Below are positions 1 through 64,000 of a stretch of DNA of 64,000 bases, piece after piece. Numbering within the stretch: position 1 is the stretch's first letter; every line of letters begins with the position of its first letter. The stretch comes from a virus. The notes under the pieces were generated by a model. The model saw nothing but the letters and a program-made list of their open reading frames with translations, was not told the DNA's origin and did no database searches. The stretch is taken from IMG/VR virus record IMGVR_UViG_3300005095_000008, positions 1 to 64,000 of that record; one strand, written 5' to 3'. The translations under genes and the position numbers were made by a program.

Positions 1-10
1 ATAGTATTGG

Positions 11-18
11 TTGAATAA
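11..18 (+). promoter_or_regulatory. TTGAATAA box upstream of first gene
   Basis: TTGAATAA lies 21 nt before the ATG at 40. The same octamer, or one with one or two changes, sits at a similar distance before several virion-type genes here. A -10-like role with a very short 5' leader is inferred from recurrence and spacing only. Confidence 0.4.
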
Positions 19-39
19 AATTAAACATAGGAGCATGCT

Positions 40-462
40 ATGGCTGATATAAAAGCACCTGGCGCTGATAGTTTCTTTACAGAAATAGAGAATCAAACAC
101 TAGATAAAAACTTAAACATTCTCAATAGAGTCGTTGATAAAATGGTAGAGGGTGATGTACCTACTGATAATAGAGACATTAGGGTACTAAAAGAAGTGAT
201 TGAAGCAATTGATAATAAGGTAACAGAAAGAGCGAAACTTAGATTGAAACTACAAGAGAACGCTACCGCTGAAAGTAATGCAGAGATGGCTGCAGAGTTA
301 TTAAAACAAATTGCATCTAGAAAACAAGAAGCGAGTCAATATATCCCTACCAACGCCGAAAGAGAAATTCCTACTGATCTTGTAGAAAAAGTAGAAATCG
401 TTCCAGGAGAGCTAGAAATTAATCCTCCAACGCTTACATTAGATGATTTAGAAGACGCCTAA
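40..462 (+). CDS. Hypothetical protein, helical, virion-region
   Basis: A 140-residue acidic protein, predicted to be mostly helical in the middle (about residues 25-95), with a proline-rich acidic tail. The ATG at 40 is preceded by an AGGAG ribosome-binding site. It is followed after 10 nt by the next gene, which has a strong AAAGGAGG site, so the two are probably co-transcribed. I do not recognise a family. Position before a virion-type protein and a RuvC-like resolvase would allow a packaging or structural role, but nothing in the sequence proves it. Confidence 0.75.
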   Translation: MADIKAPGADSFFTEIENQTLDKNLNILNRVVDKMVEGDVPTDNRDIRVLKEVIEAIDNKVTERAKLRLKLQENATAESNAEMAAELLKQIASRKQEASQYIPTNAEREIPTDLVEKVEIVPGELEINPPTLTLDDLEDA

Positions 463-472
463 AGGAGGTTAA

Positions 473-1303
473 ATGTTTAATACCACAAAAACAATTTATA
501 GTGTTATGCTTGACGTAGCAAATATACTTGGTAAACCACACGTTGTTTTACCGTCAACGACATTAAATGAAAAATTTAAAGTAATGACACCAAACACAGA
601 GACTCAAAATCCTAAGTTGCGTTATTATGCGTTAGGGTTAGAATATGAAAGTCTTGTTCAGAACACAAGTATCAATATCGATATGATAAGACATAAACCT
701 ACAGATGGTTCATTATTTAGACATATTCCATTTATTGCTAGGCCTGTAGATTCAGATTTGACTGCTACAGAGCGCGATAGGTATAGGTTACGTACTACAC
801 GGTTTGTAGACGGAAAAGAGCACGCATTCTACTTTATTAAACTTATTGATGAAGTGTCTACTAATAGTAAACTACTGATGGTTTCTAATGTCAATAATGA
901 ATCGTTTCTGAATACATTCTCTACAGAAGTATCAGACATTCTAGAACCAGAAATAGAAGAGAGAGATTCTGTTGACTCGTCACAGATAGATTATATCGCA
1001 TATAGTCAACATATATCAATTACAATTACAGAAGATGAACTAAAAGAGTTGTATAATGCTACGAAACTATTATATGGCACAAATGTATTTGATGGTGATT
1101 CATTAACACTCGGAGAGATTGGTATCATATCTGGTAATGAAGCAGTAGATGAGAATGGTTTTAAAGAGATTGCAAATGCGCAAATCAATTACTTCTTGAA
1201 AATAGATCATGTCTTAACAGACATTAATCTTTTAAGTAAGTTTACGAAAACAATAGAGATGGGTGGTATGAGTCCAATGGTATTTAGGACGTATAATGAA
1301 TAA
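473..1303 (+). CDS. Putative virion-associated protein of unknown function
   Basis: A 276-residue protein without signal peptide or membrane segment. The start at 473 follows AAAGGAGG with good spacing. The middle part, around FRHIPFIARP, is followed by a charged stretch rich in Arg and Asp. No catalytic motif is visible. The stop overlaps the start of the RuvC-like gene by 8 nt, indicating translational coupling. A neck or connector component would fit the neighbourhood, but that is a guess from context only. Confidence 0.7.
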   Translation: MFNTTKTIYSVMLDVANILGKPHVVLPSTTLNEKFKVMTPNTETQNPKLRYYALGLEYESLVQNTSINIDMIRHKPTDGSLFRHIPFIARPVDSDLTATERDRYRLRTTRFVDGKEHAFYFIKLIDEVSTNSKLLMVSNVNNESFLNTFSTEVSDILEPEIEERDSVDSSQIDYIAYSQHISITITEDELKELYNATKLLYGTNVFDGDSLTLGEIGIISGNEAVDENGFKEIANAQINYFLKIDHVLTDINLLSKFTKTIEMGGMSPMVFRTYNE

Positions 1304-1838
1304 GATTATCGGAATAGACCCAAGTACTAATTTTATAGGTGTAAGTATTATTACGATCAATAAGGAGTTAAATGCAGTCAAAGCGATAGAGACTACCGCT
1401 ATTGACATTTCGAAGACAGAGAGCTTCAATCCATTAAACAATAACTTGCTCTATAGATTACGAAAACTTACACAACTTATTTATAAAGTTATGGAAGAAC
1501 ACCAGCCATTGGCTGTCGGTATGGAATCTCCATTTATGAACCAATTGAGACCAGCGTCAGCATTACCATTAGGACAGTCTGTGCAAGCAATACAGCATGG
1601 AGTCTTTAAGTATAAACCACATATGGTTGTTGGTATGTATCCTCCATCCACGGTAAAAAATGCTGTCGGCGCAAAAGGTGGCGGTGATAAAGATGCAGTA
1701 CTGAAAGCGATACAGAAGATACCAGAACTAAAAAGTAAGATGAACTTTAACCTATTGACAGATCATGAAGTAGACGCGACTGCGATTGCGTACGCATTAC
1801 TACAAGACATTAGACACAATCCACTCATTTTAATTTAG
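1296..1838 (+). CDS. ruvC: RuvC-like Holliday junction resolvase
   Basis: A 180-residue protein with the RNase H-fold resolvase signature. It opens with IIGIDPSTNFIGVSI, giving the first catalytic Asp (D8). The second acidic residue is E77 in VGMESPF. The C-terminal motif DHEVDATAIAYA supplies D156/H157 and D160. The length matches RuvC (about 170-180 residues). RuvC-family enzymes cut four-way junctions. In phages they resolve recombination intermediates and debranch DNA before packaging. Overlap with the upstream gene suggests co-expression with virion genes, consistent with a packaging-linked role. Confidence in the fold and family is high; the exact substrate is inferred. Confidence 0.9.
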   Translation: MNKIIGIDPSTNFIGVSIITINKELNAVKAIETTAIDISKTESFNPLNNNLLYRLRKLTQLIYKVMEEHQPLAVGMESPFMNQLRPASALPLGQSVQAIQHGVFKYKPHMVVGMYPPSTVKNAVGAKGGGDKDAVLKAIQKIPELKSKMNFNLLTDHEVDATAIAYALLQDIRHNPLILI

Positions 1839-1866
1839 CGATAGAGTACCGTATGGTACTCTATCG
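1839..1866. terminator. Bidirectional hairpin terminator, GTAT-capped
   Basis: Perfect 12-bp stem (left arm CGATAGAGTACC) with a GTAT loop. It sits between two convergent genes and overlaps the stop codon of the leftward one, so it can end transcription from both sides. Confidence 0.8.
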
Positions 1867-2658
1867 TGGAATTGCTGTACTGTGTCCAACGACACTGTGT
1901 TTATGCGTAGTAAGATTACCGAGTCTATCAGTAACATCTGCTTTCGTATTGATATTTTGTTTTGCATTAATTGTCTTTTCTACATAGACATTCTTCGTTG
2001 TGTAAACTTCTCCGTCTAATACAATCTTTGGTGCGTGTATGGTTACTTGTTTGGTGTGGTTTGTCTCTAATGTACCATCTTTAGCGTTGTGCCTGATATA
2101 GTTTTTATTTCCATCAACGACTTCTAAAATACCTTTCATTGTATCTAATGTAATATCGAATGTCGTTACTTCGCCATCATTCATAGATGTATGAATATGT
2201 AGTCGTTTATTAACAGTATCTATAACAGTATAATAACTGTTTTCATTATTAAGTGTTTCACCGTGTGTGTCTGTATTTCCATAGACATGAACGACAGTCT
2301 CTTTACGTCGCAGGTCTGATTCATACTTACCAGCTTCCCAATACCATTTATTGGCTTGTCCTACTTTGTAAAGTCTAACAGTTTCACCTTTCTTAATATT
2401 TGGAGGAGTAACTCTATTACCGCCGTCGCCACGCCATTCTGCTTCGATGGTATATTGTTTAATTGCAGAACCACTTAGCAAACTATTACCAGATTTAATA
2501 ACAGTAGTCGCTTTATCAACAAGTGTATCGCCATCTATTCCTTCTAATACACCACTATACTCACTAAGATACTCTACTGGAAAAACTGTGAGGATATTAT
2601 TACCAGTTGTAATATCTGTTACAGCGATTCCAACAGAATCCATTTTATAAGTACTCAT
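1861..2658 (-). CDS. Baseplate spike protein, gpV-like
   Basis: A 265-residue protein resembling baseplate assembly protein V and spike proteins of contractile tails. The middle part (about residues 80-135) is a Gly-rich beta region compatible with an OB fold. Residues 195-245 contain short alternating beta strands such as QVTIHAPKIVLDGEVYTTKN, as in spike beta-helices. The end, THKHSVVGHS, contains the HxH pattern (H252, H254) that binds iron at the tip of P2-type spikes. A TTGAATAA box and AAAGGA site lie upstream. This gene is the best single indication that the phage has a contractile tail. An alternative is a tail-tip protein of another tail type. Confidence 0.75.
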   Translation of the reverse strand: MSTYKMDSVGIAVTDITTGNNILTVFPVEYLSEYSGVLEGIDGDTLVDKATTVIKSGNSLLSGSAIKQYTIEAEWRGDGGNRVTPPNIKKGETVRLYKVGQANKWYWEAGKYESDLRRKETVVHVYGNTDTHGETLNNENSYYTVIDTVNKRLHIHTSMNDGEVTTFDITLDTMKGILEVVDGNKNYIRHNAKDGTLETNHTKQVTIHAPKIVLDGEVYTTKNVYVEKTINAKQNINTKADVTDRLGNLTTHKHSVVGHSTAIPR

Positions 2659-2677
2659 TTATAATCCTTTTGAGTCG

Positions 2678-2685
2678 TTATTCAA
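2678..2685 (-). promoter_or_regulatory. TTGAATAA box upstream of spike gene
   Basis: TTGAATAA on the minus strand, 19 nt before the spike start codon at 2658. Same motif and spacing as upstream of several other virion-type genes. Promoter role inferred. Confidence 0.4.
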
Positions 2686-2714
2686 TAAATCAAACAAAAA
2701 AGAAAAGTTTAGTC

Positions 2715-2738
2715 GAGGAGTGGCTTTCGCTACTCCTC
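2715..2738 (-). terminator. Hairpin terminator with GAAA loop
   Basis: A 10-bp stem (plus-strand left arm GAGGAGTGGC, one G-T pair). Read on the minus strand the loop is GAAA, a stable GNRA tetraloop. It overlaps the end of the small membrane-protein gene at 2730-2882 and would end that leftward unit. A T-rich run follows leftwards. Confidence 0.65.
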
Positions 2739-2882
2739 TAGTTTTGGTGGAGAGAACGGATTGTTCTCTTCTAACCATTTAGGAGCAAAATACTCCACTG
2801 CTGTATAAACCATAACAGCCGTTAAATAAGCTGCTGTTCCTAGAATTGTTAGTAATCCCATATTTAATGCTAATTCTAACAT
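2730..2882 (-). CDS. Small single-pass membrane protein
   Basis: A 50-codon gene starting MLELALNMGL and ending NPFSPPKLEE. It has one hydrophobic segment (about residues 4-33) and a short acidic, proline-containing tail. Its ATG overlaps the stop of the upstream gene by one base (TAATG), strongly suggesting translational coupling. No family recognised. A role at the host membrane is likely; holin or regulator functions are possible but unsupported. Confidence 0.65.
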   Translation of the reverse strand: MLELALNMGLLTILGTAAYLTAVMVYTAVEYFAPKWLEENNPFSPPKLEE

Positions 2883-3190
2883 TATGCGGCTCCTTTCAGC
2901 TGTGCTCTTGTTCTATAACGCTTAACGCGCAATTCTAGTTCGTCTAAAAGTTTCTTCTTCTTAGCAGACGGAATGTCTGCATTTTTGATCTCTTTTGACT
3001 CATCGAAAGCGATGCTAAGCGCTTCCTCAAAGTCTTCAACAATGATTGGTTCTTCCGTATGCGGGAAGAATATTTTCTCTCCGTTTTCAAAAGTCACATG
3101 TAGCGCATTATACGTTCCATCGATCATCGCGTCTAAAAGACGCGCTGCGCCTTCCTGTACAGAAGGTGTATAGCTTTCAGTATTTAACAT
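2882..3190 (-). CDS. Hypothetical protein
   Basis: A 102-residue protein preceded by an AAAAAGGAG site. The first half looks like an alpha/beta domain; the second half (residues 60-100) is helical and very basic (KKKKLLDELELRVKRYRTRAQL). It is translationally coupled to the membrane protein downstream. I recognise no family. Confidence 0.7.
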   Translation of the reverse strand: MLNTESYTPSVQEGAARLLDAMIDGTYNALHVTFENGEKIFFPHTEEPIIVEDFEEALSIAFDESKEIKNADIPSAKKKKLLDELELRVKRYRTRAQLKGAA

Positions 3191-3316
3191 AGTTTCTCCT
3201 TTTTAATTAGACATGTTATACTATTAATATCATATGTGAATAAAATGATAGTCGGAATATAAATACTTCTCTATTGTTAAATATAATGAATACACCTTTT
3301 ATAAAAGGAAACATAT

Positions 3317-5743
3317 ATGAAAATTACAAAACTTATATTGCATAAATATAGACGATTTATGCTCAATAACATCACTACGATTGAATACACACCAGACGCA
3401 AAGATTCAACTCATTGCTGGAACAAATGGTAGTGGTAAGTCATCGCTACTCGCTGAACTCTCTCCTCTTCCTGCGAATATCAAACTTGAGTTTTTAGAAG
3501 GCGGTTATAAAGAGATCTATATCGAACACAATAATAGTCAATACACACTCATCAGTGGTAAACTTGGTGCTGGTAAGCATCAGTTCATTGTAGACGGTAT
3601 TGAACTCAATGACGGTAATACGAAACGCGTGCAGCTCACTCTCTGTCAACAACACTTTAAACTCACGCCAGAACTCCACGAGATACTCATCGGTAGAAAG
3701 AGTTTTACATCTATGACAGTCGGTGATAGAAAACGTTGGCTATCGTCGCTTTCTACAGTAGATTACGACTATCCAATCAATATCTTTAATAAACTCAAAA
3801 TAGAGCGTAGAGATATCATTGGTGGCATTAAACTATTGAATACAAAGATATCTGCGTTAGAAACATCTATCGTATCAGAAGAACAACTCAATTATTGGAA
3901 AGAAGAGCATTCTCTTTTGAAAGAGACTATAGAATCACTTATCGCTATGAAAGAGAGTGGTTCTCTCACAACTAACTCTAATGCTAAAGAACAACTGAAG
4001 TTAAAGAGTAGACAGCTAGAACATGCGCTCTCATTTGTGAAGAAGAAAACGTCGCTAGAACTCTTAAAAGAGAAAGAGCATCAATTAGAGTTAATTAATA
4101 CTGAAATTAAACATATACTCAAACAGATAGAAGATGCTAAGAAACTTGAAGAGTCATCTGTAGATGAATTAGTAAAAGAATATACAAAACTCTCTGAAGA
4201 GAAAACAAAACTAGAAAGTAGTTTTACGTATAGCTTTCCTATAGAAAATGCAGAAACCGTTTATCGATTCTTTAAAGATAACCATTTCACTATTGTAGGA
4301 TACTTAAATAGACTCTCTGAATTTAGTGCTGTTAATTTAGAAGTAGAGCACATTAGAATGTTTAAAGATAGACTTGATAAGTGTGAACGATATAAAACAC
4401 AGATACAAACTCTGTTAGAGAGAAAGTCTAAAGTCTTACATACATTAACAGCAAATAAGAATAAACCTGAAATAGAGTGTAATAAGTGTGGTAATCGATG
4501 GAGAGATGGATTCGATGAAATGCAATATAGAGAAGTGCAAAATGAAGTAGAATCTCTGATTTCTAAACAAAACCAGAATGAAAAGATATTAACAGAAACA
4601 AAACATGCTCTAGAAGAGATAGAAACAGCCCAAAAACTATTAAACGATTTAAATGGATATATTGGTATGTCTAACATAGTAAAAACGTTTTATGAGGCAA
4701 TTCTTGAAAAACATAATTTAACACTTCCGACTGATGCGTCTCTATTAATCACAACAATCGAAGCAGAAGTAAAACAGTTAGAGGTATTTGTAGACTATAA
4801 TAAGATAGTAAATGAAATAAAAACATTAGCAGATAAGATTGAGTATCATAAACGATTAATGTCACAACTACAAAATATGAATAATGTGAATAGTGAACTA
4901 TTACACGATAAATTAGCAAGACTGTACGCAAATCAGAAGACATTAAATTACGATATCAAAGAGATGAAAGAAGCACTCTATCAGTTAGACAGAATTGAAA
5001 CACTCAAGAATGAAGTGAAACAACTCTTAACAATACTAAAACAAGAGTATAAAGAGAAACAGAAAGATAACGATAACGTATACTATATGAACGTCATACG
5101 GACTGCGAAAGCATTACTCTATGAACTAGAAGAGAAAATTCATAAAGCAAACAATGCAAATGAGAATTTGAAAGAACTCTCTAAAGAACTAAATGAGTAT
5201 ACTACCAAGAAGAGAGTCTTAGAAGTAGGCATAGATGCCTTATCTCCTACGAAAGGTTTGATTGCGAAATCTATTCTATCATTCCTTGGTGTGTTTGTAA
5301 ATAATATAAACCATATCATTAATCAGATATGGAGTTATAAGATGGAACTCTTACCTCCAGAGATTAGTGAAAAGAATGAATTAGATTATAAGTTTAGAGT
5401 CAACGTAGAAGATGTCAATACGATTGGTGATATTGGAATGGTCTCTAGTGGAATGGGTGAAGTCATTAATTTAGCATTTAGAATGGTAGTAATGCATTTA
5501 ATGGATATCAATGATTACCCATTGTATCTGGATGAATATGGAAGTAAGTTTGATCCTGTACATAGAGAGACAGCATATACAATTGCAAAAGAGTTGAGTT
5601 ATGATTATTCACAAATTTTCATGGTGAGCCATGCACAAGAGAGTTTTAGTTTGTATCAAAATGCAGACTTGATTATTCTTAGTGATGATAATTTATTCAT
5701 GGCAGAGATTACTGGTTATAATACAAAAATAAAAATAACATAG
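3317..5743 (+). CDS. sbcC: SbcC/Rad50-type recombination nuclease subunit (T4 gp46-like)
   Basis: An 808-residue SMC-like ATPase. The N-terminal Walker A is GTNGSGKSS (residues 35-43). Long coiled coils (about 160-370 and 410-660) flank a CxxC zinc hook (C388, C391 in CNKCGNRW). The ABC signature is SSGMGEV near residue 710. The Walker B is PLYLDEYG with D739 and E740. In T4, gp46 works with the gp47 nuclease to resect DNA ends for recombination-dependent replication and to help degrade host DNA. No gp47/SbcD partner is in this window, so it should lie elsewhere in the genome. All motifs are intact. Confidence 0.93.
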   Translation: MKITKLILHKYRRFMLNNITTIEYTPDAKIQLIAGTNGSGKSSLLAELSPLPANIKLEFLEGGYKEIYIEHNNSQYTLISGKLGAGKHQFIVDGIELNDGNTKRVQLTLCQQHFKLTPELHEILIGRKSFTSMTVGDRKRWLSSLSTVDYDYPINIFNKLKIERRDIIGGIKLLNTKISALETSIVSEEQLNYWKEEHSLLKETIESLIAMKESGSLTTNSNAKEQLKLKSRQLEHALSFVKKKTSLELLKEKEHQLELINTEIKHILKQIEDAKKLEESSVDELVKEYTKLSEEKTKLESSFTYSFPIENAETVYRFFKDNHFTIVGYLNRLSEFSAVNLEVEHIRMFKDRLDKCERYKTQIQTLLERKSKVLHTLTANKNKPEIECNKCGNRWRDGFDEMQYREVQNEVESLISKQNQNEKILTETKHALEEIETAQKLLNDLNGYIGMSNIVKTFYEAILEKHNLTLPTDASLLITTIEAEVKQLEVFVDYNKIVNEIKTLADKIEYHKRLMSQLQNMNNVNSELLHDKLARLYANQKTLNYDIKEMKEALYQLDRIETLKNEVKQLLTILKQEYKEKQKDNDNVYYMNVIRTAKALLYELEEKIHKANNANENLKELSKELNEYTTKKRVLEVGIDALSPTKGLIAKSILSFLGVFVNNINHIINQIWSYKMELLPPEISEKNELDYKFRVNVEDVNTIGDIGMVSSGMGEVINLAFRMVVMHLMDINDYPLYLDEYGSKFDPVHRETAYTIAKELSYDYSQIFMVSHAQESFSLYQNADLIILSDDNLFMAEITGYNTKIKIT

Positions 5744-5746
5744 AAC

Positions 5747-5772
5747 CACACAGTAGCGTTTGCTACTGTGTG
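5747..5772. terminator. Hairpin terminator after SbcC-like gene
   Basis: Perfect 11-bp stem (left arm CACACAGTAGC) with a GTTT loop, starting four bases after the sbcC stop. On the minus strand it is followed by a T-rich stretch, so it could also end a leftward transcript of the candidate RNA at 5800-6000. Confidence 0.75.
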
Positions 5773-5799
5773 ACTTCTAAATAGTTTTAAAAAGGAGTT

Positions 5800-6000
5800 G
5801 AGGCGCCTAGAGAAAATATAACAAAAAGGTAAAGTGGAGGTGATACCTTTATGACACTTTGTGTCGGTTGAATAAATAGTTTTCCATAGTCGTCTAAACA
5901 ATGGGAACCAAGGATGTGAGCAGACATGTCTAACTACTCACTAATTTATGTGGCATACTCATAAGCAAAAGGAAGACTTATGAAAAACTCTAGACGCCTC
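5800..6000. ncRNA. Candidate structured RNA with five hairpins inside a closing stem
   Basis: The ends pair: GAGGCGCCTAGAG at 5800-5812 with CTCTAGACGCCTC at 5988-6000, 12 of 13 pairs. Inside are five further inverted repeats: AAAGGT/ACCTTT (from 5825), GACAC/GTGTC, TTCCAT/ATGGGAA (one extra base), GTGAG/CTCAC with an inner AGAC/GTCT, and CATAAG/CTTATG. Such nested pairing in a gap without a sizeable gene suggests a folded RNA. Strand is undecided. On the minus strand a CATATTATTAT box at 6004-6014 would place a start near 6000, and the hairpin at 5747-5772 would end it. On the plus strand there are two tiny reading frames with good ribosome sites. No known RNA family recognised. Confidence 0.45.
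5868..5875 (+). promoter_or_regulatory. TTGAATAA box inside the candidate RNA region
   Basis: TTGAATAA, preceded by GG as in the copy at the window start. No sizeable gene follows at the usual distance. A tiny frame begins at 5980. It may be a promoter or coincidence. Confidence 0.2.
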
Positions 6001-6021
6001 ATAATAATAATATGCAAATGA
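5980..6021 (+). CDS. Possible 13-codon leader peptide MKNSRRLIIIICK
   Basis: ATG at 5980 is preceded by AAAAGGA at suitable spacing. The ribosome site lies in the loop and the ATG in the 3' arm of a CATAAG/CTTATG hairpin. The frame runs through the closing stem of the candidate RNA and contains four Ile codons (ATA). It could be a translated leader or a chance frame. Confidence 0.2.
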   Translation: MKNSRRLIIIICK

Positions 6022-6041
6022 ATTATTTTTCAATTCGCTTG

Positions 6042-8552
6042 TTACCAATCGTCTACATTACCACCTGTCTCTTCATCATTTTCGTTATCGTCTGTTTTAG
6101 TCTCATCTCCTGTATCACCTTCATCTGTTTGAGGTGTCTCTTCAGTTTGTTGGTTATCGTTATAACCACCTTCATCTTCGTCATCGCCACCATCTTCATC
6201 AAACTTAGTAAAAACTTTTGTCAAGACTTTCTTAATCTTCTTATCTTTACGCAATGCAGGTTTCAAACCTTTTGCTAGCTTATCAAGATAGTCAATGTAT
6301 TCATCAAGTACGACAAACTCATATTTACTCTCATCTTCAGAAGAGTTCATAATCATAGTGTTCAACTCTGTCATATATCCATTATCGCGCATCCACTTTC
6401 TCAATAATGTATGGTATACTACTTTACGATACTCATCAATTCTATCACCTAAGTCACTTGCGAGTTCAGGTGTGATAGCATCTTCGCCAAGTACGGATTC
6501 AATAGCAGTCTCTAGATTATCTCTATAGTTTTCAAATGCTTGTGCTAGACCTTCATCTGTATTTGTTTCAATACCAGGCAATGCAATTTCAATATGCTTT
6601 ACGATATCGTTAATGATATAGTATACAATAGATTCATCTGTGAATGTATAGTCTGGGTTCGCATCTTCTAATCTCTTACGAATCTTATCTAAGTCATTCT
6701 TAACGATAGACTCTATATTTCTGAATAACATACCGTCATTTTTAATAATCATACGTACATGATTTGTTAAATGCGTTTGTAAAGTCATCTGTCTCTTTTG
6801 AATTCGTCTCGCTAGTAATGCATTATTCGTAATAATAGTAGCAGCAAACTCTACGTCTTTACCAGAATCTACGAGTTCAGGTGTGACTCCTAATGTCATA
6901 AGAATTCTATTTCTCATATCTTCTTCAAGAGACTCTTCTGGTTGCGTAATACTTCGAGAAACATCTTCTAAATCAATCTTAATGTTCGGTAGATTCGGAT
7001 GATTGAATTCATACATATATCCTAACTTATGTACCCATTGCGTTAAGTCATGTACATTCAAAATACCGATAGGCATCTCTAACTGTCTGTTCTTGAGCGT
7101 CTCTGCAATAATCCGCTCTTTCGTTCTTGCAGGGTCTGGATCTTTCTCATCTAGTTCGACCGTGAGTTTAGTCGTCGGAATACTATTCTTAATCGTACTC
7201 ATAATGTTACCAAACATAAGAATTGCTCTAATACTAGATAGAATAGACACTTTCTCTAGTAGTGATGCACCAGTACCATTGTTTCTATAATCGAATGCAT
7301 AGAACTGCACAATCTCTCTTGGTAAGAATAACATACGTGTCTTCTCGTGCTTCAATACTCTAGACAACATCGTTCTGTAGACATGTCGCACCATCGTTAC
7401 ATCAGCAATATCTTTTAACTCATCACTCTTTCGTAATACGTCTCTCAATCTTTTATCGATAATGTTATCATACATTACATCTAAATTCTTAAGAATTGTT
7501 GCTCGGTTGACTCTTTTATTCAATTCATTATTTGCTTTGTCAATGAGTGATGCTTTATAAACATCTATCAAGTCATTATCACTACCACTAAACCAATTAT
7601 CTCCTGCTACAATAGGGGAACCACTCGCATCAATGAGTACAAAATACCCTAAGTGTTCAGATGGGTCTCCAATAGCATGTACTGGAATCACAGACTCTAC
7701 AGGTAGCTTCATGACCAATGGAATTTCATCTGCTCTTAAGTTCGTCTCTTCAGCAGTAGTAACACCTAGGATTGGCGTACCTTTCGTCTCTTTTAATTTC
7801 CTAAATGCTAATTCAATATTCATATCTACATTATCGTCATATGCCTCTAGACCAATAGACATTTTTTTATGGATAGATTTTTCATTTATTTTACGCATCG
7901 CTGTCGGAACAGCTAACACTTCTAATCTATCTGTAAATTCAATTAACTCATTCACTTCTATCTTCTCTTCTAATAGACCTGCTTCTGTTTTAAACCTACT
8001 ATTCTCTTCGGTTTTAATATCAGAATGCCTTGGGAGCATAAAGTTTTTCTCTACGTATGTATCTACAAACTCTTCTACACCAACTTTATTTTTCTCTTCT
8101 GTAGAACGTTTAATGATTTCTGTTAATGCGTTATTAGGAATCAATGCTTCTATATACGCGCCTTTTGTAAAGAGTGCCTCTTTTACAATGGTTTCTAATT
8201 TACTCTCTAAACCATAGTTCTTATTGATGTGTTCTTCTATTTCTGTCAATAACAACTGGCTCGTATTAATAGACAATTCGCTATCGGTTAGTCGATAATT
8301 TAAATTTGTTGTCATCAAGTCTTTTGGTGAGATGATACTAGAGACTACAATGTCCATAGCTAAGTTTATATCTGGGAACAACTCTAATACCGATTCATTA
8401 TTTGTTAACGATGTAATAGTATTGTTACTAATCTCATTAAGGTTTACTTCATCTACAACAATGTCTTTCTTAGGTTTACTATCAGATTTTGTTTCTTGTG
8501 AAACGAGTTTATCTGAAAAGAATGGGTATTTTTTAACTCTATCTTTAGCCAT
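6042..8552 (-). CDS. Portal vertex protein (probable)
   Basis: An 836-residue protein with the look of a large-phage portal. It has an N-terminal helical clip/wing region beginning around LELFPDINLAMDIVVSSI. A central region contains LPREIVQFYAFDYRNNGTG and long helices (about 450-480), with TLGVTPELVDSG and a helical crown. The last 60 residues are an acidic, low-complexity Asp/Glu tail. Portals form the dodecameric channel through which DNA is packaged. A GTGAGG site precedes the ATG. It faces away from the neighbouring 710-residue gene with only 39 nt between starts. The portal call rests on general resemblance and length, without a hard active-site motif. Confidence 0.65.
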   Translation of the reverse strand: MAKDRVKKYPFFSDKLVSQETKSDSKPKKDIVVDEVNLNEISNNTITSLTNNESVLELFPDINLAMDIVVSSIISPKDLMTTNLNYRLTDSELSINTSQLLLTEIEEHINKNYGLESKLETIVKEALFTKGAYIEALIPNNALTEIIKRSTEEKNKVGVEEFVDTYVEKNFMLPRHSDIKTEENSRFKTEAGLLEEKIEVNELIEFTDRLEVLAVPTAMRKINEKSIHKKMSIGLEAYDDNVDMNIELAFRKLKETKGTPILGVTTAEETNLRADEIPLVMKLPVESVIPVHAIGDPSEHLGYFVLIDASGSPIVAGDNWFSGSDNDLIDVYKASLIDKANNELNKRVNRATILKNLDVMYDNIIDKRLRDVLRKSDELKDIADVTMVRHVYRTMLSRVLKHEKTRMLFLPREIVQFYAFDYRNNGTGASLLEKVSILSSIRAILMFGNIMSTIKNSIPTTKLTVELDEKDPDPARTKERIIAETLKNRQLEMPIGILNVHDLTQWVHKLGYMYEFNHPNLPNIKIDLEDVSRSITQPEESLEEDMRNRILMTLGVTPELVDSGKDVEFAATIITNNALLARRIQKRQMTLQTHLTNHVRMIIKNDGMLFRNIESIVKNDLDKIRKRLEDANPDYTFTDESIVYYIINDIVKHIEIALPGIETNTDEGLAQAFENYRDNLETAIESVLGEDAITPELASDLGDRIDEYRKVVYHTLLRKWMRDNGYMTELNTMIMNSSEDESKYEFVVLDEYIDYLDKLAKGLKPALRKDKKIKKVLTKVFTKFDEDGGDDEDEGGYNDNQQTEETPQTDEGDTGDETKTDDNENDEETGGNVDDW

Positions 8553-8591
8553 GTGAGCCTCACTTTTCTATTTTATTTTAAAAGGATTAAA

Positions 8592-10724
8592 ATGTTTTTT
8601 TCAGAACAATTTATGCTAGACACAATTAAGTTAGCAAAATCATTTGTGATATATTTACACGCAGAAGCGGTATCAGTAAATATAGAGTTGCAAAAGAAGT
8701 TCGGTACTACCTACCAATTTGAGAGTGAGAATATACTCACTTGGAAACACTATAAGAATATGATGGGTGAATTTCATGAGTTAGATACGATAACATTACC
8801 AGATGGTATTGACATCTTCGTACTCGAAATAGGTGAAACAAGAAAGTTAACAAAAGAGTTATTGGCAGAATATATTACAACACATGCAATTCTAAAAGAG
8901 ATGGATAAAGAGTATGACGAACTCATCGACAAGTATCCAGACTATGAGACATATATTAAAGGTGTTGTCTTTCCAGTTACGGAAGAACAAATTATTGAAG
9001 GTGTGGATGGTGAGATACTACAATACAATAGTAGATATGTAGAAGATCAAGAATACAGTCTTATTCGATCTGTAGAAGAACATTTAAAAAATCATATCGC
9101 TAGATGGCATGTAGCAGAGTATACATTAACAGATGAATTCTATATACCTGCCCTTATTGCGAGCATTACGTCAATAGCAACATTAAAGATTATAAATCAT
9201 AGACTCTCTAAACATGGTACAGAAGAGGCACACTCTACAATCATTATAGAGCACTTTAAGTCTAACTTAGCGATTCATGACGTTACAGATGTATTAGAAG
9301 ATGATGTAAGGTTATGGCTTTATAAAAATATTCGTTATATAATCAAACATATTGGTAAAGATAGTACACTAGATCTAATCGTGAAAGAGATTCTTAATAA
9401 ATCTAGCATTTTAACGAAAGAAGTGCTTGTAAAAAATAGCTTACCATATAATTTCAACAAGACAGATCTTACAAAACCATCATACACAAAGAAAACAGAA
9501 AATCTATTCTATGCTGTAAATGGCGATGTCAATAACATTATTTCCAATATTGCAAATGATACATTGCTCTATAAAGAAGTAAATGAAGAAACGTATGGGA
9601 CACAAGATTTAATCTTACAAGATGAACGTTATAGAGACTATCTTAATAATGCTGTTTCTAACCCAACAAATACGTTAGAACGTACAAAGGTAATCACACT
9701 AGAGTATGCAAATGCGTTCAATGTCTTTCCAGCAAACATGCCAGAGATAACTATTGAGAATTGGTTATATATCGCACTCAAATTTAGTCATAATGCGTTT
9801 AAAACATTTAAGGATAGTAATACACAAATAAATTACTATCTAAATGAAACTGATGCAGCATTGCTCGTTATTAAACACTTAATGGTATTAGCAAATAGAG
9901 ATAATGTGCCTGTAGATAAAATTACGTTATCTAATGTGCCAGACTACAATTTTAGTATGGATAACCTTATTATAGCTAATGCTGACGTGAAAGAAGACAT
10001 TACACGCATAGTGAATAAGATTGAACCGTATACAGGCAACAATAGCAAAGAACATATAGAATCGATTATTGATTTTTATAATACATTATGGGTATATGCA
10101 AATGATGACGATAATCCGATTAAGCGTTCCGATGTCTCTCTCATTTATGAAAGAATACGAAAACCTGTGACTATTTCTATTTCAGACACACCACAAACAA
10201 TAAACGAGATTACAAGCAATATCTATTTCAATTATAATGCTGATTATGATTATCGTGTTTCTATTGTAGAACTCATTAAGACATTTACTGGAATTAATGT
10301 AGATAAATTTACAGAGATTGAAGATATACTCACAAAGTTTAAGAATCTTGTAGACAGATTAACATCATATACCACACAAATATTGACAGATAATGCATTC
10401 GCTACTGTAAGCGCAGCTGTTGAAGACGTGGGTATTCTTTCTGACGCAAACATTATGACAATTAAAGATGGTGCATTCTATTGTTTAAATATGGTAGACC
10501 ATAATCTAGAACTTGAGGTCAATAATCATATTGACCAGATTATCGTGAGTCAAAATACAATTGCGAATGCACAACTAAATAACACCATTCCACCAGAGTT
10601 ATCTATGGAGATTATTTCTGGAGACATTCGTGAATTGAAAGTAGAAACAATGAGTCGTATGACAGAGGCGACAAATACAAATTATCTACCACACTCACTC
10701 CCATATCCACTTTCAGGAAGTTAA
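8592..10724 (+). CDS. Large putative virion protein of unknown function
   Basis: A 710-residue, largely helical acidic protein. I chose the ATG at 8592, preceded by AAAAGGATTAAA, rather than an upstream in-frame ATG at 8553 that overlaps the divergent portal start region and has no ribosome site. No membrane segments, P-loop or metal motif are visible. The only contextual clue is head-to-head pairing with the portal gene, which suggests a connector-, tail- or head-related structural role. I do not recognise the family. Confidence 0.75.
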   Translation: MFFSEQFMLDTIKLAKSFVIYLHAEAVSVNIELQKKFGTTYQFESENILTWKHYKNMMGEFHELDTITLPDGIDIFVLEIGETRKLTKELLAEYITTHAILKEMDKEYDELIDKYPDYETYIKGVVFPVTEEQIIEGVDGEILQYNSRYVEDQEYSLIRSVEEHLKNHIARWHVAEYTLTDEFYIPALIASITSIATLKIINHRLSKHGTEEAHSTIIIEHFKSNLAIHDVTDVLEDDVRLWLYKNIRYIIKHIGKDSTLDLIVKEILNKSSILTKEVLVKNSLPYNFNKTDLTKPSYTKKTENLFYAVNGDVNNIISNIANDTLLYKEVNEETYGTQDLILQDERYRDYLNNAVSNPTNTLERTKVITLEYANAFNVFPANMPEITIENWLYIALKFSHNAFKTFKDSNTQINYYLNETDAALLVIKHLMVLANRDNVPVDKITLSNVPDYNFSMDNLIIANADVKEDITRIVNKIEPYTGNNSKEHIESIIDFYNTLWVYANDDDNPIKRSDVSLIYERIRKPVTISISDTPQTINEITSNIYFNYNADYDYRVSIVELIKTFTGINVDKFTEIEDILTKFKNLVDRLTSYTTQILTDNAFATVSAAVEDVGILSDANIMTIKDGAFYCLNMVDHNLELEVNNHIDQIIVSQNTIANAQLNNTIPPELSMEIISGDIRELKVETMSRMTEATNTNYLPHSLPYPLSGS

Positions 10725-10729
10725 ACGAA

Positions 10730-10757
10730 CTATCAGTACCCATATGGGTACTGATAG
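10730..10757. terminator. Bidirectional ATAT-capped terminator
   Basis: Perfect 12-bp stem (left arm CTATCAGTACCC) with an ATAT loop. It lies in the 34-nt gap between convergent genes ending at 10724 and 10759. Confidence 0.8.
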
Positions 10758-10758
10758 G

Positions 10759-11424
10759 TTAAATGTTCACATCTAAGTGCATTGCTTTAAAGTAACTTCT
10801 AAGTGTTTTTGTTGCTCTGCTGTTAGTAGCGTACTTTTCAATATCTTTAATAGATACGTCTCCATATTTTGCAATGAAGGCGTTCATAGCTGTAGTAGCG
10901 CCTAAATCACCAGTTCTGGCAATCATTAGTTCATCCATTGCTGCTTTATAATTTTTACCTAAGAAGATAGATAACTCTTTACCAGTAATTTTCGTTGCTC
11001 TAGATGCACCTGATACCTGATCTGTTAAATGATTTCTAGAACGTGTATGTTCTGGTAATGATATCTTCTTTACCATATGCTGTGCCAATCGCTTGAAAGG
11101 CATGTAAAAAATAAGTGACTTTACAGACGAGAGTGTTTTCTTGTTTGTTCCTGGAATATAGGTTACGACTCTCTGAAATGGTTCGTACCCTAACTCTCTT
11201 GAAATATCTAAGTTCTTTTTCGTATCTAGTGGTAATTCTGTGCCATTTGGTACAATGATAGATAATGTTTTCTTTTTAGATCTCAATGCCTCCATAAACG
11301 CATGAAACTCTTTGTCGTTCATGTCTTTAAAAAGATCAACATATAATTTATGATTGGCGTTTCCGCCAATCTTCTTAATGTACTTTAAAATTGTCTCTTC
11401 CGCTTTCTTTCTTTTTGGAGTCAT
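10759..11424 (-). CDS. RNA polymerase beta C-terminus-like protein
   Basis: A 221-residue protein whose C-terminal half resembles the end of bacterial RpoB. Collinear similarities are FYMPFKRLAQHMVKK (107-120, compare the MLKLNHLV segment), HTRSR (126-130, compare HARSTG), TDQVSGASRATKI (134-146, compare TQQPLGGKA), GKELSIFLGKNYKAAMDELM (148-167, compare GEMEVWALEAYGA) and a terminal LRSYFKAMHLDVNI (compare LLKEIRSLGINIEL). The catalytic lysine region of beta is absent, so it cannot be an active polymerase alone. The N-terminal 100 residues are less recognisable. It may be a phage-specific mimic or accessory piece of an RNA polymerase clamp. It is 12 nt from the upstream co-directional gene. 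The assignment is by eye. Confidence 0.55.
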   Translation of the reverse strand: MTPKRKKAEETILKYIKKIGGNANHKLYVDLFKDMNDKEFHAFMEALRSKKKTLSIIVPNGTELPLDTKKNLDISRELGYEPFQRVVTYIPGTNKKTLSSVKSLIFYMPFKRLAQHMVKKISLPEHTRSRNHLTDQVSGASRATKITGKELSIFLGKNYKAAMDELMIARTGDLGATTAMNAFIAKYGDVSIKDIEKYATNSRATKTLRSYFKAMHLDVNI

Positions 11425-11436
11425 AAACTACTCCTA

Positions 11437-12237
11437 TTATAAATATGGAACTAGGATATCATCAAGTTGAATACTGCCGATATACGTTAATCTATAGTTT
11501 TTTCTATCATTACGATGTAACAGATGCGCTGCCTGTTTCATATCGTCGCCAAACAAACCTCTTGTAGATCCAAAACTAACGAGTTCTACCAATTTACCAA
11601 AGTGCCCTTCGATATACCTATCGTTAAATAGGATACCAGAGTTATTAACTGCGTATTCATCAAACGTATTTGGCAACACCATTACGTGTGTTTTAAGGCC
11701 TTCGATATCCTGTGGTGTTGGAAATGCAGACGGTCTCTTATCAAGTGTCATAAAACCAGTTTCGCCTTCATCGAATTTCAAGAAAAGATTCGAATGGATC
11801 ATTTTACCAGCGACGATGAACTCTCTTGTTTTCAAAGAATCGCCAATAGTGTTTTGGTCAAACATTTGAGACACATCAGGAATAGCAATAATATCTTTAA
11901 ATTTAGCATCGTAGTAGTAGTATTCGATCGTTTTACGCAGCGTGAATTCCGCATGACCAATATAAATAAAACGATCTGTATCTTCTGGGTCTACAAGGTA
12001 GTTCTTAACCTCTGATGGATCTTTTTTTGCTGTGAATTTAGATTCTACCGCTAAGTTGTATACCACATCTTTTGCTGTTGTCTCGCCAGAAGTTGTGTTG
12101 CTACCAACACCCTCTGATTGTGATAGATGGAGTACTGGAACAACACCTTTTAATTCGATGGTGATGCTAATGTCATTACTAATATCTTTAGACCCGCCAT
12201 CGATGGCGAGCTTTGCTTTACGTGTTTTATAATCCAT
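11437..12237 (-). CDS. Hypothetical protein, putative virion component
   Basis: A 266-residue protein rich in predicted beta strands, with a YYYYDAKF cluster near residue 105. No catalytic motif, signal or membrane segment is seen. It lies between the UvsX-like gene (28 nt upstream) and the RpoB-like gene (12 nt downstream), in one leftward unit. The context would fit either DNA metabolism or virion assembly. Function unknown. Confidence 0.65.
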   Translation of the reverse strand: MDYKTRKAKLAIDGGSKDISNDISITIELKGVVPVLHLSQSEGVGSNTTSGETTAKDVVYNLAVESKFTAKKDPSEVKNYLVDPEDTDRFIYIGHAEFTLRKTIEYYYYDAKFKDIIAIPDVSQMFDQNTIGDSLKTREFIVAGKMIHSNLFLKFDEGETGFMTLDKRPSAFPTPQDIEGLKTHVMVLPNTFDEYAVNNSGILFNDRYIEGHFGKLVELVSFGSTRGLFGDDMKQAAHLLHRNDRKNYRLTYIGSIQLDDILVPYL

Positions 12238-12265
12238 AATTGTCCTTTAATCGTGTTTCATCATT

Positions 12266-13723
12266 TTAAACGGATTTCTCTTCGAAGTGATGTCTCCACT
12301 CCTTCTTCACAGTCTTCTTATCATCTTCTAACCAATATGGATGGTATTCGCCTTTTCGCATCTTAAAAAGATCTAAGACTGATAAGAACGGCAGGTAATC
12401 TTTACGGTACTGGTCAATAGTCCACCATCCTCGTGTATTTAATAGTGTCTTCCATTCATAACCAGCTTTTTGAATATCTTCATAGAGTTCTTCTGGTGTA
12501 CACCACAGACCTATTGCTTTGTATTGTGGCATATATTTTTCCATTTGTAACATTTGCGCAAGAATCTCTACAGAACGAACGAGTTGTTCATTCGTATCTA
12601 ACTTATCTCTAACTGTTGTTCTAGAGAGCGATACATCTGGTAAGAATACTGTCGCATAGTTTCTATCGTTACCAATAAGACCATACCGTTTGTTACTCTT
12701 AATGAAGTGGAAATATGTAAGCGGCATAAGAATACCGTCTGATTGAGAGACTACCAATTCAATTGTAATACCGCTAGCACCAGACTTAGACCGAAGTAGT
12801 GTTAGTTTTACAGTATTCAAATCTGTCTCTTGTAAGTCTAACTCTTTACCTCTTGGGTACTCTGGTAGTTTAGTCGCTTGGTTTTTCAATACAGAAGCAG
12901 TATGCGCATACCAAGCAGTAAGTAGTAGATAATTAAATTTACCAGTAGATCCTTTTACCTTCATTTCAGATTTCATATACTGCAAATCTTTCTCTGGTCT
13001 ACTGTATTTGTTACCACCAATCTCATTATCTTTTCCAATGTGTGCTGTAATCAATAGATTCACATTACCGAGTCTTGTTAATCTTGGCTGTTCTCCCATA
13101 AACTTAGATTTAAACAATCCACTTCTTAAGTAATAAGTAGCGGTATCGTTATCATCTTTTGTAGACTTTGCTAACATACTCATACTTGTTTCTGATTCAA
13201 ACTCTGTAAAAGAGTCTATTTCTACAAATGACGGATATTTGTTCTCATAGGTATTGCCGCTAAACTGATCTGTAAATGCGGTATACTTTACAGGTTTCTC
13301 TTTTTCTTTCTCTTTAATCAAGTCTCTGTAAGCTACGACCCATTTGTCAGCAGGAAAGTCTGCTTTCGTGATAACGTCCCAACTTGGCTCTTCTCCCTCT
13401 AGTAAAGTAGGAGATAGATACTTTGCGTGTCTTGCGAGTGCTTTCAGTCTAGCAAACTTTACATTCATCTCTGTATCGTATGTGTGCAAATACGGATCTT
13501 TATCAGTTTTGACGCGATCTGCAGCTGTAATCATCATATAGTGTATGATTGTAGATTTATAGCTATTTCCTGGCCCAATAACGCCAACGATAGAATCTAA
13601 CCCACCGTTAATAATGTTTTCTTTTCTCTTGCCTGTGATATAAATACCTGTAGGTATATCAAAAATACCAATATTAATCAAAATGTTCTCTACAGTTTCA
13701 CGCTTTAAATGCATTCGTGCCAT
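12266..13723 (-). CDS. uvsX: RecA-superfamily recombinase, UvsX-like
   Basis: A 485-residue RecA-fold ATPase. Walker A is GPGNSYKST (50-58), very like the GPSKSFKS form of T4 UvsX. A following YDTE at about 82-85 fits the catalytic acidic position. Walker B-like PSFVEIDSF ends a hydrophobic strand at D170. NLLITAHIG (222-230) resembles the strand after Walker B in RecA proteins. UvsX coats single-stranded DNA and drives strand invasion for recombination-dependent replication, which fits the gp46-like and RuvC-like genes in this window. The protein is longer than T4 UvsX (about 390 residues), with an extra C-terminal region of unknown role. A hexameric helicase is the main alternative. Confidence 0.7.
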   Translation of the reverse strand: MARMHLKRETVENILINIGIFDIPTGIYITGKRKENIINGGLDSIVGVIGPGNSYKSTIIHYMMITAADRVKTDKDPYLHTYDTEMNVKFARLKALARHAKYLSPTLLEGEEPSWDVITKADFPADKWVVAYRDLIKEKEKEKPVKYTAFTDQFSGNTYENKYPSFVEIDSFTEFESETSMSMLAKSTKDDNDTATYYLRSGLFKSKFMGEQPRLTRLGNVNLLITAHIGKDNEIGGNKYSRPEKDLQYMKSEMKVKGSTGKFNYLLLTAWYAHTASVLKNQATKLPEYPRGKELDLQETDLNTVKLTLLRSKSGASGITIELVVSQSDGILMPLTYFHFIKSNKRYGLIGNDRNYATVFLPDVSLSRTTVRDKLDTNEQLVRSVEILAQMLQMEKYMPQYKAIGLWCTPEELYEDIQKAGYEWKTLLNTRGWWTIDQYRKDYLPFLSVLDLFKMRKGEYHPYWLEDDKKTVKKEWRHHFEEKSV

Positions 13724-13777
13724 GTTAATCCTTTAGGTTAATCTCAATATATACTCTACTTTAGAATTTATATTAAG

Positions 13778-13785
13778 TTGAATTA
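13778..13785 (+). promoter_or_regulatory. TTGAATTA box upstream of AMEE protein gene
   Basis: TTGAATTA lies 19 nt before the ATG at 13805, in the divergent region between the UvsX-like gene and a putative internal head protein. Same spacing as other TTGAATAA-type boxes. Promoter role inferred. Confidence 0.4.
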
Positions 13786-13804
13786 AACTATATAAAGGCT
13801 TGAG

Positions 13805-14659
13805 ATGAATTATGATCTATTAGCAGCATTAGAAGAGAAGAATATTAATTCTACTGCGTATGTAATTGCAATGGAAGAAGGTATATTTGATACAATTACT
13901 AGCGGTATTTTGAATACAGTACAGAATACTTCTAAATTGATTAGCAGGAAACGTTCAGTTTTAGTAGACCTACTCTATAGTGTAGGAACACTTTCTGAAC
14001 CAAAAGAGATTAAAAAATTCTTACATAAATCAAATAAGATTATTGACACTGTTCCATATATGGATGTAGCGGATGTATTGGTACCAAATTTCGTTGGTTT
14101 ACAAACTGATTTGAAGACACTTACAAAACTTGTAGAAAACTATTCTGTTGTTGTAGACAAGAAAGCATTTAAAGCACTTGACCATATTGATACAGTAATC
14201 TCTAATTTTATTGGTGACGAACAAACAAGAACATCGTTTAAACAAGACAAAGAAATCACGCTCCTAGATGATGAGTTTAATAAACCATTTAAAAAAGAGT
14301 TACAGGCTATGTTTGATCCTAAAGATAAATCAGAGACTGTGAAACTTTCTAAACTATTTAAGAGTAATAGTGATTTAAAAGATACGTTAACAATGTTGGT
14401 GAAGATCGATAATAGCATTAACGATAAAGACCTACTGAAGTTAAACAAACAAGTAGAAAAGATCAAAAAGAAAAGCGATATATTGTTGAAACTACTAGAG
14501 AGTGGGGAAGTAAAAGCATCTAAAGACGCATTGAACAATCTTGTAAAGTCTCTAGATACAACAGCAAACTTCTTGACAAATCTTTCTAATCTGTGGTATA
14601 CCTATTCAACGATTATGAACTTGGCACTAAAAGTAAAAGAGATTTACGAAACAGCATAG
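13805..14659 (+). CDS. Putative internal virion protein with AMEE processing motif
   Basis: A 284-residue, mostly helical, Lys-rich protein without recognised domain. Its N-terminus carries VIAMEEG (residues 20-26). A matching motif occurs in the capsid protein (VAMES, 119-123) and near the start of the 410-residue protein at 43514-44746. The shared motif suggests cleavage by a common prohead protease, which would make this an internal head protein. Only the motif is visible; cleavage is inferred. Start at 13805 follows ATAAAGG. Confidence 0.6.
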   Translation: MNYDLLAALEEKNINSTAYVIAMEEGIFDTITSGILNTVQNTSKLISRKRSVLVDLLYSVGTLSEPKEIKKFLHKSNKIIDTVPYMDVADVLVPNFVGLQTDLKTLTKLVENYSVVVDKKAFKALDHIDTVISNFIGDEQTRTSFKQDKEITLLDDEFNKPFKKELQAMFDPKDKSETVKLSKLFKSNSDLKDTLTMLVKIDNSINDKDLLKLNKQVEKIKKKSDILLKLLESGEVKASKDALNNLVKSLDTTANFLTNLSNLWYTYSTIMNLALKVKEIYETA

Positions 14660-14687
14660 TATAGAGTACCGTATGGTACTCTATACT
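14658..14687. terminator. Bidirectional GTAT-capped terminator
   Basis: Perfect 13-bp stem (left arm AGTATAGAGTACC) with a GTAT loop, between convergent genes and touching the stop codon of the rightward one. Confidence 0.8.
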
Positions 14688-16055
14688 CTATTTGACTTTT
14701 AGTGGTATCTTATTCGCATTCAGATTACAGTAAATCATAGTTGCATTATCTGTCTCTACAATAACAGCAGTCTCTAGTAATACACCTGATTTAATCTCTA
14801 TGCGTAAAAAGACTTTAGGGTTTTTTGTTTCTAATCTCTTTAGAAAGTTTCTAGATGGTGTGTCTGTTCCTACAAAGATGTTAAACTTGAACTCACCTTT
14901 TAGTGGTTGTTTTACAACATCTTCTTTCTTAACAGAAATCTTAATCTTTTGTTTATCAGCGAGATCTGGATTGATAACTGTTTTCGTACCTGTTTGATAA
15001 AAGTGTTCTGTTAAATCAAGATAGTATGCTTTTTGTGTGTCTTGCTTATTTTGTTTTAGTAGTGTTTGTAAATCTGCACAATGTTGTGTCGCATAGATAG
15101 CTAGTCCTACAGGTTTTACTTCATAAGCAATGAGTTCTCCTAAAATAGAAGAGAGTTCTACTCTATCGTGTTTGGTTTCAATCGTATAGATATCTTCACC
15201 ATAGACTCCATAAATAGACACGACTTCTTTATTGTACATATTATCTAAATTAATAACAGAGACAACATTTTTATCACCGAGTGCTTTTCTGAATTGTCTC
15301 TTGAGTGTTTCTATTTCTTCTAATGGATAGCTAAACTTAATAGAGACAAACGCAGCGTATGATGTACGCAATCCAATTGGATCATCTTTTTTATAGTTTG
15401 CAAGGCAAGCAACAGTAGCATCTGTATCTGTCGTATTGAAAATAAGATATCTGAAATCTAACATGGTATCTTTTGTCTTTGCAGGCGTCCAATAATATTT
15501 TACATCAGATCGTTTATAGAATAATGTGCGTCCTGTCTTTAGACCAACAATTGTTCCGATATTGGCTCTCTGTAATCCAGCATTGATGTCGTAACTATAT
15601 ACACGTCTAAATGAGATTTGTTTTCGTTCTTCCATAGATATTAATTTCTTATACTGATTATCAGAGACATCAAAAGATAAACGTAACTCTTTGGAATCAT
15701 CTTTTAAGAGTTTAAACATTTTACCATCCATTGCTAATAGATGCACTTTGTCGAATTTAAAACGTTTAATGTATCTACTAATTGATGTAAGAATTCTAAC
15801 AAATAACTCATCTTTACCGCAGTTATATGTTTTATAGAAATCAAAAAAGAAACTAGGCACTACCTCTTTATGTTTAATTTTTTTAACATCTATCTTATTA
15901 ATATAACCAACATTAGATACTGTGGTATTTGTCGGTTTCTTTGCACTCTTTTTACCAATGCTATCTTTTTCGAAAAGATATCCATGTCCGCCAATGATAA
16001 ATGTTTGGTCTTCTTTCATCTTGATGTCGATATATACTACTAATGATTGTGACAT
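14688..16055 (-). CDS. Hypothetical protein, possible RNase H-like fold
   Basis: A 455-residue protein. It opens with a hydrophobic strand ending in acidic residues (VVYIDIK) followed by a Gly-rich turn. A second such strand is VHLLAMDGK near residues 104-112. This pattern is reminiscent of RNase H-like nucleotidyl-hydrolase folds, but I cannot identify a complete catalytic set, so no activity is claimed. There is a basic Lys-rich stretch at residues 35-65. It is a single-gene leftward unit with a terminator at its end and a divergent partner at 16150. Confidence 0.65.
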   Translation of the reverse strand: MSQSLVVYIDIKMKEDQTFIIGGHGYLFEKDSIGKKSAKKPTNTTVSNVGYINKIDVKKIKHKEVVPSFFFDFYKTYNCGKDELFVRILTSISRYIKRFKFDKVHLLAMDGKMFKLLKDDSKELRLSFDVSDNQYKKLISMEERKQISFRRVYSYDINAGLQRANIGTIVGLKTGRTLFYKRSDVKYYWTPAKTKDTMLDFRYLIFNTTDTDATVACLANYKKDDPIGLRTSYAAFVSIKFSYPLEEIETLKRQFRKALGDKNVVSVINLDNMYNKEVVSIYGVYGEDIYTIETKHDRVELSSILGELIAYEVKPVGLAIYATQHCADLQTLLKQNKQDTQKAYYLDLTEHFYQTGTKTVINPDLADKQKIKISVKKEDVVKQPLKGEFKFNIFVGTDTPSRNFLKRLETKNPKVFLRIEIKSGVLLETAVIVETDNATMIYCNLNANKIPLKVK

Positions 16056-16073
16056 TGCTTATCCCTTTATAGA

Positions 16074-16081
16074 TTATTCAC
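16074..16081 (-). promoter_or_regulatory. GTGAATAA box upstream of gene at 14688-16055
   Basis: GTGAATAA on the minus strand, 18 nt before the start at 16055. One base differs from the TTGAATAA form. Promoter role inferred from shared spacing. Confidence 0.35.
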
Positions 16082-16121
16082 TAAAGTATAGCCATATAAA
16101 AATAAATAGGTTGACTTTAGA

Positions 16122-16129
16122 TTGAAACC
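16122..16129 (+). promoter_or_regulatory. TTGAAACC box upstream of 506-residue gene
   Basis: TTGAAACC 20 nt before the ATG at 16150, matching the TTGAA core and spacing of the other boxes. Weaker match; promoter role inferred. Confidence 0.3.
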
Positions 16130-16149
16130 ATTTATAGAAAAGGATACGT

Positions 16150-17670
16150 ATGAGTTATATTAGACCAAATATTGGAGATACAGGTGTATTTACATTAGCG
16201 ACTCCATATGATAGTATCGTATCAGATATTGAAGAGTATACAGTAGAATCTATTAGAGGTCTACAAGAGATGGTAGACGCTGGTGAAAACCCATTGCAAG
16301 TTGTATACTTAGACTTAGGTAGAACTGAAGAGGATATGAAAGACGATATTAACAATGAGATTAATATTGTAGTACTTGTAAACTCTGCTGGACAATACGC
16401 ATATATCCCAGAAGATGCGTTTATTAAAGCACCAGACGTGACTGGCATACAGTACCAAGAGAAAGCGATTGGTATTAGTTTAGGATTGCTAAAAGCAGAC
16501 ATAGATTTGGAATCGTTAAAAGACGATATTGCTGCCTATGTCAAGGACACGTTAGGTATTGTACCAGAAATTAAAGAAGTTGAAACATCTGCTATCGTCC
16601 GTCTTAATAAAAATACAAGAGAGAGTCTAGAACTTGAAAGAGAAGCATTACGTAAGAATAATCCATCTTTCAGAGCACGTTTCTTGATGTGTGAAGCAGA
16701 AAAAGAAAAACTCGCATCAGAGGTAAACAGATTAGGTTGCAGTCTCTCTAATTATCTTGCAGATGATATGAAAGCTATTTATGATAAGAACAAATATGCG
16801 ATCAATATTGAAGGAACGCTTGTAGATAACGCACAAACCATTGTGAGTGATTTAGATATTGGTAAATCTAAAGGTGTTGAATTTGATATTAATAGATACC
16901 TTGTGTTCGATAGAACAGATTCTAAATTAAAATTAATCTATACAAACACATACTCTGTTACTGTGCTAAAAGAAGTAGCATTTTCTAGTGATGTTGATTT
17001 AAGCTATACAGACGTTAATATTTATAAAACTATTAATGGTGTTATTGTTTATTTTTGGTACGCTGATAGACTAGTAACTGTTGGCTTTAACAATAATCTA
17101 GAAGAGACGATACAAATCAATGCTAGCGATCTTATAAATGAAAATATGTCTACTCCATCGCAAGTAAGAAATGACACAGTTGTGTTTCCGTACTTTGATG
17201 GTTCTGCTATCATGATTCGTTATACGACGCAGCGTATTGATGGCACACTTAGTATTGCAAACAAACAAGTATCTGGAGGTACTGTTAGCGGAGTATTAGC
17301 AAACACTGTAGGTCAATTAGCAGAACTAAAAAGCAATTCATTTGTAATATTTAAAAATGATGGCTGTAGACTTACGAAAGATGACTCTGATGAGTACACC
17401 TATATTGATAACAATGTCCGTCTAGAGACAACACCTAACTATAGATACTTTATGTCATTGGTTCCAGATCGATATGTCGTAACAAGAGAACGCACTGATG
17501 GAATAGAAGTTTTTATTGTTGATGAAACAAATACTATCGTATCTACAATTATACAAGTTCCGTATCAATATGATAAAACAGTTATCATAAACACACACGA
17601 TAAGTCTCTATTATTTATCAATCGAGAAAATACAGAAGAGCAATATCTATCGATTAAAAAAATAATTTAA
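16150..17670 (+). CDS. Putative virion structural protein
   Basis: A 506-residue protein in two parts. Residues 1-220 are acidic and helical, starting MSYIRPNIGDTGVFTLATPYD. Residues 230-506 are a run of short beta strands, such as YLVFDRTDSKLKLIYTN and RYVVTRERTDGIEVFIVD, that look like a beta-propeller or repeated beta sheet. This architecture is common in tail or baseplate components, but no family is certain. AAAAGGATACGT precedes the start. It ends at a bidirectional terminator. Confidence 0.7.
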   Translation: MSYIRPNIGDTGVFTLATPYDSIVSDIEEYTVESIRGLQEMVDAGENPLQVVYLDLGRTEEDMKDDINNEINIVVLVNSAGQYAYIPEDAFIKAPDVTGIQYQEKAIGISLGLLKADIDLESLKDDIAAYVKDTLGIVPEIKEVETSAIVRLNKNTRESLELEREALRKNNPSFRARFLMCEAEKEKLASEVNRLGCSLSNYLADDMKAIYDKNKYAINIEGTLVDNAQTIVSDLDIGKSKGVEFDINRYLVFDRTDSKLKLIYTNTYSVTVLKEVAFSSDVDLSYTDVNIYKTINGVIVYFWYADRLVTVGFNNNLEETIQINASDLINENMSTPSQVRNDTVVFPYFDGSAIMIRYTTQRIDGTLSIANKQVSGGTVSGVLANTVGQLAELKSNSFVIFKNDGCRLTKDDSDEYTYIDNNVRLETTPNYRYFMSLVPDRYVVTRERTDGIEVFIVDETNTIVSTIIQVPYQYDKTVIINTHDKSLLFINRENTEEQYLSIKKII

Positions 17671-17672
17671 CG

Positions 17673-17698
17673 CATAGTGTACCATATGGTACACTATG
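17673..17698. terminator. Bidirectional ATAT-capped terminator
   Basis: Perfect 11-bp stem (left arm CATAGTGTACC) with an ATAT loop, filling the gap between convergent genes. Confidence 0.8.
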
Positions 17699-17700
17699 TA

Positions 17701-18258
17701 TTACTTTTTCATAAAATCTAAATCAATCGCTACTGCTTTACAGAAACGTATTGCTTGTGCTAAGAATGCTGTTTTTGATTTGTTACCTATTACATGCTGA
17801 TATTTCACTAACATATTCACTTTAGAGACATGTTCAGATTTAATCTCTACATCTTTACCTTCTGTTTTTAAGTTAAATGTAACTGCTTTATTATCGATTG
17901 TGAGCATTAACGCATAATCTCTTGCTGTAACTGTAAATGTATCTTTTGATACTTTCTCTTTTAAGCTACAATGTTTAAATGTATCATATTCAAAAAAGAC
18001 ACCAGAATCTTTCTGATTCAAAACTACATTTAGTAATAAGATATGTAACTTATCTAACATGTTATCTTCGTCAAATAGCAATGGTTTAAATGTGTAATCA
18101 TCACATAGACCTACATTGCTGTTTACATATTTATAGAAGTCATGTAATTCATTTACTTTATAACGTTCTTCTTTATGTTCTTTTGGTATAAATACATCCA
18201 CACCATTACAATTCTTAACAATAAATTCATCTTTAACAATTTGAAACCTAACTCGCAT
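17701..18258 (-). CDS. Hypothetical protein
   Basis: A 185-residue protein of alternating beta strands and basic residues. I use the ATG at 18258 (RVRFQIVKDEF), which has AAAAGGATAGAC before it, instead of a GTG 27 nt upstream that overlaps a promoter-like box. No recognised family or catalytic motif. The strand pattern could suit a small DNA-binding or clamp-like fold, but this is not supported by any signature. Confidence 0.65.
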   Translation of the reverse strand: MRVRFQIVKDEFIVKNCNGVDVFIPKEHKEERYKVNELHDFYKYVNSNVGLCDDYTFKPLLFDEDNMLDKLHILLLNVVLNQKDSGVFFEYDTFKHCSLKEKVSKDTFTVTARDYALMLTIDNKAVTFNLKTEGKDVEIKSEHVSKVNMLVKYQHVIGNKSKTAFLAQAIRFCKAVAIDLDFMKK

Positions 18259-18277
18259 GTCTATCCTTTTATAAGTT

Positions 18278-18285
18278 TTATTCAC
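18278..18285 (-). promoter_or_regulatory. GTGAATAA box
   Basis: GTGAATAA on the minus strand, 19 nt before the chosen start at 18258. It matches the TTGAATAA family in spacing, and also argues against the upstream GTG start, which it contains. Confidence 0.35.
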
Positions 18286-18318
18286 ACTATAGGTATATTA
18301 AAAAATAAAAAAAGCAGC

Positions 18319-18342
18319 GTAGTGTACCGTATGGTACACTAC
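18319..18342 (-). terminator. GTAT-capped terminator
   Basis: Perfect 10-bp stem (left arm GTAGTGTACC) with a GTAT loop, directly after the leftward gene ending at 18345. A run of A residues to its left gives a U-run on the minus-strand transcript. Confidence 0.8.
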
Positions 18343-18344
18343 AG

Positions 18345-18734
18345 CTATTTTAGCATATTTTCTATTTCTTTAGTAAGTTCTACTAGTTCTTCCATACCAG
18401 AATCCGGAAGGAATTTACTAGCGTGTTTCATGATAACTTGACTAATTTTCGTAGCTATTGGCGAGTAAGTCTTGATAAAGTCTTCCTCGATACCTATGAT
18501 TGCGTCACTCAAGTCATCGCCTTCTAGTCCAACTGTATTTTCTGTTAGACCGTTAAAGATGTCTTTAAGGACCTCATGCGTTGCTTTTGCTTCTGCAATA
18601 AGTACGTCTACCGCTTTTTGTTCAGACTCATCGTCGATGACGGTTTTTATAGCACCAACCATCTCGATGTTCTCCTCAAGCGCTTTTAGATTTTCTTCTA
18701 AATCAGCTTGAACGTCTTCCAGTACTACTGTCAT
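18345..18734 (-). CDS. Hypothetical acidic helical protein
   Basis: A 129-residue strongly acidic protein, predicted almost entirely helical with heptad-like spacing in its first half. It follows AAAGGATAAAT and lies 24 nt after the gene at 18759-19439, so it is probably the last gene of the leftward unit starting at 20491. Function unknown; coiled-coil assembly or a scaffold-type role is possible. Confidence 0.65.
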   Translation of the reverse strand: MTVVLEDVQADLEENLKALEENIEMVGAIKTVIDDESEQKAVDVLIAEAKATHEVLKDIFNGLTENTVGLEGDDLSDAIIGIEEDFIKTYSPIATKISQVIMKHASKFLPDSGMEELVELTKEIENMLK

Positions 18735-18758
18735 ATTTATCCTTTAGAATTTACTTCA

Positions 18759-19439
18759 TTATATACACACAACTGTATCGTTCTTTACATGGCCTATGTT
18801 TCTAATTCCATAGTTCTTGTCAAGTGTAACTAAGTGTAATGTGCTTCCAATAATGTCCTTTGCATGTTTTGATAGAATACTAGCGATATTTTGTGTTTCA
18901 TGCGCTTCTATCATGCCGTTTTGTTTTTGCACATACCGCAAATCTTTATCTAACTCGCTGTCTTTAGAGACTACGATTGTGACAGGCTCTACAAACCAGT
19001 ATATACCCATATCTTTACCACGTACTGGTTCAACATCTGCGATATCTGTATTGTCGAAATAACTGACTCCAAACTCTATTGTTTTGATAAATCGTTTAAA
19101 ATCATCATCGACAGAACGCTTTTGTTTTGTTAGCGCAATAAGATCTGTATAGTCGTTAAGAATACTATCTACCTTTACACTTCTACTAATGTTATTGAAA
19201 ACACGTGTTAGATGTTCATCAACCACATTGAGTGCTGCGTCATACTTACCAGTTGCAATAAAACTTTTTAGTTTTTGTTTAAACTCTTCAGGATTCATAT
19301 TGACGAGTATAGGTGTCACGACACTACCATACGAGAGTGTTTCCATGCTTGTATCTTCATTTAGCGTATTTACCACAGCAGCCATGAGAGTATTGTTTAA
19401 ACTCTCGCATCCATATCTTAGTTCTCTTAAGACTCTCAT
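18759..19439 (-). CDS. Hypothetical protein coupled to the Q/Y-rich protein
   Basis: A 226-residue soluble protein without recognised motif. Its ATG shares a base with the stop of the Q/Y-rich protein gene (TAATG), so the two are translationally coupled and may act together. The C-terminal half is alpha/beta (IYWFVEPVTIVVSKD). The upstream protein's C-terminal half contains a similar beta-strand set, but I do not claim homology. Confidence 0.65.
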   Translation of the reverse strand: MRVLRELRYGCESLNNTLMAAVVNTLNEDTSMETLSYGSVVTPILVNMNPEEFKQKLKSFIATGKYDAALNVVDEHLTRVFNNISRSVKVDSILNDYTDLIALTKQKRSVDDDFKRFIKTIEFGVSYFDNTDIADVEPVRGKDMGIYWFVEPVTIVVSKDSELDKDLRYVQKQNGMIEAHETQNIASILSKHAKDIIGSTLHLVTLDKNYGIRNIGHVKNDTVVCI

Positions 19440-20491
19440 TATAGCACTCCTTTTGCTCTATATACCACACCGTGTTTTGTTCTAAAAACCTCACCGTCTA
19501 CAATAAGTATTTGCAGTCCACCATAATACTTTAGATGGCGACGAATACGGTGTGTTAGAGAATCTTTAATAATGTCCGTCTCTTCACTAGAGACATTCTC
19601 TAATTCGACATATACTTCTGGTCGTGTACCATACATGAAAATTGTAGGTAGGTCAAAGGTGTACGCATAGAGAATGATGCGACCTTCTTTTACCTCTTCT
19701 TCTTCGATAGAGTCAAACAGTATCTTCATAATCTCTTTAAAACGAGCAAGTGATTCTGAATAGGTGTCTTTTGCAGACTTGATGTATTCATGTGCAGCTA
19801 CATAATCTTCTTTAAAGTCGTCAATTTCAATAGCAAAAACAGAATTGAACAAGTCTGTAAAGAGTTTACGGAACTCATCTGGTAAATCAGAATCTAAGGC
19901 AGATTCGTCTATAACACTACCTAGACCATTCACTAACGCTTTAAAACTGTTTATGGCTAGTTTCTGTGTCGTATAGAGGGTAGTAAACACATTGACTCTA
20001 TTACATTGTGCATGTGAATCTTGGTAAAGCTTATCTTTTACTATAAAATAGTTGATGTAGTCTTGGAAACCACCTTTCTCCATTTGCACGTACGGACCGT
20101 CACTTTTTGGAAAAAGCGCATCGTCTGTGATGACTCCATCCATATATTTTACCATTGTGTTATTAACACATTGTTCGGTTGGTTCTTCATAGGTTGGTGT
20201 TTGTTCTACGTATGTTTGCGTAGACTGTTGATATGTTTGTTGTTGGTATGTTTGTTGTGTCGGCTGTGTTTGTACGTCAGCGTATCTACCAGACACATAG
20301 ATAGATTGCCGTTGCTGTTGACCATATGGTTGAGCATATGTTTGAGGTTGTTGGTATGGTTGATCCATAGCTTGACCTGCAAACTGTTGTTGATCATATG
20401 GTTGTTGAGGATATTGTTGCTGTTGAGGTGCGACTAATCCTGTATTGTGTTGCACTGACTGTTGTTGTTGATTAAATGCTTTATACTGCAT
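19439..20491 (-). CDS. Protein with Q/Y-rich prion-like N-terminus
   Basis: A 350-residue protein in two parts. Residues 1 to about 108 are low complexity, with about 37 Gln plus many Tyr, Pro and Thr in short QQQ, TYQQQ and PYQQP units. Residues 110-350 form an ordinary globular domain with no recognised family, ending in a beta-rich segment (GGLQILIVDGEVFRTKHG). Such Q/Y-rich tails in other proteins drive self-association or condensate formation; here that is inference. A CATATTATTA box lies 80 nt upstream. It is coupled to the following gene. Confidence 0.7.
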   Translation of the reverse strand: MQYKAFNQQQQSVQHNTGLVAPQQQQYPQQPYDQQQFAGQAMDQPYQQPQTYAQPYGQQQRQSIYVSGRYADVQTQPTQQTYQQQTYQQSTQTYVEQTPTYEEPTEQCVNNTMVKYMDGVITDDALFPKSDGPYVQMEKGGFQDYINYFIVKDKLYQDSHAQCNRVNVFTTLYTTQKLAINSFKALVNGLGSVIDESALDSDLPDEFRKLFTDLFNSVFAIEIDDFKEDYVAAHEYIKSAKDTYSESLARFKEIMKILFDSIEEEEVKEGRIILYAYTFDLPTIFMYGTRPEVYVELENVSSEETDIIKDSLTHRIRRHLKYYGGLQILIVDGEVFRTKHGVVYRAKGVL

Positions 20492-20527
20492 TTTGATCTC
20501 CTTTAAAAATTGAGCTACTATGTAGCA

Positions 20528-20545
20528 ATATATTGGCCAATATAT
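20528..20545. repeat. 18-bp perfect palindrome around TGGCCA
   Basis: ATATATTGG followed by its exact complement, in the leader between the gene starting at 20491 and its upstream box. A smaller GCTAC/GTAGC hairpin at 20514-20526 lies beside it. It could be an operator for a dimeric regulator or an RNA hairpin in the leader. Confidence 0.5.
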
Positions 20546-20548
20546 CTC

Positions 20549-20568
20549 TTTGACTCCGAAGAGTCAAA
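20549..20568 (-). terminator. Hairpin with UUCG loop
   Basis: An 8-bp stem (TTTGACTC/GAGTCAAA). On the minus strand the loop is TTCG closed by C-G, the very stable UUCG tetraloop. It lies between the gene ending at 20657 and that starting at 20491. It may terminate the upstream unit or be part of the leader. Confidence 0.5.
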
Positions 20569-20571
20569 TTA

Positions 20572-20579
20572 ATAATATG
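20572..20579 (-). promoter_or_regulatory. CATATTAT box
   Basis: CATATTATTA on the minus strand, 80 nt before the start at 20491. It is related to the CATATTATAT box upstream of other leftward accessory genes. Its position upstream of the UUCG hairpin leaves its role uncertain. Confidence 0.3.
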
Positions 20580-20656
20580 TATCTAAATAAATTTAGAGTA
20601 CTTATGCGTATTTATCGAGTATGTCTTTGTTACAATCTTTACAATAAATTTACACA

Positions 20657-21970
20657 TTACTCTTCCTTTAATAAATTTATAAATGTGCCATTAATATCGT
20701 TCAATAAGTCTTGATATGTTCTAAATCTAATGCTTTGGTATTTTACATCAAGATTTGTCACGCCATTTACACTAATAACTACATCATCTTTATCTTTAAA
20801 CATATTCACGCGATGTCGTTTAAACAACATTTTAAATTCTGCAAATTCATCTGCCAATAGTTTAAACGACGGGTATATGTTTATATTATGAAGTTTTATT
20901 TTAAATTCATTAACTGTTTTTATAGGTTTTAATAACATACAAACATCACTTACTTTTGTTGACGTGACTACATATTTATATTTTTCTTTTTTAAGTACTG
21001 TTTTAATAATCAAAAGATATTTTAAAATAATTATATCTAACTTATATGTCTGTTTTTGCAGAGTAATTTCCATTTTAGATAATTCTTTAATTAATTTAAT
21101 ATAATATTTAACATCAATATCTAAAATGTCTATCGCATGTTTTGCGACGCCTGTTTTATAAATTAACCTCATATCTGAATTAATATCTGCAAATTTGTTA
21201 TTAATAATTAATGATTTTGTGGTTATTATGTTAAATTCTATAACGTTTGTCGTTATAATAGCCTCGACGCAATGATATTCTTCATAATCCAATTCTGAAA
21301 ACTCTAATGTATCAATATTAAGAATAATATTTAACAAATCGACATTATTGTTTATTTTAACGTCATAATTATTTAACATAATACAATCAAATGTTTTACA
21401 AATTGCTTTATCTCTAAGACCGTGTAAAATCACGTGCGTTGCTTGAACATGACGAATTTCTGTATCTTTTAATTTTGGCACAATAAAATTACCTAACTCG
21501 TAAATATCGTTGTAACCTATAGCTTCATAGATTGCTCTAAATAAATCGTTTTCTTTTATAAGCATCTTTTTTGATATGTTTTGTAATAGAATTATATCTA
21601 ACAGATCTATTTCGTGGTTCTGTGTTTGTAATAATTTTGTATTCGTTAGATCATAATAAGTATGTTCTATATCAGCAGATATACGTTCTAGTCCACTAAA
21701 AATAATGACAAATGAGTTGTTAAAAATAACACCGTCTGCTTCAAAAATCTTCAATAATTCTTCTGTTTTTATAAAAACAATATTATCGCCAGTAACTGTT
21801 ACGTTATCTTTTCTAAAAAACTTTTTTATAGGTTCTGATACTAGAGACATATGGATAGTCTCTGTGCCAACTTCCATACCATCTACAAGTATAAAAGTTA
21901 TATTTCCTTCAAAATTAAACTCTTTAAACAAAAGTGTTTCTTCAACGCCTACCGCCTTAACTATACACAT
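20657..21970 (-). CDS. Hypothetical protein, paralogue A of the MoxR-VWA module
   Basis: A 437-residue protein rich in Ile, Asn and Lys, more AT-rich in coding than its neighbours. It shares three collinear patches with the 429-residue protein at 24225-25514: GDNIVFIKTEELL (compare GNNIIITTEESL), IGYNDIYELGNFIVP (compare IGMTCEKVIGDYILP) and YPSFKLL...VNM (compare FPSLKIL...VNM). The two therefore look like distant paralogues flanking the VWA and MoxR genes. No catalytic motif is visible. The annotated ATG is 12 nt from the GGAG site; an ATT codon at 21976 has better spacing and would restore an N-terminus like that of the paralogue. Confidence 0.65.
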   Translation of the reverse strand: MCIVKAVGVEETLLFKEFNFEGNITFILVDGMEVGTETIHMSLVSEPIKKFFRKDNVTVTGDNIVFIKTEELLKIFEADGVIFNNSFVIIFSGLERISADIEHTYYDLTNTKLLQTQNHEIDLLDIILLQNISKKMLIKENDLFRAIYEAIGYNDIYELGNFIVPKLKDTEIRHVQATHVILHGLRDKAICKTFDCIMLNNYDVKINNNVDLLNIILNIDTLEFSELDYEEYHCVEAIITTNVIEFNIITTKSLIINNKFADINSDMRLIYKTGVAKHAIDILDIDVKYYIKLIKELSKMEITLQKQTYKLDIIILKYLLIIKTVLKKEKYKYVVTSTKVSDVCMLLKPIKTVNEFKIKLHNINIYPSFKLLADEFAEFKMLFKRHRVNMFKDKDDVVISVNGVTNLDVKYQSIRFRTYQDLLNDINGTFINLLKEE

Positions 21971-22005
21971 TCCAATAGTTTACTCCTTTTTAAATAAAAA
22001 GACAT

Positions 22006-22033
22006 ACGCTAGGTGGGTTAACCCACCTAGCGT
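22006..22033 (-). terminator. 28-bp perfect palindrome after VWA gene
   Basis: Left arm ACGCTAGGTGGGTT followed by its exact complement, touching the stop codon of the VWA gene. It has no unpaired bases at its centre. It probably terminates the MoxR-VWA transcript and separates it from paralogue A. Confidence 0.7.
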
Positions 22034-23280
22034 CATCTTCGTGAACGGTATTTTCTAAGCACCGCATCGATGAACTCTCGTTCATCTCGCAATACAATAG
22101 AACTACCGAAATGTTTGTTCAACTGTTCTCGTACAGTTGTTACCTCATGTCTTTCTGTGCCGTGGAAGTACATACCAAATAAGTTAGACTTTTGTAGTCG
22201 TTTGATATGTTTCTCATTAGGATAGCCATCTACCAACATACCATCTGTATATGCGATCACAATATCATGCTTCGCAATATCGTTGATGTTTCTATCGATA
22301 GTTACTTGGAAACCTTCAGAACCAGAGTTTGGTCTGATTGTATCTAAGAGCTTTGGTTCTACAGGCAATGATAGTTTGTAGTAACCAACGCCTGTTGTGA
22401 GATACACAGAGTACTCTGGTAGAGCTCTACCTTTCTTTTTACGTTTTAGAAGGTTATTATTCATAGCGTGCAACATGACCATACCACGAGTGAATGGATA
22501 TCCACTCATAGAACCACTCAAGTCGAAGATGAAGCACACAGATGTAGCATCTCTTTTAGAAGCTTTCTTCTTCCATAACTTCTTCGCATCGTCTGAAGCA
22601 AGTGTTTTGTAGTTTAGTTTTGCACTTGCCTTTGAACTTACCAACTCTTTAAGAGACTCTTTGTCGAGGAATCTCTCTAGAGACTTTGACATATAAGAAA
22701 TCTCTTTAGACATGGTCTTTGAGATTACATTATAAGACGATGGATCTCCATTAAACGCATCATCAATGAGTCTTGGATTAGTTTTACTCACTGTATCTAC
22801 AGTGTAATAGTAACTACCTACGCCGCTATGGAATTCATTAGCGGTATCGTAAGCTTGTGTGCTACCAAACTGTGTTGGTGCGTCGCTATCGTCACTATCG
22901 CTGAAGGAGACACTGTAAGAGATATTAACAAACCATGAGTCATCAACGTCTTTAGATTTATGTTTACGCTTTGTTTTTACGACGACGTATGTTGCATCGT
23001 TTACTACTACTTCAAGAACGATTTCTCTTTCATCATCAAGTACATCTTCTTTACGGTCTCTTACTTTCCAGTCAAGACCAGCATGTGTGATGTGTTTCTC
23101 AAGCGCGTCAAAATCTTTAAACCACTTTGATGCTTTTGCTGCTTCAACAATTTTCTTCGCAAGACGTTTCTCTCCGTATAGTTCCTCTGGAAACCCAATA
23201 AAGAGCTCGCCTCTAGCGTCTCTCATAAATTGAATAATTTCCATACCGCCTCTATTTTTACAAATATTTACCTTTACCAT
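22033..23280 (-). CDS. VWA-domain protein (CoxE-like), partner of MoxR ATPase
   Basis: A 415-residue protein. Residues 1-240 are a basic, mostly helical region. Residues 245-415 are a von Willebrand factor A domain with an intact metal-ion site: DLSGS (D253, S255, S257) after a hydrophobic strand and YTDG (T345, D346). MoxR ATPases and VWA proteins are a well-known pair in which the VWA protein acts as adaptor for a chaperone or cofactor-insertion job. The gene follows the MoxR gene by 12 nt. The target in this phage is unknown. Start supported by AAAAGGAGAAAAC. Confidence 0.85.
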   Translation of the reverse strand: MVKVNICKNRGGMEIIQFMRDARGELFIGFPEELYGEKRLAKKIVEAAKASKWFKDFDALEKHITHAGLDWKVRDRKEDVLDDEREIVLEVVVNDATYVVVKTKRKHKSKDVDDSWFVNISYSVSFSDSDDSDAPTQFGSTQAYDTANEFHSGVGSYYYTVDTVSKTNPRLIDDAFNGDPSSYNVISKTMSKEISYMSKSLERFLDKESLKELVSSKASAKLNYKTLASDDAKKLWKKKASKRDATSVCFIFDLSGSMSGYPFTRGMVMLHAMNNNLLKRKKKGRALPEYSVYLTTGVGYYKLSLPVEPKLLDTIRPNSGSEGFQVTIDRNINDIAKHDIVIAYTDGMLVDGYPNEKHIKRLQKSNLFGMYFHGTERHEVTTVREQLNKHFGSSIVLRDEREFIDAVLRKYRSRR

Positions 23281-23292
23281 GTTTTCTCCTTT

Positions 23293-24147
23293 TTATAGCA
23301 AGTTTAGTTTTTCTTCATTTGTTAGAACATCTTCTTTAAACAGTTTAAAGTTTTCTCGTCCATCTTCAGACAGCTCATCGCCAAATTCAGACCGCACAAG
23401 ACGGCGTTCATAATCATCTAATAGATCAACGAAGACTTTAATCTTATCTTCGTCCTCCAAGTCAATAACGTCACCATCACCGATACGCTTCTCAAGTTGA
23501 GCAAGTTCATTAATAATTCTATTTGACATAGGATACATCGTCTTGTTATTCATGTTTTCTGCATACTTCTCTAAGACTCTGTTGAGTAGTGGTGTCAACT
23601 CTACTTTAAACTCTCCATCGTCTTTAAAGCTTATTGTAACAAAACGATCGACAAATGCTCTATCACCAAGGTCTGCAGAGTAATCATTGCCGATATTCAT
23701 TGTCGCAATGAACGTGAGTTTGTCAGCATCAATAACGATAGACTCTGTAATGGTATTACCCATGTCGTCTTTAACCGCTTTGTTTGTAGTCAACGTAAGT
23801 TTTCCTAAATTATCTGGCGTTAGTGTTGGAACCAGATAGTCCTTGAGTTCCTTTGGTACTCTACCGATTTCATCAAAAATCACACAGACGTCTTCACCTT
23901 CTCTAGCGCGAAGGAATGCTTGCGTTAATGGACCTGCTGCGTATTCCATGCCACCTACTTCGTTACGTAGCCACATACCAATCGTGTATGTTTCATCGGT
24001 ACTACTTGTACCGTTAATAACAAAGATATTGTTCTCTTTGTAGTTCTCTCTAGCCCATTCATATGTAGTATATGTCTTACCAATACCAGCGTCTCCAGTA
24101 ATGATTACTGGTTTTAAACCTTTATATAGATTCAACTTTTTTTTCAT
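23293..24147 (-). CDS. MoxR-family AAA+ ATPase
   Basis: A 284-residue AAA+ protein of the MoxR/AAA_5 type. Walker A is GDAGIGKT (18-25), Walker B is VCVIFDEIGRV (D92, E93), sensor 1 is FIATMN (N151), and arginine-finger-type residues occur in DRAFVDRF (R163, R168). These enzymes form hexamers that remodel client proteins with a VWA partner. The VWA gene lies immediately downstream, supporting a functional pair. It has its own leader with a CATATTATAT box and a conserved GAGGTGATACAA sequence, which is also in the DHH gene leader. MoxR-VWA pairs are usual in cellular genomes, so its presence in a phage is notable. Confidence 0.9.
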   Translation of the reverse strand: MKKKLNLYKGLKPVIITGDAGIGKTYTTYEWARENYKENNIFVINGTSSTDETYTIGMWLRNEVGGMEYAAGPLTQAFLRAREGEDVCVIFDEIGRVPKELKDYLVPTLTPDNLGKLTLTTNKAVKDDMGNTITESIVIDADKLTFIATMNIGNDYSADLGDRAFVDRFVTISFKDDGEFKVELTPLLNRVLEKYAENMNNKTMYPMSNRIINELAQLEKRIGDGDVIDLEDEDKIKVFVDLLDDYERRLVRSEFGDELSEDGRENFKLFKEDVLTNEEKLNLL

Positions 24148-24184
24148 GCTATTTTCCTTTTTAACTTTAAACTATTTAGATACT

Positions 24185-24196
24185 TTGTATCACCTC
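24185..24196 (-). promoter_or_regulatory. Conserved leader sequence GAGGTGATACAA
   Basis: On the minus strand GAGGTGATACAA lies 38-49 nt before the MoxR start. The same 12 bases occur in the leader of the DHH gene (31578-31589). GAGGTGAT equals the extended complement of the 16S rRNA 3' end, so it could bind ribosomes ahead of the true start, but no start codon follows closely here. Confidence 0.4.
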
Positions 24197-24206
24197 ATAA
24201 CTATGA

Positions 24207-24216
24207 ATATAATATG
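24207..24216 (-). promoter_or_regulatory. CATATTATAT box upstream of MoxR gene
   Basis: CATATTATAT on the minus strand, 60 nt before the MoxR start. Identical decamers lie before the genes starting at 25514 and 34032, and near-identical ones before the genes at 31535 and 39964. Likely a promoter element; inferred from recurrence. Confidence 0.5.
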
Positions 24217-24224
24217 TACTCATA

Positions 24225-25514
24225 TTATTTTTCAATTCTATATATGTAATTAGCAATACAATTGACTAATGAACAATATAAACCGTAAACTGCATATGTT
24301 CTAGGTATTTGCCAGTTTGTATTCGCATTCTTAATGCTGTACCTGGAATCACGTATATTCATTAGTATTGTTTTGTCATCATTACACTCCGTCATATTTA
24401 CAGAATACTCTTTAAATACCTCATTCGTTTCTGGTATAAATTTGTTTAATATTTTTAACGAAGGAAATATATCATTGTCCTTTTCTTCAATCTCTAATGG
24501 ACCATCAGCGATATCTGTATAAGTTAAACTACACTGTTCTGATCTAGGATATGCATCAAAGTTAAATAAGTATTTATTAGAATCATCTTTTCGCGTTTCT
24601 AAGAATAGGAACGCTTTTGATAATTTATAATAGATGTCTGTGTTACTTAAGTGTTCTAATGTCTTTAGGTCATTCGTATTGTGATTCTTTACAAACTCCA
24701 ATAACTTTTCAGTCCTTACTGTTAAAGTATTCAATAATTCTATAAAATAAAGCGTGTGTGTTGTTAACTTATCATTATAGATTAACGTCATAACGATTAA
24801 CTCTGTATATTTATGATAAGATTTTATACCTATGTAACATTCGTTATTATTGCTACGTACCTCACTTTCTGAATCATGAAATAATACATAATTAAATATA
24901 CTAAAGTTATCACTAAGTATCGTATTAATATATGCTATAATCTCTATCTTTTCTTCTATGTTTATGATTCTATCATCATAGATTTTAAAAGAGTTCTTAA
25001 ATGCAATACCTAAATACTTTCTATCTATTGGTAGTATATAGTCACCAATCACTTTCTCGCAAGTCATACCTATTATTCTGTATAATATTTTAAAATAATC
25101 TAATGCGTCACGCATACTAGAAAAATCATATTTCTCAATATCAAAATTACTGAACGTCTTTTTATCGCCCAACATATCATAAAACACTGCCTTATTCTCT
25201 ATAAAAGATCCTGATGCACCCATAGCAGCACCGCTAATGCTTCTTGAGTATAATAAAGAATTTTTCATTGTGATTTTAAGAGATTCTAGATTTATTAAGC
25301 TTTCTTCTGTTGTTATGATAATATTATTACCAATAAATTTATTAGATTCTAAAATATTTCGAACACGTGCGATGTGTCTCGTTATGCTACTTAAGGAACC
25401 TTCTTTTGACATTAGTATTACAATAGTCAATTCTGCGTCTTTAAGAGTGCTTTCTACGACTGTGTTAGTAACTGTACCTCTATCCTTAACAATTACAAGA
25501 TTTACCTTACCCAT
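24225..25514 (-). CDS. Hypothetical protein, paralogue B of the MoxR-VWA module
   Basis: A 429-residue protein starting MGKVNLVIVKDRGT after AAAAGGAGATAAA. It shares scattered but collinear similarity with the 437-residue protein beyond the VWA gene (see that entry), most clearly FPSLKIL...EVFKEYSVNM near residues 350-375. It has no recognised catalytic motif, signal or membrane span. As first gene of the leftward module, with its own CATATTATAT box, it is likely expressed with MoxR. It could be a client or adaptor of the ATPase, but that is inference. Confidence 0.65.
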   Translation of the reverse strand: MGKVNLVIVKDRGTVTNTVVESTLKDAELTIVILMSKEGSLSSITRHIARVRNILESNKFIGNNIIITTEESLINLESLKITMKNSLLYSRSISGAAMGASGSFIENKAVFYDMLGDKKTFSNFDIEKYDFSSMRDALDYFKILYRIIGMTCEKVIGDYILPIDRKYLGIAFKNSFKIYDDRIINIEEKIEIIAYINTILSDNFSIFNYVLFHDSESEVRSNNNECYIGIKSYHKYTELIVMTLIYNDKLTTHTLYFIELLNTLTVRTEKLLEFVKNHNTNDLKTLEHLSNTDIYYKLSKAFLFLETRKDDSNKYLFNFDAYPRSEQCSLTYTDIADGPLEIEEKDNDIFPSLKILNKFIPETNEVFKEYSVNMTECNDDKTILMNIRDSRYSIKNANTNWQIPRTYAVYGLYCSLVNCIANYIYRIEK

Positions 25515-25546
25515 TTTATCTCCTTTTAAACTATTTTAGGCTATAA

Positions 25547-25556
25547 ATATAATATG
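25547..25556 (-). promoter_or_regulatory. CATATTATAT box
   Basis: CATATTATAT on the minus strand, 33 nt before the start at 25514 and just after the capsid-gene terminator, so a new transcript probably begins here. Confidence 0.5.
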
Positions 25557-25586
25557 TCTATAAACATTATTAGAAATAAAAATAGT

Positions 25587-25614
25587 CTACAGACTAGCAT
25601 ATGCTAGTCTGTAG
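25587..25614 (-). terminator. ATAT-capped terminator after capsid gene
   Basis: Perfect 12-bp stem (left arm CTACAGACTAGC) with an ATAT loop, 11 nt beyond the capsid gene end. Confidence 0.8.
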
Positions 25615-25624
25615 TTAGATCACA

Positions 25625-27736
25625 TTATACGGTATGTACGTTTTGTGGGATTTTTTTGGTAACAGTTTCGAAACCTGTTACGTCAAATTCCGCCAAGATT
25701 GGAAGAAGGTTAACGAACTCAAACGCTGGTTGGTTATAGAGTGCGTTGATTGAAGTTCCATTAATAGAACGTTTTACTTCAACAGTTGGAGTTGGAACGA
25801 ATGCTCTGAATCCAAAGTTAAGTACGTTCAACGCTTTAGAGCCAGTAGTTGGCATTACCATGATTTTGTTAATGAATTGTTTACTACCAGTAGCAACAAC
25901 TTTAACATTTACATTTCCACCAAGATCAAGTGGTTGACCATCACCAGTCAATGCTGCTTTGATTTTTCTATCAGTAGCAATGATAATGGTTGGTTTAGCA
26001 CCAAGATTCATGTTGGTATTTTCGAATGCGTCAAGATATCCTGAACCGTCCATCATTTCATTTACAGTCTGTGCGATTACAGCACTAATAGCACCTTTGA
26101 TGTTAGCGGTGATATCTTTAGAGTTTGTACTGTCTACCACAGTAGCAAGATCAATCTCTTTATTTGTGTAATATGGATTAACAAGATCTTTAGCAGCACC
26201 TGCTAGTTCATTTGTTACCAATTCAATACCATTTTCAGTAGCGTTTCTTAGGAATCCTGCATACTTAAGAAGTTTGTTAATTCCAAGAACAGTACTCATT
26301 GCTCTCGCTTGGTTTCCGAAAGACTTGATTTTGTTTGCGTCATTATCAACATCTGCAGTATGGATTTGTGGCTTCAATACAGAGATTGGAGTTCTATATC
26401 CAACAGAGTAGATAGTGTTTACAGTTTCAGCAGAGAGGATATATCCAGTCTGTCTAAGGTTACTATTTGTTGCATATGCATCGACTTCATATCCGATGAA
26501 TTCCATTGCATCGATAATACCTTTAACAGTAGTGAACTTAGCATCAGTTTGTGGCACTACATTTCCAGCAGCATCACGAAGTTCTAGCAACTCGAATTTA
26601 CCTTTAGAAACAGATAGGTCTCCGATTTCTGTATTTCCAGAACCATAGAGTACACCACGTACTACGATGGTATGACCAGGCATATTAAGGTTATCAAGTA
26701 CTGCTGATGCAGAACCATCAACTTGTTTAGTGTTATCAACAGAGATAACGAGACTGTCAGATACAAAGTTAAGAGCAATGTCTTTGCTGTGTCCAGATGC
26801 AGTTGGTACCCATCTAGCAGATGTATAACCAGATACGTTGATAACGTGAGTAGAAGTATCAGTACCATCAGTGAGTGTATAGTATACATTCTCAAGGATT
26901 ACTGTGTCATCCATTGCGTCAGTGTTATCTCTAACACCTTGGCTAAGTTGCGCAGCTGTTTGAGAAATTCCCATAAGTGGTGCATCAACATCAGGTTTAA
27001 TTGGTGCAGTTCTAATAGTTTCGCCTGTAACTGTAGTATCATATGCAAGAGTATCTACGAGTACTTCTGCGTTAGTAGCGTTTAGTACAGGAACAAGTCT
27101 TGTTTTCTCACCAGCAAGAATTGAATCAGCATCAATAAGTGCTTTAACAAGTGATACAGAGTTTCTCTTAAGTCTATCTGCAGAAGCATTACTTCTAAGG
27201 TATTGACCTTCAATTTTCTCTACAGTTGCCGCAACAGCACATCCAGACACACCTGGCTTAAGTACTACAGTTGGATAGATAGTTTCGGTAAATTCATCTT
27301 GTCTTGCCATAACCATGTTAACAGCAAAAGAGTATGGTGTGTTGCTAGATACGACTTGACCGTCGAAAGATTCCATTGCTACGAGTTGGTCGCTATAAAC
27401 ATCAGACTCACCAAACGCACCTGCTTGTACTACAACTTGCTTACCAGATTCTACTGCTGGCATAACACGACGTGCTCCAATAGCAGCTGTGGTGTCTTGG
27501 TCAAGTAGTGCCCCGTATTGAGCGGCTTGGATTTGTGCGTCTTCAAGTCCTGGTACCTCGTCTAGTGCGTCACGCACAATTTCAGATACTGTATTTGTTG
27601 CCTCTTCGACGAATGCTCCGTCTACAGAAGAGTCCTCAAGTCCTAGTGCTGCTTTTGCAACAGCTTCTGGTGCAGCAATTTCTGCAGCCTGTAGACCTTT
27701 TTTAACTTCGCCTACGATTTGTCCTAGTGATTTCAT
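25625..27736 (-). CDS. Major capsid protein with N-terminal propeptide
   Basis: A 703-residue protein, the size of jumbo-phage capsid proteins. The first 122 residues are acidic and Ala-rich, typical of a delta-type propeptide. They end at VAMES (119-123), resembling AMEE motifs in two other proteins here, so cleavage after E122 is likely. The rest is alternating Val/Thr-rich beta and helical segments. The coding DNA is clearly richer in GC and Ala/Val codons than its neighbours, as expected for a very highly expressed gene. The end, FVNLLPILAEFDVTGFET, resembles the final strand of HK97-fold capsids. No scaffold or protease gene is in the window. Assignment rests on length, propeptide and composition. 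Confidence 0.75.
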   Translation of the reverse strand: MKSLGQIVGEVKKGLQAAEIAAPEAVAKAALGLEDSSVDGAFVEEATNTVSEIVRDALDEVPGLEDAQIQAAQYGALLDQDTTAAIGARRVMPAVESGKQVVVQAGAFGESDVYSDQLVAMESFDGQVVSSNTPYSFAVNMVMARQDEFTETIYPTVVLKPGVSGCAVAATVEKIEGQYLRSNASADRLKRNSVSLVKALIDADSILAGEKTRLVPVLNATNAEVLVDTLAYDTTVTGETIRTAPIKPDVDAPLMGISQTAAQLSQGVRDNTDAMDDTVILENVYYTLTDGTDTSTHVINVSGYTSARWVPTASGHSKDIALNFVSDSLVISVDNTKQVDGSASAVLDNLNMPGHTIVVRGVLYGSGNTEIGDLSVSKGKFELLELRDAAGNVVPQTDAKFTTVKGIIDAMEFIGYEVDAYATNSNLRQTGYILSAETVNTIYSVGYRTPISVLKPQIHTADVDNDANKIKSFGNQARAMSTVLGINKLLKYAGFLRNATENGIELVTNELAGAAKDLVNPYYTNKEIDLATVVDSTNSKDITANIKGAISAVIAQTVNEMMDGSGYLDAFENTNMNLGAKPTIIIATDRKIKAALTGDGQPLDLGGNVNVKVVATGSKQFINKIMVMPTTGSKALNVLNFGFRAFVPTPTVEVKRSINGTSINALYNQPAFEFVNLLPILAEFDVTGFETVTKKIPQNVHTV

Positions 27737-27786
27737 TGTTGTCCTTTTAAAGTATGTTTTTATAAAAACAAACTAACTGATTTGAA

Positions 27787-28362
27787 TCAGAGAGTAAGTG
27801 GTAAAATTTGAATAAAATCGGAAATGAATTGTGAATACTTGTTAAAGTCAGCACCATACACTTCGCTTTCTAAATTGATAAAATTTGCGAGTAGTACTCT
27901 TCTAAAGTGTTTCGGTCTAAGAACAAGTAGTTGCTCCCCTAGTTCAGTAAGTGATACTACAATGGTACCATCTGTAATGACTAGATAGAAAAGTGGCGTC
28001 TTTTTATGTAACGCGTCAACATCTTCGCAACTTAGTAGTTCTTGACGAATATCTTTAGGAATAAAAATACTATTCATATAAATAGCAGAAGAACCAGAAA
28101 CAATAGAACCAATTGCATCTATAGCTGTGAAAAGCGTGCCAATATTTTCTAGTTTATTCTCTAGTGAAAATTCTCTAAGAATAAGTGAAGTAGCATCTAA
28201 CATATCAGCAATGTCTCTATGTGATACTTTATCAGCGATTGTTTTAATAGATTCTAAATCTTTTTTCTCTAAAGAAGCCAATAGCTCAGACATTTCAATG
28301 TTTTGCGACTTGAAAGCTCTCTTAACGTGCGGAGGAACGACCATTAAATTGTATGGTTTCAT
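27787..28362 (-). CDS. Hypothetical protein upstream of capsid gene
   Basis: A 191-residue protein, helical in the first half (residues 20-75) and alpha/beta after. No recognised motif. It precedes the capsid gene by about 50 nt in the same direction, so a head-assembly role is plausible. AAAGGATACAT supports the start. Confidence 0.6.
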   Translation of the reverse strand: MKPYNLMVVPPHVKRAFKSQNIEMSELLASLEKKDLESIKTIADKVSHRDIADMLDATSLILREFSLENKLENIGTLFTAIDAIGSIVSGSSAIYMNSIFIPKDIRQELLSCEDVDALHKKTPLFYLVITDGTIVVSLTELGEQLLVLRPKHFRRVLLANFINLESEVYGADFNKYSQFISDFIQILPLTL

Positions 28363-28446
28363 ATGTATCCTTTAATATATAGTTGTTTCAGTTAAAATGT
28401 GAGTTAAATTTATTTCTAAATATAACTTTGTATGACACCGAGATAA

Positions 28447-28454
28447 TTGATGTA
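28447..28454 (+). promoter_or_regulatory. TTGATGTA box upstream of helicase gene
   Basis: TTGATGTA ends 17 nt before the ATG at 28472. It keeps the TTGA core and spacing of the TTGAATAA family but is otherwise divergent. Tentative. Confidence 0.2.
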
Positions 28455-28471
28455 TTTATAAAAGGATAAAA

Positions 28472-29977
28472 ATGAAATCATTAGACGCACTATTAATAGC
28501 AATTCGACTACTATATCTAGAAAAGACAATCGAAAAAGAGAATGGGTCTAATAGTAAAGAGTTGGTACAAAATATACTAGACTTACTCGATAATGAAAAG
28601 AGAGCGCTCAATGGTTCTAATAAAGAGATGATACAGAACCTTAAAGAGTATGTGCGTACATTCGTAGATATGTTTGACAAAACAGAATATGAACCAAATC
28701 TTATTAAACAGAGTCTACTACTAATTCTAGAAAACAAAGACTTAATAGAAGAACTCATTGCAGATATTACTAGAGAGTCTACCTTAGAAGAGAAACAACA
28801 AAGAATACTTCGATTAAGAAGTCTACTCTCTAGTTACTATGGTGAAGATAAACTTAAGAAGTTATTGAATAAACTCACACATGACATTAACAATAAAAGA
28901 AACAAGATTACTGATATTGAGAAGTTTAGATTAGAAGCACTCTCGATGTTAGAAACGATTAAGTTGGGTAATGTAGAGAAAGACCCTAACATTGTAACAG
29001 AGATTGACTTGAGTGATGTAGAATCTAGTTCACAAATCATTCATGAGTTACAAGATGAAGCGAGTAGTGGTTTACTATTGAAAACTGGATTCCAAGCAAT
29101 GAACAGAGTCTTAGATGGCGGTATCCGTAGAGGAGAGTTAATTACGATTACATCTCAACAGCATAAGTATAAATCTGGATTGGCTAGAAGTCTATTCATG
29201 CAGACAATGATTCATAACGTACCGAAACTGAAAGATGAAAATAAGAAACCATTAATGATTTTCATTAGTTTTGAAGATAACGCTAGATTGGTATTGAAGT
29301 TTATGTTTGAATACTTGATGAGTTCAGAAGGTAAAACAACGAAAATTATGGACGTGAGTTCTGATGATGCAGCAGCTTATATTAAAGGCGCATTAGAAGC
29401 CAATGGTTGGAATGTAAAGTTATTAGTTGTGAATCCATCTGGTTGGGGATACAAGGATATCTTTAATACTGTAGAGAAATACGAGTCTAAAGGATTTGAA
29501 GTCTTTGGATTATGTTTGGATTACTTATCATTAGTACCTAAGATTGGCTGTATCAATAATGGTGCGACTGGTAGTGATACGAGAGACTTGTTTAGACGCG
29601 TAGGAAACTATGGTAGAGCAAGAGATATGTATGTTATCACACCACATCAGAGTAGTAGCGGTGTGAAACTATTATTAAGAAATGGTGTAACAGATGAGGA
29701 CTTAGTCAAAGAGATTTATGGTAAAGGATACTTTGCAGATAGTAGTCAACTAGACCAAGAACATGATGTGGGTATTTTAGGACACATTGCAAAAATAGAT
29801 GGAGAGTCATATCTCACATTAGCAGTAGACAAACATAGAGGGTTTGTTATTAATCAAGAGTACGCATTCTTTAGTTATAAGTTTCCAAAGAATGAGATGC
29901 CCATTCCTCCAGATATTAATGGGAAGGATATGAGTATTAAAGACTTAAGTGTTAGTGGAGACGATGATTTATTTTAA
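28472..29977 (+). CDS. dnaB: Replicative DnaB-like DNA helicase (T4 gp41-like)
   Basis: A 501-residue protein. The N-terminal 190 residues are helical. The C-terminal RecA-type core has the DnaB layout: TGFQAMNRVLDGGIRRGELITI (from residue 205), a P-loop position TSQQHKYKSG (227-236), ISFEDN with the catalytic-type Glu (E268), LCLDYLSL as Walker B (D350) and a TPHQSSS segment. DnaB-like helicases unwind DNA at the replication fork. The P-loop is unusual: the usual Gly before Lys-Ser is Tyr, and no Gly opens the loop. It is divergent from the capsid unit and ends at a bidirectional terminator. No primase gene is visible here. Confidence 0.8.
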   Translation: MKSLDALLIAIRLLYLEKTIEKENGSNSKELVQNILDLLDNEKRALNGSNKEMIQNLKEYVRTFVDMFDKTEYEPNLIKQSLLLILENKDLIEELIADITRESTLEEKQQRILRLRSLLSSYYGEDKLKKLLNKLTHDINNKRNKITDIEKFRLEALSMLETIKLGNVEKDPNIVTEIDLSDVESSSQIIHELQDEASSGLLLKTGFQAMNRVLDGGIRRGELITITSQQHKYKSGLARSLFMQTMIHNVPKLKDENKKPLMIFISFEDNARLVLKFMFEYLMSSEGKTTKIMDVSSDDAAAYIKGALEANGWNVKLLVVNPSGWGYKDIFNTVEKYESKGFEVFGLCLDYLSLVPKIGCINNGATGSDTRDLFRRVGNYGRARDMYVITPHQSSSGVKLLLRNGVTDEDLVKEIYGKGYFADSSQLDQEHDVGILGHIAKIDGESYLTLAVDKHRGFVINQEYAFFSYKFPKNEMPIPPDINGKDMSIKDLSVSGDDDLF

Positions 29978-29995
29978 ATAAAAATAAAATAGACT

Positions 29996-30021
29996 ATGAG
30001 TAGACCATATGGTCTACTCAT
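29996..30021. terminator. Bidirectional ATAT-capped terminator
   Basis: Perfect 11-bp stem (left arm ATGAGTAGACC) with an ATAT loop, between the helicase gene and the convergent gene ending at 30018. Confidence 0.8.
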
Positions 30022-30218
30022 GTGTTTAAGTATTTCTTATACTCTTTTATCTCTTTATGGTTTATAGAACCATCCTTATTCAGAAGTCTAGAATGATACT
30101 TGAGTCTGTCGTAGAAATCTTGTTGTTTCTGAACATTTAACTCAATACATTTATAAGAGAGTTGTGTCGTGTTAAGAAGTGATGTCTCTTCTTCTAGTAA
30201 ACACATTTTAGCTTTCAT
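30018..30218 (-). CDS. Small hypothetical protein
   Basis: A 66-residue, charged, probably helical soluble protein. Its ATG overlaps the stop of the upstream gene by 4 nt (ATGA) with GAGGAG before it, so it is coupled to that membrane protein. Third gene of the DHH unit. Unknown function. Confidence 0.6.
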   Translation of the reverse strand: MKAKMCLLEEETSLLNTTQLSYKCIELNVQKQQDFYDRLKYHSRLLNKDGSINHKEIKEYKKYLNT

Positions 30219-30598
30219 AACAACTCCTCTTGTAAACTCTTATGCCTGCTATACAGTTCTTGCAACATTATCTTTATATTTTTTATAGCATTCGCTTTTT
30301 CTATCTCTGTATAAGTATCGTCTGTAACGATATGTTCTATTCGTTTATTTAGTTTATCAATATCTTGACATACGCTGTTTATTTGTTCTCTAATAGAGTC
30401 TTGTTCTATCTTCATTTGCATGGCTTTGCTAATAAAGATTATTGCGGTTACAATTGTGTTTACGATTGGAACGAATACAAATAAAACATAAGTAACCTTT
30501 TCTGGTATTGATAATCCTACTTTAACCTCGTTTCTAAACGCATAGGCATTAACACCAATGCTCAAGATGTATATTAACATTAATAGACTAGTTACCAT
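30215..30598 (-). CDS. Membrane protein with C-terminal coiled coil
   Basis: A 127-residue protein with two hydrophobic segments (about 1-20 and 35-57) and then a helical, heptad-like cytoplasmic or periplasmic tail (60-127). It overlaps the DHH gene by 11 nt and the next small gene by 4 nt, so all three are co-translated. The DHH enzyme may act near the membrane through this protein, but that is inferred from gene order. Confidence 0.65.
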   Translation of the reverse strand: MVTSLLMLIYILSIGVNAYAFRNEVKVGLSIPEKVTYVLFVFVPIVNTIVTAIIFISKAMQMKIEQDSIREQINSVCQDIDKLNKRIEHIVTDDTYTEIEKANAIKNIKIMLQELYSRHKSLQEELL

Positions 30599-31535
30599 TA
30601 CTTACCTCCTCTGGTGAAGGAATTATACAGTCTAAAACAAGACGCTCTAGATTTCCTTTAACAGGAATAGAGAATCCTGCAGCAAGTTTATGACCACCGC
30701 CTTTATAGACTTTAGCAATATCACTCACGTCAACATCTCCGACACCTCTTAAAGAGATTACGATGAATGGTTCACCATTCTCATCTTCAGAGATAAACCA
30801 CTGGCCGCTTATACCAGACGGGTGTTCTCTAGCAATCTTATTACCAACCTCACTGATAAACTCATGATTGTTAATCATGCCAATAACAGTACCGTTAACA
30901 TTAACATCTTTGACTTTATCAATATTCCCAATCTTATCGACTAGCTCTTCTTTATACTCCACACGAACGGTAGTAACGTCATTGATGAATTGTTTGACGT
31001 CATGAATATCAAATTCATCTAGGTCGAATAGGTTATTTGGTCTAACAAGTTTTTTAAAGCCTTCTGTAAAAGCATGCGTATCTTGTAAGTCATGTAACCA
31101 CAAGTCTCTATCCTTAATGTATGTAAGACACGCAGGAACGTTTTTGTCGCCACTCAAGACTTTATATGTTAACGTAGCTCCAGATTCATTCACATCGAAC
31201 CACACATTGTCAAGTCCATTAAGTTCTTTTTGTGCAGTAATGTGGTGGTCAATAACGACTACTTTTTTAGCTACTTTATAAATAGCTTCCATTTCGTCTC
31301 GTTTAAGAGAGAAATCTGTAAACAGTACATACTTATCTCTAAACGCATCTACAGTTAATTCAAACGCACCATACTGCGCAAAGTAAACAGAATCATCTAA
31401 CATACCAGGACTAAGGCCTATTACCTCTGCCAATGCCCAGACAGATCCCATTCCGTCTGAACAATTCTTATGCGTGACAATAATCAAATTATCACTCATC
31501 AATGCTGTTTTAATTTCTCTAGCTAAATTTGTCAT
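30588..31535 (-). CDS. DHH/DHHA1-family phosphoesterase
   Basis: A 315-residue protein with the full DHH set. Motif I is THKNCSDG (H22, D27), motif II DFS (D74), motif III VIDHH (D96-H98) and motif IV DRDLW near 142. The C-terminal DHHA1 substrate-binding motif is GGGHKLAAG (279-287). Family members hydrolyse small phosphodiesters such as oligoribonucleotides, pAp or cyclic dinucleotides, using manganese. In a phage it might recycle nucleotides or destroy a host signalling nucleotide; neither can be decided from sequence. It starts an overlapping three-gene unit with a membrane protein and carries the same leader motifs as the MoxR gene. Confidence 0.88.
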   Translation of the reverse strand: MTNLAREIKTALMSDNLIIVTHKNCSDGMGSVWALAEVIGLSPGMLDDSVYFAQYGAFELTVDAFRDKYVLFTDFSLKRDEMEAIYKVAKKVVVIDHHITAQKELNGLDNVWFDVNESGATLTYKVLSGDKNVPACLTYIKDRDLWLHDLQDTHAFTEGFKKLVRPNNLFDLDEFDIHDVKQFINDVTTVRVEYKEELVDKIGNIDKVKDVNVNGTVIGMINNHEFISEVGNKIAREHPSGISGQWFISEDENGEPFIVISLRGVGDVDVSDIAKVYKGGGHKLAAGFSIPVKGNLERLVLDCIIPSPEEVSNGN

Positions 31536-31577
31536 GTGTTCTCCTTTATTTTAGAACTATTTTAAATTAATACATTG

Positions 31578-31589
31578 TTGTATCACCTC
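31578..31589 (-). promoter_or_regulatory. Conserved leader sequence GAGGTGATACAA
   Basis: Identical on the minus strand to the leader motif upstream of the MoxR gene. Here it is followed after four bases (CAAC being part of the motif and spacer) by ATG TAT TAA, a two-codon frame with an excellent ribosome site. Possible translational leader control. Confidence 0.4.
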
Positions 31590-31599
31590 TAGACTAAAT

Positions 31600-31609
31600 A
31601 TATAATATA
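31600..31609 (-). promoter_or_regulatory. TATATTATAT box upstream of DHH gene
   Basis: TATATTATAT on the minus strand, 65 nt before the DHH start, followed by TTAGTCTA and the GAGGTGATACAA motif in the same arrangement as at the MoxR gene. Confidence 0.45.
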
Positions 31610-31635
31610 TAAATAAAAAAAGTTTTATTATACAA

Positions 31636-31657
31636 GCATGAGTCGTACGACTCATGC
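31636..31657 (-). terminator. Perfect 22-bp palindrome terminator
   Basis: Nine-base arms (GCATGAGTC) around the self-complementary GTAC, four bases after the stop of the small membrane protein gene; T-rich on the leftward side. Confidence 0.75.
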
Positions 31658-31661
31658 CTGC

Positions 31662-31880
31662 TTATCTCATTGATAACAACCGTTCAATACTATCTTCTAT
31701 TAAAACGTATAGAAGAATTAATGTAATAGCAATATTAAATGGCGGTACTAATACTGCTAATATAACAAGATAATATTCATTCTTAGGAATATAACAACCG
31801 CCTCTGCATGTAAAATACCAATATAACATGTTAAACATAGCAGACACTACCAACAAAACTACTATAGTATTTATTTCCAT
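31662..31880 (-). CDS. Small two-pass membrane protein
   Basis: A 72-residue protein with hydrophobic segments at about 5-23 and 36-62, separated by a short loop containing Cys-Arg-Gly-Gly-Cys. AAAAAGGATCGAAA precedes the ATG. It is flanked by its own terminator. Membrane location is clear; function, including a possible holin or superinfection-exclusion role, is unknown. Confidence 0.6.
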   Translation of the reverse strand: MEINTIVVLLVVSAMFNMLYWYFTCRGGCYIPKNEYYLVILAVLVPPFNIAITLILLYVLIEDSIERLLSMR

Positions 31881-31964
31881 TTTCGATCCTTTTTTAGTAT
31901 TACATTTAAAAGTATGTATGTTATTTTTTATTAAGTTTTATTGAAATCACAATGAAGGTATAAA

Positions 31965-32453
31965 ATGAAAAAAGAAACAATTAAATTAGCGTTTTATAAA
32001 AATTATAAACGGGATATATTAGATTATTCTATAGCAGTATTTCAATTTCTATTTCTTGCTGGAAAACACTCAAAGTATACACATACAGAAATTAATATCA
32101 GAGGATTGAGTTATACTAGTTCATATGTCGACGGGGGTGTACGAAAAAAGAAGATCAACTATTCTGAAGAAAATTGGGAAGTATTAGAGTTTGAAGTTTC
32201 TGCAGAATCTGTAGATAAAATGTTGTCATTCTTTGAAAATGAGGAAGGCAAGAAATACGATTTATTAAACATTTTCTTTGCGCAATTTTTGCATATACCT
32301 ATTGAAAGAAAAGATAGATGGATCTGTAGTGAAATATGTGCAAAAATGCTAGATCTGACTGACGAATTTAAGATGAAACATAGACCAGTTTACTATAGTC
32401 CAGCAAAACTACACAAAGAAATAATGAAAAAAAAAATAAACTATTACATCTAG
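31965..32453 (+). CDS. YiiX/YaeF-like permuted papain-fold hydrolase
   Basis: A 162-residue protein with the order of a circularly permuted NlpC/P60 (C92-type) cysteine hydrolase. The catalytic His comes first in KYTHTEINI (H40), and the nucleophile Cys later in RWICSEICAKML (C121, with E123). GKKYDLLNIFF before the Cys is also typical. Members cleave amide or thioester bonds, in peptidoglycan or lipids, and are frequent in phages. No signal peptide is seen, so it would act inside the cell or in the virion. Its 3' end is built into a palindrome shared with the convergent gene. Confidence 0.75.
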   Translation: MKKETIKLAFYKNYKRDILDYSIAVFQFLFLAGKHSKYTHTEINIRGLSYTSSYVDGGVRKKKINYSEENWEVLEFEVSAESVDKMLSFFENEEGKKYDLLNIFFAQFLHIPIERKDRWICSEICAKMLDLTDEFKMKHRPVYYSPAKLHKEIMKKKINYYI

Positions 32454-32474
32454 CTTAATTAAGCTAGATGTAAT
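32443..32474. terminator. 32-bp perfect palindrome over two convergent stop codons
   Basis: Left arm ATTACATCTAGCTTAA followed by its exact complement. It contains the last codons and both stops of the genes ending at 32453 and 32459, so one hairpin ends both transcripts and is also coding. Confidence 0.75.
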
Positions 32475-32809
32475 TCTGCTGTGTCGTCCATATGAATAAC
32501 GTCATTATAGATAATGTCGCTATCCATCGTGTGTTTACGCAACTTTTCTAAAGCGCGATCGAATAGTTGCTTCGCTCGCTGTTTGGAGACATTTAATCTC
32601 TTACCAATTTCCTCAAAAGAGTATTCATGCGCATTTACTCTTGTACGCGCATTTACAAGCTCTAAATCGGCTTTTGTGCGCAAGAGCATCTCGGTAAGAT
32701 CGTTGCGTTGCGCAACAAGTATATCCTCCTTACTTAATAACACCTCTATTTCATTTATAGTTGCTATTAATTTTTGACGATAGTCACTTAGCTTCATTCC
32801 TTTTTTCAT
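32459..32809 (-). CDS. Sigma-region-4-like protein 1
   Basis: A 116-residue protein. Residues 5-55 form a coiled coil. Residues 60-95 form a helix-turn-helix of sigma70 region 4.2 type: YSFEEIGKRLNVSKQRAKQLFDRALEKLRK. It shares its N-terminal pattern with the two genes upstream, so the three are tandem paralogues. It lacks sigma region 2, so it is not a full sigma factor. It could recruit host polymerase to phage promoters or block host sigma. AGGAG seven bases before the ATG; a 65-nt gap separates it from the second copy. Confidence 0.72.
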   Translation of the reverse strand: MKKGMKLSDYRQKLIATINEIEVLLSKEDILVAQRNDLTEMLLRTKADLELVNARTRVNAHEYSFEEIGKRLNVSKQRAKQLFDRALEKLRKHTMDSDIIYNDVIHMDDTAELHLA

Positions 32810-32874
32810 TCGTTTACTCCTATTACATACATACAGTTTATAAAGTCATTTAAAACATATCAACTTGACGTTTT

Positions 32875-33183
32875 CTATTTTTTAATATACTCACGCAACG
32901 GCCTGTTAATGGCTGGGTGTTTTATTTTTTTAAGTGCAGCCGTTAGTATCTGTCTTAATCTCTGTGGTGTTATTTGTAGTTTTCGTGCCAAGTATTGATC
33001 CTCTGTTAGCGAACTATGTAGCTCTTTAACATGGTTTAAATCTCTGTATAGCTTTTGACGTAAACTCATTAACTCATCCCTAGTGTTATTAGTAAGGCCA
33101 TATTGATTTAATAGCGTGTTGATGTGGTTGATCTCTTGTTGAATATCATTTTGTATTTCAACAATGTTTCGTTTATTACGCAT
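32875..33183 (-). CDS. Sigma-region-4-like protein 2
   Basis: A 102-residue paralogue. It has a coiled-coil N-terminus (residues 5-55) and a helix-turn-helix DQYLARKLQITPQRLRQILTAALKKIK (about 62-88). The C-terminal PLREYIKK resembles KLREYLDL in the third copy. The ATG overlaps the end of the third copy's frame by 8 nt, with AGGAGA upstream, so the two are co-translated. It is the most diverged of the three in the turn region. Role as for its neighbours: a transcription modulator is inferred. Confidence 0.7.
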   Translation of the reverse strand: MRNKRNIVEIQNDIQQEINHINTLLNQYGLTNNTRDELMSLRQKLYRDLNHVKELHSSLTEDQYLARKLQITPQRLRQILTAALKKIKHPAINRPLREYIKK

Positions 33184-33526
33184 GAGACTCTCCTGTATTT
33201 AGATCTTTACTATCATAAAGATCTAAATATTCTCGTAGTTTTCTTGCTACGTTAGGTGTAGAGAGTTTCCTTAAGGCTTGATTTTGTATTTGCCTAATTC
33301 TCTCTTTTGTTAAACCTAACGTCTTACCAACAACATCTAGAGGTGTTTGTTGTTTTGCACTGCCTGGTAATTGCAAACGTGTTACGATTACAAGATCATC
33401 TCGCAAAGTTCTTAACCTCTTATTGAGCTCTTCTCTATCTGTGGGAGATAGCTCGTATTCAGAAAGAACACGTTTAATCTCTTTGATATTGAACTCAATG
33501 TCTTTTTGTAGTGATTTTAATGTCAT
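33176..33526 (-). CDS. Sigma-region-4-like protein 3
   Basis: A 116-residue protein with the clearest sigma70 region 4.2 match of the three: VVGKTLGLTKERIRQIQNQALRKL, closely following the consensus LGVTRERVRQIE.xALxKLR. The N-terminal half is a helical hairpin as in its paralogues. I start at the ATG at 33526, which shares one base with the upstream stop (TGATG) and has GGAG five bases away, not the GTG before it. Coupled to an HExxH protein gene. It is a strong candidate for a phage transcription specificity factor. Confidence 0.78.
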   Translation of the reverse strand: MTLKSLQKDIEFNIKEIKRVLSEYELSPTDREELNKRLRTLRDDLVIVTRLQLPGSAKQQTPLDVVGKTLGLTKERIRQIQNQALRKLSTPNVARKLREYLDLYDSKDLNTGESHA

Positions 33527-34032
33527 CACTTCTCCTTTTCAACAATAGACTCCTCTTTATAGAATTCCTCTCTAAATGCTTTTGATTTAAAGAGTTCTTC
33601 TATATCATCTTTAGAGTACATACACTCTCTGTCTCCTACCATATCGAGAAAGTGTAGTTCAGCAGCGATTGCTTCTCTTTCCAAATGGTTATCCTCTACC
33701 AACACATAGAGGTCCTCTGTGTCATTATAGAGGTCTTCATATCGACCTTCATTAATTTGGTCGATGTGCACCAACTCATGTACGAGAAATGCCTGCATGA
33801 TGTTTGTCTCTGCAAGTTCTCGTACTTTTCTGTAGTCAATGATTCCGATATTAAGACGCTTTCTAGCAGCGTCGACACTGAAGTCGTCATCATTGTTTAG
33901 CACTACTTGAAAACCATTTACGAATACTTCCGTGCCGTATTCCGCTAACGTTATTCCAAGTTGTTCTGTTTTAGGCGCTTTTAAGTTTTTCAGCGCATCT
34001 ACCAATTCCATTACATTATTAACCATTACCAT
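33526..34032 (-). CDS. HExxH zinc metallopeptidase-like protein 1
   Basis: A 168-residue protein with AFLVHELVHIDQ (H85, E86, H89) and a downstream Glu in HLEREAIAAE (around 118-120), the pattern of gluzincin-type zinc peptidases such as the ImmA/IrrE or SprT groups. It is translationally coupled to the sigma-like gene 33176-33526. In mobile elements ImmA peptidases cleave a paired HTH repressor, so a regulatory pair is imaginable; this is inference. The third ligand is not proven. A CATATTATAT box lies 35 nt before the start. Confidence 0.72.
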   Translation of the reverse strand: MVMVNNVMELVDALKNLKAPKTEQLGITLAEYGTEVFVNGFQVVLNNDDDFSVDAARKRLNIGIIDYRKVRELAETNIMQAFLVHELVHIDQINEGRYEDLYNDTEDLYVLVEDNHLEREAIAAELHFLDMVGDRECMYSKDDIEELFKSKAFREEFYKEESIVEKEK

Positions 34033-34066
34033 TGTTACTCCTTTTTATTTAACTATGTAACTAATG

Positions 34067-34076
34067 ATATAATATG
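34067..34076 (-). promoter_or_regulatory. CATATTATAT box upstream of HExxH/sigma-like unit
   Basis: CATATTATAT on the minus strand, 35 nt before the start at 34032. It would drive the metallopeptidase and at least two sigma-like genes as one transcript. Confidence 0.5.
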
Positions 34077-34084
34077 TAAATAAA

Positions 34085-34492
34085 CTATTTTCTATTCTTT
34101 AAATATGGTTTATAATATTCAGAAGCATATTTATATATCTCGGCGTATGTATACTTTAAATTGTAGTTACTACTTAATCTATTAGTAATGTTCTTAATGC
34201 CATAAATATTTGGGTTGCGTTTAATATACGTAGCGTACGCTTCTAGTTCGTAATAGAGTTTCTTCTTATCTGATATTTTATATAACAATGCTTGTAAACC
34301 AAACGTTCTAAAGAACTGTTTTGAGTGCACTAGTTCATGTTCCAACACAATCTCGTTATTTCTCATCTCTGGCCTAATAAAAATAATAGGACCCCATGAA
34401 ACACCGACGAACGGTTCTTTAAGAAATTTATTTGTATAAACTACCAACACAGGAAAAATCTTGTAAATTGTTTTAATTTTGAAATTCATCAT
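34085..34492 (-). CDS. HExxH zinc metallopeptidase-like protein 2
   Basis: A 136-residue protein containing IVLEHELVHSKQF (H52, E53, H56) and YYELEAYA (E82/E84) as likely third ligand. A hydrophobic N-terminal stretch (KIFPVLVVY) is short. I choose the ATG at 34492, with AAAGG upstream. A longer frame from 34636 would run through the terminator at 34539-34566 and lacks a ribosome site. It resembles the first HExxH protein in motif order but not convincingly elsewhere. Peptidase activity is inferred. Confidence 0.65.
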   Translation of the reverse strand: MMNFKIKTIYKIFPVLVVYTNKFLKEPFVGVSWGPIIFIRPEMRNNEIVLEHELVHSKQFFRTFGLQALLYKISDKKKLYYELEAYATYIKRNPNIYGIKNITNRLSSNYNLKYTYAEIYKYASEYYKPYLKNRK

Positions 34493-34538
34493 ACTTAACC
34501 TTTTTTTTATTTTTAATTCATTTAAGATAAAAAAGTAG

Positions 34539-34566
34539 ATACAGTAGACCAAATGGTCTACTGTAT
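34539..34566 (-). terminator. AAAT-capped terminator
   Basis: Perfect 12-bp stem (left arm ATACAGTAGACC) with an AAAT loop, just after the gene ending at 34572. T-rich on the leftward side. Confidence 0.8.
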
Positions 34567-34571
34567 TAAGA

Positions 34572-35180
34572 CTACTCGTCTCCAGGTGCGTTATCTGCTT
34601 CTTCTTGTTCTTTTTTAGCTTTTTCTTGTTCTTCAATATACGCTAAAAACTTCTCTTTGTGCTTTGGATATGAGTCTCTGTAGAATACTGTAATAACATC
34701 AAGCTTCTCTTTAGGAATCTCAAGATCATTTTTAACCCATACGTCACTAGCGATATTTAGAATTGTCACAGGTGTTTCGTCTGTCACTTCTTTAGACGCA
34801 TCTTCCATGATGAAAAGCAGATCTTTATTAAAGTCAATCTTTGCTTGTTTTCCTGTCTGCATAGAGACTACTTTAATAAGCGGGTGTTGTTCAGGATATC
34901 TAGCACCAACAATTTGAGCAACGGTATTTAGAAGTTTAATCTTTTCAATATTAACCGCTTCACCAACAACAGAAGTTACTTGAGCAATTACTTCTAAGAC
35001 AACTTCAAGCGGTTGTTCTTTTAGTGTTTCTAAAACAGCTTCTGTTTTTTCGTCTACAAGCTTAAAGAACTTCTCTTCTTGCTCTTTTCTCTCTTCTTCA
35101 GTTAGCTCTTTTCTCTCGCTAACAGCTTCTTCTGAATTTGCTTGCGCCTCTACAACTTCTGCATCTAATGTTTTTGACAT
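34572..35180 (-). CDS. Hypothetical protein with acidic ends
   Basis: A 202-residue protein. The first 45 residues and last 25 are Glu/Lys-rich low complexity; the middle (60-175) is an alpha/beta domain with no recognised motif. It ends at its own terminator and follows AAAGGATTAATGAA. A GTATTATATT box about 50 nt upstream suggests its own promoter. Confidence 0.65.
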   Translation of the reverse strand: MSKTLDAEVVEAQANSEEAVSERKELTEEERKEQEEKFFKLVDEKTEAVLETLKEQPLEVVLEVIAQVTSVVGEAVNIEKIKLLNTVAQIVGARYPEQHPLIKVVSMQTGKQAKIDFNKDLLFIMEDASKEVTDETPVTILNIASDVWVKNDLEIPKEKLDVITVFYRDSYPKHKEKFLAYIEEQEKAKKEQEEADNAPGDE

Positions 35181-35226
35181 TTCATTAATCCTTTATATGT
35201 GATTTATATGTTCTTTAATAGAACTC

Positions 35227-35236
35227 AATATAATAC
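35227..35236 (-). promoter_or_regulatory. GTATTATATT box
   Basis: GTATTATATT on the minus strand, 47 nt before the start at 35180. A variant of the CATATTATAT box. Confidence 0.3.
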
Positions 35237-35254
35237 TATTGTGAGTATTATTTT

Positions 35255-36220
35255 TTATTTGTTAATTTCAGCAACTGTATCGATCGCATTTAACTCGTCG
35301 ATTGATGAAGCTGATTTTGCTCGTAATTTTAAATCGTTCGCGATAGTGAGAAGATGCAACTTTACGGCAGCACCATCGTTGATAACAACTTTTAACTCGT
35401 CATTCGTGTGTAGTTTAAATTCCCAATTCTGGTTATCTGGACTACACTTAAAATATTGATCGACACCTGTAGCAATTGCACCAATGAGATTCAGTTGGTC
35501 TTCTTTATCGGATTGATAATAATGTGTATCGCCTAACGCACTAGACGCGAAACCTCCGATTATTTTATTAGCCACAATAGCATTTATCTCATTGACTTTT
35601 AGAGCAATTGCGTCTTCTAAAGGTAACTGATCTTTAATATAAATTGTATTTGTTTGTCGTTTTTCTAGTTTACCGTCTTTATAAATATATTGTGTATACT
35701 CTTTGCTAAAATTCTCTGGAACATCTTCATCTCTAATAAATTTAATGGTGTCTGTTTCTTCAATCGGGACATCAATAATTTCAGTCTTTTTTATTTTTGG
35801 TCGGGGTACAGATGTGTCATATCTAATTTTATCCATAGACGCTGGTACACGAATCATTGGTGGTTCAGCATCCATATCTAAGATAGGTTCTTTACCAATT
35901 ACTTTCTTAACGACTGTAGGTTTTGTTGTAGTCATTACACCATTTTCATCTACAATGGTCTTTACTGTAGAATAATCTAATGTGTCTATCACAATATCTC
36001 TATATAGAATTTCACCATTTTCATCTTTTTTATATGGTCGCACCCAATGTGGGTCTGGTTTTTCAATATATTCTGTGTCATATATAATGTTTCCATCTTC
36101 ATCCGTTAATGGCGGTGGCGACCAAGCTGGATCATCAATTTCTTGCGTAACCTCTTTTTTATAAAATTTATTTCTAATAATAGATGTCACCGTGCCATCA
36201 TTCGCTATTTCTACAAACAT
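35255..36220 (-). CDS. DUF4376-domain protein, tail-fibre associated
   Basis: A 321-residue protein. The N-terminal 200 residues are Pro/Asp/Glu-rich and irregular. The C-terminal 110 match DUF4376: NEINAIVANKIIGGF followed by LNLIGAIATG, WEFKLHTNDELKVVI and a final helix ASSIDELNAID. DUF4376 proteins are common in phages as tail-fibre or fibre-assembly components. Here it lies far from the fibres, next to thyX. Family call is good; the precise virion role is inferred. Confidence 0.7.
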   Translation of the reverse strand: MFVEIANDGTVTSIIRNKFYKKEVTQEIDDPAWSPPPLTDEDGNIIYDTEYIEKPDPHWVRPYKKDENGEILYRDIVIDTLDYSTVKTIVDENGVMTTTKPTVVKKVIGKEPILDMDAEPPMIRVPASMDKIRYDTSVPRPKIKKTEIIDVPIEETDTIKFIRDEDVPENFSKEYTQYIYKDGKLEKRQTNTIYIKDQLPLEDAIALKVNEINAIVANKIIGGFASSALGDTHYYQSDKEDQLNLIGAIATGVDQYFKCSPDNQNWEFKLHTNDELKVVINDGAAVKLHLLTIANDLKLRAKSASSIDELNAIDTVAEINK

Positions 36221-36254
36221 ATGTATCCTTTTATGTGGTTTTCATTAAAACCAA

Positions 36255-37091
36255 CTATTTAATAAACGATTTAATCGTTTTTGCTAGCAATCTAAATTCA
36301 TATTGCGTGTGTGAATCAGTTCGTAAGTTTAAATAATTTGTTAATTGACTCTTTCTGAAGCCAGACCAGATATCAGTCAACATCGCTTGTGGTATAATAC
36401 GCCGTGCGTCTTCTGGTTTAACACCGTCTTTAATCGCTGCGTTATAGTGTTCTACACAGATGTCATAAATGTCTTGTGTCGTTCTTCCATTAGATACTAC
36501 ATTTTTCATTTTTTCAGAGGTATAAAACGCAAATGGAACACGTTTACCAGACACGTAACGTCTCGACAATTCTTGCCAGTTCACTCTGTGTCTTATATTT
36601 TGAGAACGTGTTGGTAAATCTAATGTTTGTAAGAACACAAAGAAATTATCATAAATTATTGCTCTCTCTTCTTCTGTATTATTAAATATCATTTCAGGAT
36701 CGCACGAATAGGCTTTCTCACCAAATTTTGCTTTATCTGTCACAATAGCTCTATAGTTTGTAAGATAGTAATGCACAGCAACTACTTCTCCAAACTTACA
36801 TACATTATTCTCTTTATCATTTTTATAAACAATCTCTCTATGTAGAGGGTTATCTAAATTCAATAACACAGGAATAAACTCAAATGATGAAGACGGTAAA
36901 CCAATAGACTCTCTCTTTAGTCTATTGTACAATATTTCACTATCAAGTGCTGTTGGTGACTGATAGCAAATTGATGCTACTTTTGTAATTGCGTGTATTC
37001 TACTTTTTTCATCTTTATTCGCTGTTGAGAAATCCCATCTAGATACAGACATACCATCTAAAAACATTTTACTGTCTAATTCTTTTATCAT
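36255..37091 (-). CDS. thyX: Flavin-dependent thymidylate synthase ThyX
   Basis: A 278-residue protein with ThyX hallmarks: IRHRVNWQELSRRY (RHR at 167-169, S176), DARRIIPQAMLTD (228-240) and LNLRTDSHTQYEFRLLA (254-270). ThyX makes dTMP from dUMP with FAD and methylene-tetrahydrofolate. The signature is RHRx6S instead of the usual RHRx7S, one residue short. I use the ATG at 37091, preceded by AAAAGG; a GTG at 37121 has no ribosome site. With NrdA/NrdB nearby it supplies dNTPs for phage replication. Confidence 0.9.
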   Translation of the reverse strand: MIKELDSKMFLDGMSVSRWDFSTANKDEKSRIHAITKVASICYQSPTALDSEILYNRLKRESIGLPSSSFEFIPVLLNLDNPLHREIVYKNDKENNVCKFGEVVAVHYYLTNYRAIVTDKAKFGEKAYSCDPEMIFNNTEEERAIIYDNFFVFLQTLDLPTRSQNIRHRVNWQELSRRYVSGKRVPFAFYTSEKMKNVVSNGRTTQDIYDICVEHYNAAIKDGVKPEDARRIIPQAMLTDIWSGFRKSQLTNYLNLRTDSHTQYEFRLLAKTIKSFIK

Positions 37092-37200
37092 TTTTAAACC
37101 TTTTATATATGTTAATGTCACTATATAGCAGACATAGAAACTTTTTAATGAGAGATTGTATTAACTTTATAATCATTTCCAATATCTATAAAGGGTTAAC

Positions 37201-37407
37201 ATGCAGGATCATGTATCAATGCTTAAAAATATTGTCCCGAATGTCATTGTAATCTTCACAACGTTATACGTAGCGAGTAAAGATTCACCATTGGCATTCT
37301 TCACAGGTGTAGCGATTACGTTACTAACAGCCGCAATCATATTGTTTATTAGCGGAGTAAGGAAGAGAAATGGAGAGAAAAACATCAACACAAGTGAGTC
37401 GCACTAA
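37201..37407 (+). CDS. Small two-pass membrane protein, holin candidate 1
   Basis: A 68-residue protein with hydrophobic segments at about 10-25 and 31-52 and a charged, Lys/Arg-rich C-terminus, the layout of a class II holin. ATAAAGGGTTAAC precedes the ATG. It overlaps the next gene by 38 nt in another frame, as seen for paired lysis proteins. Function inferred from topology and pairing only. Confidence 0.6.
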   Translation: MQDHVSMLKNIVPNVIVIFTTLYVASKDSPLAFFTGVAITLLTAAIILFISGVRKRNGEKNINTSESH

Positions 37408-37711
37408 TACGACCACAAACACTGATGTTGAAACTGGAGAGATTACAACTTCTGAAAAGATAGAAGATGTTAAGAAAACAGATGAAGACGTGTTAAAACA
37501 AAAGCCCGATTCTGATAGATTCTACCGTTGGACATCTTTTCTATTTATTGTTGGTATTGTAGTAGCTGATTATATGGGTTTCACATCCCAATACTCTACT
37601 GTAATACTGGGAGCTTCAGCCAGCATGTATGTATTTGGTCGTAAAGGATTAGAAGCATTTACGAGCGCCTGGTTAAAAGGCATTGCGAATGCGATTGCGT
37701 CTAAAAAATAA
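37370..37711 (+). CDS. Membrane protein, possible holin partner 2
   Basis: A 113-residue protein. Residues 1-48 are a Thr/Glu/Lys-rich soluble region. Hydrophobic segments follow at about 52-67 and 74-88, and then a basic C-terminal helix. It overlaps the previous gene by 38 nt. The topology fits a phage lysis accessory or tail-associated membrane protein. It has no lipobox, so it is not an obvious o-spanin. Confidence 0.6.
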   Translation: MERKTSTQVSRTNTTTNTDVETGEITTSEKIEDVKKTDEDVLKQKPDSDRFYRWTSFLFIVGIVVADYMGFTSQYSTVILGASASMYVFGRKGLEAFTSAWLKGIANAIASKK

Positions 37712-37712
37712 C

Positions 37713-37744
37713 TATCTCAGTGTAGCATATGCTACACTGAGATA
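37713..37744. terminator. Bidirectional ATAT-capped terminator
   Basis: Perfect 14-bp stem (left arm TATCTCAGTGTAGC) with an ATAT loop between convergent genes. Confidence 0.85.
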
Positions 37745-37748
37745 CTTT

Positions 37749-38123
37749 TTAATCGAAAATAATTTTTTGTGTGAATGCGTTACACATATCTACAACATGT
37801 TGAATATACCAGATATACGTAGTAAATAGAATATATGTGGTTAACATCACAAGCGCTTTTCCATCGTCATCTAACACACCGTACCTGTAAAAACACCCTA
37901 AAGTAATGATACTCATTACAGTAACGAAAATGTTGACATATGTTTTCTTATTTTGTAGATCTATTTTAAAGCGAGAATTAAAGAATTCAATATCATAAAG
38001 AAGTATTGCTGTAGTACTCGCAATAAATGGAACGATGTATGAAATCTGTATCGCAGTTATCATAGTCATCGGTATAGCAGACACAATCGCTAAGAATAGC
38101 GATATGTTAATCTTTTGTTTCAT
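37749..38123 (-). CDS. Four-segment membrane protein
   Basis: A 124-residue protein with about four hydrophobic segments (near 5-22, 26-40, 58-74 and 84-105). I start at the ATG at 38123, which follows the upstream HNH stop (TAGGAAGATG) and has GGAAG as ribosome site. The longer frame would read through the HNH gene. Function unknown. Confidence 0.6.
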   Translation of the reverse strand: MKQKINISLFLAIVSAIPMTMITAIQISYIVPFIASTTAILLYDIEFFNSRFKIDLQNKKTYVNIFVTVMSIITLGCFYRYGVLDDDGKALVMLTTYILFTTYIWYIQHVVDMCNAFTQKIIFD

Positions 38124-38127
38124 CTTC

Positions 38128-38415
38128 CTAACCTTTAATATTATCATATAATTTATGGAACCTATCGTAATCAGACTCTGTTGTTTTCTTACGTGTAGAT
38201 CCCATGAATAAACCATGAAAATTTGTGAGATGACAATGTCTACAAAGACAAATACCATTCTCTTCATCAAACCGTTTATCTGGAAAATATGAACCAGAGT
38301 TTAAATGGTGTGCGTGTCTATTTTGACGTGAACCACAAAGTTGACAAACTTTATCTCGTCGTATAACTGTCGCTCTCCATATTCTGTAGTTCCTTGTCTG
38401 TCTCCAATTAGACAT
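38128..38415 (-). CDS. HNH endonuclease
   Basis: A 95-residue HNH nuclease. It has two CxxC pairs (CQLC near residue 24 and CRHCH near 60) that bind structural zinc, HAHH (about 34-37) supplying the catalytic His, an Asn in ENGICLC, and the final HLTNFHG. The size fits a stand-alone homing-type or nicking HNH enzyme. It is a single free-standing gene and not inside an intron, so a selfish or packaging-associated role is equally possible. Coupled to the membrane protein downstream. Confidence 0.85.
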   Translation of the reverse strand: MSNWRQTRNYRIWRATVIRRDKVCQLCGSRQNRHAHHLNSGSYFPDKRFDEENGICLCRHCHLTNFHGLFMGSTRKKTTESDYDRFHKLYDNIKG

Positions 38416-38471
38416 GCTAATCCTTTTTTATAAAGTTTATCATCTTCATAGAAAATAAAAAAAGTAATTTG

Positions 38472-38492
38472 CAGAGGACTATGCGTCCTCTG
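38472..38492 (-). terminator. Hairpin terminator overlapping a stop codon
   Basis: 8-bp stem (left arm CAGAGGAC) with a TATGC loop containing the stop of the gene 38479-39249. Followed leftwards by a T-rich run on the minus strand. Confidence 0.75.
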
Positions 38493-39249
38493 TTTTTTCT
38501 GTCTCGATAAATGGAAACACAGCTTCGTTACCATCGATGTAAAATATAGAAGAGTTATCTATGTTTACAGCCATAGTCTCCTTAATGTGTAATACACCGT
38601 CTATATTAATAGGTTTCTCTATTACGCCTTCTGTTAATTGTTCAGATATGATTTCACCAGAAGTCAAGTCTAGTGTTAATACATGATTCGTTCTGTGTGT
38701 TGTTTTAATTGTTTGCGGTGGTTGACTGGCGATTACCATAGAGACTGTATTTGGACGTATTGTAAATACTTGTCCAACTAACAGATATTTCTGCGACATT
38801 ACATAATCTACAGCGAGCAAGTATTTATCTTTCTCGATTGTATTATATCCTCTCTCTTTAAAATACCCATCTACCATGAGATGTATCGGTATGTGTAACG
38901 TCTTAAACAAATGTTTCTTTTTATCATCCTGCTTATACTGTTTCTTAATAAATTCATATTTTGGCTTAATATCTTTTGTCGTAATATCATATCTCATAAT
39001 ATATACAACAGCATCAAAACCTAAAGTGATTTCAAACAATGTATCCCTGATGCGTTCTATAAACGCAAAATGGAACTTATTGTCTATTTTGTTTGTATAG
39101 ATAGTGTTTGTTTCTACTTTAAAGTTGTTTGTGACAGAATAAAACTCTATATGAAATATGTTATTTATAAAACGCTTTCTTATAAATGTAAACAGCATCT
39201 TTGTTGTAAATGGATTATGTATATATAATTCATAATTAAATAGTTTCAT
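38479..39249 (-). CDS. Hypothetical protein
   Basis: A 256-residue protein of mainly beta strands with basic patches. The ATG at 39249 has ATAAGG before it and overlaps the upstream gene's end by 14 nt. No recognised motif. It may form a pair with the upstream protein, which is also beta-rich and similar in size, but I cannot show homology. Confidence 0.6.
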   Translation of the reverse strand: MKLFNYELYIHNPFTTKMLFTFIRKRFINNIFHIEFYSVTNNFKVETNTIYTNKIDNKFHFAFIERIRDTLFEITLGFDAVVYIMRYDITTKDIKPKYEFIKKQYKQDDKKKHLFKTLHIPIHLMVDGYFKERGYNTIEKDKYLLAVDYVMSQKYLLVGQVFTIRPNTVSMVIASQPPQTIKTTHRTNHVLTLDLTSGEIISEQLTEGVIEKPINIDGVLHIKETMAVNIDNSSIFYIDGNEAVFPFIETEKTEDA

Positions 39250-39964
39250 TTTTAACCTTATGCACAAAACGTTCAGCATCGTTAAACGCTAACTCTGTAT
39301 CAATATTTAATAATGGTATGAGTAGTGTAATCTTACCATTTACTGTTTCGATATAACACTCATCATATTTAGTCCGTGTAAACTCTTTGACTGTCATATC
39401 TTTATAAACAATCTTAGAAAGGTTTCCAATCTCATCATAGGTATAAACCATATCATCATTTGAGATATAAATATCTTGATTACCAGAGACCATATGCTTA
39501 CATTTACATCTATCATAGTGTTGTGTATAGTGAATATATGTAGGTGTATCTTTCTCTGTTACTTCAATCGTATAAAGTTTATCATCTCTATAAGTATAAA
39601 AACGCTCCAATCTGCGTTCTCCAATAGTAACGATCTCCCTAGATAGTTTCCCATCAATATATTCGAACTCTATCTTCTTAGAACGACTCTCTCGTGTAAT
39701 AGGATATAGAGATTTATTTAACAGTATTGTCACACACTCTTTGCCATCAAAATACTCTATCATGCTCTTATCGTCAGATATATATGCATTCTTAAATTTC
39801 GTCTGTAAACGTTTTACATAAACATCATTATCAGACACAACCAGTGTATTAAGAATATTACTCACCTTACACTGTTTGATGTTACGAAGAAACCATTCTT
39901 GTACATCCATTCTAATCGCCATCGCTCTTAACGTTGTTTCATTAATTACGTTAATCTTTTTCAT
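39236..39964 (-). CDS. Hypothetical beta-rich protein with CKC motif
   Basis: A 242-residue protein made of short beta strands such as KIEFEYIDGKLSREIVTIG and VYTYDEIGNLSKIVYKD, a pattern seen in YD/RHS-like repeat sheets. A CKCKH-like cluster near residue 155 is odd. I take the ATG at 39964, five bases after GGAG, not the GTG six bases earlier that overlaps the ribosome site. Function unknown. Confidence 0.6.
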   Translation of the reverse strand: MKKINVINETTLRAMAIRMDVQEWFLRNIKQCKVSNILNTLVVSDNDVYVKRLQTKFKNAYISDDKSMIEYFDGKECVTILLNKSLYPITRESRSKKIEFEYIDGKLSREIVTIGERRLERFYTYRDDKLYTIEVTEKDTPTYIHYTQHYDRCKCKHMVSGNQDIYISNDDMVYTYDEIGNLSKIVYKDMTVKEFTRTKYDECYIETVNGKITLLIPLLNIDTELAFNDAERFVHKVKNETI

Positions 39965-39989
39965 TGTCACTCCTTTTAAGTTAGTATTA

Positions 39990-39999
39990 CTATAATATA
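39990..39999 (-). promoter_or_regulatory. TATATTATAG box
   Basis: TATATTATAG on the minus strand, 26 nt before the start at 39964. Variant of the CATATTATAT family. Confidence 0.35.
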
Positions 40000-40016
40000 C
40001 AAATATAAAACTTTAC

Positions 40017-40042
40017 ATAGATAGACCATATGGTCTATCTAT
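40017..40042 (-). terminator. ATAT-capped terminator after nrdB
   Basis: Perfect 11-bp stem (left arm ATAGATAGACC) with an ATAT loop; the nrdB stop codon lies in the right arm. Confidence 0.8.
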
Positions 40043-41120
40043 AATATATTTCTTTTAGTTCTGAAAGTCGCGACCTTAGATCATTCTTAAGTACACCCTT
40101 ATTGTATGCAGTATTAGATTTCTCTTGCATCGCCGTATTTTGTTTTTTAATATCGCGATAGTCATTGAACCATGTGATAACATCATTCTTTTCTCTCTTA
40201 TAAATTGGTTCTAAACCGATGTCTTTGAGACACTTGTCTGCAAAGTATTCGATTATATATTCGTTAATATCGTGTGTGAAACCTGGAATTGGTCCGTATT
40301 TAAGTAAGTAGTCAGACCACTCTTTCTCTTTTGCTACAACTTCTTTTACGTATTCATAAATGAAGTGTTCGTCATATACATCTTGAAATCCTTGCGAAGG
40401 GTCTTTACGAATGATTCTAAGGACATTCTTATTAAGAGGTACGTGAAAGTCTAATTCATCTTGTGCAATGAGTCTAAGAAGCGCAGAAAATCCTTGTACA
40501 CCGCCCTCAAAGTTTCTATTAATGTTCCACGTCGTATAGAAACTAAACGGAAACTTAATAGATTCTAATACATAAGTAGCTACAATTGCCTTAAAAAGAA
40601 TTTCATAGTTCTCTTCGCCATTCTTGATAACAGATTCAAAAAGTTCGTCTGCAAAGTCTTTTTCGTTATCAATTCTACTACGAATGAATGGGTCTGTGAG
40701 TGCTAAATTAATTTTATCTTCTGCTTCACTACCAAACATTTGACTCAAACCATAACTATAACTAGTAGCATGTACAGATTCGTTCTGCGCTACATATTGA
40801 TATGCTAATCGCATCTCTGTATTGGTAGCAGCGAGTGCTAAGTAGTTATAGATACCTACAACACCAGAATCCATAATGGTCTGGTATCCATTTGTCTTCA
40901 GAAAGATATCTTGTGCTCTCTCTGAAAGTTTATCCCATCCTGTAATATCAGAAGAGAAGTCTACTGCTGTCCATGCCCATACGTCAGAGAACCCTTTCTT
41001 AAATGTATTCATAATACTGTTATGGGAAATTTTATCTATTCTAAAGATACCTGTCTGTCCAAAGAATAGTTTACTATTATCTGTATCGATCTTCAAATCG
41101 AGTATTGTTCTGTTTTCCAT
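40035..41120 (-). CDS. nrdB: Ribonucleotide reductase small subunit, class I
   Basis: A 361-residue NrdB. Metal ligands and radical site follow the class Ia/Ib pattern: D54 in TAVDFSSD, then ESVHATSY with E114, H117 and the radical Tyr Y121, and a later QDELDFH (Glu and His). It houses the di-metal tyrosyl radical that NrdA needs to reduce ribonucleotides. It lies 8 nt after nrdA with a TAGGAG site, forming an operon. All visible key residues are intact, so an active enzyme is expected. Confidence 0.92.
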   Translation of the reverse strand: MENRTILDLKIDTDNSKLFFGQTGIFRIDKISHNSIMNTFKKGFSDVWAWTAVDFSSDITGWDKLSERAQDIFLKTNGYQTIMDSGVVGIYNYLALAATNTEMRLAYQYVAQNESVHATSYSYGLSQMFGSEAEDKINLALTDPFIRSRIDNEKDFADELFESVIKNGEENYEILFKAIVATYVLESIKFPFSFYTTWNINRNFEGGVQGFSALLRLIAQDELDFHVPLNKNVLRIIRKDPSQGFQDVYDEHFIYEYVKEVVAKEKEWSDYLLKYGPIPGFTHDINEYIIEYFADKCLKDIGLEPIYKREKNDVITWFNDYRDIKKQNTAMQEKSNTAYNKGVLKNDLRSRLSELKEIYYR

Positions 41121-41128
41121 TATATCTC

Positions 41129-43390
41129 CTAAACCTTACAACTTTCACATTCTACTTCATCGTTCTTTGTAGATTTTGCATAGTAGAGTCCTTTCATACC
41201 AAGTCTATCTGCTGTGAGAATATCTCTCAATAGATCAAATGCGGTTGTCTTCTCTGGTATATAATAAAGTGTTACACTCTGTCCTTGGTCTAACCAACGT
41301 TGTCTTACAGCTGCATTAGTTAAAATATCATTAGAATCGATATCAAATGCAAGTTCATACTTGTGTCCTAGTGTCGCTACATTTGGCGCTAACTGTGGAC
41401 AAGTATATGTGCCATCTTTCATAGCTGATAACGCATGTAGTGGTTCTGTACCTTCTGTAGAGTTCATAATGAGTGAACTCGTAGCAGTAGGCGCAATCGC
41501 CATCACTGTTGAGAATCTAGCGCCACATGCCAATAGATCTTGACGTAGTGTTTCCCAATCATAATTGAGTGGATATTCAACATCTCCTGCAAATAATTCA
41601 AATGTGAACTTTCCATCTTTATATTTTGTTTCGTTAAACTTCTTAAACCTGCCTCTCTCTTTAGCGAGTCTAATTGATGCTTTCATTAGATGGTAATAGA
41701 CTGATTCCATTACATCATTCACAAACTGTAATGTATCTTCACCACCCCATTTTAAAGTGTTTTTAGCAAGTAATTGCGCGAGGTTTGTTACACCTACACC
41801 AATCGCTCTAAACTCTTTGTTAAATCGTTCCCCTTCTTTCGTAGGATAAAACGCATAGTCAATGAGATTATCAGATGCTCTTAGTAGATTATACGCAATA
41901 CGTTCTCTCTTTTCGTCATCATGGTAAAACCAACGCATAAGGTTAATAGAACTAAGATTACAGAGTGCGATATAACCAGGTTCATACTCTTCTGTAAGCG
42001 TAACTTCATCGGTAGACATATTTTCAGAAAGTTCGAAGTCTTTGAATTCTACAGCTTTTGTAGGAAGATAGATTTCATTACAGAGATTAGAGCTGTAGAT
42101 CTTATGATTAAAGTTATTTTGCTTCTCTACATTCTCTTCTAAGAAGATATAGATATTACCTGTTTCGAATCTTTGTTTTACGAGTTCGAATAGATAGTCA
42201 AGTGCATTGACTGTTTTCTTCATAATGCCTTGTTTCTTCTCGTACTCTTCATAGAGCGTATTGAATGCTTCGCCAGTAGTCTCTTCTAATAGAGGTACTT
42301 CTTTAGGATCAAAGAGTGTCATCTCTTGATCGTTGAGTGCTCTCTCTAAAAAGAGTTTATTAATCTTGACACCATACATAAGTCCTCTAGCACGTCTATC
42401 TTCTGTACCACCCTCTTCTTTAAGCTCAAGCATATCAGGAGCATCATAGTGCCATAGAGAGAAGTAGACTGCACACGCACCGGGTCTGGTTCCATCTTGG
42501 TTATAGGCTTTTACGCCTGCTTCTGTAAGCTTAATGAATGGAATTGGTCCAGAAGAAGTTCCTGTTGTTCCAATAAGAGAATTTGACGCTCTTACAGAAG
42601 TAATATCTGTAGCGAGTCCACCAGAGTGTTTTGAATACAAGAACAAGTTAGAGTTAGTCTTATTGATTCCTCTAGAGTTATCTGGCATCTTAGAGACGAC
42701 ACAGGATGACATCTGTGGATTGTACGAGAGTGAGTTTTTAAACTTTGGTGTGGCTTCAGAGAACTCATGTTGAGATACATCATCATAACGTTCTTTAATT
42801 AGAGCCATTCTGACGTCTTTTGGTTCTTTCCAGAAGGCGAACATAGCCAAACGCATGAAACCGTGTTGAGGTAGCTCTAGGATACGTTTACGAGTATATC
42901 TTTTCGCTTGCTTGTCGAAGAATACCCTAAGACCAAGATAATTAATATCGAAATCTCTCTCTTGTACGATATAAGAGTTTAATTCGATGATTTCTTGTTC
43001 TGAAAACGAGTTTACTACTTCTTTATCATAGACTTTATATTTCACACCTTTTTTAAGGACATCTCCATAGAATGGATATTTATCTCTTTTCATTCCCCAT
43101 AGTTCTTTATACTGTTTTAGAATTAGTAGGTTTCGAGCAACGGTATCTGCTAAAGGAAACTCTTTAGAAATCATATTCTCTACAGTGTTTAGTACTTCAT
43201 TATAGAGTTTTGTGATTTGGATCTTATCATAGATTTTGAGTTTGACACTTTTGAGTATCTCTTCTACCATGATTTCATTATTTTCAGCCGCCCACATCAA
43301 TACTTTATGCAACTTCTCTTCGCTAAATGGTTCTGTTCTTCCGTCACGTTTAATAACTGTGTGACTTTTGCCATCCATAAGTGTTATCAT
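41129..43390 (-). CDS. nrdA: Ribonucleotide reductase large subunit, class I
   Basis: A 753-residue NrdA. The N-terminal ATP cone starts HTVIKRDGRTEPFSEEKL. MSSCVVSKM holds the first active-site Cys. NLCNEIYLPT carries the Asn-Cys-Glu catalytic triad, and CNLSSINL the partner Cys. The C-terminus ends CESCKV, the redox Cys pair that shuttles electrons. I begin at the ATG at 43390, preceded by AAAGGAATAGAG, because a longer frame from 43486 would begin inside a terminator hairpin. It forms an operon with nrdB. The ATP cone suggests allosteric activity control. Confidence 0.94.
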   Translation of the reverse strand: MITLMDGKSHTVIKRDGRTEPFSEEKLHKVLMWAAENNEIMVEEILKSVKLKIYDKIQITKLYNEVLNTVENMISKEFPLADTVARNLLILKQYKELWGMKRDKYPFYGDVLKKGVKYKVYDKEVVNSFSEQEIIELNSYIVQERDFDINYLGLRVFFDKQAKRYTRKRILELPQHGFMRLAMFAFWKEPKDVRMALIKERYDDVSQHEFSEATPKFKNSLSYNPQMSSCVVSKMPDNSRGINKTNSNLFLYSKHSGGLATDITSVRASNSLIGTTGTSSGPIPFIKLTEAGVKAYNQDGTRPGACAVYFSLWHYDAPDMLELKEEGGTEDRRARGLMYGVKINKLFLERALNDQEMTLFDPKEVPLLEETTGEAFNTLYEEYEKKQGIMKKTVNALDYLFELVKQRFETGNIYIFLEENVEKQNNFNHKIYSSNLCNEIYLPTKAVEFKDFELSENMSTDEVTLTEEYEPGYIALCNLSSINLMRWFYHDDEKRERIAYNLLRASDNLIDYAFYPTKEGERFNKEFRAIGVGVTNLAQLLAKNTLKWGGEDTLQFVNDVMESVYYHLMKASIRLAKERGRFKKFNETKYKDGKFTFELFAGDVEYPLNYDWETLRQDLLACGARFSTVMAIAPTATSSLIMNSTEGTEPLHALSAMKDGTYTCPQLAPNVATLGHKYELAFDIDSNDILTNAAVRQRWLDQGQSVTLYYIPEKTTAFDLLRDILTADRLGMKGLYYAKSTKNDEVECESCKV

Positions 43391-43473
43391 CTCTATTCCT
43401 TTAAAATTATCAAAAAATAATAGTAATTTTTTATGCATTAAAATATGATGTATCGGAATAAAAATAAAAAAGC

Positions 43474-43500
43474 CTCTACAGACCATATTGGTCTGTAGAG
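43474..43500 (-). terminator. Hairpin terminator, TAT-capped
   Basis: Perfect 12-bp stem (left arm CTCTACAGACCA) with a TAT loop, 13 nt after the gene ending at 43514. It separates the late block from nrdAB and has a run of A (U on the minus strand) to its left. Confidence 0.8.
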
Positions 43501-43513
43501 TTTATGTTATTTA

Positions 43514-44746
43514 TTACGCTTCTTTAAGATTTTGAAGGTATACTTTGCCTAATCCATCTACTGCAGTTGGAATGTTCCAATATGTTTTTGTAAGAACGAG
43601 TAATGTAAACGGAAGATATGGATAAATGCCTACAGTCTCCCATTTAGCAGCTTCATCGATTTTATCAATCTCTTTTGAGCCTTTTTTAAGAATATTAAAA
43701 ACAGATTCCTTAACTTTCTTACGATTTTGAACAATTTTTAGAGCTTCATCACATAATTTAATAAGTTCTTTCAGATCTGGTGTCGTGAAAGTTGGTGTGA
43801 TTCCAAAACCATCTACCATGCTAAAAGGAATGCTGCGCGTTGTATAATGATACGGCATCATATCACTTGTAATATGCAAAGGTTTACATCTATTCAAAAA
43901 CCAGGCTTGATTATTTGTGGCGCCAACAAGCAAGTAATCCCTATCTCCGCTTTTACAAAAGAATTTAAATACTTTCTCAATCCATGAACGTTGTACTTGT
44001 TTAAGTGCTGATGTGTTATCGAAAATCTGTTCGACATCACCATCTTTTGTCATCATAGATATGATTGCGTTTGTTGTTTTATCAATAAAGTCTGCAGAAC
44101 CATATTTCTTAATAATACCATTCATTGCTTTAATTGGATCTTTTGTTCCACCGAATCCCATGATACCGATAAATTTACCTGTTTGCCAGCCAATCACATT
44201 TGTATCAGATATTTCACTAAGAGTCAGTTTCTTACCTGATTTCTCATATTCTTCAAGTTTAGATTTTGTATCTTCAAGGTCTGTAAATAACTTATCTATA
44301 ACAATGTTTAATTTATCCATAAATTTTAAAAGACTAGCTTCTAATCTAGCAAATGTTTTGTTAATTGCGATAATTATTTTCGTAATTGCTGATTTTGATT
44401 CTTCTACGGCAGAAATAAGACTAGATGTTGGGTCTGTAATTTCTTCAAGTCCAATTTCAGAGAAGTCTAAACCTTCAAAACCTAATACATCGAATGATTT
44501 TTGTACGCTTGTCAAATATTGTGCAACAAATAATTTATCTACTGTTCCGTTTTCTAAAGCTACTTCTGCTGTTTTAATATCTTTCTCAAGCATAGCTACT
44601 TGTTGCTTACCATCTTCAATAGCAGCATAAATTTTTAGAATTTCTGCTTCAGCCATTGATTGTTCTTCCATTGCTAAAACTGTGCTCTCAAACGTAGAAA
44701 CTTTTTCAAATGTTTCTTCCATTGCAATTTCGTCAAATAATTTCAT
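43514..44746 (-). CDS. Putative internal head protein with two AMEE motifs
   Basis: A 410-residue protein. The start, MKLFDEIAMEE (motif at 7-11), is followed by VLAMEEQ (24-28). Residues 30-180 are helical and coiled-coil-like. Residues 210-410 form a more globular domain with aromatic clusters (MMPYHYTTRSIPF). The AMEE motifs match those of the 284-residue protein at 13805 and the capsid's VAMES, indicating processing by a prohead protease and location in the head. General design (short leader, helical body) fits internal virion proteins of giant phages. Processing is inferred. Confidence 0.6.
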   Translation of the reverse strand: MKLFDEIAMEETFEKVSTFESTVLAMEEQSMAEAEILKIYAAIEDGKQQVAMLEKDIKTAEVALENGTVDKLFVAQYLTSVQKSFDVLGFEGLDFSEIGLEEITDPTSSLISAVEESKSAITKIIIAINKTFARLEASLLKFMDKLNIVIDKLFTDLEDTKSKLEEYEKSGKKLTLSEISDTNVIGWQTGKFIGIMGFGGTKDPIKAMNGIIKKYGSADFIDKTTNAIISMMTKDGDVEQIFDNTSALKQVQRSWIEKVFKFFCKSGDRDYLLVGATNNQAWFLNRCKPLHITSDMMPYHYTTRSIPFSMVDGFGITPTFTTPDLKELIKLCDEALKIVQNRKKVKESVFNILKKGSKEIDKIDEAAKWETVGIYPYLPFTLLVLTKTYWNIPTAVDGLGKVYLQNLKEA

Positions 44747-44773
44747 TTTTTAAACCTTTAGTATTTATTTCAT

Positions 44774-45613
44774 TTAAACGTATCTAAACCCTAGATTTTT
44801 CAATCTATTATACCACCCTCTCTTAAAGCGAGCGTATCTCTTTGGATTGTTCTTTATTAATCTATTGTAAAAGTGATACATTTCAGCCAACATCAATTGG
44901 TTCAAAATTTCATCAGAACCTTTAAACGTCCTCACAGCTGTTCTTGTTTTTTTACCAAGAATACCATCTGCTTTCAACTTCAATGCTTTCTGTAATACTT
45001 TTACACCTCTTGCCTTTCCACCATTTACAGAATTAGAAAAGAAAGTCAGCGCGCTATTGTAAAATTTCATCTCTTCAAAGATAGCATTCAACTTCTTATC
45101 TAAGAAATGTTTTACATAAAATGCATAGGCTAAAATTCTAATCTGTTCTTTCTCATCATTACTCAATAAGTAATTCAATTTAATAGCATTTCCTGGCGTT
45201 TCTCTTAACGCATATTTCTTAAAGAGTGAGTCAATATACTTAATAATTTTACTATTTGGAAATGATTTCTTATAAACACCATACGGTGATGTATAAGCAG
45301 ACTCTCTTCTATTCCAGTGTATCACTGTGCCTTCAGCTCTTCCAAGGTACTCTAGTATCCTATCTTCTAATCGAATGTGTTTTTCTTTTTCTATCAATAA
45401 CTTTGCAATGTTATCGAAAAATACATACTTGTCTATTTTTAGTAATGCGTCTAATGTTCTGTATCCAACGATACCATCTTCTACGACATTACCGTTAGAT
45501 AGATTAATCGCTTTTTGTAATAGTAAATCTAATTTTTGTTCTAACAAAAACTCTACTGTTAAAAATAAATCAGTATCAGCATGCTTCTTAAAAAGTGCTA
45601 ACGAGCTCTTCAT
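44774..45613 (-). CDS. Endolysin, GH108-like muramidase with peptidoglycan-binding modules
   Basis: A 279-residue protein. The centre, YLGRAEGTVIHW...SPYGVYKKSFP (E94, from about 89), fits the GH108 active-site region, where Glu cleaves the glycan between MurNAc and GlcNAc. The C-terminal third has the predicted peptidoglycan domain: FFSNSVNGGKARGVKVLQKAL, ADGILGKKTRTAV, and a final KRGWYNRL. The N-terminus carries another peptidoglycan-binding-like DGIVGYRTLDALL. GH108 enzymes normally act as endolysins in Gram-negative hosts. No signal peptide, so it needs a holin or virion delivery. Coupled to the upstream small gene. Confidence 0.78.
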   Translation of the reverse strand: MKSSLALFKKHADTDLFLTVEFLLEQKLDLLLQKAINLSNGNVVEDGIVGYRTLDALLKIDKYVFFDNIAKLLIEKEKHIRLEDRILEYLGRAEGTVIHWNRRESAYTSPYGVYKKSFPNSKIIKYIDSLFKKYALRETPGNAIKLNYLLSNDEKEQIRILAYAFYVKHFLDKKLNAIFEEMKFYNSALTFFSNSVNGGKARGVKVLQKALKLKADGILGKKTRTAVRTFKGSDEILNQLMLAEMYHFYNRLIKNNPKRYARFKRGWYNRLKNLGFRYV

Positions 45614-45614
45614 A

Positions 45615-45863
45615 TCAATCTCCTGTTGTCTCTAATACATACGGTATATCAATTGTTTTATATTCATCTTGCATAAAATAAAATGGTTGTGTTATTGTTA
45701 CTCTCTCTCCATGCTTTGCTTCAAACCAAGGTTCTTCTAACACACCGTCTGTAGAGACATAGAGAAGTGCGTGTTTTGCCTTCATAATATTTTGTATAAT
45801 AATAGTACCATCACCAGGATCTAGCAATACAGGTACTTCTCTCTCTAATGTTACAAAATCCAT
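45615..45863 (-). CDS. Small beta-rich hypothetical protein
   Basis: An 82-residue, beta-strand-rich protein (GDGTIIIQNIMKAKHALLYVSTDG, then GERVTITQPFYFMQ). It reads like a small tail or baseplate accessory or sandwich domain. GGAG before the ATG; its stop is almost joined to the endolysin start (TGATATG). Function unknown. Confidence 0.6.
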   Translation of the reverse strand: MDFVTLEREVPVLLDPGDGTIIIQNIMKAKHALLYVSTDGVLEEPWFEAKHGERVTITQPFYFMQDEYKTIDIPYVLETTGD

Positions 45864-45888
45864 AGGTTCTCCTCTGTTCTAAATATAG

Positions 45889-45920
45889 ACATGAGACTGT
45901 CAATTTAGACAGTCTCATGT
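45889..45920 (-). terminator. Hairpin terminator
   Basis: Perfect 13-bp stem (left arm ACATGAGACTGTC) with an AATTTA loop, overlapping the end of the gene at 45920-46372. Confidence 0.8.
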
Positions 45921-46372
45921 TAGTTAATCGTAATTGGAGGTTGTTTAATCTCAAAATCTACACCAGAGAAATCAAGACTATCTAACTTCTCTTTAATAGA
46001 CATAAGTTCGTCATGCTCTTCTTTACTCAAACCACTTCCAACAGCTACAGTTGGAACTGTTGATGTTTGATTCAACACGGTAGCACCATTTATCTTTACA
46101 AATGGGCTTTCATAATCATCAGAGAACAAGTTAAACTTTACATCTAGATCGCAACCATCTGCAACAACAACCCACCCATTCGTCATAAAGTAGAAAGCTG
46201 GTGCGGATGCATTATTACCTAGATCATCTCCACCAACAACGCGCATCGCTCTTAAATAATTAGGATGATCTACCGCCCAACGTTTCCACGCAGAGTATAG
46301 ATCTACACGTACATCAATGGACGTCTCATCTGTTATGGTTATCTGTTTAGTCGTACCATTGAATGTTATCAT
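45920..46372 (-). CDS. Putative tail or adhesin-associated structural protein
   Basis: A 150-residue protein with the recurring phage pattern DLYSAWKRWAVDHPNYLRAMRVVGGDDLG followed by FYFMTNGWVVVADG (residues 24-78), found in tail-fibre or baseplate proteins of many phages. A C-terminal helix (KEEHDELMSIKEKLDSL) may trimerise. It is co-directional with and 9 nt after the 447-residue protein. Specific function unknown. Confidence 0.7.
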   Translation of the reverse strand: MITFNGTTKQITITDETSIDVRVDLYSAWKRWAVDHPNYLRAMRVVGGDDLGNNASAPAFYFMTNGWVVVADGCDLDVKFNLFSDDYESPFVKINGATVLNQTSTVPTVAVGSGLSKEEHDELMSIKEKLDSLDFSGVDFEIKQPPITIN

Positions 46373-46381
46373 GTTCTATCC

Positions 46382-47725
46382 TTAATTATTTACATATGTC
46401 ATTTCTGTGTTCGCTACGAGAGATAGTTTAATAGTTTTAGAACGTGTGATTGTACCTGTGGCTACGACATATTGCGCAGAATCTAGACCAATACCTACGA
46501 GTGTAACAGGAGCGTCTGTTCCTTCTGTTCCAGCTCCACGCTGATCGTTACTGTCAAAGTCATAATCAAATGGAATACTTGCATTACCATCAATCGTTCC
46601 AGCAATTGGAATACCACTAGCATCTTCAACAGTGATAGCATTATCAGTACCAAAATCATTACCATTGCCGTCTGTCGTAAAGAATAAATGATAGATCGCT
46701 TCTGGGTCTGCTTGTAATGGTGCGTTAAACTCAAGAATACCAGCAGATGTAAATGGATTTACTCTTTCACTTCCGCTATCATCAATAAAGACAACTCTGT
46801 TTGAATCTTCTTGACGTACATTGTCGATATAACCATTGACGTAGAGTGTGTCACCAATAAAATACATAAGTGTATCGGCAGTGTCACCACGAACATCACC
46901 TTCGCCATTATCGATATCTGACTCTTGTCGCATAAGATATTGGTGTTTCTCATAAATTTGCTCTAGTGTCTTGTTATCACCTTCTACAATAACAGAGAAG
47001 TCATAGTTAGTACCACCAACATCTCTCTGTTGTGCGTCATCATAGTATGTAATCGTGATATTATCATACGGCGCTTGTGCGATTTCAGCATCGCTATGTG
47101 TAACTTTTGTATCTAGCTTATCTGATAGCGGTAGTGCGTATTTCTTATAAGTAAGCGCTGAAATATTCTGACCTACAATAAGATCATATTGATCGTATGT
47201 CTTTTGTTCTTCACGTAGGAAGATTGTAAATGCATTTCTTTTATCAAAATCGCCATTATCAGCGTCTCCATAAATTTTAATACATTGATTTACTTCACCT
47301 GGTAGAATCGTATCTACTGGAGAGTTTGGGTCTCCTTGAATATAATATGCTTGGTCAACAGTAGGATCATAGAACGCACCAAGTGATGTAATATTCATCC
47401 ACTCTTCTGCAGTCGTACCATCATCTTTCTTAACAGCAAATCCACCATCTCTAATAAGATTGATAGTATCAACATCTTTCCATTTCCAACCATTTACGAG
47501 GTCGAACTGTGTCCCTGATGGACCATCAATTGGTGTGAATGGGAATGGATGTCTAATCAATGTATCATCACTTTTCCATTCTTCTTTTGTAAATGAATAG
47601 ACAGCTTGCAACGCGACGCCATCATCCGATAGGTTGCCTGCTTTAATCAATTCGATTGTTCTATTTGCTGTATCAAAATTAAGCTCTGTTCCTTGATTCA
47701 AATCATCTGGATCTATAATCTTCAT
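46382..47725 (-). CDS. Putative tail structural protein
   Basis: A 447-residue, Asp- and Thr-rich protein made of beta domains. There is an N-terminal domain around GTQFDLVNGWKWKDVDTINLIRDGGFAV and further Ig-like segments later. It sits between genes of tail/adhesin type in one leftward unit and probably forms part of the tail fibre network. No enzymatic motif. AAAGGTAAGTA precedes the ATG. Confidence 0.65.
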   Translation of the reverse strand: MKIIDPDDLNQGTELNFDTANRTIELIKAGNLSDDGVALQAVYSFTKEEWKSDDTLIRHPFPFTPIDGPSGTQFDLVNGWKWKDVDTINLIRDGGFAVKKDDGTTAEEWMNITSLGAFYDPTVDQAYYIQGDPNSPVDTILPGEVNQCIKIYGDADNGDFDKRNAFTIFLREEQKTYDQYDLIVGQNISALTYKKYALPLSDKLDTKVTHSDAEIAQAPYDNITITYYDDAQQRDVGGTNYDFSVIVEGDNKTLEQIYEKHQYLMRQESDIDNGEGDVRGDTADTLMYFIGDTLYVNGYIDNVRQEDSNRVVFIDDSGSERVNPFTSAGILEFNAPLQADPEAIYHLFFTTDGNGNDFGTDNAITVEDASGIPIAGTIDGNASIPFDYDFDSNDQRGAGTEGTDAPVTLVGIGLDSAQYVVATGTITRSKTIKLSLVANTEMTYVNN

Positions 47726-47728
47726 TAC

Positions 47729-47917
47729 TTACCTTTCTTTTAATTTCTTTAATTTTATTGTAAAATTGCTATTAATAATTAAAAAATAATTATCTATTTC
47801 TAAAATTTTATCAGCTTCGATTCCGTATAATAGTGCGACTTCTTTACTTACTTCAGGAACATCGAATGTCATTCCTAAATATTTGCCATCAGTTGTTTCT
47901 ACAACTTTGACTCTCAT
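47729..47917 (-). CDS. Small hypothetical protein
   Basis: A 62-residue protein, beta-rich with a basic end. It lies 3 nt before the next gene's start and 11 nt after the lectin-like protein, so it is co-translated with tail genes. No family recognised. Confidence 0.6.
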   Translation of the reverse strand: MRVKVVETTDGKYLGMTFDVPEVSKEVALLYGIEADKILEIDNYFLIINSNFTIKLKKLKER

Positions 47918-47928
47918 AATTTATCCTT

Positions 47929-49482
47929 TTATGGGTTTATATAGGCACTATCTGGAATTTGCTTTATTGGAAGAGTTGCGTTTGTTCCATCGAGCTGTAC
48001 TGTTAACCTAATAGGCGCATAATCTTTATTATAAATAATAAGGACTGCATTATCGTAATTACCTTGGTAATCAATAACAACATCTCCAGAACTTGATTCT
48101 ATTGCATAAATCTCCTCATTTAAATCTTCTGTATATAACCGCACCTCTGTGTTGTCAACCAAACCAGTTATTGTTAGTGTTCCAGCAGCCTGTATGTCAA
48201 CTTGTCCATTATCTGTTCCTGGATCATTTGCGTCTAATTGACATGAAGTAGCGATAATTGTGACTTTTGTATTTGGATTATAATTATAGACTTTTCCATA
48301 ACACCGAACGTCAGACATTTTTATAACAACATCTTCATCGCAATCTATCCATATATTACCATCGACAATATGGTTAATGTAATCTGTATCGTCCTTAAGT
48401 CTAATAGAATTATCAGTTTTGGTAATAGAACCACCGCCTTGTAGTGTGTCATTAACACGTTCTACTTCTGCTGGTACAGAAAGCTCATAAGCATTAGAAC
48501 CGTTACAATTTTCAATATGTAGCTCACCTGTACCAACAAACTGAATGTGGATGTCACGTAGCTCATCTACGCGTTTAAACTTTATATTATCCAATAATAA
48601 AGTATAATCAGTGGCATCAGTCGCTTGCACTATCCTGATAGCACAATTCTTATCTTCATATACCGTACCAATTAAGTTATCTAAAGCGATTTGTTGATTT
48701 TCAACTGTGTCTGCTTCTAGTGTAACTTCGGCTAAGGTAGTTCGTTCAAAAATATCGCGTAGAATATCTTCACCCCATATCTCATGGTTTTTTATAAACC
48801 ATAAATTCGCCCATGTTTCACGAATAGCTGATTTGATTGTTCCTTCGTTATATGACTTCAAATCATCATCGGTATTACCTATAACAATATCTCCAGAGTG
48901 ATTTGGGAACACATCAGTTCCGTTTAACTGTACTGTCTCTTGTAAGACACCATTAATATAAAAATCAACAGCGTTATAGCCATTTCTTTGGTATTCCCAT
49001 GTACCTGTTAAGAAATAGTTTCTGTTTACTTGTGCTTGTAAATTAGACTGTGCGATTAGAAACGGTTGTCCGTCATCAGCTGCTTGCCAGGTAATCGCTT
49101 TACCGATTCCTACAAAAAAAGCAAAGTTATTGACGTACGCGCCTTCTTCAAAAATACAACTAGGCGTAATATTCTGGCTAAATCGACACCATATCCCAAG
49201 TGTCTTTCCAGTAGCGCCATATGTGTTAGGTACGTCAGTATTGATGTCTGCAGCATTATCAAATGACGCACCATTCTCACGGTCTTCATATGACGTTGAA
49301 TCATTTGATTTTAAAGCGTATGTAAAACCTTCACAACAGGGTTCTTCTACCCATGTATAGTTTCCACCATTAACTTTGGTTGGTGTCTCTGTTGTAACAC
49401 CATCTTCTTCCGCACCTTTATAATCGAGCGTAATCAAATGTGTCATGCCTAGGTCGCCTATTAACAAATCGTTAAGCGCCAT
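47929..49482 (-). CDS. LamG/concanavalin-like adhesin protein
   Basis: A 517-residue protein. Residues 60-240 look like a LamG/concanavalin-A jelly roll: GKTLGIWCRFSQN, an internal FFVGIGKAITWQ, RNYFLTGTWEYQ, VDFYINGVLQET and SGDIVIGNTDDD. Residues 270-510 consist of short beta strands as in a beta-helix or stacked sandwiches. Such proteins bind sugars and serve as receptor-binding parts of virions. Located in the fibre block. Ligand unknown. Confidence 0.7.
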   Translation of the reverse strand: MALNDLLIGDLGMTHLITLDYKGAEEDGVTTETPTKVNGGNYTWVEEPCCEGFTYALKSNDSTSYEDRENGASFDNAADINTDVPNTYGATGKTLGIWCRFSQNITPSCIFEEGAYVNNFAFFVGIGKAITWQAADDGQPFLIAQSNLQAQVNRNYFLTGTWEYQRNGYNAVDFYINGVLQETVQLNGTDVFPNHSGDIVIGNTDDDLKSYNEGTIKSAIRETWANLWFIKNHEIWGEDILRDIFERTTLAEVTLEADTVENQQIALDNLIGTVYEDKNCAIRIVQATDATDYTLLLDNIKFKRVDELRDIHIQFVGTGELHIENCNGSNAYELSVPAEVERVNDTLQGGGSITKTDNSIRLKDDTDYINHIVDGNIWIDCDEDVVIKMSDVRCYGKVYNYNPNTKVTIIATSCQLDANDPGTDNGQVDIQAAGTLTITGLVDNTEVRLYTEDLNEEIYAIESSSGDVVIDYQGNYDNAVLIIYNKDYAPIRLTVQLDGTNATLPIKQIPDSAYINP

Positions 49483-49496
49483 CTTTTATCCTTTTT

Positions 49497-50033
49497 TTAT
49501 TTATTTTTTAACAGTTTAGACATCTGATCTGTTTTATTTTTACTACCTACTGATGAACCGACCCAAAATGATACAACCATAATAATTACTGTTTTTATAA
49601 ACTCTATCGTGTTCTGAACAATAGGCCTATTTACATCTAATAGATCTGTAAATGATGCTAAGAACAAGTAACCAAATCCAATAAACAAGATTACTAAACT
49701 TAAAATAGGAACGAATCGTGTAAGAAATTTATCATCACTCGTGGCTAAAAATTCTGTTAGTTCTCTAGCATCTTCAAAATCATCAGTCTCGATAATGTCA
49801 TAGTCTTTAAATGTTAAATCTAATTCTTTTAACGTGTCTGAATCAATACTCTTTAAAAACTGCACGTCATCTTCTGTTAATTTATATTCTTCATCAGTGA
49901 TGTCAATTTTATACTTAGAAGATACATATGTTAAAAAATCTTTCTCTTCTAACTCTTCCATTTTTTCATAAATATCATGCAGTACGTAATAGAGTTCATT
50001 ATCGCGCAGCTGCTTCATTATATTCTTATACAT
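49497..50033 (-). CDS. Two-pass membrane protein, holin-like
   Basis: A 178-residue protein. The first 110 residues are acidic and soluble. Two hydrophobic segments follow (about 112-132 and 143-165), and then GSSVGSKNKTDQM, a pattern common at the end of phage holin-like proteins. It lies between the lectin-like protein and a giant fibre. A lysis role is plausible, as is a tail-membrane role. A TTGAAATA box is 18 nt upstream. Confidence 0.6.
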   Translation of the reverse strand: MYKNIMKQLRDNELYYVLHDIYEKMEELEEKDFLTYVSSKYKIDITDEEYKLTEDDVQFLKSIDSDTLKELDLTFKDYDIIETDDFEDARELTEFLATSDDKFLTRFVPILSLVILFIGFGYLFLASFTDLLDVNRPIVQNTIEFIKTVIIMVVSFWVGSSVGSKNKTDQMSKLLKNK

Positions 50034-50051
50034 AAATATCCTTTTTTAATG

Positions 50052-50059
50052 TATTTCAA
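50052..50059 (-). promoter_or_regulatory. TTGAAATA box
   Basis: TTGAAATA on the minus strand 18 nt before the start at 50033, immediately after a terminator. Variant of the TTGAATAA family at the usual spacing. Confidence 0.35.
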
Positions 50060-50069
50060 CTAAACATTA

Positions 50070-50097
50070 CTATAGAGTACCATATGGTACTCTATAG
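50070..50097 (-). terminator. ATAT-capped terminator, identical to that at 55586
   Basis: Perfect 12-bp stem (left arm CTATAGAGTACC) with an ATAT loop after the 1805-residue fibre gene. All 28 bases equal the copy after the 2040-residue fibre gene. Confidence 0.85.
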
Positions 50098-50098
50098 G

Positions 50099-53000
50099 TC
50101 ATGAATTGTTTTCTAATTCATTTAAACGTTTTTCCAAAGCGTCTATTAAGTTTTGTTGTTTTTCTGCTGTTTCGATTAAAACGTCAATTCGCTTATCTTG
50201 TTCATTAATGTGCGAATCTAATTCTTGGATCGCTTTGGTAACAATTGGCATAAGCTCTGCGTATGCAATTGTATATTTTTCTGGATTTATATCGTCAAAT
50301 AAGCTTGTGTCTTTAAGTACTGGAAATTTCTCAATAAGCTCTTTGAAATCTTGCGCGATAAAACCAATTTGTGTTCCTTTTCGACCAGGTGAACCATCAC
50401 GTCTGTTCCATTCAAATGTTGAAGGCTTTAAGAACCTAATCGCGTCTAACCCAACAGGAATCTCTTGAATGTTTTTCTTATCACGTTTATCAGAGAGAGA
50501 TGATATTGATGAAACGTTACATCGTAAGGTTTCAATAGTTGAATCTCCTAAAACAACGACATTGCTTTCGCTCGCGCTGTTTGGTTCTGCGTTATAACCT
50601 AGTAATGTAACATAACTTCCAGTAAGGCCAGTGTTACCAGAATAAGCGCCTACAACAGTACATTTTTCTCCGCCTTTCCAGCTTCCTCCTGCGTCGTAAC
50701 CAATAAGCGTATTATAATTACCGATATCATCACTATCTGGAATACCGGCAAACGCGCCTATTGCTGTGTTTGCGACACTATCTTCAATTAGACTTACTGA
50801 ACCTCCTAATGCTTTTCTACCGTATGTTGTTGTATTTTCTACCATACTAATATATTTAACTGTCGATAGGCTTCCGTTAGCTTCTGTTGCGTTAACCAAA
50901 ACTCTAGAATTTCGATGTGTAAATGAACTAATAGCAGAACCATATTCTACTGTACTAGTTGTAACCATAAGAGATGAAGACGGGATTGTATTATTTTGCA
51001 TATTTGCTGTTAATAACACATAACTATCGGCCGATACGATGTTCCATTCTGTGTTCATGCTGGCTACGCTATCATAACCATTCCTATCACGCAGCCATTC
51101 CCATAGATAATCAGCTCTATCTGGTTCTCCAGCATGTGTTTGCACACAAGAGTCAGAAACAAGCTGTAAACCTGCTTGATTTGTCTTTCGTCTTAAGCGG
51201 AATCCTGGACCATAAATAACATCTTGCTCTAACCCAACACCAGACTCAATAGATCCTGCAAAGTAGTTAGGAACATCACTATGGATATAAACGCCATATG
51301 TCGAACCGCTAAGTTCGTCGTCGTAAGACCCGTAAAATAAATATGATTTTTCACATTGATCTGCATAAGAAAAATCTATACGACTTTTAACTCCGTATGC
51401 GGTATTTAAAGTAGCAGCGTGACTGTCTATATGAACAAAACCATATAAACCTGTTGCTATATATGTACCATTATCATTATCAACATCAATATCGTCAGTA
51501 ACCCAATATTCAAAATGTCCAGCAGTTGCTTCTCCTGAACGTCCTGCTGTAGGACTTTTTGTAATATATGTTTTTACTCCAATCTCTTTGCTAAATGCAT
51601 TTACGCTATCGATAGTATTTGTATTCTTTACACTAAGACGATTTATCGTTCCATATACTTCATATGGCTCACTTGTTTCTTGCGTAATTAAATAGTTATA
51701 CAAACCTGTGATACTATCAGGAGCTCCTGTGTTGTGATATGCGATATTATATAAACCTTTACCATGTGTAAAATCATCACCAAATTCACTATAGTTAACA
51801 AATGATTCAAATATTAAGTCGTTGTCATTTCTTTCTGTATTTCCTGCAAAACGTGTATCGAAGTATAGATGTCTATACGTGCGAGTATCTGTAAGCGACG
51901 CAGCATTATCTAATCTGAATGTCTTACGATTAAAGATTATTGAATCGTCTATCCCATCATTAGTAATATCATAATAACGTGTATCGATAGGATTGCCATT
52001 AATAGCCCAATAATCTTTACCATCGTTATAGACCCATTCAATATACGACATAAGTGTATCGTTAACATGCGGTTGAATTGTAAATTTTTCACCTGTGTCG
52101 TATAAATTTAAAATAACGTCTGTATTGTTACCATTTAATGTGTATAGTCCCAATTCATTATGTTTTAATATACTAAACTTGTCGTCTCTATCGCCAATGT
52201 ATAATTGACCTTTAAGATAACTTTCAACGTCACTATCGATGTATATGCCATACACATTTTCATTAACAGTGCTATTGTATTTACCATAGAATAAATACGA
52301 CGCGTCTACATTATCAACGTTATTAAAGTTTAATTCTGCATTATACCCATATACGCTATTAAAAGTTGCAGTGGTACTTTGTACGTCAATTATTGATCTA
52401 ACACCATATGCATTTGTAGCACCATTATCCACGTCCGTATCACTGTTATAATACGTTAATGCATTATAGGAACCAATCATTTCATATGTTGAATCTGACG
52501 TTGGAGATTTCTTAATCCTAACAGACGATCCGATTTCAGAACTCACGCCATCGATATGTGTTGCATCTAAATTAATATCAATATCAATACCTAACAGTTT
52601 ATCGATAACTGTTCCTGGATATGATTGCATAAAGTTATTTATACCAACGGCGTTCGTCAAGTTTTGTGTGCCAAGTATAAATTTATTATTAATACCAATA
52701 GCTGCTGTAGCGTCTGTACCTACTGCCGTAGTGTTAGAAAAACCAGATACGATATAGGTTTTATCATTAAGATCTGTGTTGTTTATAAATACACTACTTA
52801 AACCAAAATGAGCAGTATCTACATCGCCACCTAAAGTTTGATCTCCGCTTAATGTTAGTGATTTAATGTTAAAACCACGTAACGTCAATGGTGTTGTTAA
52901 CTGTACATCATATGTAATTGTGTCAATCTCATGACCATTATATTTCCATATGTCAGCACCTCTTGTATAATCATTTTTATACCACTCAATAGTCTTACCG

Positions 53001-55516
53001 TTAGTAGGTGTAATAGTAAATTTACTATTATCATCTGTCATATCCATTTTAACAGATGTATCTGACGACATAAACTCTAATTCGTTACTATATAGCCTTA
53101 AATAATTTTGTGTGGCTAAATCACCTATCTTCCATTCTTTACTCGTAGGCGTTTCAATTATATCGCTTGCTTTTAATACTATATTGCCGTTTTGGAATAA
53201 CTCTAATACGCCATCTCCATTTTGTCGGATACCAGTGCCTGCATCGCCTAGAATGATAGCTTTATCATTATTTAAACTAGAGCCATAACCTGCAGTTCCT
53301 ATTCCGATTAATAAAGAGCCACCAAGGTAATTGTTGATTACAGATTCAATATATATACCCCAGGAGTAGTCGGCTAATTTGCCAGTTACTGCTCCATAAT
53401 ATAAAATTGAATTCGACATTACACTATCTGCTGTATTATATACATTAGCTTCATTTACAACAACAGTTCGTTGGTTAGAGTTACTATTATTCGATATGAA
53501 ACGACTACTAGAAACAACCGCATACTCTATGCCATTATCATTACCAGAATCACTAGCCTCAATTTCAATTATATTTTCATTTCCATATGCAAAAGTTAAA
53601 TTAGACGATACTGCTTTACTAACGATTCTATTTCTATTTCCTACCAATACTGTTTCTGATGTTGCATGTGTAGCATAATCAAATATCTCACTCAATGTGT
53701 TATAAAACTTTCCTACAACATCGCCATTACTAAGAATATTAGTCTTCGTATAGCTATTTTCAACATTCTTCACAGTATTATTAATTTGTGTTGTTGAAAG
53801 TTTATGACGCAATACACCATCGACTGGTTCATTTACAAATAGCTCGCTGCTATCTTTAGTTAAGTCAAATGTATAAGTTGTTGTATCTAAAACAATATTA
53901 TCTGTTAGTGCTGAATAATTACCTATATAGCTATGATTATCTGTTAAAGTAACATCATCAGCAGTTAACACTAATGATTTATTATATAAGATACTGTCAC
54001 TATCGTTAACATTAAATGTATTTATATAGCTGTATGTTTCTATTGGATTATCGTCAATTAACCAAGCGCTTCTTTGAAGTACGCTGTCATAATGAACATA
54101 TTCTAATATCGACCCTGTTATATCGTTTAAAAGTGGTCTAAATTGGAAACCTGCGCTCGTTGATTTTTGTTCGATATGTAACCATTGCACAGTATCGGTT
54201 AAACTTACTGCAGAATCACTTACTCTAACTTCATTATTCGTATTTAGATTTTGTATAATTAATGTTTGATCTGGAATAAATACATAATCTGTTGTATAAG
54301 AGATAACTTTCGCATCATTAACATATAAACGCATACTGGTTGAGTCTGTTGCAATACCAGTCGTTCCTGTCTGGAATGCTAAAGAATTTTCGACAAGGTT
54401 GCCTCTTGCTATAGCGTCCCTACCAATCGTAACATTTGTTTTTGTCCAAATCGTATCTCCGATACCGACCGATGGAACACCATAAGTGCACCAAAGTAAT
54501 TGGTGTCCTTTAGCATACAACTTATTGTCGACGTCATCGTTATATTTATACAGAAGACCATAAAAGTTATTATAGTCAGTACCGTCATCATTTAACGCGT
54601 TATATCGCGATACACCCCATACATTTGTTAACTTATCAGAATTAAAGCCAGGTCCGTACAAACCAGAATTAGAAATAGAACTATTTTGAAAAATCTTTCC
54701 TGATAATCTCGTATCGATATCGCTACGAAGTAATTGATACGCATGAACACCATCTACCTTATCGGCATCCAAACCACTACCAGACCCATCTCCACTACTC
54801 AACGCGCTAAGTAAACTCTCTGCTGGCAAACTCTCTGCTAATTGAGCAGGTGTACTCATTCTTACATAGTTATCTGTGCTATTATCGCCTTGCTCTACCT
54901 GTGTTAAAATATAACCAATATTATCATTTGTTTCAGTATTCGTTAGTCTTACTGTATTAACTGTAATGTCAGCATTAGAATCTCTAACAGCAATCGTGTT
55001 TGGAACGCTATAGGTATTGATAGACGCACCTGTCATATTTAATGCTGTATCAGCCATGATGTTTAAAATATTAAAACAATCATTTTCTAAATCATGTTCA
55101 ATGTGATATACAAAACCTGGCTTTAAAAACCCATTCTCAAGTTCTGCACCATTTCGTTTTAATGGTTTCTTATTAGAACTTCCTAATATTTGTATTGTTA
55201 CAGCACTAGTGTTTGTTTGTTCTACTTGGAACTTAAATGAACAATTCGTTGTTTCTATATAGCTTGCATTTGTTTTTCCATATTTATTTTCTAATATCAA
55301 ATCATTGTCGCCCGTTGCTTTAAATACGTTTTGCAGACGTAATTCATTTATAGCATAAACGAGCTCTTTAGATCCAAATGCAGCATAATCATTAGTTGCT
55401 TCGTTTAGTATTTCTTTTAAATTATCTACAACTGTATTAATTTCTGTTGAATATATCTGTCCTTGATGCGACGCATCATAGTCTTGTTTACGTTCGATAT
55501 TTCTAATGCTAGCCAT
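50099..55516 (-). CDS. Giant tail fibre with C-terminal S74 chaperone domain (1805 residues)
   Basis: An 1805-residue fibre. Residues 1-155 match the N-terminus of the 2040-residue fibre and probably anchor it to the virion. The long body is beta-rich with recurring (Y/W)G(I/V)YI(D/E/H)S...NY..GS units (coded near 51258, 52213 and 53320) and one ILGDAGTGIRQNGDGVLELF module. Near the end are NTAIGAFAG/NTLIGYDAGG repeats. The last 140 residues are an S74-type intramolecular chaperone: SDKRDKKNI (Ser of the self-cleavage site), GFIAQDF and YAELMPIVTKAIQEL, followed by a coiled coil. Such domains fold the trimer and then cut themselves off. Confidence 0.88.
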   Translation of the reverse strand: MASIRNIERKQDYDASHQGQIYSTEINTVVDNLKEILNEATNDYAAFGSKELVYAINELRLQNVFKATGDNDLILENKYGKTNASYIETTNCSFKFQVEQTNTSAVTIQILGSSNKKPLKRNGAELENGFLKPGFVYHIEHDLENDCFNILNIMADTALNMTGASINTYSVPNTIAVRDSNADITVNTVRLTNTETNDNIGYILTQVEQGDNSTDNYVRMSTPAQLAESLPAESLLSALSSGDGSGSGLDADKVDGVHAYQLLRSDIDTRLSGKIFQNSSISNSGLYGPGFNSDKLTNVWGVSRYNALNDDGTDYNNFYGLLYKYNDDVDNKLYAKGHQLLWCTYGVPSVGIGDTIWTKTNVTIGRDAIARGNLVENSLAFQTGTTGIATDSTSMRLYVNDAKVISYTTDYVFIPDQTLIIQNLNTNNEVRVSDSAVSLTDTVQWLHIEQKSTSAGFQFRPLLNDITGSILEYVHYDSVLQRSAWLIDDNPIETYSYINTFNVNDSDSILYNKSLVLTADDVTLTDNHSYIGNYSALTDNIVLDTTTYTFDLTKDSSELFVNEPVDGVLRHKLSTTQINNTVKNVENSYTKTNILSNGDVVGKFYNTLSEIFDYATHATSETVLVGNRNRIVSKAVSSNLTFAYGNENIIEIEASDSGNDNGIEYAVVSSSRFISNNSNSNQRTVVVNEANVYNTADSVMSNSILYYGAVTGKLADYSWGIYIESVINNYLGGSLLIGIGTAGYGSSLNNDKAIILGDAGTGIRQNGDGVLELFQNGNIVLKASDIIETPTSKEWKIGDLATQNYLRLYSNELEFMSSDTSVKMDMTDDNSKFTITPTNGKTIEWYKNDYTRGADIWKYNGHEIDTITYDVQLTTPLTLRGFNIKSLTLSGDQTLGGDVDTAHFGLSSVFINNTDLNDKTYIVSGFSNTTAVGTDATAAIGINNKFILGTQNLTNAVGINNFMQSYPGTVIDKLLGIDIDINLDATHIDGVSSEIGSSVRIKKSPTSDSTYEMIGSYNALTYYNSDTDVDNGATNAYGVRSIIDVQSTTATFNSVYGYNAELNFNNVDNVDASYLFYGKYNSTVNENVYGIYIDSDVESYLKGQLYIGDRDDKFSILKHNELGLYTLNGNNTDVILNLYDTGEKFTIQPHVNDTLMSYIEWVYNDGKDYWAINGNPIDTRYYDITNDGIDDSIIFNRKTFRLDNAASLTDTRTYRHLYFDTRFAGNTERNDNDLIFESFVNYSEFGDDFTHGKGLYNIAYHNTGAPDSITGLYNYLITQETSEPYEVYGTINRLSVKNTNTIDSVNAFSKEIGVKTYITKSPTAGRSGEATAGHFEYWVTDDIDVDNDNGTYIATGLYGFVHIDSHAATLNTAYGVKSRIDFSYADQCEKSYLFYGSYDDELSGSTYGVYIHSDVPNYFAGSIESGVGLEQDVIYGPGFRLRRKTNQAGLQLVSDSCVQTHAGEPDRADYLWEWLRDRNGYDSVASMNTEWNIVSADSYVLLTANMQNNTIPSSSLMVTTSTVEYGSAISSFTHRNSRVLVNATEANGSLSTVKYISMVENTTTYGRKALGGSVSLIEDSVANTAIGAFAGIPDSDDIGNYNTLIGYDAGGSWKGGEKCTVVGAYSGNTGLTGSYVTLLGYNAEPNSASESNVVVLGDSTIETLRCNVSSISSLSDKRDKKNIQEIPVGLDAIRFLKPSTFEWNRRDGSPGRKGTQIGFIAQDFKELIEKFPVLKDTSLFDDINPEKYTIAYAELMPIVTKAIQELDSHINEQDKRIDVLIETAEKQQNLIDALEKRLNELENNS

Positions 55517-55551
55517 TATTGTATCCTTTTTTATATTTATAGTGGTTAAAC

Positions 55552-55559
55552 TAATTCAA
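55552..55559 (-). promoter_or_regulatory. TTGAATTA box upstream of 1805-residue fibre
   Basis: TTGAATTA on the minus strand, 35 nt before the start at 55516. A TATAAATA sequence lies between them and could instead be the -10 element. The same TTGAATTA is upstream of the paralogous fibre. Confidence 0.35.
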
Positions 55560-55585
55560 TAAAATGGTCTATGAACCAAAATACG

Positions 55586-55613
55586 CTATAGAGTACCATA
55601 TGGTACTCTATAG
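55586..55613 (-). terminator. ATAT-capped terminator
   Basis: Perfect 12-bp stem (left arm CTATAGAGTACC) with an ATAT loop directly after the 2040-residue fibre gene. Sequence identical to 50070-50097. Confidence 0.85.
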
Positions 55614-55614
55614 G

Positions 55615-58600
55615 TTAATTGTTTTCTAGTTCTTCGATTCTAGATGTAAGGTCATTGATGACTGATAGCAGTTCTGAAATTGTTTTTTGTTGTTGTTCTA
55701 CTTTTTCATCTAGCTCTTGAAGTGCTTTTGTAAGAACTGGAATCATGGCTGTTTCAGTAATGATAAGTCTTTCTTTATTCTTATCTTTTACTATTACATT
55801 TTCACCAAAGTATTCTAATTCTTTCTCAAGCACTTCTTGTGCACCAAACCCATAATGCTTTATAGTATCTTTTTTGGTACCATCAGGTTTTCTATCTTCG
55901 TATCTAAATCTATCATCATAGACATACGATATTGGTCTAAGTTCTTTTACAAATTCCAATGATGATGGTAATGTTTCTATATCTGTTTTATCTCGTAAGT
56001 CAGATGGTGTATCCCATTGAACTTTACACAGAGCAGATGTGATGTTAGCATTACCCATAATGATTTGGTTATCATCTAAGATATCAAAATCACCTTGACC
56101 ATCACCTGCTTGATAACCGATCGCAATAGAGTTTGTAACTGTTACTTCTTCTTCTGGACCAACATCATTACCAATAAACACACATTCAACAAGATCAAGA
56201 CATGTATTCGCAGACCAATGTCCTATTACAACGCTATCTTTATAATAAGAGTTTTTAGACATAGTGTTAGTACCTATCGCAATATTGTGCTGCGAGAAGT
56301 ATGGTGTTTTTAAAGCGTTAGATCCGATTGCGATATTATTATAGTGCGCGTCTACATATCTGTTATTATCAGAGTCAGTCGGTTCTGGTGTTGGACTATA
56401 AAATGCATAATCGCCAATGGCGATATTCTTAGAGCTATCATTACCATCAACTCCTGGAGCCATCATACCCATTGCGTATGCGCCAACAGCCGTATTAAAC
56501 TGTTGTATAGCGTCAGATGTGCCTGTGTATGATAATGCATGATAGCCAATAGCAATTGCATAGCTTAGTATATTTGCATTTAATCCTGCGTTAAGACCAA
56601 TAAAAGAGTCATAATAACTTACGTCAATGATTGGTTCGATAGATCCTGCCATGTATTTTAAACGCCGACTTGATAATATAAGCTCACTATCGTAGGAATC
56701 ATTTAACGTTATAGAAAACGTACTTGTGTCTGTACCGATGCCATTATTCGCAATAATCTCTCCACCAAAATACGATGGAAAATTACCATCGATATATATA
56801 CCGTATATCTTGCTTGTATTAGAGCTATATGTAGAATTACCATAAAACATAGCTGCTGTTCCAAAATCTCCAGAATCAGAATCAATGTTTATAGTCGACA
56901 TATAACCAGCTAATATATCGCTTGTAGCGTATTCTGAATCTATTTGAATTTTAGATCTAAACCCGCTTATGGTGTCAGCGCCATTATCATATGCATTATC
57001 ATCATCATCTGATTTAGAGAAATAGTCAATATCAATAAGAACATCATTTCCTATAAGAACACCAGAGTGTTTACTTCTAGGGTCTTTATTTAACGATACC
57101 TTAGACCCATAGAAATTTGTTATTTCGTTAAAGTCTAAACATGTTGTCGTAAATTGTGTTCCTATCAAACTTGTTATGACCGATGCGTTAGATGATGCTG
57201 ACAAACTTAACATTGTTTCATAAGAATTTTCTTTTCTAGCGTCATAAGATATTGTTAAAGGACCTCCTAAATATGAAAATGCTGTTGACGGTAAATATAA
57301 GTTATATGCTATCGATGGTGTGTTCGTCTCATATCTACCTTCATATAAGGCGTAAATGTTATTAGCGTCATCGTATGTGATATTAATACGAGAAGAATGT
57401 CCATACGCTTCTGTATAGATATTTTCTGGGTTCTGTACATCTAAACTTGAGACTGTTCCTACTATACTTTCAGCATCATTTCTGCCAGTATCAGCAATAT
57501 CCTGAACTCTTACCACATTATATGCGCCCCATAATTTACCACTAAGAGACGGATTTACTGATTTTATTACTTCTGATTTGCTTCCAATAAAAACACCGTC
57601 ATCATAACTACTTGTTAATAGATCAATTTTAGAATATGTTGCGACCGTCTCAGTGTACACTTGAGCATCTGACTCGATAGTAAGTTTGTTATTAATCCCA
57701 AAAACATTTTCACACGACATTGCTTCTAATACAGTTTCATTTAGTATCGTATTTGCCGCAGTCAAATCCGTAGCGAATTTAGTATATTTCTTATATGCGT
57801 TAACAGTTAGTGTGTTACTGTTTAATGTTGTATCAGGAGAGTATGAATTAAAATTATAGGTAATGTTATGTATTGTATCTTCACTAATATCTACTGTACC
57901 ATTATCACAATTAAAAATGATAGATTGTGCCGTGCTCGAGTCCGATGCAAACTCGTAATCAAGCGTTCCGCTATCAGTAACAGAACTATCTGAACCAACA
58001 ACATCGCCTTCTAAAAGAATGCGTTTATCGTTAATTGTCCAGTAATCTCCATTATCACCATCATTCCTCCATTTTAACGAACTAAATGACGTACTGTTAT
58101 CTTTAGGTGTTATTTCAAAAATTGGGTCAACGTCATATAAGTTAAGATATATACGCAAATCATTATTTGACGCGCCCTTCAATGTTATTTCGTTACGACG
58201 AATTGTAGTGCGTTTATCGTCTTCCATACCTATCGTTAAAGTAGTATCGTTATACATATAGACATTATTTGTACTATCAAATATTAATCTATCAATTCCA
58301 TTATTCGCCATTGCAAAGAAACCAGTCGTGTTAATTCTTGAAGACGTGTTTCTAAAATCAATATCCTTTGGAATAGACATGGTATCTGTAGTAAACTCAT
58401 ATCTATACGCTATAGCGCCATCTGCTTGCAGACCTGGGTTAATAACTATATTACCATCAGCTGTAACTAAATTGTACTCTGACGTAATCTCTTCTACCGT
58501 ATCAAAGCCTAAATCTGTCGCTAAATCTAGCAAATACACATTGGTGCGAATACGTTCTCCAGCATGTGTCATAAATATAGAGTCTGACGCGTATACGAGA

Positions 58601-61600
58601 CCACCTTGGTTCGTTACACGTCTTATTGAGAATGAATTATCACTCCCATTATAACGCATAATATATTCACCTACTTCTGCACCACTATAGATAGACCCTC
58701 TAAGGTAGTTTGGTACATTAGAGTCAATATAGACACCATAGCTGTTAGGTAGTATTGGACCATCATATATTCCGTAATAGAGTGCGTTTCTATTACTGCC
58801 TACGCCATCTTGTGAAGTTATTTTAGCATAATTAGCATATAAAGTATTAAATGTATTTTCACTACTACCTGTGCGTATATTAGAATATGTTCCAGCAACA
58901 TCGACTGCGCCATTATCATGGTCTGAATCTACGATATAAACTTCATTATATGCCGCCCTAATATAGCCAGAATCCTTTACAGATGCGTCGCTCTTAAGAA
59001 CTCTATTATATACTCCAATAGTGTTATTTTGTGGTGATGTAGAGTATAAATACACGTTATTGCGAGTTCCATAAATTGCTCCAGTAACTTTAGCATCGTT
59101 TTTAATATATAAAACACTTCTTACTGATGTAGCATACACATACTCACCAGAATTAAGTTTTGGATAAATCATATAATTTGTTACATCATAACAGCTAGTA
59201 TTATAATATGCGTTATCGTACATATTGTAAGCATAAAGTTTTTTATCGTTTAAATCTACAATTGGTTCATAATTTAAAAAACGATATGTGACTTTATGTT
59301 CTCTATCGTCTGTTAATGTAAAATCACCAGTAATCGTTACTGCTTTATTTTCAAATGTTCTGTATTCGTCACTAAACCCTATTGCTGTATCCCGTCGAAT
59401 TGTATCAATTTCGTTATCGTTATAGATCCAAATATCAGTTTTTCGTAGAGAATCATCTCTAACCCATTCTAATGTTTTTTTGTAACTATCATTTACAGAC
59501 GGACGCATAATAAATCCACTACAGTTATCTCTGTTGTTAAGTTCCATTTCAACGACATCGATACCGTCATTTGTTCCGAGATAAATATTATTGCTGTTGG
59601 AAATAATTGTGTATAGACTACCATCATTTTGTCCGAATTTCCACATATGACCTTTAGCGTTTACATTGCTACCTGTAGCTTGTAGAAATATATTACTATC
59701 GTGGAATAACTCTAATACACCATCTCCATTTTGTCTAATGCCTGTACCAGAGTCTCCTAAGATCAATGCTTTACTATTATCCATACTAGAAATACTAGAT
59801 GTTCCAATTTGTACAGAGCCTGCAAAGTAGTTAGGTGTATCTGAATCGATATAAATACCCCATGCATTCTGTAAAATAGTATTTTCCATATATGAACCAT
59901 AAAACAACGCATTAAAATTAGAAGTTACTTCCCCATTCGTTTCGATACGCGATGATGTCCCAATAATCGAATCAAATGTATTGTTGTTGTTACCAGCATA
60001 AATTTTAGAATACGTAGCAACAATATCGGCAGCGCCATTATCATGGTCAGCTTCTGTGATGTATATTTCATTATGCGTTGCTCTAATATATCCAGAATCC
60101 TTTACAGATGTGTCGCTCTTAAGAACTCTATTATAAGAACAGACAGTATGGTTTTGTTGCTCGCTAGAAAAACTATATACGTCATTACGCATACAATATA
60201 TCACATCACTTACTTTTGAATCATTTTTTAAATGTGTAATATTCATACTGCCATATATATAATTATAATTTCCTTCTTCTAAAACTGGATAATTATAAAC
60301 ATTTGTTACACTATATGCGTCATTATGGTAATGTGCTTCGTTATAAATATTTTCTATAAAAAAGTTATAACCATTTGTATCTACATTTGCTTCATAATCG
60401 AACAACAAATATTGATTTCTATGTAACGCATCGTTAGTGAGTGTTACGTCACCTATTGCTGTTGTGAATTGACTTTTCAACGAAATCGTAGCGTCATAAA
60501 CAGTAAATGTTAAATTAGCGTCAATTGTAGCAATTTCATTACCATTATATGTCCAAATATCTGTTCCTCTGGTGCTATCGAATTTAACCCACGAAAGTCT
60601 TTTATAGTCCGTACCACTTTCATCACTTTGCGAAATGTTAAACGCACTACCATCGTCAAGAAGATTCATACGTATAGTTGTGTCTGGAGAAATAAAATTA
60701 ATTTCGTTTTTATATAAATTTAAATAAAGTTTATTATAAATATCACCAATGCGCCAAGTTCTCGGTGTAGGTGTTTCTATTGCATTAGAGTTAGCTTGTA
60801 AAAATATATTTTCATCTTGAAAGAACTCTAATACGCCTGTGCCATTTTGTCTAATGCCTGTACCAGAGTCTCCTAAGATCAATGCTTTACTATTATCTAA
60901 AGCACCAAATAAATTACACGTGCCAATACCTAACGAATTTGCGGTCCAAATACTATCTCCTATAGAAACCGTAGGCGTTCCGTTATTAGCCCATACAAAT
61001 TGATGTCCACCAGCCATTTCACCATATGTGCCATTATTAGAATGGTAATATGCTGCACCATATAAATTTCCAAAGTCACTGCCGTTAGCGTTTAGATAAT
61101 ACGCTTCTCCAATTGACCAAATATGACTCACTTTTGTAGAATCATATACGCCATATAAACCAGCTGTTCTATTGTCCGTGTCGCCTTGTGTTATTTTACC
61201 ATAAATTTTATCATCAATATCACTTCGTAGGTATTGATCTGCTGTTACACCACCTAATGTATCGATACCATCTACATATGTGCTAATAATATTATAACAA
61301 TTATTATCTTTATCGTGCTCTATCTCGTAGACCATGCCAGCTTTAATGTCACCAGCTTCTAATGAGTTCCCATTTTTATATAGTGGTTTTGATAGTGCGC
61401 TACCAGTGATTTTAATTTCTACTTCGCCAGTATTGTCTTCTTCAGCTTGAAACTTAAAAATACAACTAGAATTTAAAATATAACTCGCATTTGTTTTACC
61501 ATATTTATTCTCTAGTGTTAGTTCATTTGTACCAGTTGCTTTAAATACTGACTTTAACCTCAATTCATTTAATGCATAGACCAACTCTTTCTCACCAAAG

Positions 61601-61737
61601 GCGGTGTAATCTCCACCTGCTTCGTCAATTATCTGTTTTAAATTACCAACAACAATATTTACCTCATCGGCATATAGTTGTCCTTGATGAGAATCGTCAT
61701 AATTATACTTCTCTTCAATGTCTTTTATACTGGCCAT
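55615..61737 (-). CDS. Giant tail fibre with C-terminal S74 chaperone domain (2040 residues)
   Basis: A 2040-residue fibre, the largest gene here. The N-terminal 155 residues (MASIKDIEEKYNYDDSHQGQ...) match the 1805-residue paralogue. The body has duplicated modules: ILGDSGTGIRQNG twice (DNA identical over 56 bp), LKSD.SVKDSGYIRA twice, and four YG(I/V)YIDS-type units (coded near 59820, 58700, 57270 and 56770). A head-like NIAIG.NA series precedes the C-terminus. S74 domain: SDLRDKTDIE, HYGFGAQEVLEKEL, TETAMIPVLTKALQEL, and a final coiled coil. It likely forms a trimeric receptor-binding fibre. Confidence 0.88.
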   Translation of the reverse strand: MASIKDIEEKYNYDDSHQGQLYADEVNIVVGNLKQIIDEAGGDYTAFGEKELVYALNELRLKSVFKATGTNELTLENKYGKTNASYILNSSCIFKFQAEEDNTGEVEIKITGSALSKPLYKNGNSLEAGDIKAGMVYEIEHDKDNNCYNIISTYVDGIDTLGGVTADQYLRSDIDDKIYGKITQGDTDNRTAGLYGVYDSTKVSHIWSIGEAYYLNANGSDFGNLYGAAYYHSNNGTYGEMAGGHQFVWANNGTPTVSIGDSIWTANSLGIGTCNLFGALDNSKALILGDSGTGIRQNGTGVLEFFQDENIFLQANSNAIETPTPRTWRIGDIYNKLYLNLYKNEINFISPDTTIRMNLLDDGSAFNISQSDESGTDYKRLSWVKFDSTRGTDIWTYNGNEIATIDANLTFTVYDATISLKSQFTTAIGDVTLTNDALHRNQYLLFDYEANVDTNGYNFFIENIYNEAHYHNDAYSVTNVYNYPVLEEGNYNYIYGSMNITHLKNDSKVSDVIYCMRNDVYSFSSEQQNHTVCSYNRVLKSDTSVKDSGYIRATHNEIYITEADHDNGAADIVATYSKIYAGNNNNTFDSIIGTSSRIETNGEVTSNFNALFYGSYMENTILQNAWGIYIDSDTPNYFAGSVQIGTSSISSMDNSKALILGDSGTGIRQNGDGVLELFHDSNIFLQATGSNVNAKGHMWKFGQNDGSLYTIISNSNNIYLGTNDGIDVVEMELNNRDNCSGFIMRPSVNDSYKKTLEWVRDDSLRKTDIWIYNDNEIDTIRRDTAIGFSDEYRTFENKAVTITGDFTLTDDREHKVTYRFLNYEPIVDLNDKKLYAYNMYDNAYYNTSCYDVTNYMIYPKLNSGEYVYATSVRSVLYIKNDAKVTGAIYGTRNNVYLYSTSPQNNTIGVYNRVLKSDASVKDSGYIRAAYNEVYIVDSDHDNGAVDVAGTYSNIRTGSSENTFNTLYANYAKITSQDGVGSNRNALYYGIYDGPILPNSYGVYIDSNVPNYLRGSIYSGAEVGEYIMRYNGSDNSFSIRRVTNQGGLVYASDSIFMTHAGERIRTNVYLLDLATDLGFDTVEEITSEYNLVTADGNIVINPGLQADGAIAYRYEFTTDTMSIPKDIDFRNTSSRINTTGFFAMANNGIDRLIFDSTNNVYMYNDTTLTIGMEDDKRTTIRRNEITLKGASNNDLRIYLNLYDVDPIFEITPKDNSTSFSSLKWRNDGDNGDYWTINDKRILLEGDVVGSDSSVTDSGTLDYEFASDSSTAQSIIFNCDNGTVDISEDTIHNITYNFNSYSPDTTLNSNTLTVNAYKKYTKFATDLTAANTILNETVLEAMSCENVFGINNKLTIESDAQVYTETVATYSKIDLLTSSYDDGVFIGSKSEVIKSVNPSLSGKLWGAYNVVRVQDIADTGRNDAESIVGTVSSLDVQNPENIYTEAYGHSSRINITYDDANNIYALYEGRYETNTPSIAYNLYLPSTAFSYLGGPLTISYDARKENSYETMLSLSASSNASVITSLIGTQFTTTCLDFNEITNFYGSKVSLNKDPRSKHSGVLIGNDVLIDIDYFSKSDDDDNAYDNGADTISGFRSKIQIDSEYATSDILAGYMSTINIDSDSGDFGTAAMFYGNSTYSSNTSKIYGIYIDGNFPSYFGGEIIANNGIGTDTSTFSITLNDSYDSELILSSRRLKYMAGSIEPIIDVSYYDSFIGLNAGLNANILSYAIAIGYHALSYTGTSDAIQQFNTAVGAYAMGMMAPGVDGNDSSKNIAIGDYAFYSPTPEPTDSDNNRYVDAHYNNIAIGSNALKTPYFSQHNIAIGTNTMSKNSYYKDSVVIGHWSANTCLDLVECVFIGNDVGPEEEVTVTNSIAIGYQAGDGQGDFDILDDNQIIMGNANITSALCKVQWDTPSDLRDKTDIETLPSSLEFVKELRPISYVYDDRFRYEDRKPDGTKKDTIKHYGFGAQEVLEKELEYFGENVIVKDKNKERLIITETAMIPVLTKALQELDEKVEQQQKTISELLSVINDLTSRIEELENN
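58967..59010. repeat. 44-nt direct repeat in fibre gene, copy 1
   Basis: Differs at one base from 60092-60135. It encodes the VLKSD.SVKDSGYI module. Marks a recent internal duplication or gene conversion in the 2040-residue fibre gene. Confidence 0.8.
59726..59781. repeat. 56-bp perfect direct repeat in fibre gene, copy 1
   Basis: Identical to 60842-60897. It encodes the ILGDSGTGIRQNG module. A diverged third copy is in the other fibre gene around 53220-53270. Confidence 0.85.
60092..60135. repeat. 44-nt direct repeat in fibre gene, copy 2
   Basis: Partner of 58967-59010; 43 of 44 bases identical, about 1.1 kb apart. Confidence 0.8.
60842..60897. repeat. 56-bp perfect direct repeat in fibre gene, copy 2
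   Basis: Partner of 59726-59781, about 1.1 kb apart, the same spacing as the 44-nt repeat. The spacing implies duplication of a module of roughly 370 residues. Confidence 0.85.
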
Positions 61738-61775
61738 GACCGTATCCTTTTTACTGTAAGTTATAGTCTATAGAC

Positions 61776-61783
61776 TAATTCAA
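61776..61783 (-). promoter_or_regulatory. TTGAATTA box upstream of 2040-residue fibre
   Basis: TTGAATTA on the minus strand, 38 nt before the start at 61737, in the same position as before the paralogous fibre. Confidence 0.35.
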
Positions 61784-61791
61784 TAAAACAA

Positions 61792-61824
61792 CTCACTACC
61801 AATCCAAAACGGATTGGTAGTGAG
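61792..61824 (-). terminator. Hairpin terminator
   Basis: Perfect 14-bp stem (left arm CTCACTACCAATCC) with an AAAAC loop after the gene ending at 61836. Confidence 0.8.
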
Positions 61825-61835
61825 GACATTTTGTC

Positions 61836-62789
61836 TTAATTTAATTCTGTAGGCAACGTTACTGGTAGTTCCGAACCACCATCTTTTTGTTTTATAAATA
61901 ACCAATATATCCATTCTTCATTATTGGTTGCTAATTTTGATTTTGCGCGTACTGTAACAAATCCACGTGCATCATACTCTGGATTTGTTATTTCGTATAC
62001 ATCACTATCTTCAATCGTTTCTACAACGACATCGTCTCGAATAATTTCAATAATAGAACCTGTGGCGTTACTAGCCTTCTCTATCTCAATTCGTATCTTA
62101 TCTTCTGTGTTATACGTTCCATTTGCAGTACTTGTATCTGTACTATCTGGATAATATTTTGGCACGTATTTTGTAAGTTTAGAACGTGGAGTGTAAATAA
62201 ATGCGCTAGACGCAACACTAGCATCGCCATTCCACATATGATATTGTGCTGTGATTTTATAAATACTATTTTCGTCTAAAATAATATCTACATACAGGTA
62301 TGATAAATTATCTTCATCGTTTGGTCTAAATAAAACCACATTCTCATCAAGGTCTTGTATAAGCCAACTCACACTCTTTATTTTCTCTTCAGAGTTCTGG
62401 AATACTTCTTTTAGTCTCACGTAGAAGTTTGTAAATGGAACTTCGTTATTTTCGTATGGCTCATCGAAGTAAAACTGCGGTGGCATGATACGTCTAGGTT
62501 CTTTTGTATTAAACCAGTCATCGTTTGCTTCGTCTGTATGCGCGATTGGTACATTAGACCAATTGCTTAAACCAGCAATATCTGAAATCGTTCTTGCTCT
62601 AGCGATATACTCTTGCCCAAGTTCCATTTGCTTATCAACGAGTAGGATGTAGAGATGCTCTGTATCTTCTCCTGTGTCAACGAATGGGTTTTCAAAGTTT
62701 GGATCGTCTGCTGTTGTCACCTGCCACTCTGTTGAGAGGTGTGTGTCATCAGGACTCAATTCAAACGGATTGAGTTTTAGAATTATCAT
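61836..62789 (-). CDS. Putative tail protein with fibronectin-like domains
   Basis: A 317-residue protein with repeated beta-sandwich features: LSTEWQVTTADDPNF ... YIARARTISDIAGLSNWSN (residues 15-80) reads like a fibronectin type III domain, and later segments are Ig-like. It is the first gene of the leftward late block. The ATG at 62789 has CGGAG five bases upstream; a TTG 18 nt earlier lies over the ribosome site region. Structural tail role inferred. Confidence 0.7.
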   Translation of the reverse strand: MIILKLNPFELSPDDTHLSTEWQVTTADDPNFENPFVDTGEDTEHLYILLVDKQMELGQEYIARARTISDIAGLSNWSNVPIAHTDEANDDWFNTKEPRRIMPPQFYFDEPYENNEVPFTNFYVRLKEVFQNSEEKIKSVSWLIQDLDENVVLFRPNDEDNLSYLYVDIILDENSIYKITAQYHMWNGDASVASSAFIYTPRSKLTKYVPKYYPDSTDTSTANGTYNTEDKIRIEIEKASNATGSIIEIIRDDVVVETIEDSDVYEITNPEYDARGFVTVRAKSKLATNNEEWIYWLFIKQKDGGSELPVTLPTELN

Positions 62790-62947
62790 AGCGTCTCCGA
62801 TCTTCAAGTTTGATTTTGACTAAGTTATCAAACAAAGGAATTTTTGAAGAATTTTATTTCTCACACAAAAGAACTCTTGGCAAATTTATTCTCTAGGTCA
62901 TCAGACCATCCTCATCAAACAATTTTCAAAATTCTCTTACTATAAAT

Positions 62948-62976
62948 CGCGCGGTCACGCGTGTGCGTGTGCGCGG
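62948..62976. other. Alternating purine-pyrimidine GC tract (Z-DNA-prone)
   Basis: A 29-bp run of CG/GT/GC steps in an otherwise extremely AT-rich region, with only one break in alternation. It is prone to left-handed helix formation under negative supercoiling. Confidence 0.6.
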
Positions 62977-63117
62977 TTCAAAGATAATATTTAATAATAA
63001 ATTATTAAATATATTATATAAATATATCAAAGATATTAATTATCTAAATTAATAAATTAATTTATCTAATTAAATAACAACTAAAGAATAATATATATAC
63101 TTAAAGAAAAAGAAAAA

Positions 63118-63168
63118 GACTCTATGTATATATATATTAACGTAGTTAATATATATATACATAGAGTC
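63118..63168. repeat. 51-bp palindrome, 24-bp perfect arms
   Basis: Left arm begins GACTCTATGTATATATATAT and ends TTAAC at 63141; spacer GTA; right arm 63145-63168 is its exact complement. Purine-rich AGAAAAAG tracts flank both sides. The AT-rich arms could extrude a cruciform. Too far from any gene end to be a normal terminator. Confidence 0.85.
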
Positions 63169-63376
63169 CAAAAGAAAAAGAATTTTTTTAGAAAAAAAAA
63201 TTCTAAAAATCTCTATTTAGTGATGAGTCAAAAGGATTTCTGAAAGAGAAATCCGTTGAAAATTTAGAGAAAATAAAAAATCTAAAGAATGTCTATTTAG
63301 TGAATCTCTCGAATTAGAAAAGATAAAATTGAGAAATGAAATTTCGAAAGTTTAGATTTGAGAATGAGAGAACAGA

Positions 63377-63424
63377 AGTCAAACTGAATTTAGAGTGTCG
63401 AATCGACACTCGATGATTTTGACT
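63377..63424. repeat. Nested hairpin
   Basis: Outer AGTCAAA/TTTGACT encloses GAGTGTCG-AAT-CGACACTC. Two coaxial stems separated by small internal loops, not next to a gene end. Confidence 0.6.
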
Positions 63425-63615
63425 CTAGATGTGAAAATAGTATTAAAATAGTAGAATTATAAATTGAGTATATAATTTAGTATATGTTTAAATTAACAGA
63501 ATGGTATCTAGAATCCATTTTCATAGGCTTACTAATATGAAGACATAGGTGAAGTACTTAAAACGATTTAAGGGTGATTTTTAAGAGTAGTGATTTAAAG
63601 TGAAATCGTTGACAG

Positions 63616-63667
63616 ATATTTGTTTTTATTCGTTCAAAAGTTTCTTCTTTTGAATAAAAACAAATAT
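63616..63667. repeat. Inverted repeat, 16+ bp stem
   Basis: ATATTTGTTTTTATTC pairs perfectly with 63652-63667. The stem continues as CAAAAG/CTTTTG after a three-base bulge, with a TTTCTT loop. It lies just beyond the terminator of the gene at the window end. Confidence 0.65.
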
Positions 63668-63680
63668 AAAAAACAAGAGA

Positions 63681-63709
63681 TAGATACAGACCAAAATGGT
63701 CTGTATCTA
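63681..63709 (-). terminator. Hairpin terminator
   Basis: Perfect 13-bp stem (left arm TAGATACAGACCA) with an AAA loop, directly after the leftward gene ending at 63711. Confidence 0.8.
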
Positions 63710-63710
63710 T

Positions 63711-64000
63711 TTAAACTTTTAAGTCTAATCTGTTAACTTGTTGCATAATGATTGTTTCTGATGTTCTAAAGATATCTGCTAAAACGAGAGAATCTAGTGT
63801 TTTTCTATCATAAACGACTTCTTTTAATTTATCTCCTGGAATGAGAATATCGAGTGCTTTTCCTTTTAATTCAGAGATTTCTGTATTAAGTACGTCAAAA
63901 TCTGAAGATGTGACTGTGAGTGGTTCAAATATAGTTACGGTGTCATCTGGAGGAGGTATTACTGTTAAGAGATGAGCCACTACGAAGGTTTGAAGGGTTT
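63711..64000 (-). CDS. Hypothetical protein, N-terminus cut by window edge
   Basis: The frame stays open to the last base of the window, so this is the C-terminal part of a longer protein. A GTG at 63980 is possible but has no ribosome site. The visible part has a Pro/Thr-rich beta segment (TVIPPPDDTVTIFEPL) and a helical end. No family recognised; a baseplate or tail role would fit the adjacent block. Confidence 0.6.
   Translation of the reverse strand, partial: TLQTFVVAHLLTVIPPPDDTVTIFEPLTVTSSDFDVLNTEISELKGKALDILIPGDKLKEVVYDRKTLDSLVLADIFRTSETIIMQQVNRLDLKV

Follow-up and report, generated by a model that had tools for sequence, protein, structure and literature searches.

In a phiKZ-type jumbo phage, the major capsid gene is immediately followed by a block of four minus-strand genes, in which a CobS-like AAA+ ATPase gene and a VWA gene are flanked on both sides by the genes of two probable distant paralogues, A and D. 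We read the block as an early, accessory protein-remodelling cassette with A and D as possible partners of the pair, an interpretation for and against which we hold about equal confidence. The evidence that bears on it includes the family assignments of the ATPase and the VWA protein, the early-type promoter motifs before two of the genes, and the absence of the whole block from the closest relative that we found.

Genome setting and layout of the block

The block was found in an 87,030-base IMG/VR viral record, a fragment of a phiKZ-type jumbo phage, of which a stretch of 64,000 nucleotides was analysed (hereafter, the window). The assignment to the phiKZ type was based on the major capsid protein (25625-27736), which matched Pfam PF25620 (1.3e-113) and is ~24-30% identical to the capsid proteins of isolated relatives. 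A divergent DnaB (28472-29977) matched PF20307 (6.8e-86), and the gene order DnaB, small gene, capsid is as in phiKZ relatives. The four open reading frames given in the preliminary description were confirmed on the minus strand at 20657-25514 (Table 1), with an intergenic gap of 12 nt between the ATPase and the VWA genes.

Table 1. Genes, motifs and regulatory elements of the four-gene block (positions in the window).
Feature	Position	Strand	Basis or remark
A, 429 aa	24225..25514	-	ORF; no known family; similarity to D
CobS-like (AAA_5) AAA+ ATPase, 284 aa	23293..24147	-	Pfam AAA_5, phrog_249
VWA protein, 415 aa	22033..23280	-	profile comparison and motifs
D, 437 aa	20657..21970	-	ORF; no known family; similarity to A
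Walker A GDAGIGKT, ATPase residues 18-25	24073..24096	-	sequence motif
MIDAS DLSGS, VWA residues 253-257	22510..22524	-	sequence motif
Early-type motif ACATATTAT-N6-AG	25541..25557	-	first base 43 nt from A start codon
Early-type motif ACATATTAT-N6-AG	24201..24217	-	first base 70 nt from ATPase start codon
Early-type motif of next gene (19439-20491), far block edge	20565..20580	-	
Intrinsic terminator, after capsid gene, before A	25587..25614	-	12-bp stem
Intrinsic terminator, between VWA gene and D	22006..22033	-	12-bp stem

The ATPase and the VWA protein

The preliminary description had named the ATPase a MoxR protein with all key motifs visible, and the AAA+ part of this claim stood. Together with the Walker A motif, the protein carries a Walker B motif (VCVIFDE), an invariant sensor-like TxNIG and a DRAxxxRF in the arginine-finger region, and it matched Pfam AAA_5 (PF07728) with 36.4 bits against a cut-off of 22 (E=6.4e-9). 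A canonical MoxR identity was ruled out: AAA_3 (PF07726), the MoxR model, had no match in a whole-contig search whose controls matched in 13 out of 14 genomes, and the protein was AAA_5 and CobS-like instead. Its best PHROG was phrog_249 (1.4e-8), which is annotated "porphyrin biosynthesis" and represents the phage CobS group, its nearest matches were phage CobS-type ATPases with 26-33% identity, and the PADLOC matches were at the P-loop level only.

The VWA partner described together with the ATPase was borne out. In addition to the MIDAS motif (DLSGS at residue 253), we found TDG at residue 345, and residues 241-403 aligned to a profile built from 61 phage VWA domains with a score of 34.8, while 20 shuffles scored at most 19.7. 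Against the same profile, A scored 11.0 and D 21.7. The VWA domain is C-terminal and follows an N-terminal region of ~240 aa, of no known kind and without HExxH. The protein had no match to any Pfam model, neither HExxH nor another peptidase motif, and no CobT family match in PHROG or NCBIfam. No homologues were recovered from viral contigs, phages or genome contigs, and the codon pattern of the MIDAS motif had 0 matches in viral contigs.

Related pairs in cells and viruses

In cells, RavA-ViaA, CbbQO, NorQD and CoxDE are pairs of an AAA+ ATPase and a VWA protein that remodel particular protein complexes dedicated to each (cf. PMC3893208, PMC4660213, PMC3471820). The block differs from them in having no family-level match to these pairs in NCBIfam.

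In viruses, starting from the ATPase and two of its phage relatives as queries, we retrieved 510 viral loci and kept 80 with 26-32% identity; in several of these, a VWA gene comes next after the ATPase gene. A 484-kb uncultured phage (L059) encodes a 336-aa ATPase and then a 632-aa VWA protein. Loci L062, L076 and L136 have the ATPase, then a HELHH protein of 410-470 aa and then a separate VWA gene (303-319 aa), an arrangement that is a split CobT, and the record of L123 ends after its ATPase and HELHH genes.

The block had been put forward as a possibly undescribed system. Viral AAA+/VWA pairs are already described (PMC7824862, PMC8651126, PMC4124505); what sets this block apart as a new arrangement is that it has no peptidase domain, that paralogues flank the pair, that early-type promoters are present and that the phage is of the phiKZ type. 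The cobST genes are found in many tailed viruses, and phage and haloviral cobST share with our block the order of an AAA_5 ATPase gene and then a VWA gene, the MIDAS motif and the tailed-virus setting (PMC8651126). Here, however, the CobS-type ATPase is a distant one, the VWA protein does not have the N-terminal HExxH domain seen in a CobT-type partner, and A and D flank the pair in a phiKZ-type phage. Group 2.2 jumbo phages likewise have an ATPase/VWA pair, a MoxR-vWA with a peptidase domain for which a virion role was proposed (PMC7824862), but they are another phage group and their VWA is fused to a metallopeptidase, whereas our block has no HExxH and has early-type promoters. ATV p618/p892 are a further viral case of a VWA protein paired with a MoxR-type ATPase, p618 being a virion component linked to tail development; that virus differs in being an archaeal spindle virus (PMC4124505).

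Proteins A and D

The flanking proteins had been described as unrecognised and about 430 residues long, and this was upheld: A and D had no above-threshold match in Pfam, PHROG, NCBIfam or PADLOC, the match of A to the Pfam family DUF7756 (E=0.005) lying below the cut-off. No homologues of A or D were found in the viral contigs and phages searched, nor of A in genome contigs. The cobST-type loci that we fetched contained no A or D counterpart in a profile search of all their ORFs (best E 0.26). Structure predictions for A (with D as the only aligned row) and for the VWA protein had pLDDT of 30 and 35 and were unusable.

The paralogy of A and D, at first judged by eye, turned out to be above chance and probable. 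The Smith-Waterman local score between them was 140, against a mean of 55-57 (sd ~9, maximum 93-101) for 1000 shuffles that kept the composition at windows of 10, 20, 50 or the whole length (Gumbel p ~5e-6). As controls, the reversed sequence scored 60 and 150 composition-matched real proteins scored at most 84. Composition-corrected BLAST gave E=2e-4 across 92 residues, and the similarity was strongest C-terminally, between A 314-405 and D 330-415. Among the proteins of the contig, none was as near to A or D as these two are to each other. Bias-corrected phmmer fell short of significance (E=0.19), which places this distant relationship close to the limit of what pairwise methods can detect. 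On these comparisons, A and D are probable distant paralogues.

Two other candidate relationships were rejected. Neither A nor D corresponds to the gene of gp122 type usually found next after the capsid gene in relatives of phiKZ (single-sequence hhalign scores of 13-14, probability 0.1). A kinship of A and D with proteins of loci L020-L024 (score ~84) was discarded as a likely coiled-coil-type similarity; those proteins are relatives of the SbcC-like product of 3317-5743.

Promoters and terminators

Seven copies of the motif ACATATTAT-N6-(A)G were counted in the 87 kb, where 0.8 would be expected and none of 60 simulations gave more than 3. All 7 were located 43-89 nt upstream of same-strand start codons. 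Within the window the sites precede 33526-34032, A, the ATPase gene and 19439-20491; in the rest of the contig they precede a 280-aa gene, a gene for an RNA polymerase beta subunit and a phrog_3209 gene. A variant of the motif precedes the DHH phosphoesterase gene (30588-31535). The bare ACATATTAT, taken without the spacing, was not over-represented in the window (5 vs 2.8 expected), and the case for the motif rests on its spacing and position, not on the 9-mer itself.

The early promoters of Bacillus phage AR9 are AAATATATATTAT-6N-G, and the virion-RNA-polymerase promoters of phiKZ-related phages have the same AT-rich design with the start 6 nt downstream (PMC5312081). Our motif resembles these early promoters, to which we assign it by similarity: by sequence, it is an AT-rich element of the phiKZ/AR9 type (...ATATTAT-6N-G) upstream of genes. 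Since the motif stands before A and before the ATPase gene and is missing before the capsid gene, from which A is separated by a terminator, A and the ATPase-VWA genes are likely to be transcribed early. D lacks an early-type motif and is preceded by a terminator, and its regulation may therefore be separate from that of the ATPase/VWA pair. One observation that counts against an early reading of the block is the adjoining capsid gene.

Distribution of the block

The preliminary description had raised conservation of the four-gene order in related phages. The order was not kept: the closest relative found (L009, a 37-kb fragment whose DnaB and capsid proteins are 75% and 63% identical to those of our phage) lacks all four block genes. 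About 137 nt after its capsid gene comes the orthologue of 19439-20491, which bears the same early-type motif directly after the capsid gene. The 353-aa and 226-aa genes of L009 are the orthologues of 19439-20491 and 18759-19439, and the downstream continuation comprises orthologues of 16150-17670, 14688-16055, 13805-14659 and 12266-13723. Two small genes of our phage, at 17701-18734, are also without a match in L009. A profile search of the whole L009 record found no ATPase of this kind.

We also searched 26 phiKZ-like records with a CobS-type ATPase profile, which recovered the window ATPase and both positive controls. None of the 26 had such an ATPase, one of them giving a 40-residue, P-loop-sized match (E=6e-4); most of these records are fragments, so that absence from them is no proof. 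Because the block is missing from L009 and no such ATPase was found in the 26 phiKZ-like records, we consider it accessory. On the simplest reading of its distribution, the lineage of this phage probably acquired the block, which now separates the major capsid gene from the neighbouring early gene.

Discussion

As an early, accessory remodelling cassette, the block would work by analogy with RavA-ViaA, CbbQO, NorQD and CobST. The CobS-like AAA+ ATPase would assemble into a ring and, with the VWA protein as its MIDAS-bearing adaptor, form one remodelling machine: the VWA protein would dock onto the ring and present a client chosen by its unique N-terminal 240 residues, and ATP hydrolysis would thread or distort that client. 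The injected virion RNA polymerase would probably transcribe the A gene and the ATPase/VWA genes early in infection. A and D, as a diverged duplicate pair, would be the likeliest dedicated partners or clients of the ATPase and the VWA protein, a role suggested only by their position, their joint absence from L009 and their duplication. Given the early-type promoters and the accessory distribution, a complex of the host or of the early phage proteins is a more probable client than the virion.

It is also conceivable, though unlikely, that a working AAA+/VWA pair merely stands beside two functionally unrelated orphans that are paralogous to each other. The genes divide two and two in composition: GC is 38-39% in the ATPase and VWA genes vs 26-29% in A and D, and when the 36 window genes were ranked by similarity of codon use to the capsid gene, the VWA gene was 3rd, the ATPase gene 10th, D 33rd and A last. 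Such a split would allow separate histories and mere neighbourhood, and the separate promoter of A and the terminator that precedes D fit with this as well. Chance does less well with paralogues that flank the pair on both sides and with the joint absence of all four genes from L009. The same compositional split may also mean that more of the ATPase and the VWA protein is made than of A and D, or that the two halves differ in history.

Virion maturation was among the functions first proposed for the block. As a virion-assembly chaperone, the pair would mature capsid or tail proteins, with A and D as scaffold-like clients; the position directly after the major capsid gene, the capsid-like codon use of the ATPase and VWA genes and the precedents in group 2.2 jumbo phages (PMC7824862) and ATV (PMC4124505) would all agree with this. 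We consider it distinctly unlikely, because early-type promoters precede A and the ATPase gene, a terminator sets the block off from the capsid gene, and L009 has a capsid protein 63% identical without having the block. The absence from L009, with the ATPase not found in the other phiKZ-like records, indicates that the block is not needed for building such a virion, and the VWA protein lacks the peptidase motif.

A counter-defence or host-takeover complex directed against one host system would be a narrower form of the remodelling cassette that we favour, with A and D as paired binders (e.g. as a heterodimer, or each with its own target). It would fit the accessory distribution, the early-type promoters and the orphan status of proteins for which no relatives were detected. 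Many early phage genes would be expected to share these features, however, and the block offers neither a target nor a match to a known family; we consider this version rather improbable.

A viral cobaltochelatase, in which CobS- and CobT-like subunits recruit the host CobN for cobalamin, is very improbable: the ATPase matches phrog_249 and its relatives belong to cobST-type pairs, but its identity to them is low, the VWA protein has neither the HExxH N-terminal domain of phage CobT nor a CobT family match, the cobST-type loci that we fetched have no counterpart of A or D, and the phage has a class Ia ribonucleotide reductase (NrdA 41129-43486, NrdB 40035-41120), an enzyme that needs no B12, so one usual reason for a B12 role is gone.

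We thus return to the early, accessory remodelling cassette. In its fullest form, the CobS-like AAA+/VWA motor together with A and D would be a four-component early machine that takes apart or remodels a complex of the host, which might be a defence or an assembly for transcription or replication; we put this forward as an unlikely proposal. AAA+/VWA pairs are widespread in tailed viruses, and the candidate purposes for them are vitamin B12, virion assembly or another chaperone role. A stripped-down pair that occurs with a B12-independent ribonucleotide reductase, early-type promoters and an accessory distribution is a test case among these ideas, and the A/D paralogues, if they are partners of the pair, would indicate its client.

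Early-type promoters and associated genes

A putative early-type promoter class, ACATATTAT-N6-(A)G, assigned by similarity to AR9/phiKZ virion-RNA-polymerase early promoters, precedes about eight genes of the window phage, including an RNA polymerase beta-subunit gene. The element GAGGTGATACAA downstream of the motif was common to the ATPase and DHH phosphoesterase sites. One gene with such a promoter, encoding a P/Q-rich N-terminus, is fast-evolving, since its identity to the counterpart in L009, the closest relative found, was only 27%, although DnaB was 75% identical for the same phage pair. The L009 counterpart, which has a promoter motif of this type as well, directly follows the capsid gene.

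Split CobT-type and endonuclease-like genes

In three other viral loci, CobT-type proteins are split: one gene encodes the HELHH peptidase-like part and another the VWA part, and a small gene separates the two. The window gene 37749-38270 has a listed TTG start, its frame continues upstream to about 38370, and an HNH-like stretch (VCQLCGSRQNRHAHHL) is encoded upstream of that start; the gene probably extends beyond its listed length and codes for a homing endonuclease. In 36255-37121, the thymidylate synthase PHROG match was limited to the C-terminal 110 residues and part of the PHROG; these residues are possibly an endonuclease-associated domain.

Features in the window, in L007 (further sites of the same phage) and in other viral loci
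Feature	Location	Strand	Basis
ACATATTAT-N6-(A)G promoter	window 34061-34077	minus	sequence motif
ACATATTAT-N6-(A)G promoter	window 31594-31610	minus	sequence motif
ACATATTAT-N6-(A)G promoter	window 20565-20580	minus	sequence motif
ACATATTAT-N6-(A)G promoters	L007:2847, 11490, 16370	minus	sequence motif
P/Q-rich gene	window 19439-20491		
Counterpart of P/Q-rich gene	L009:5909-6970		
Split CobT-type region	L062:2451-5012		
Split CobT-type region	L076:937-3515		
Split CobT-type region	L136:6862-9897
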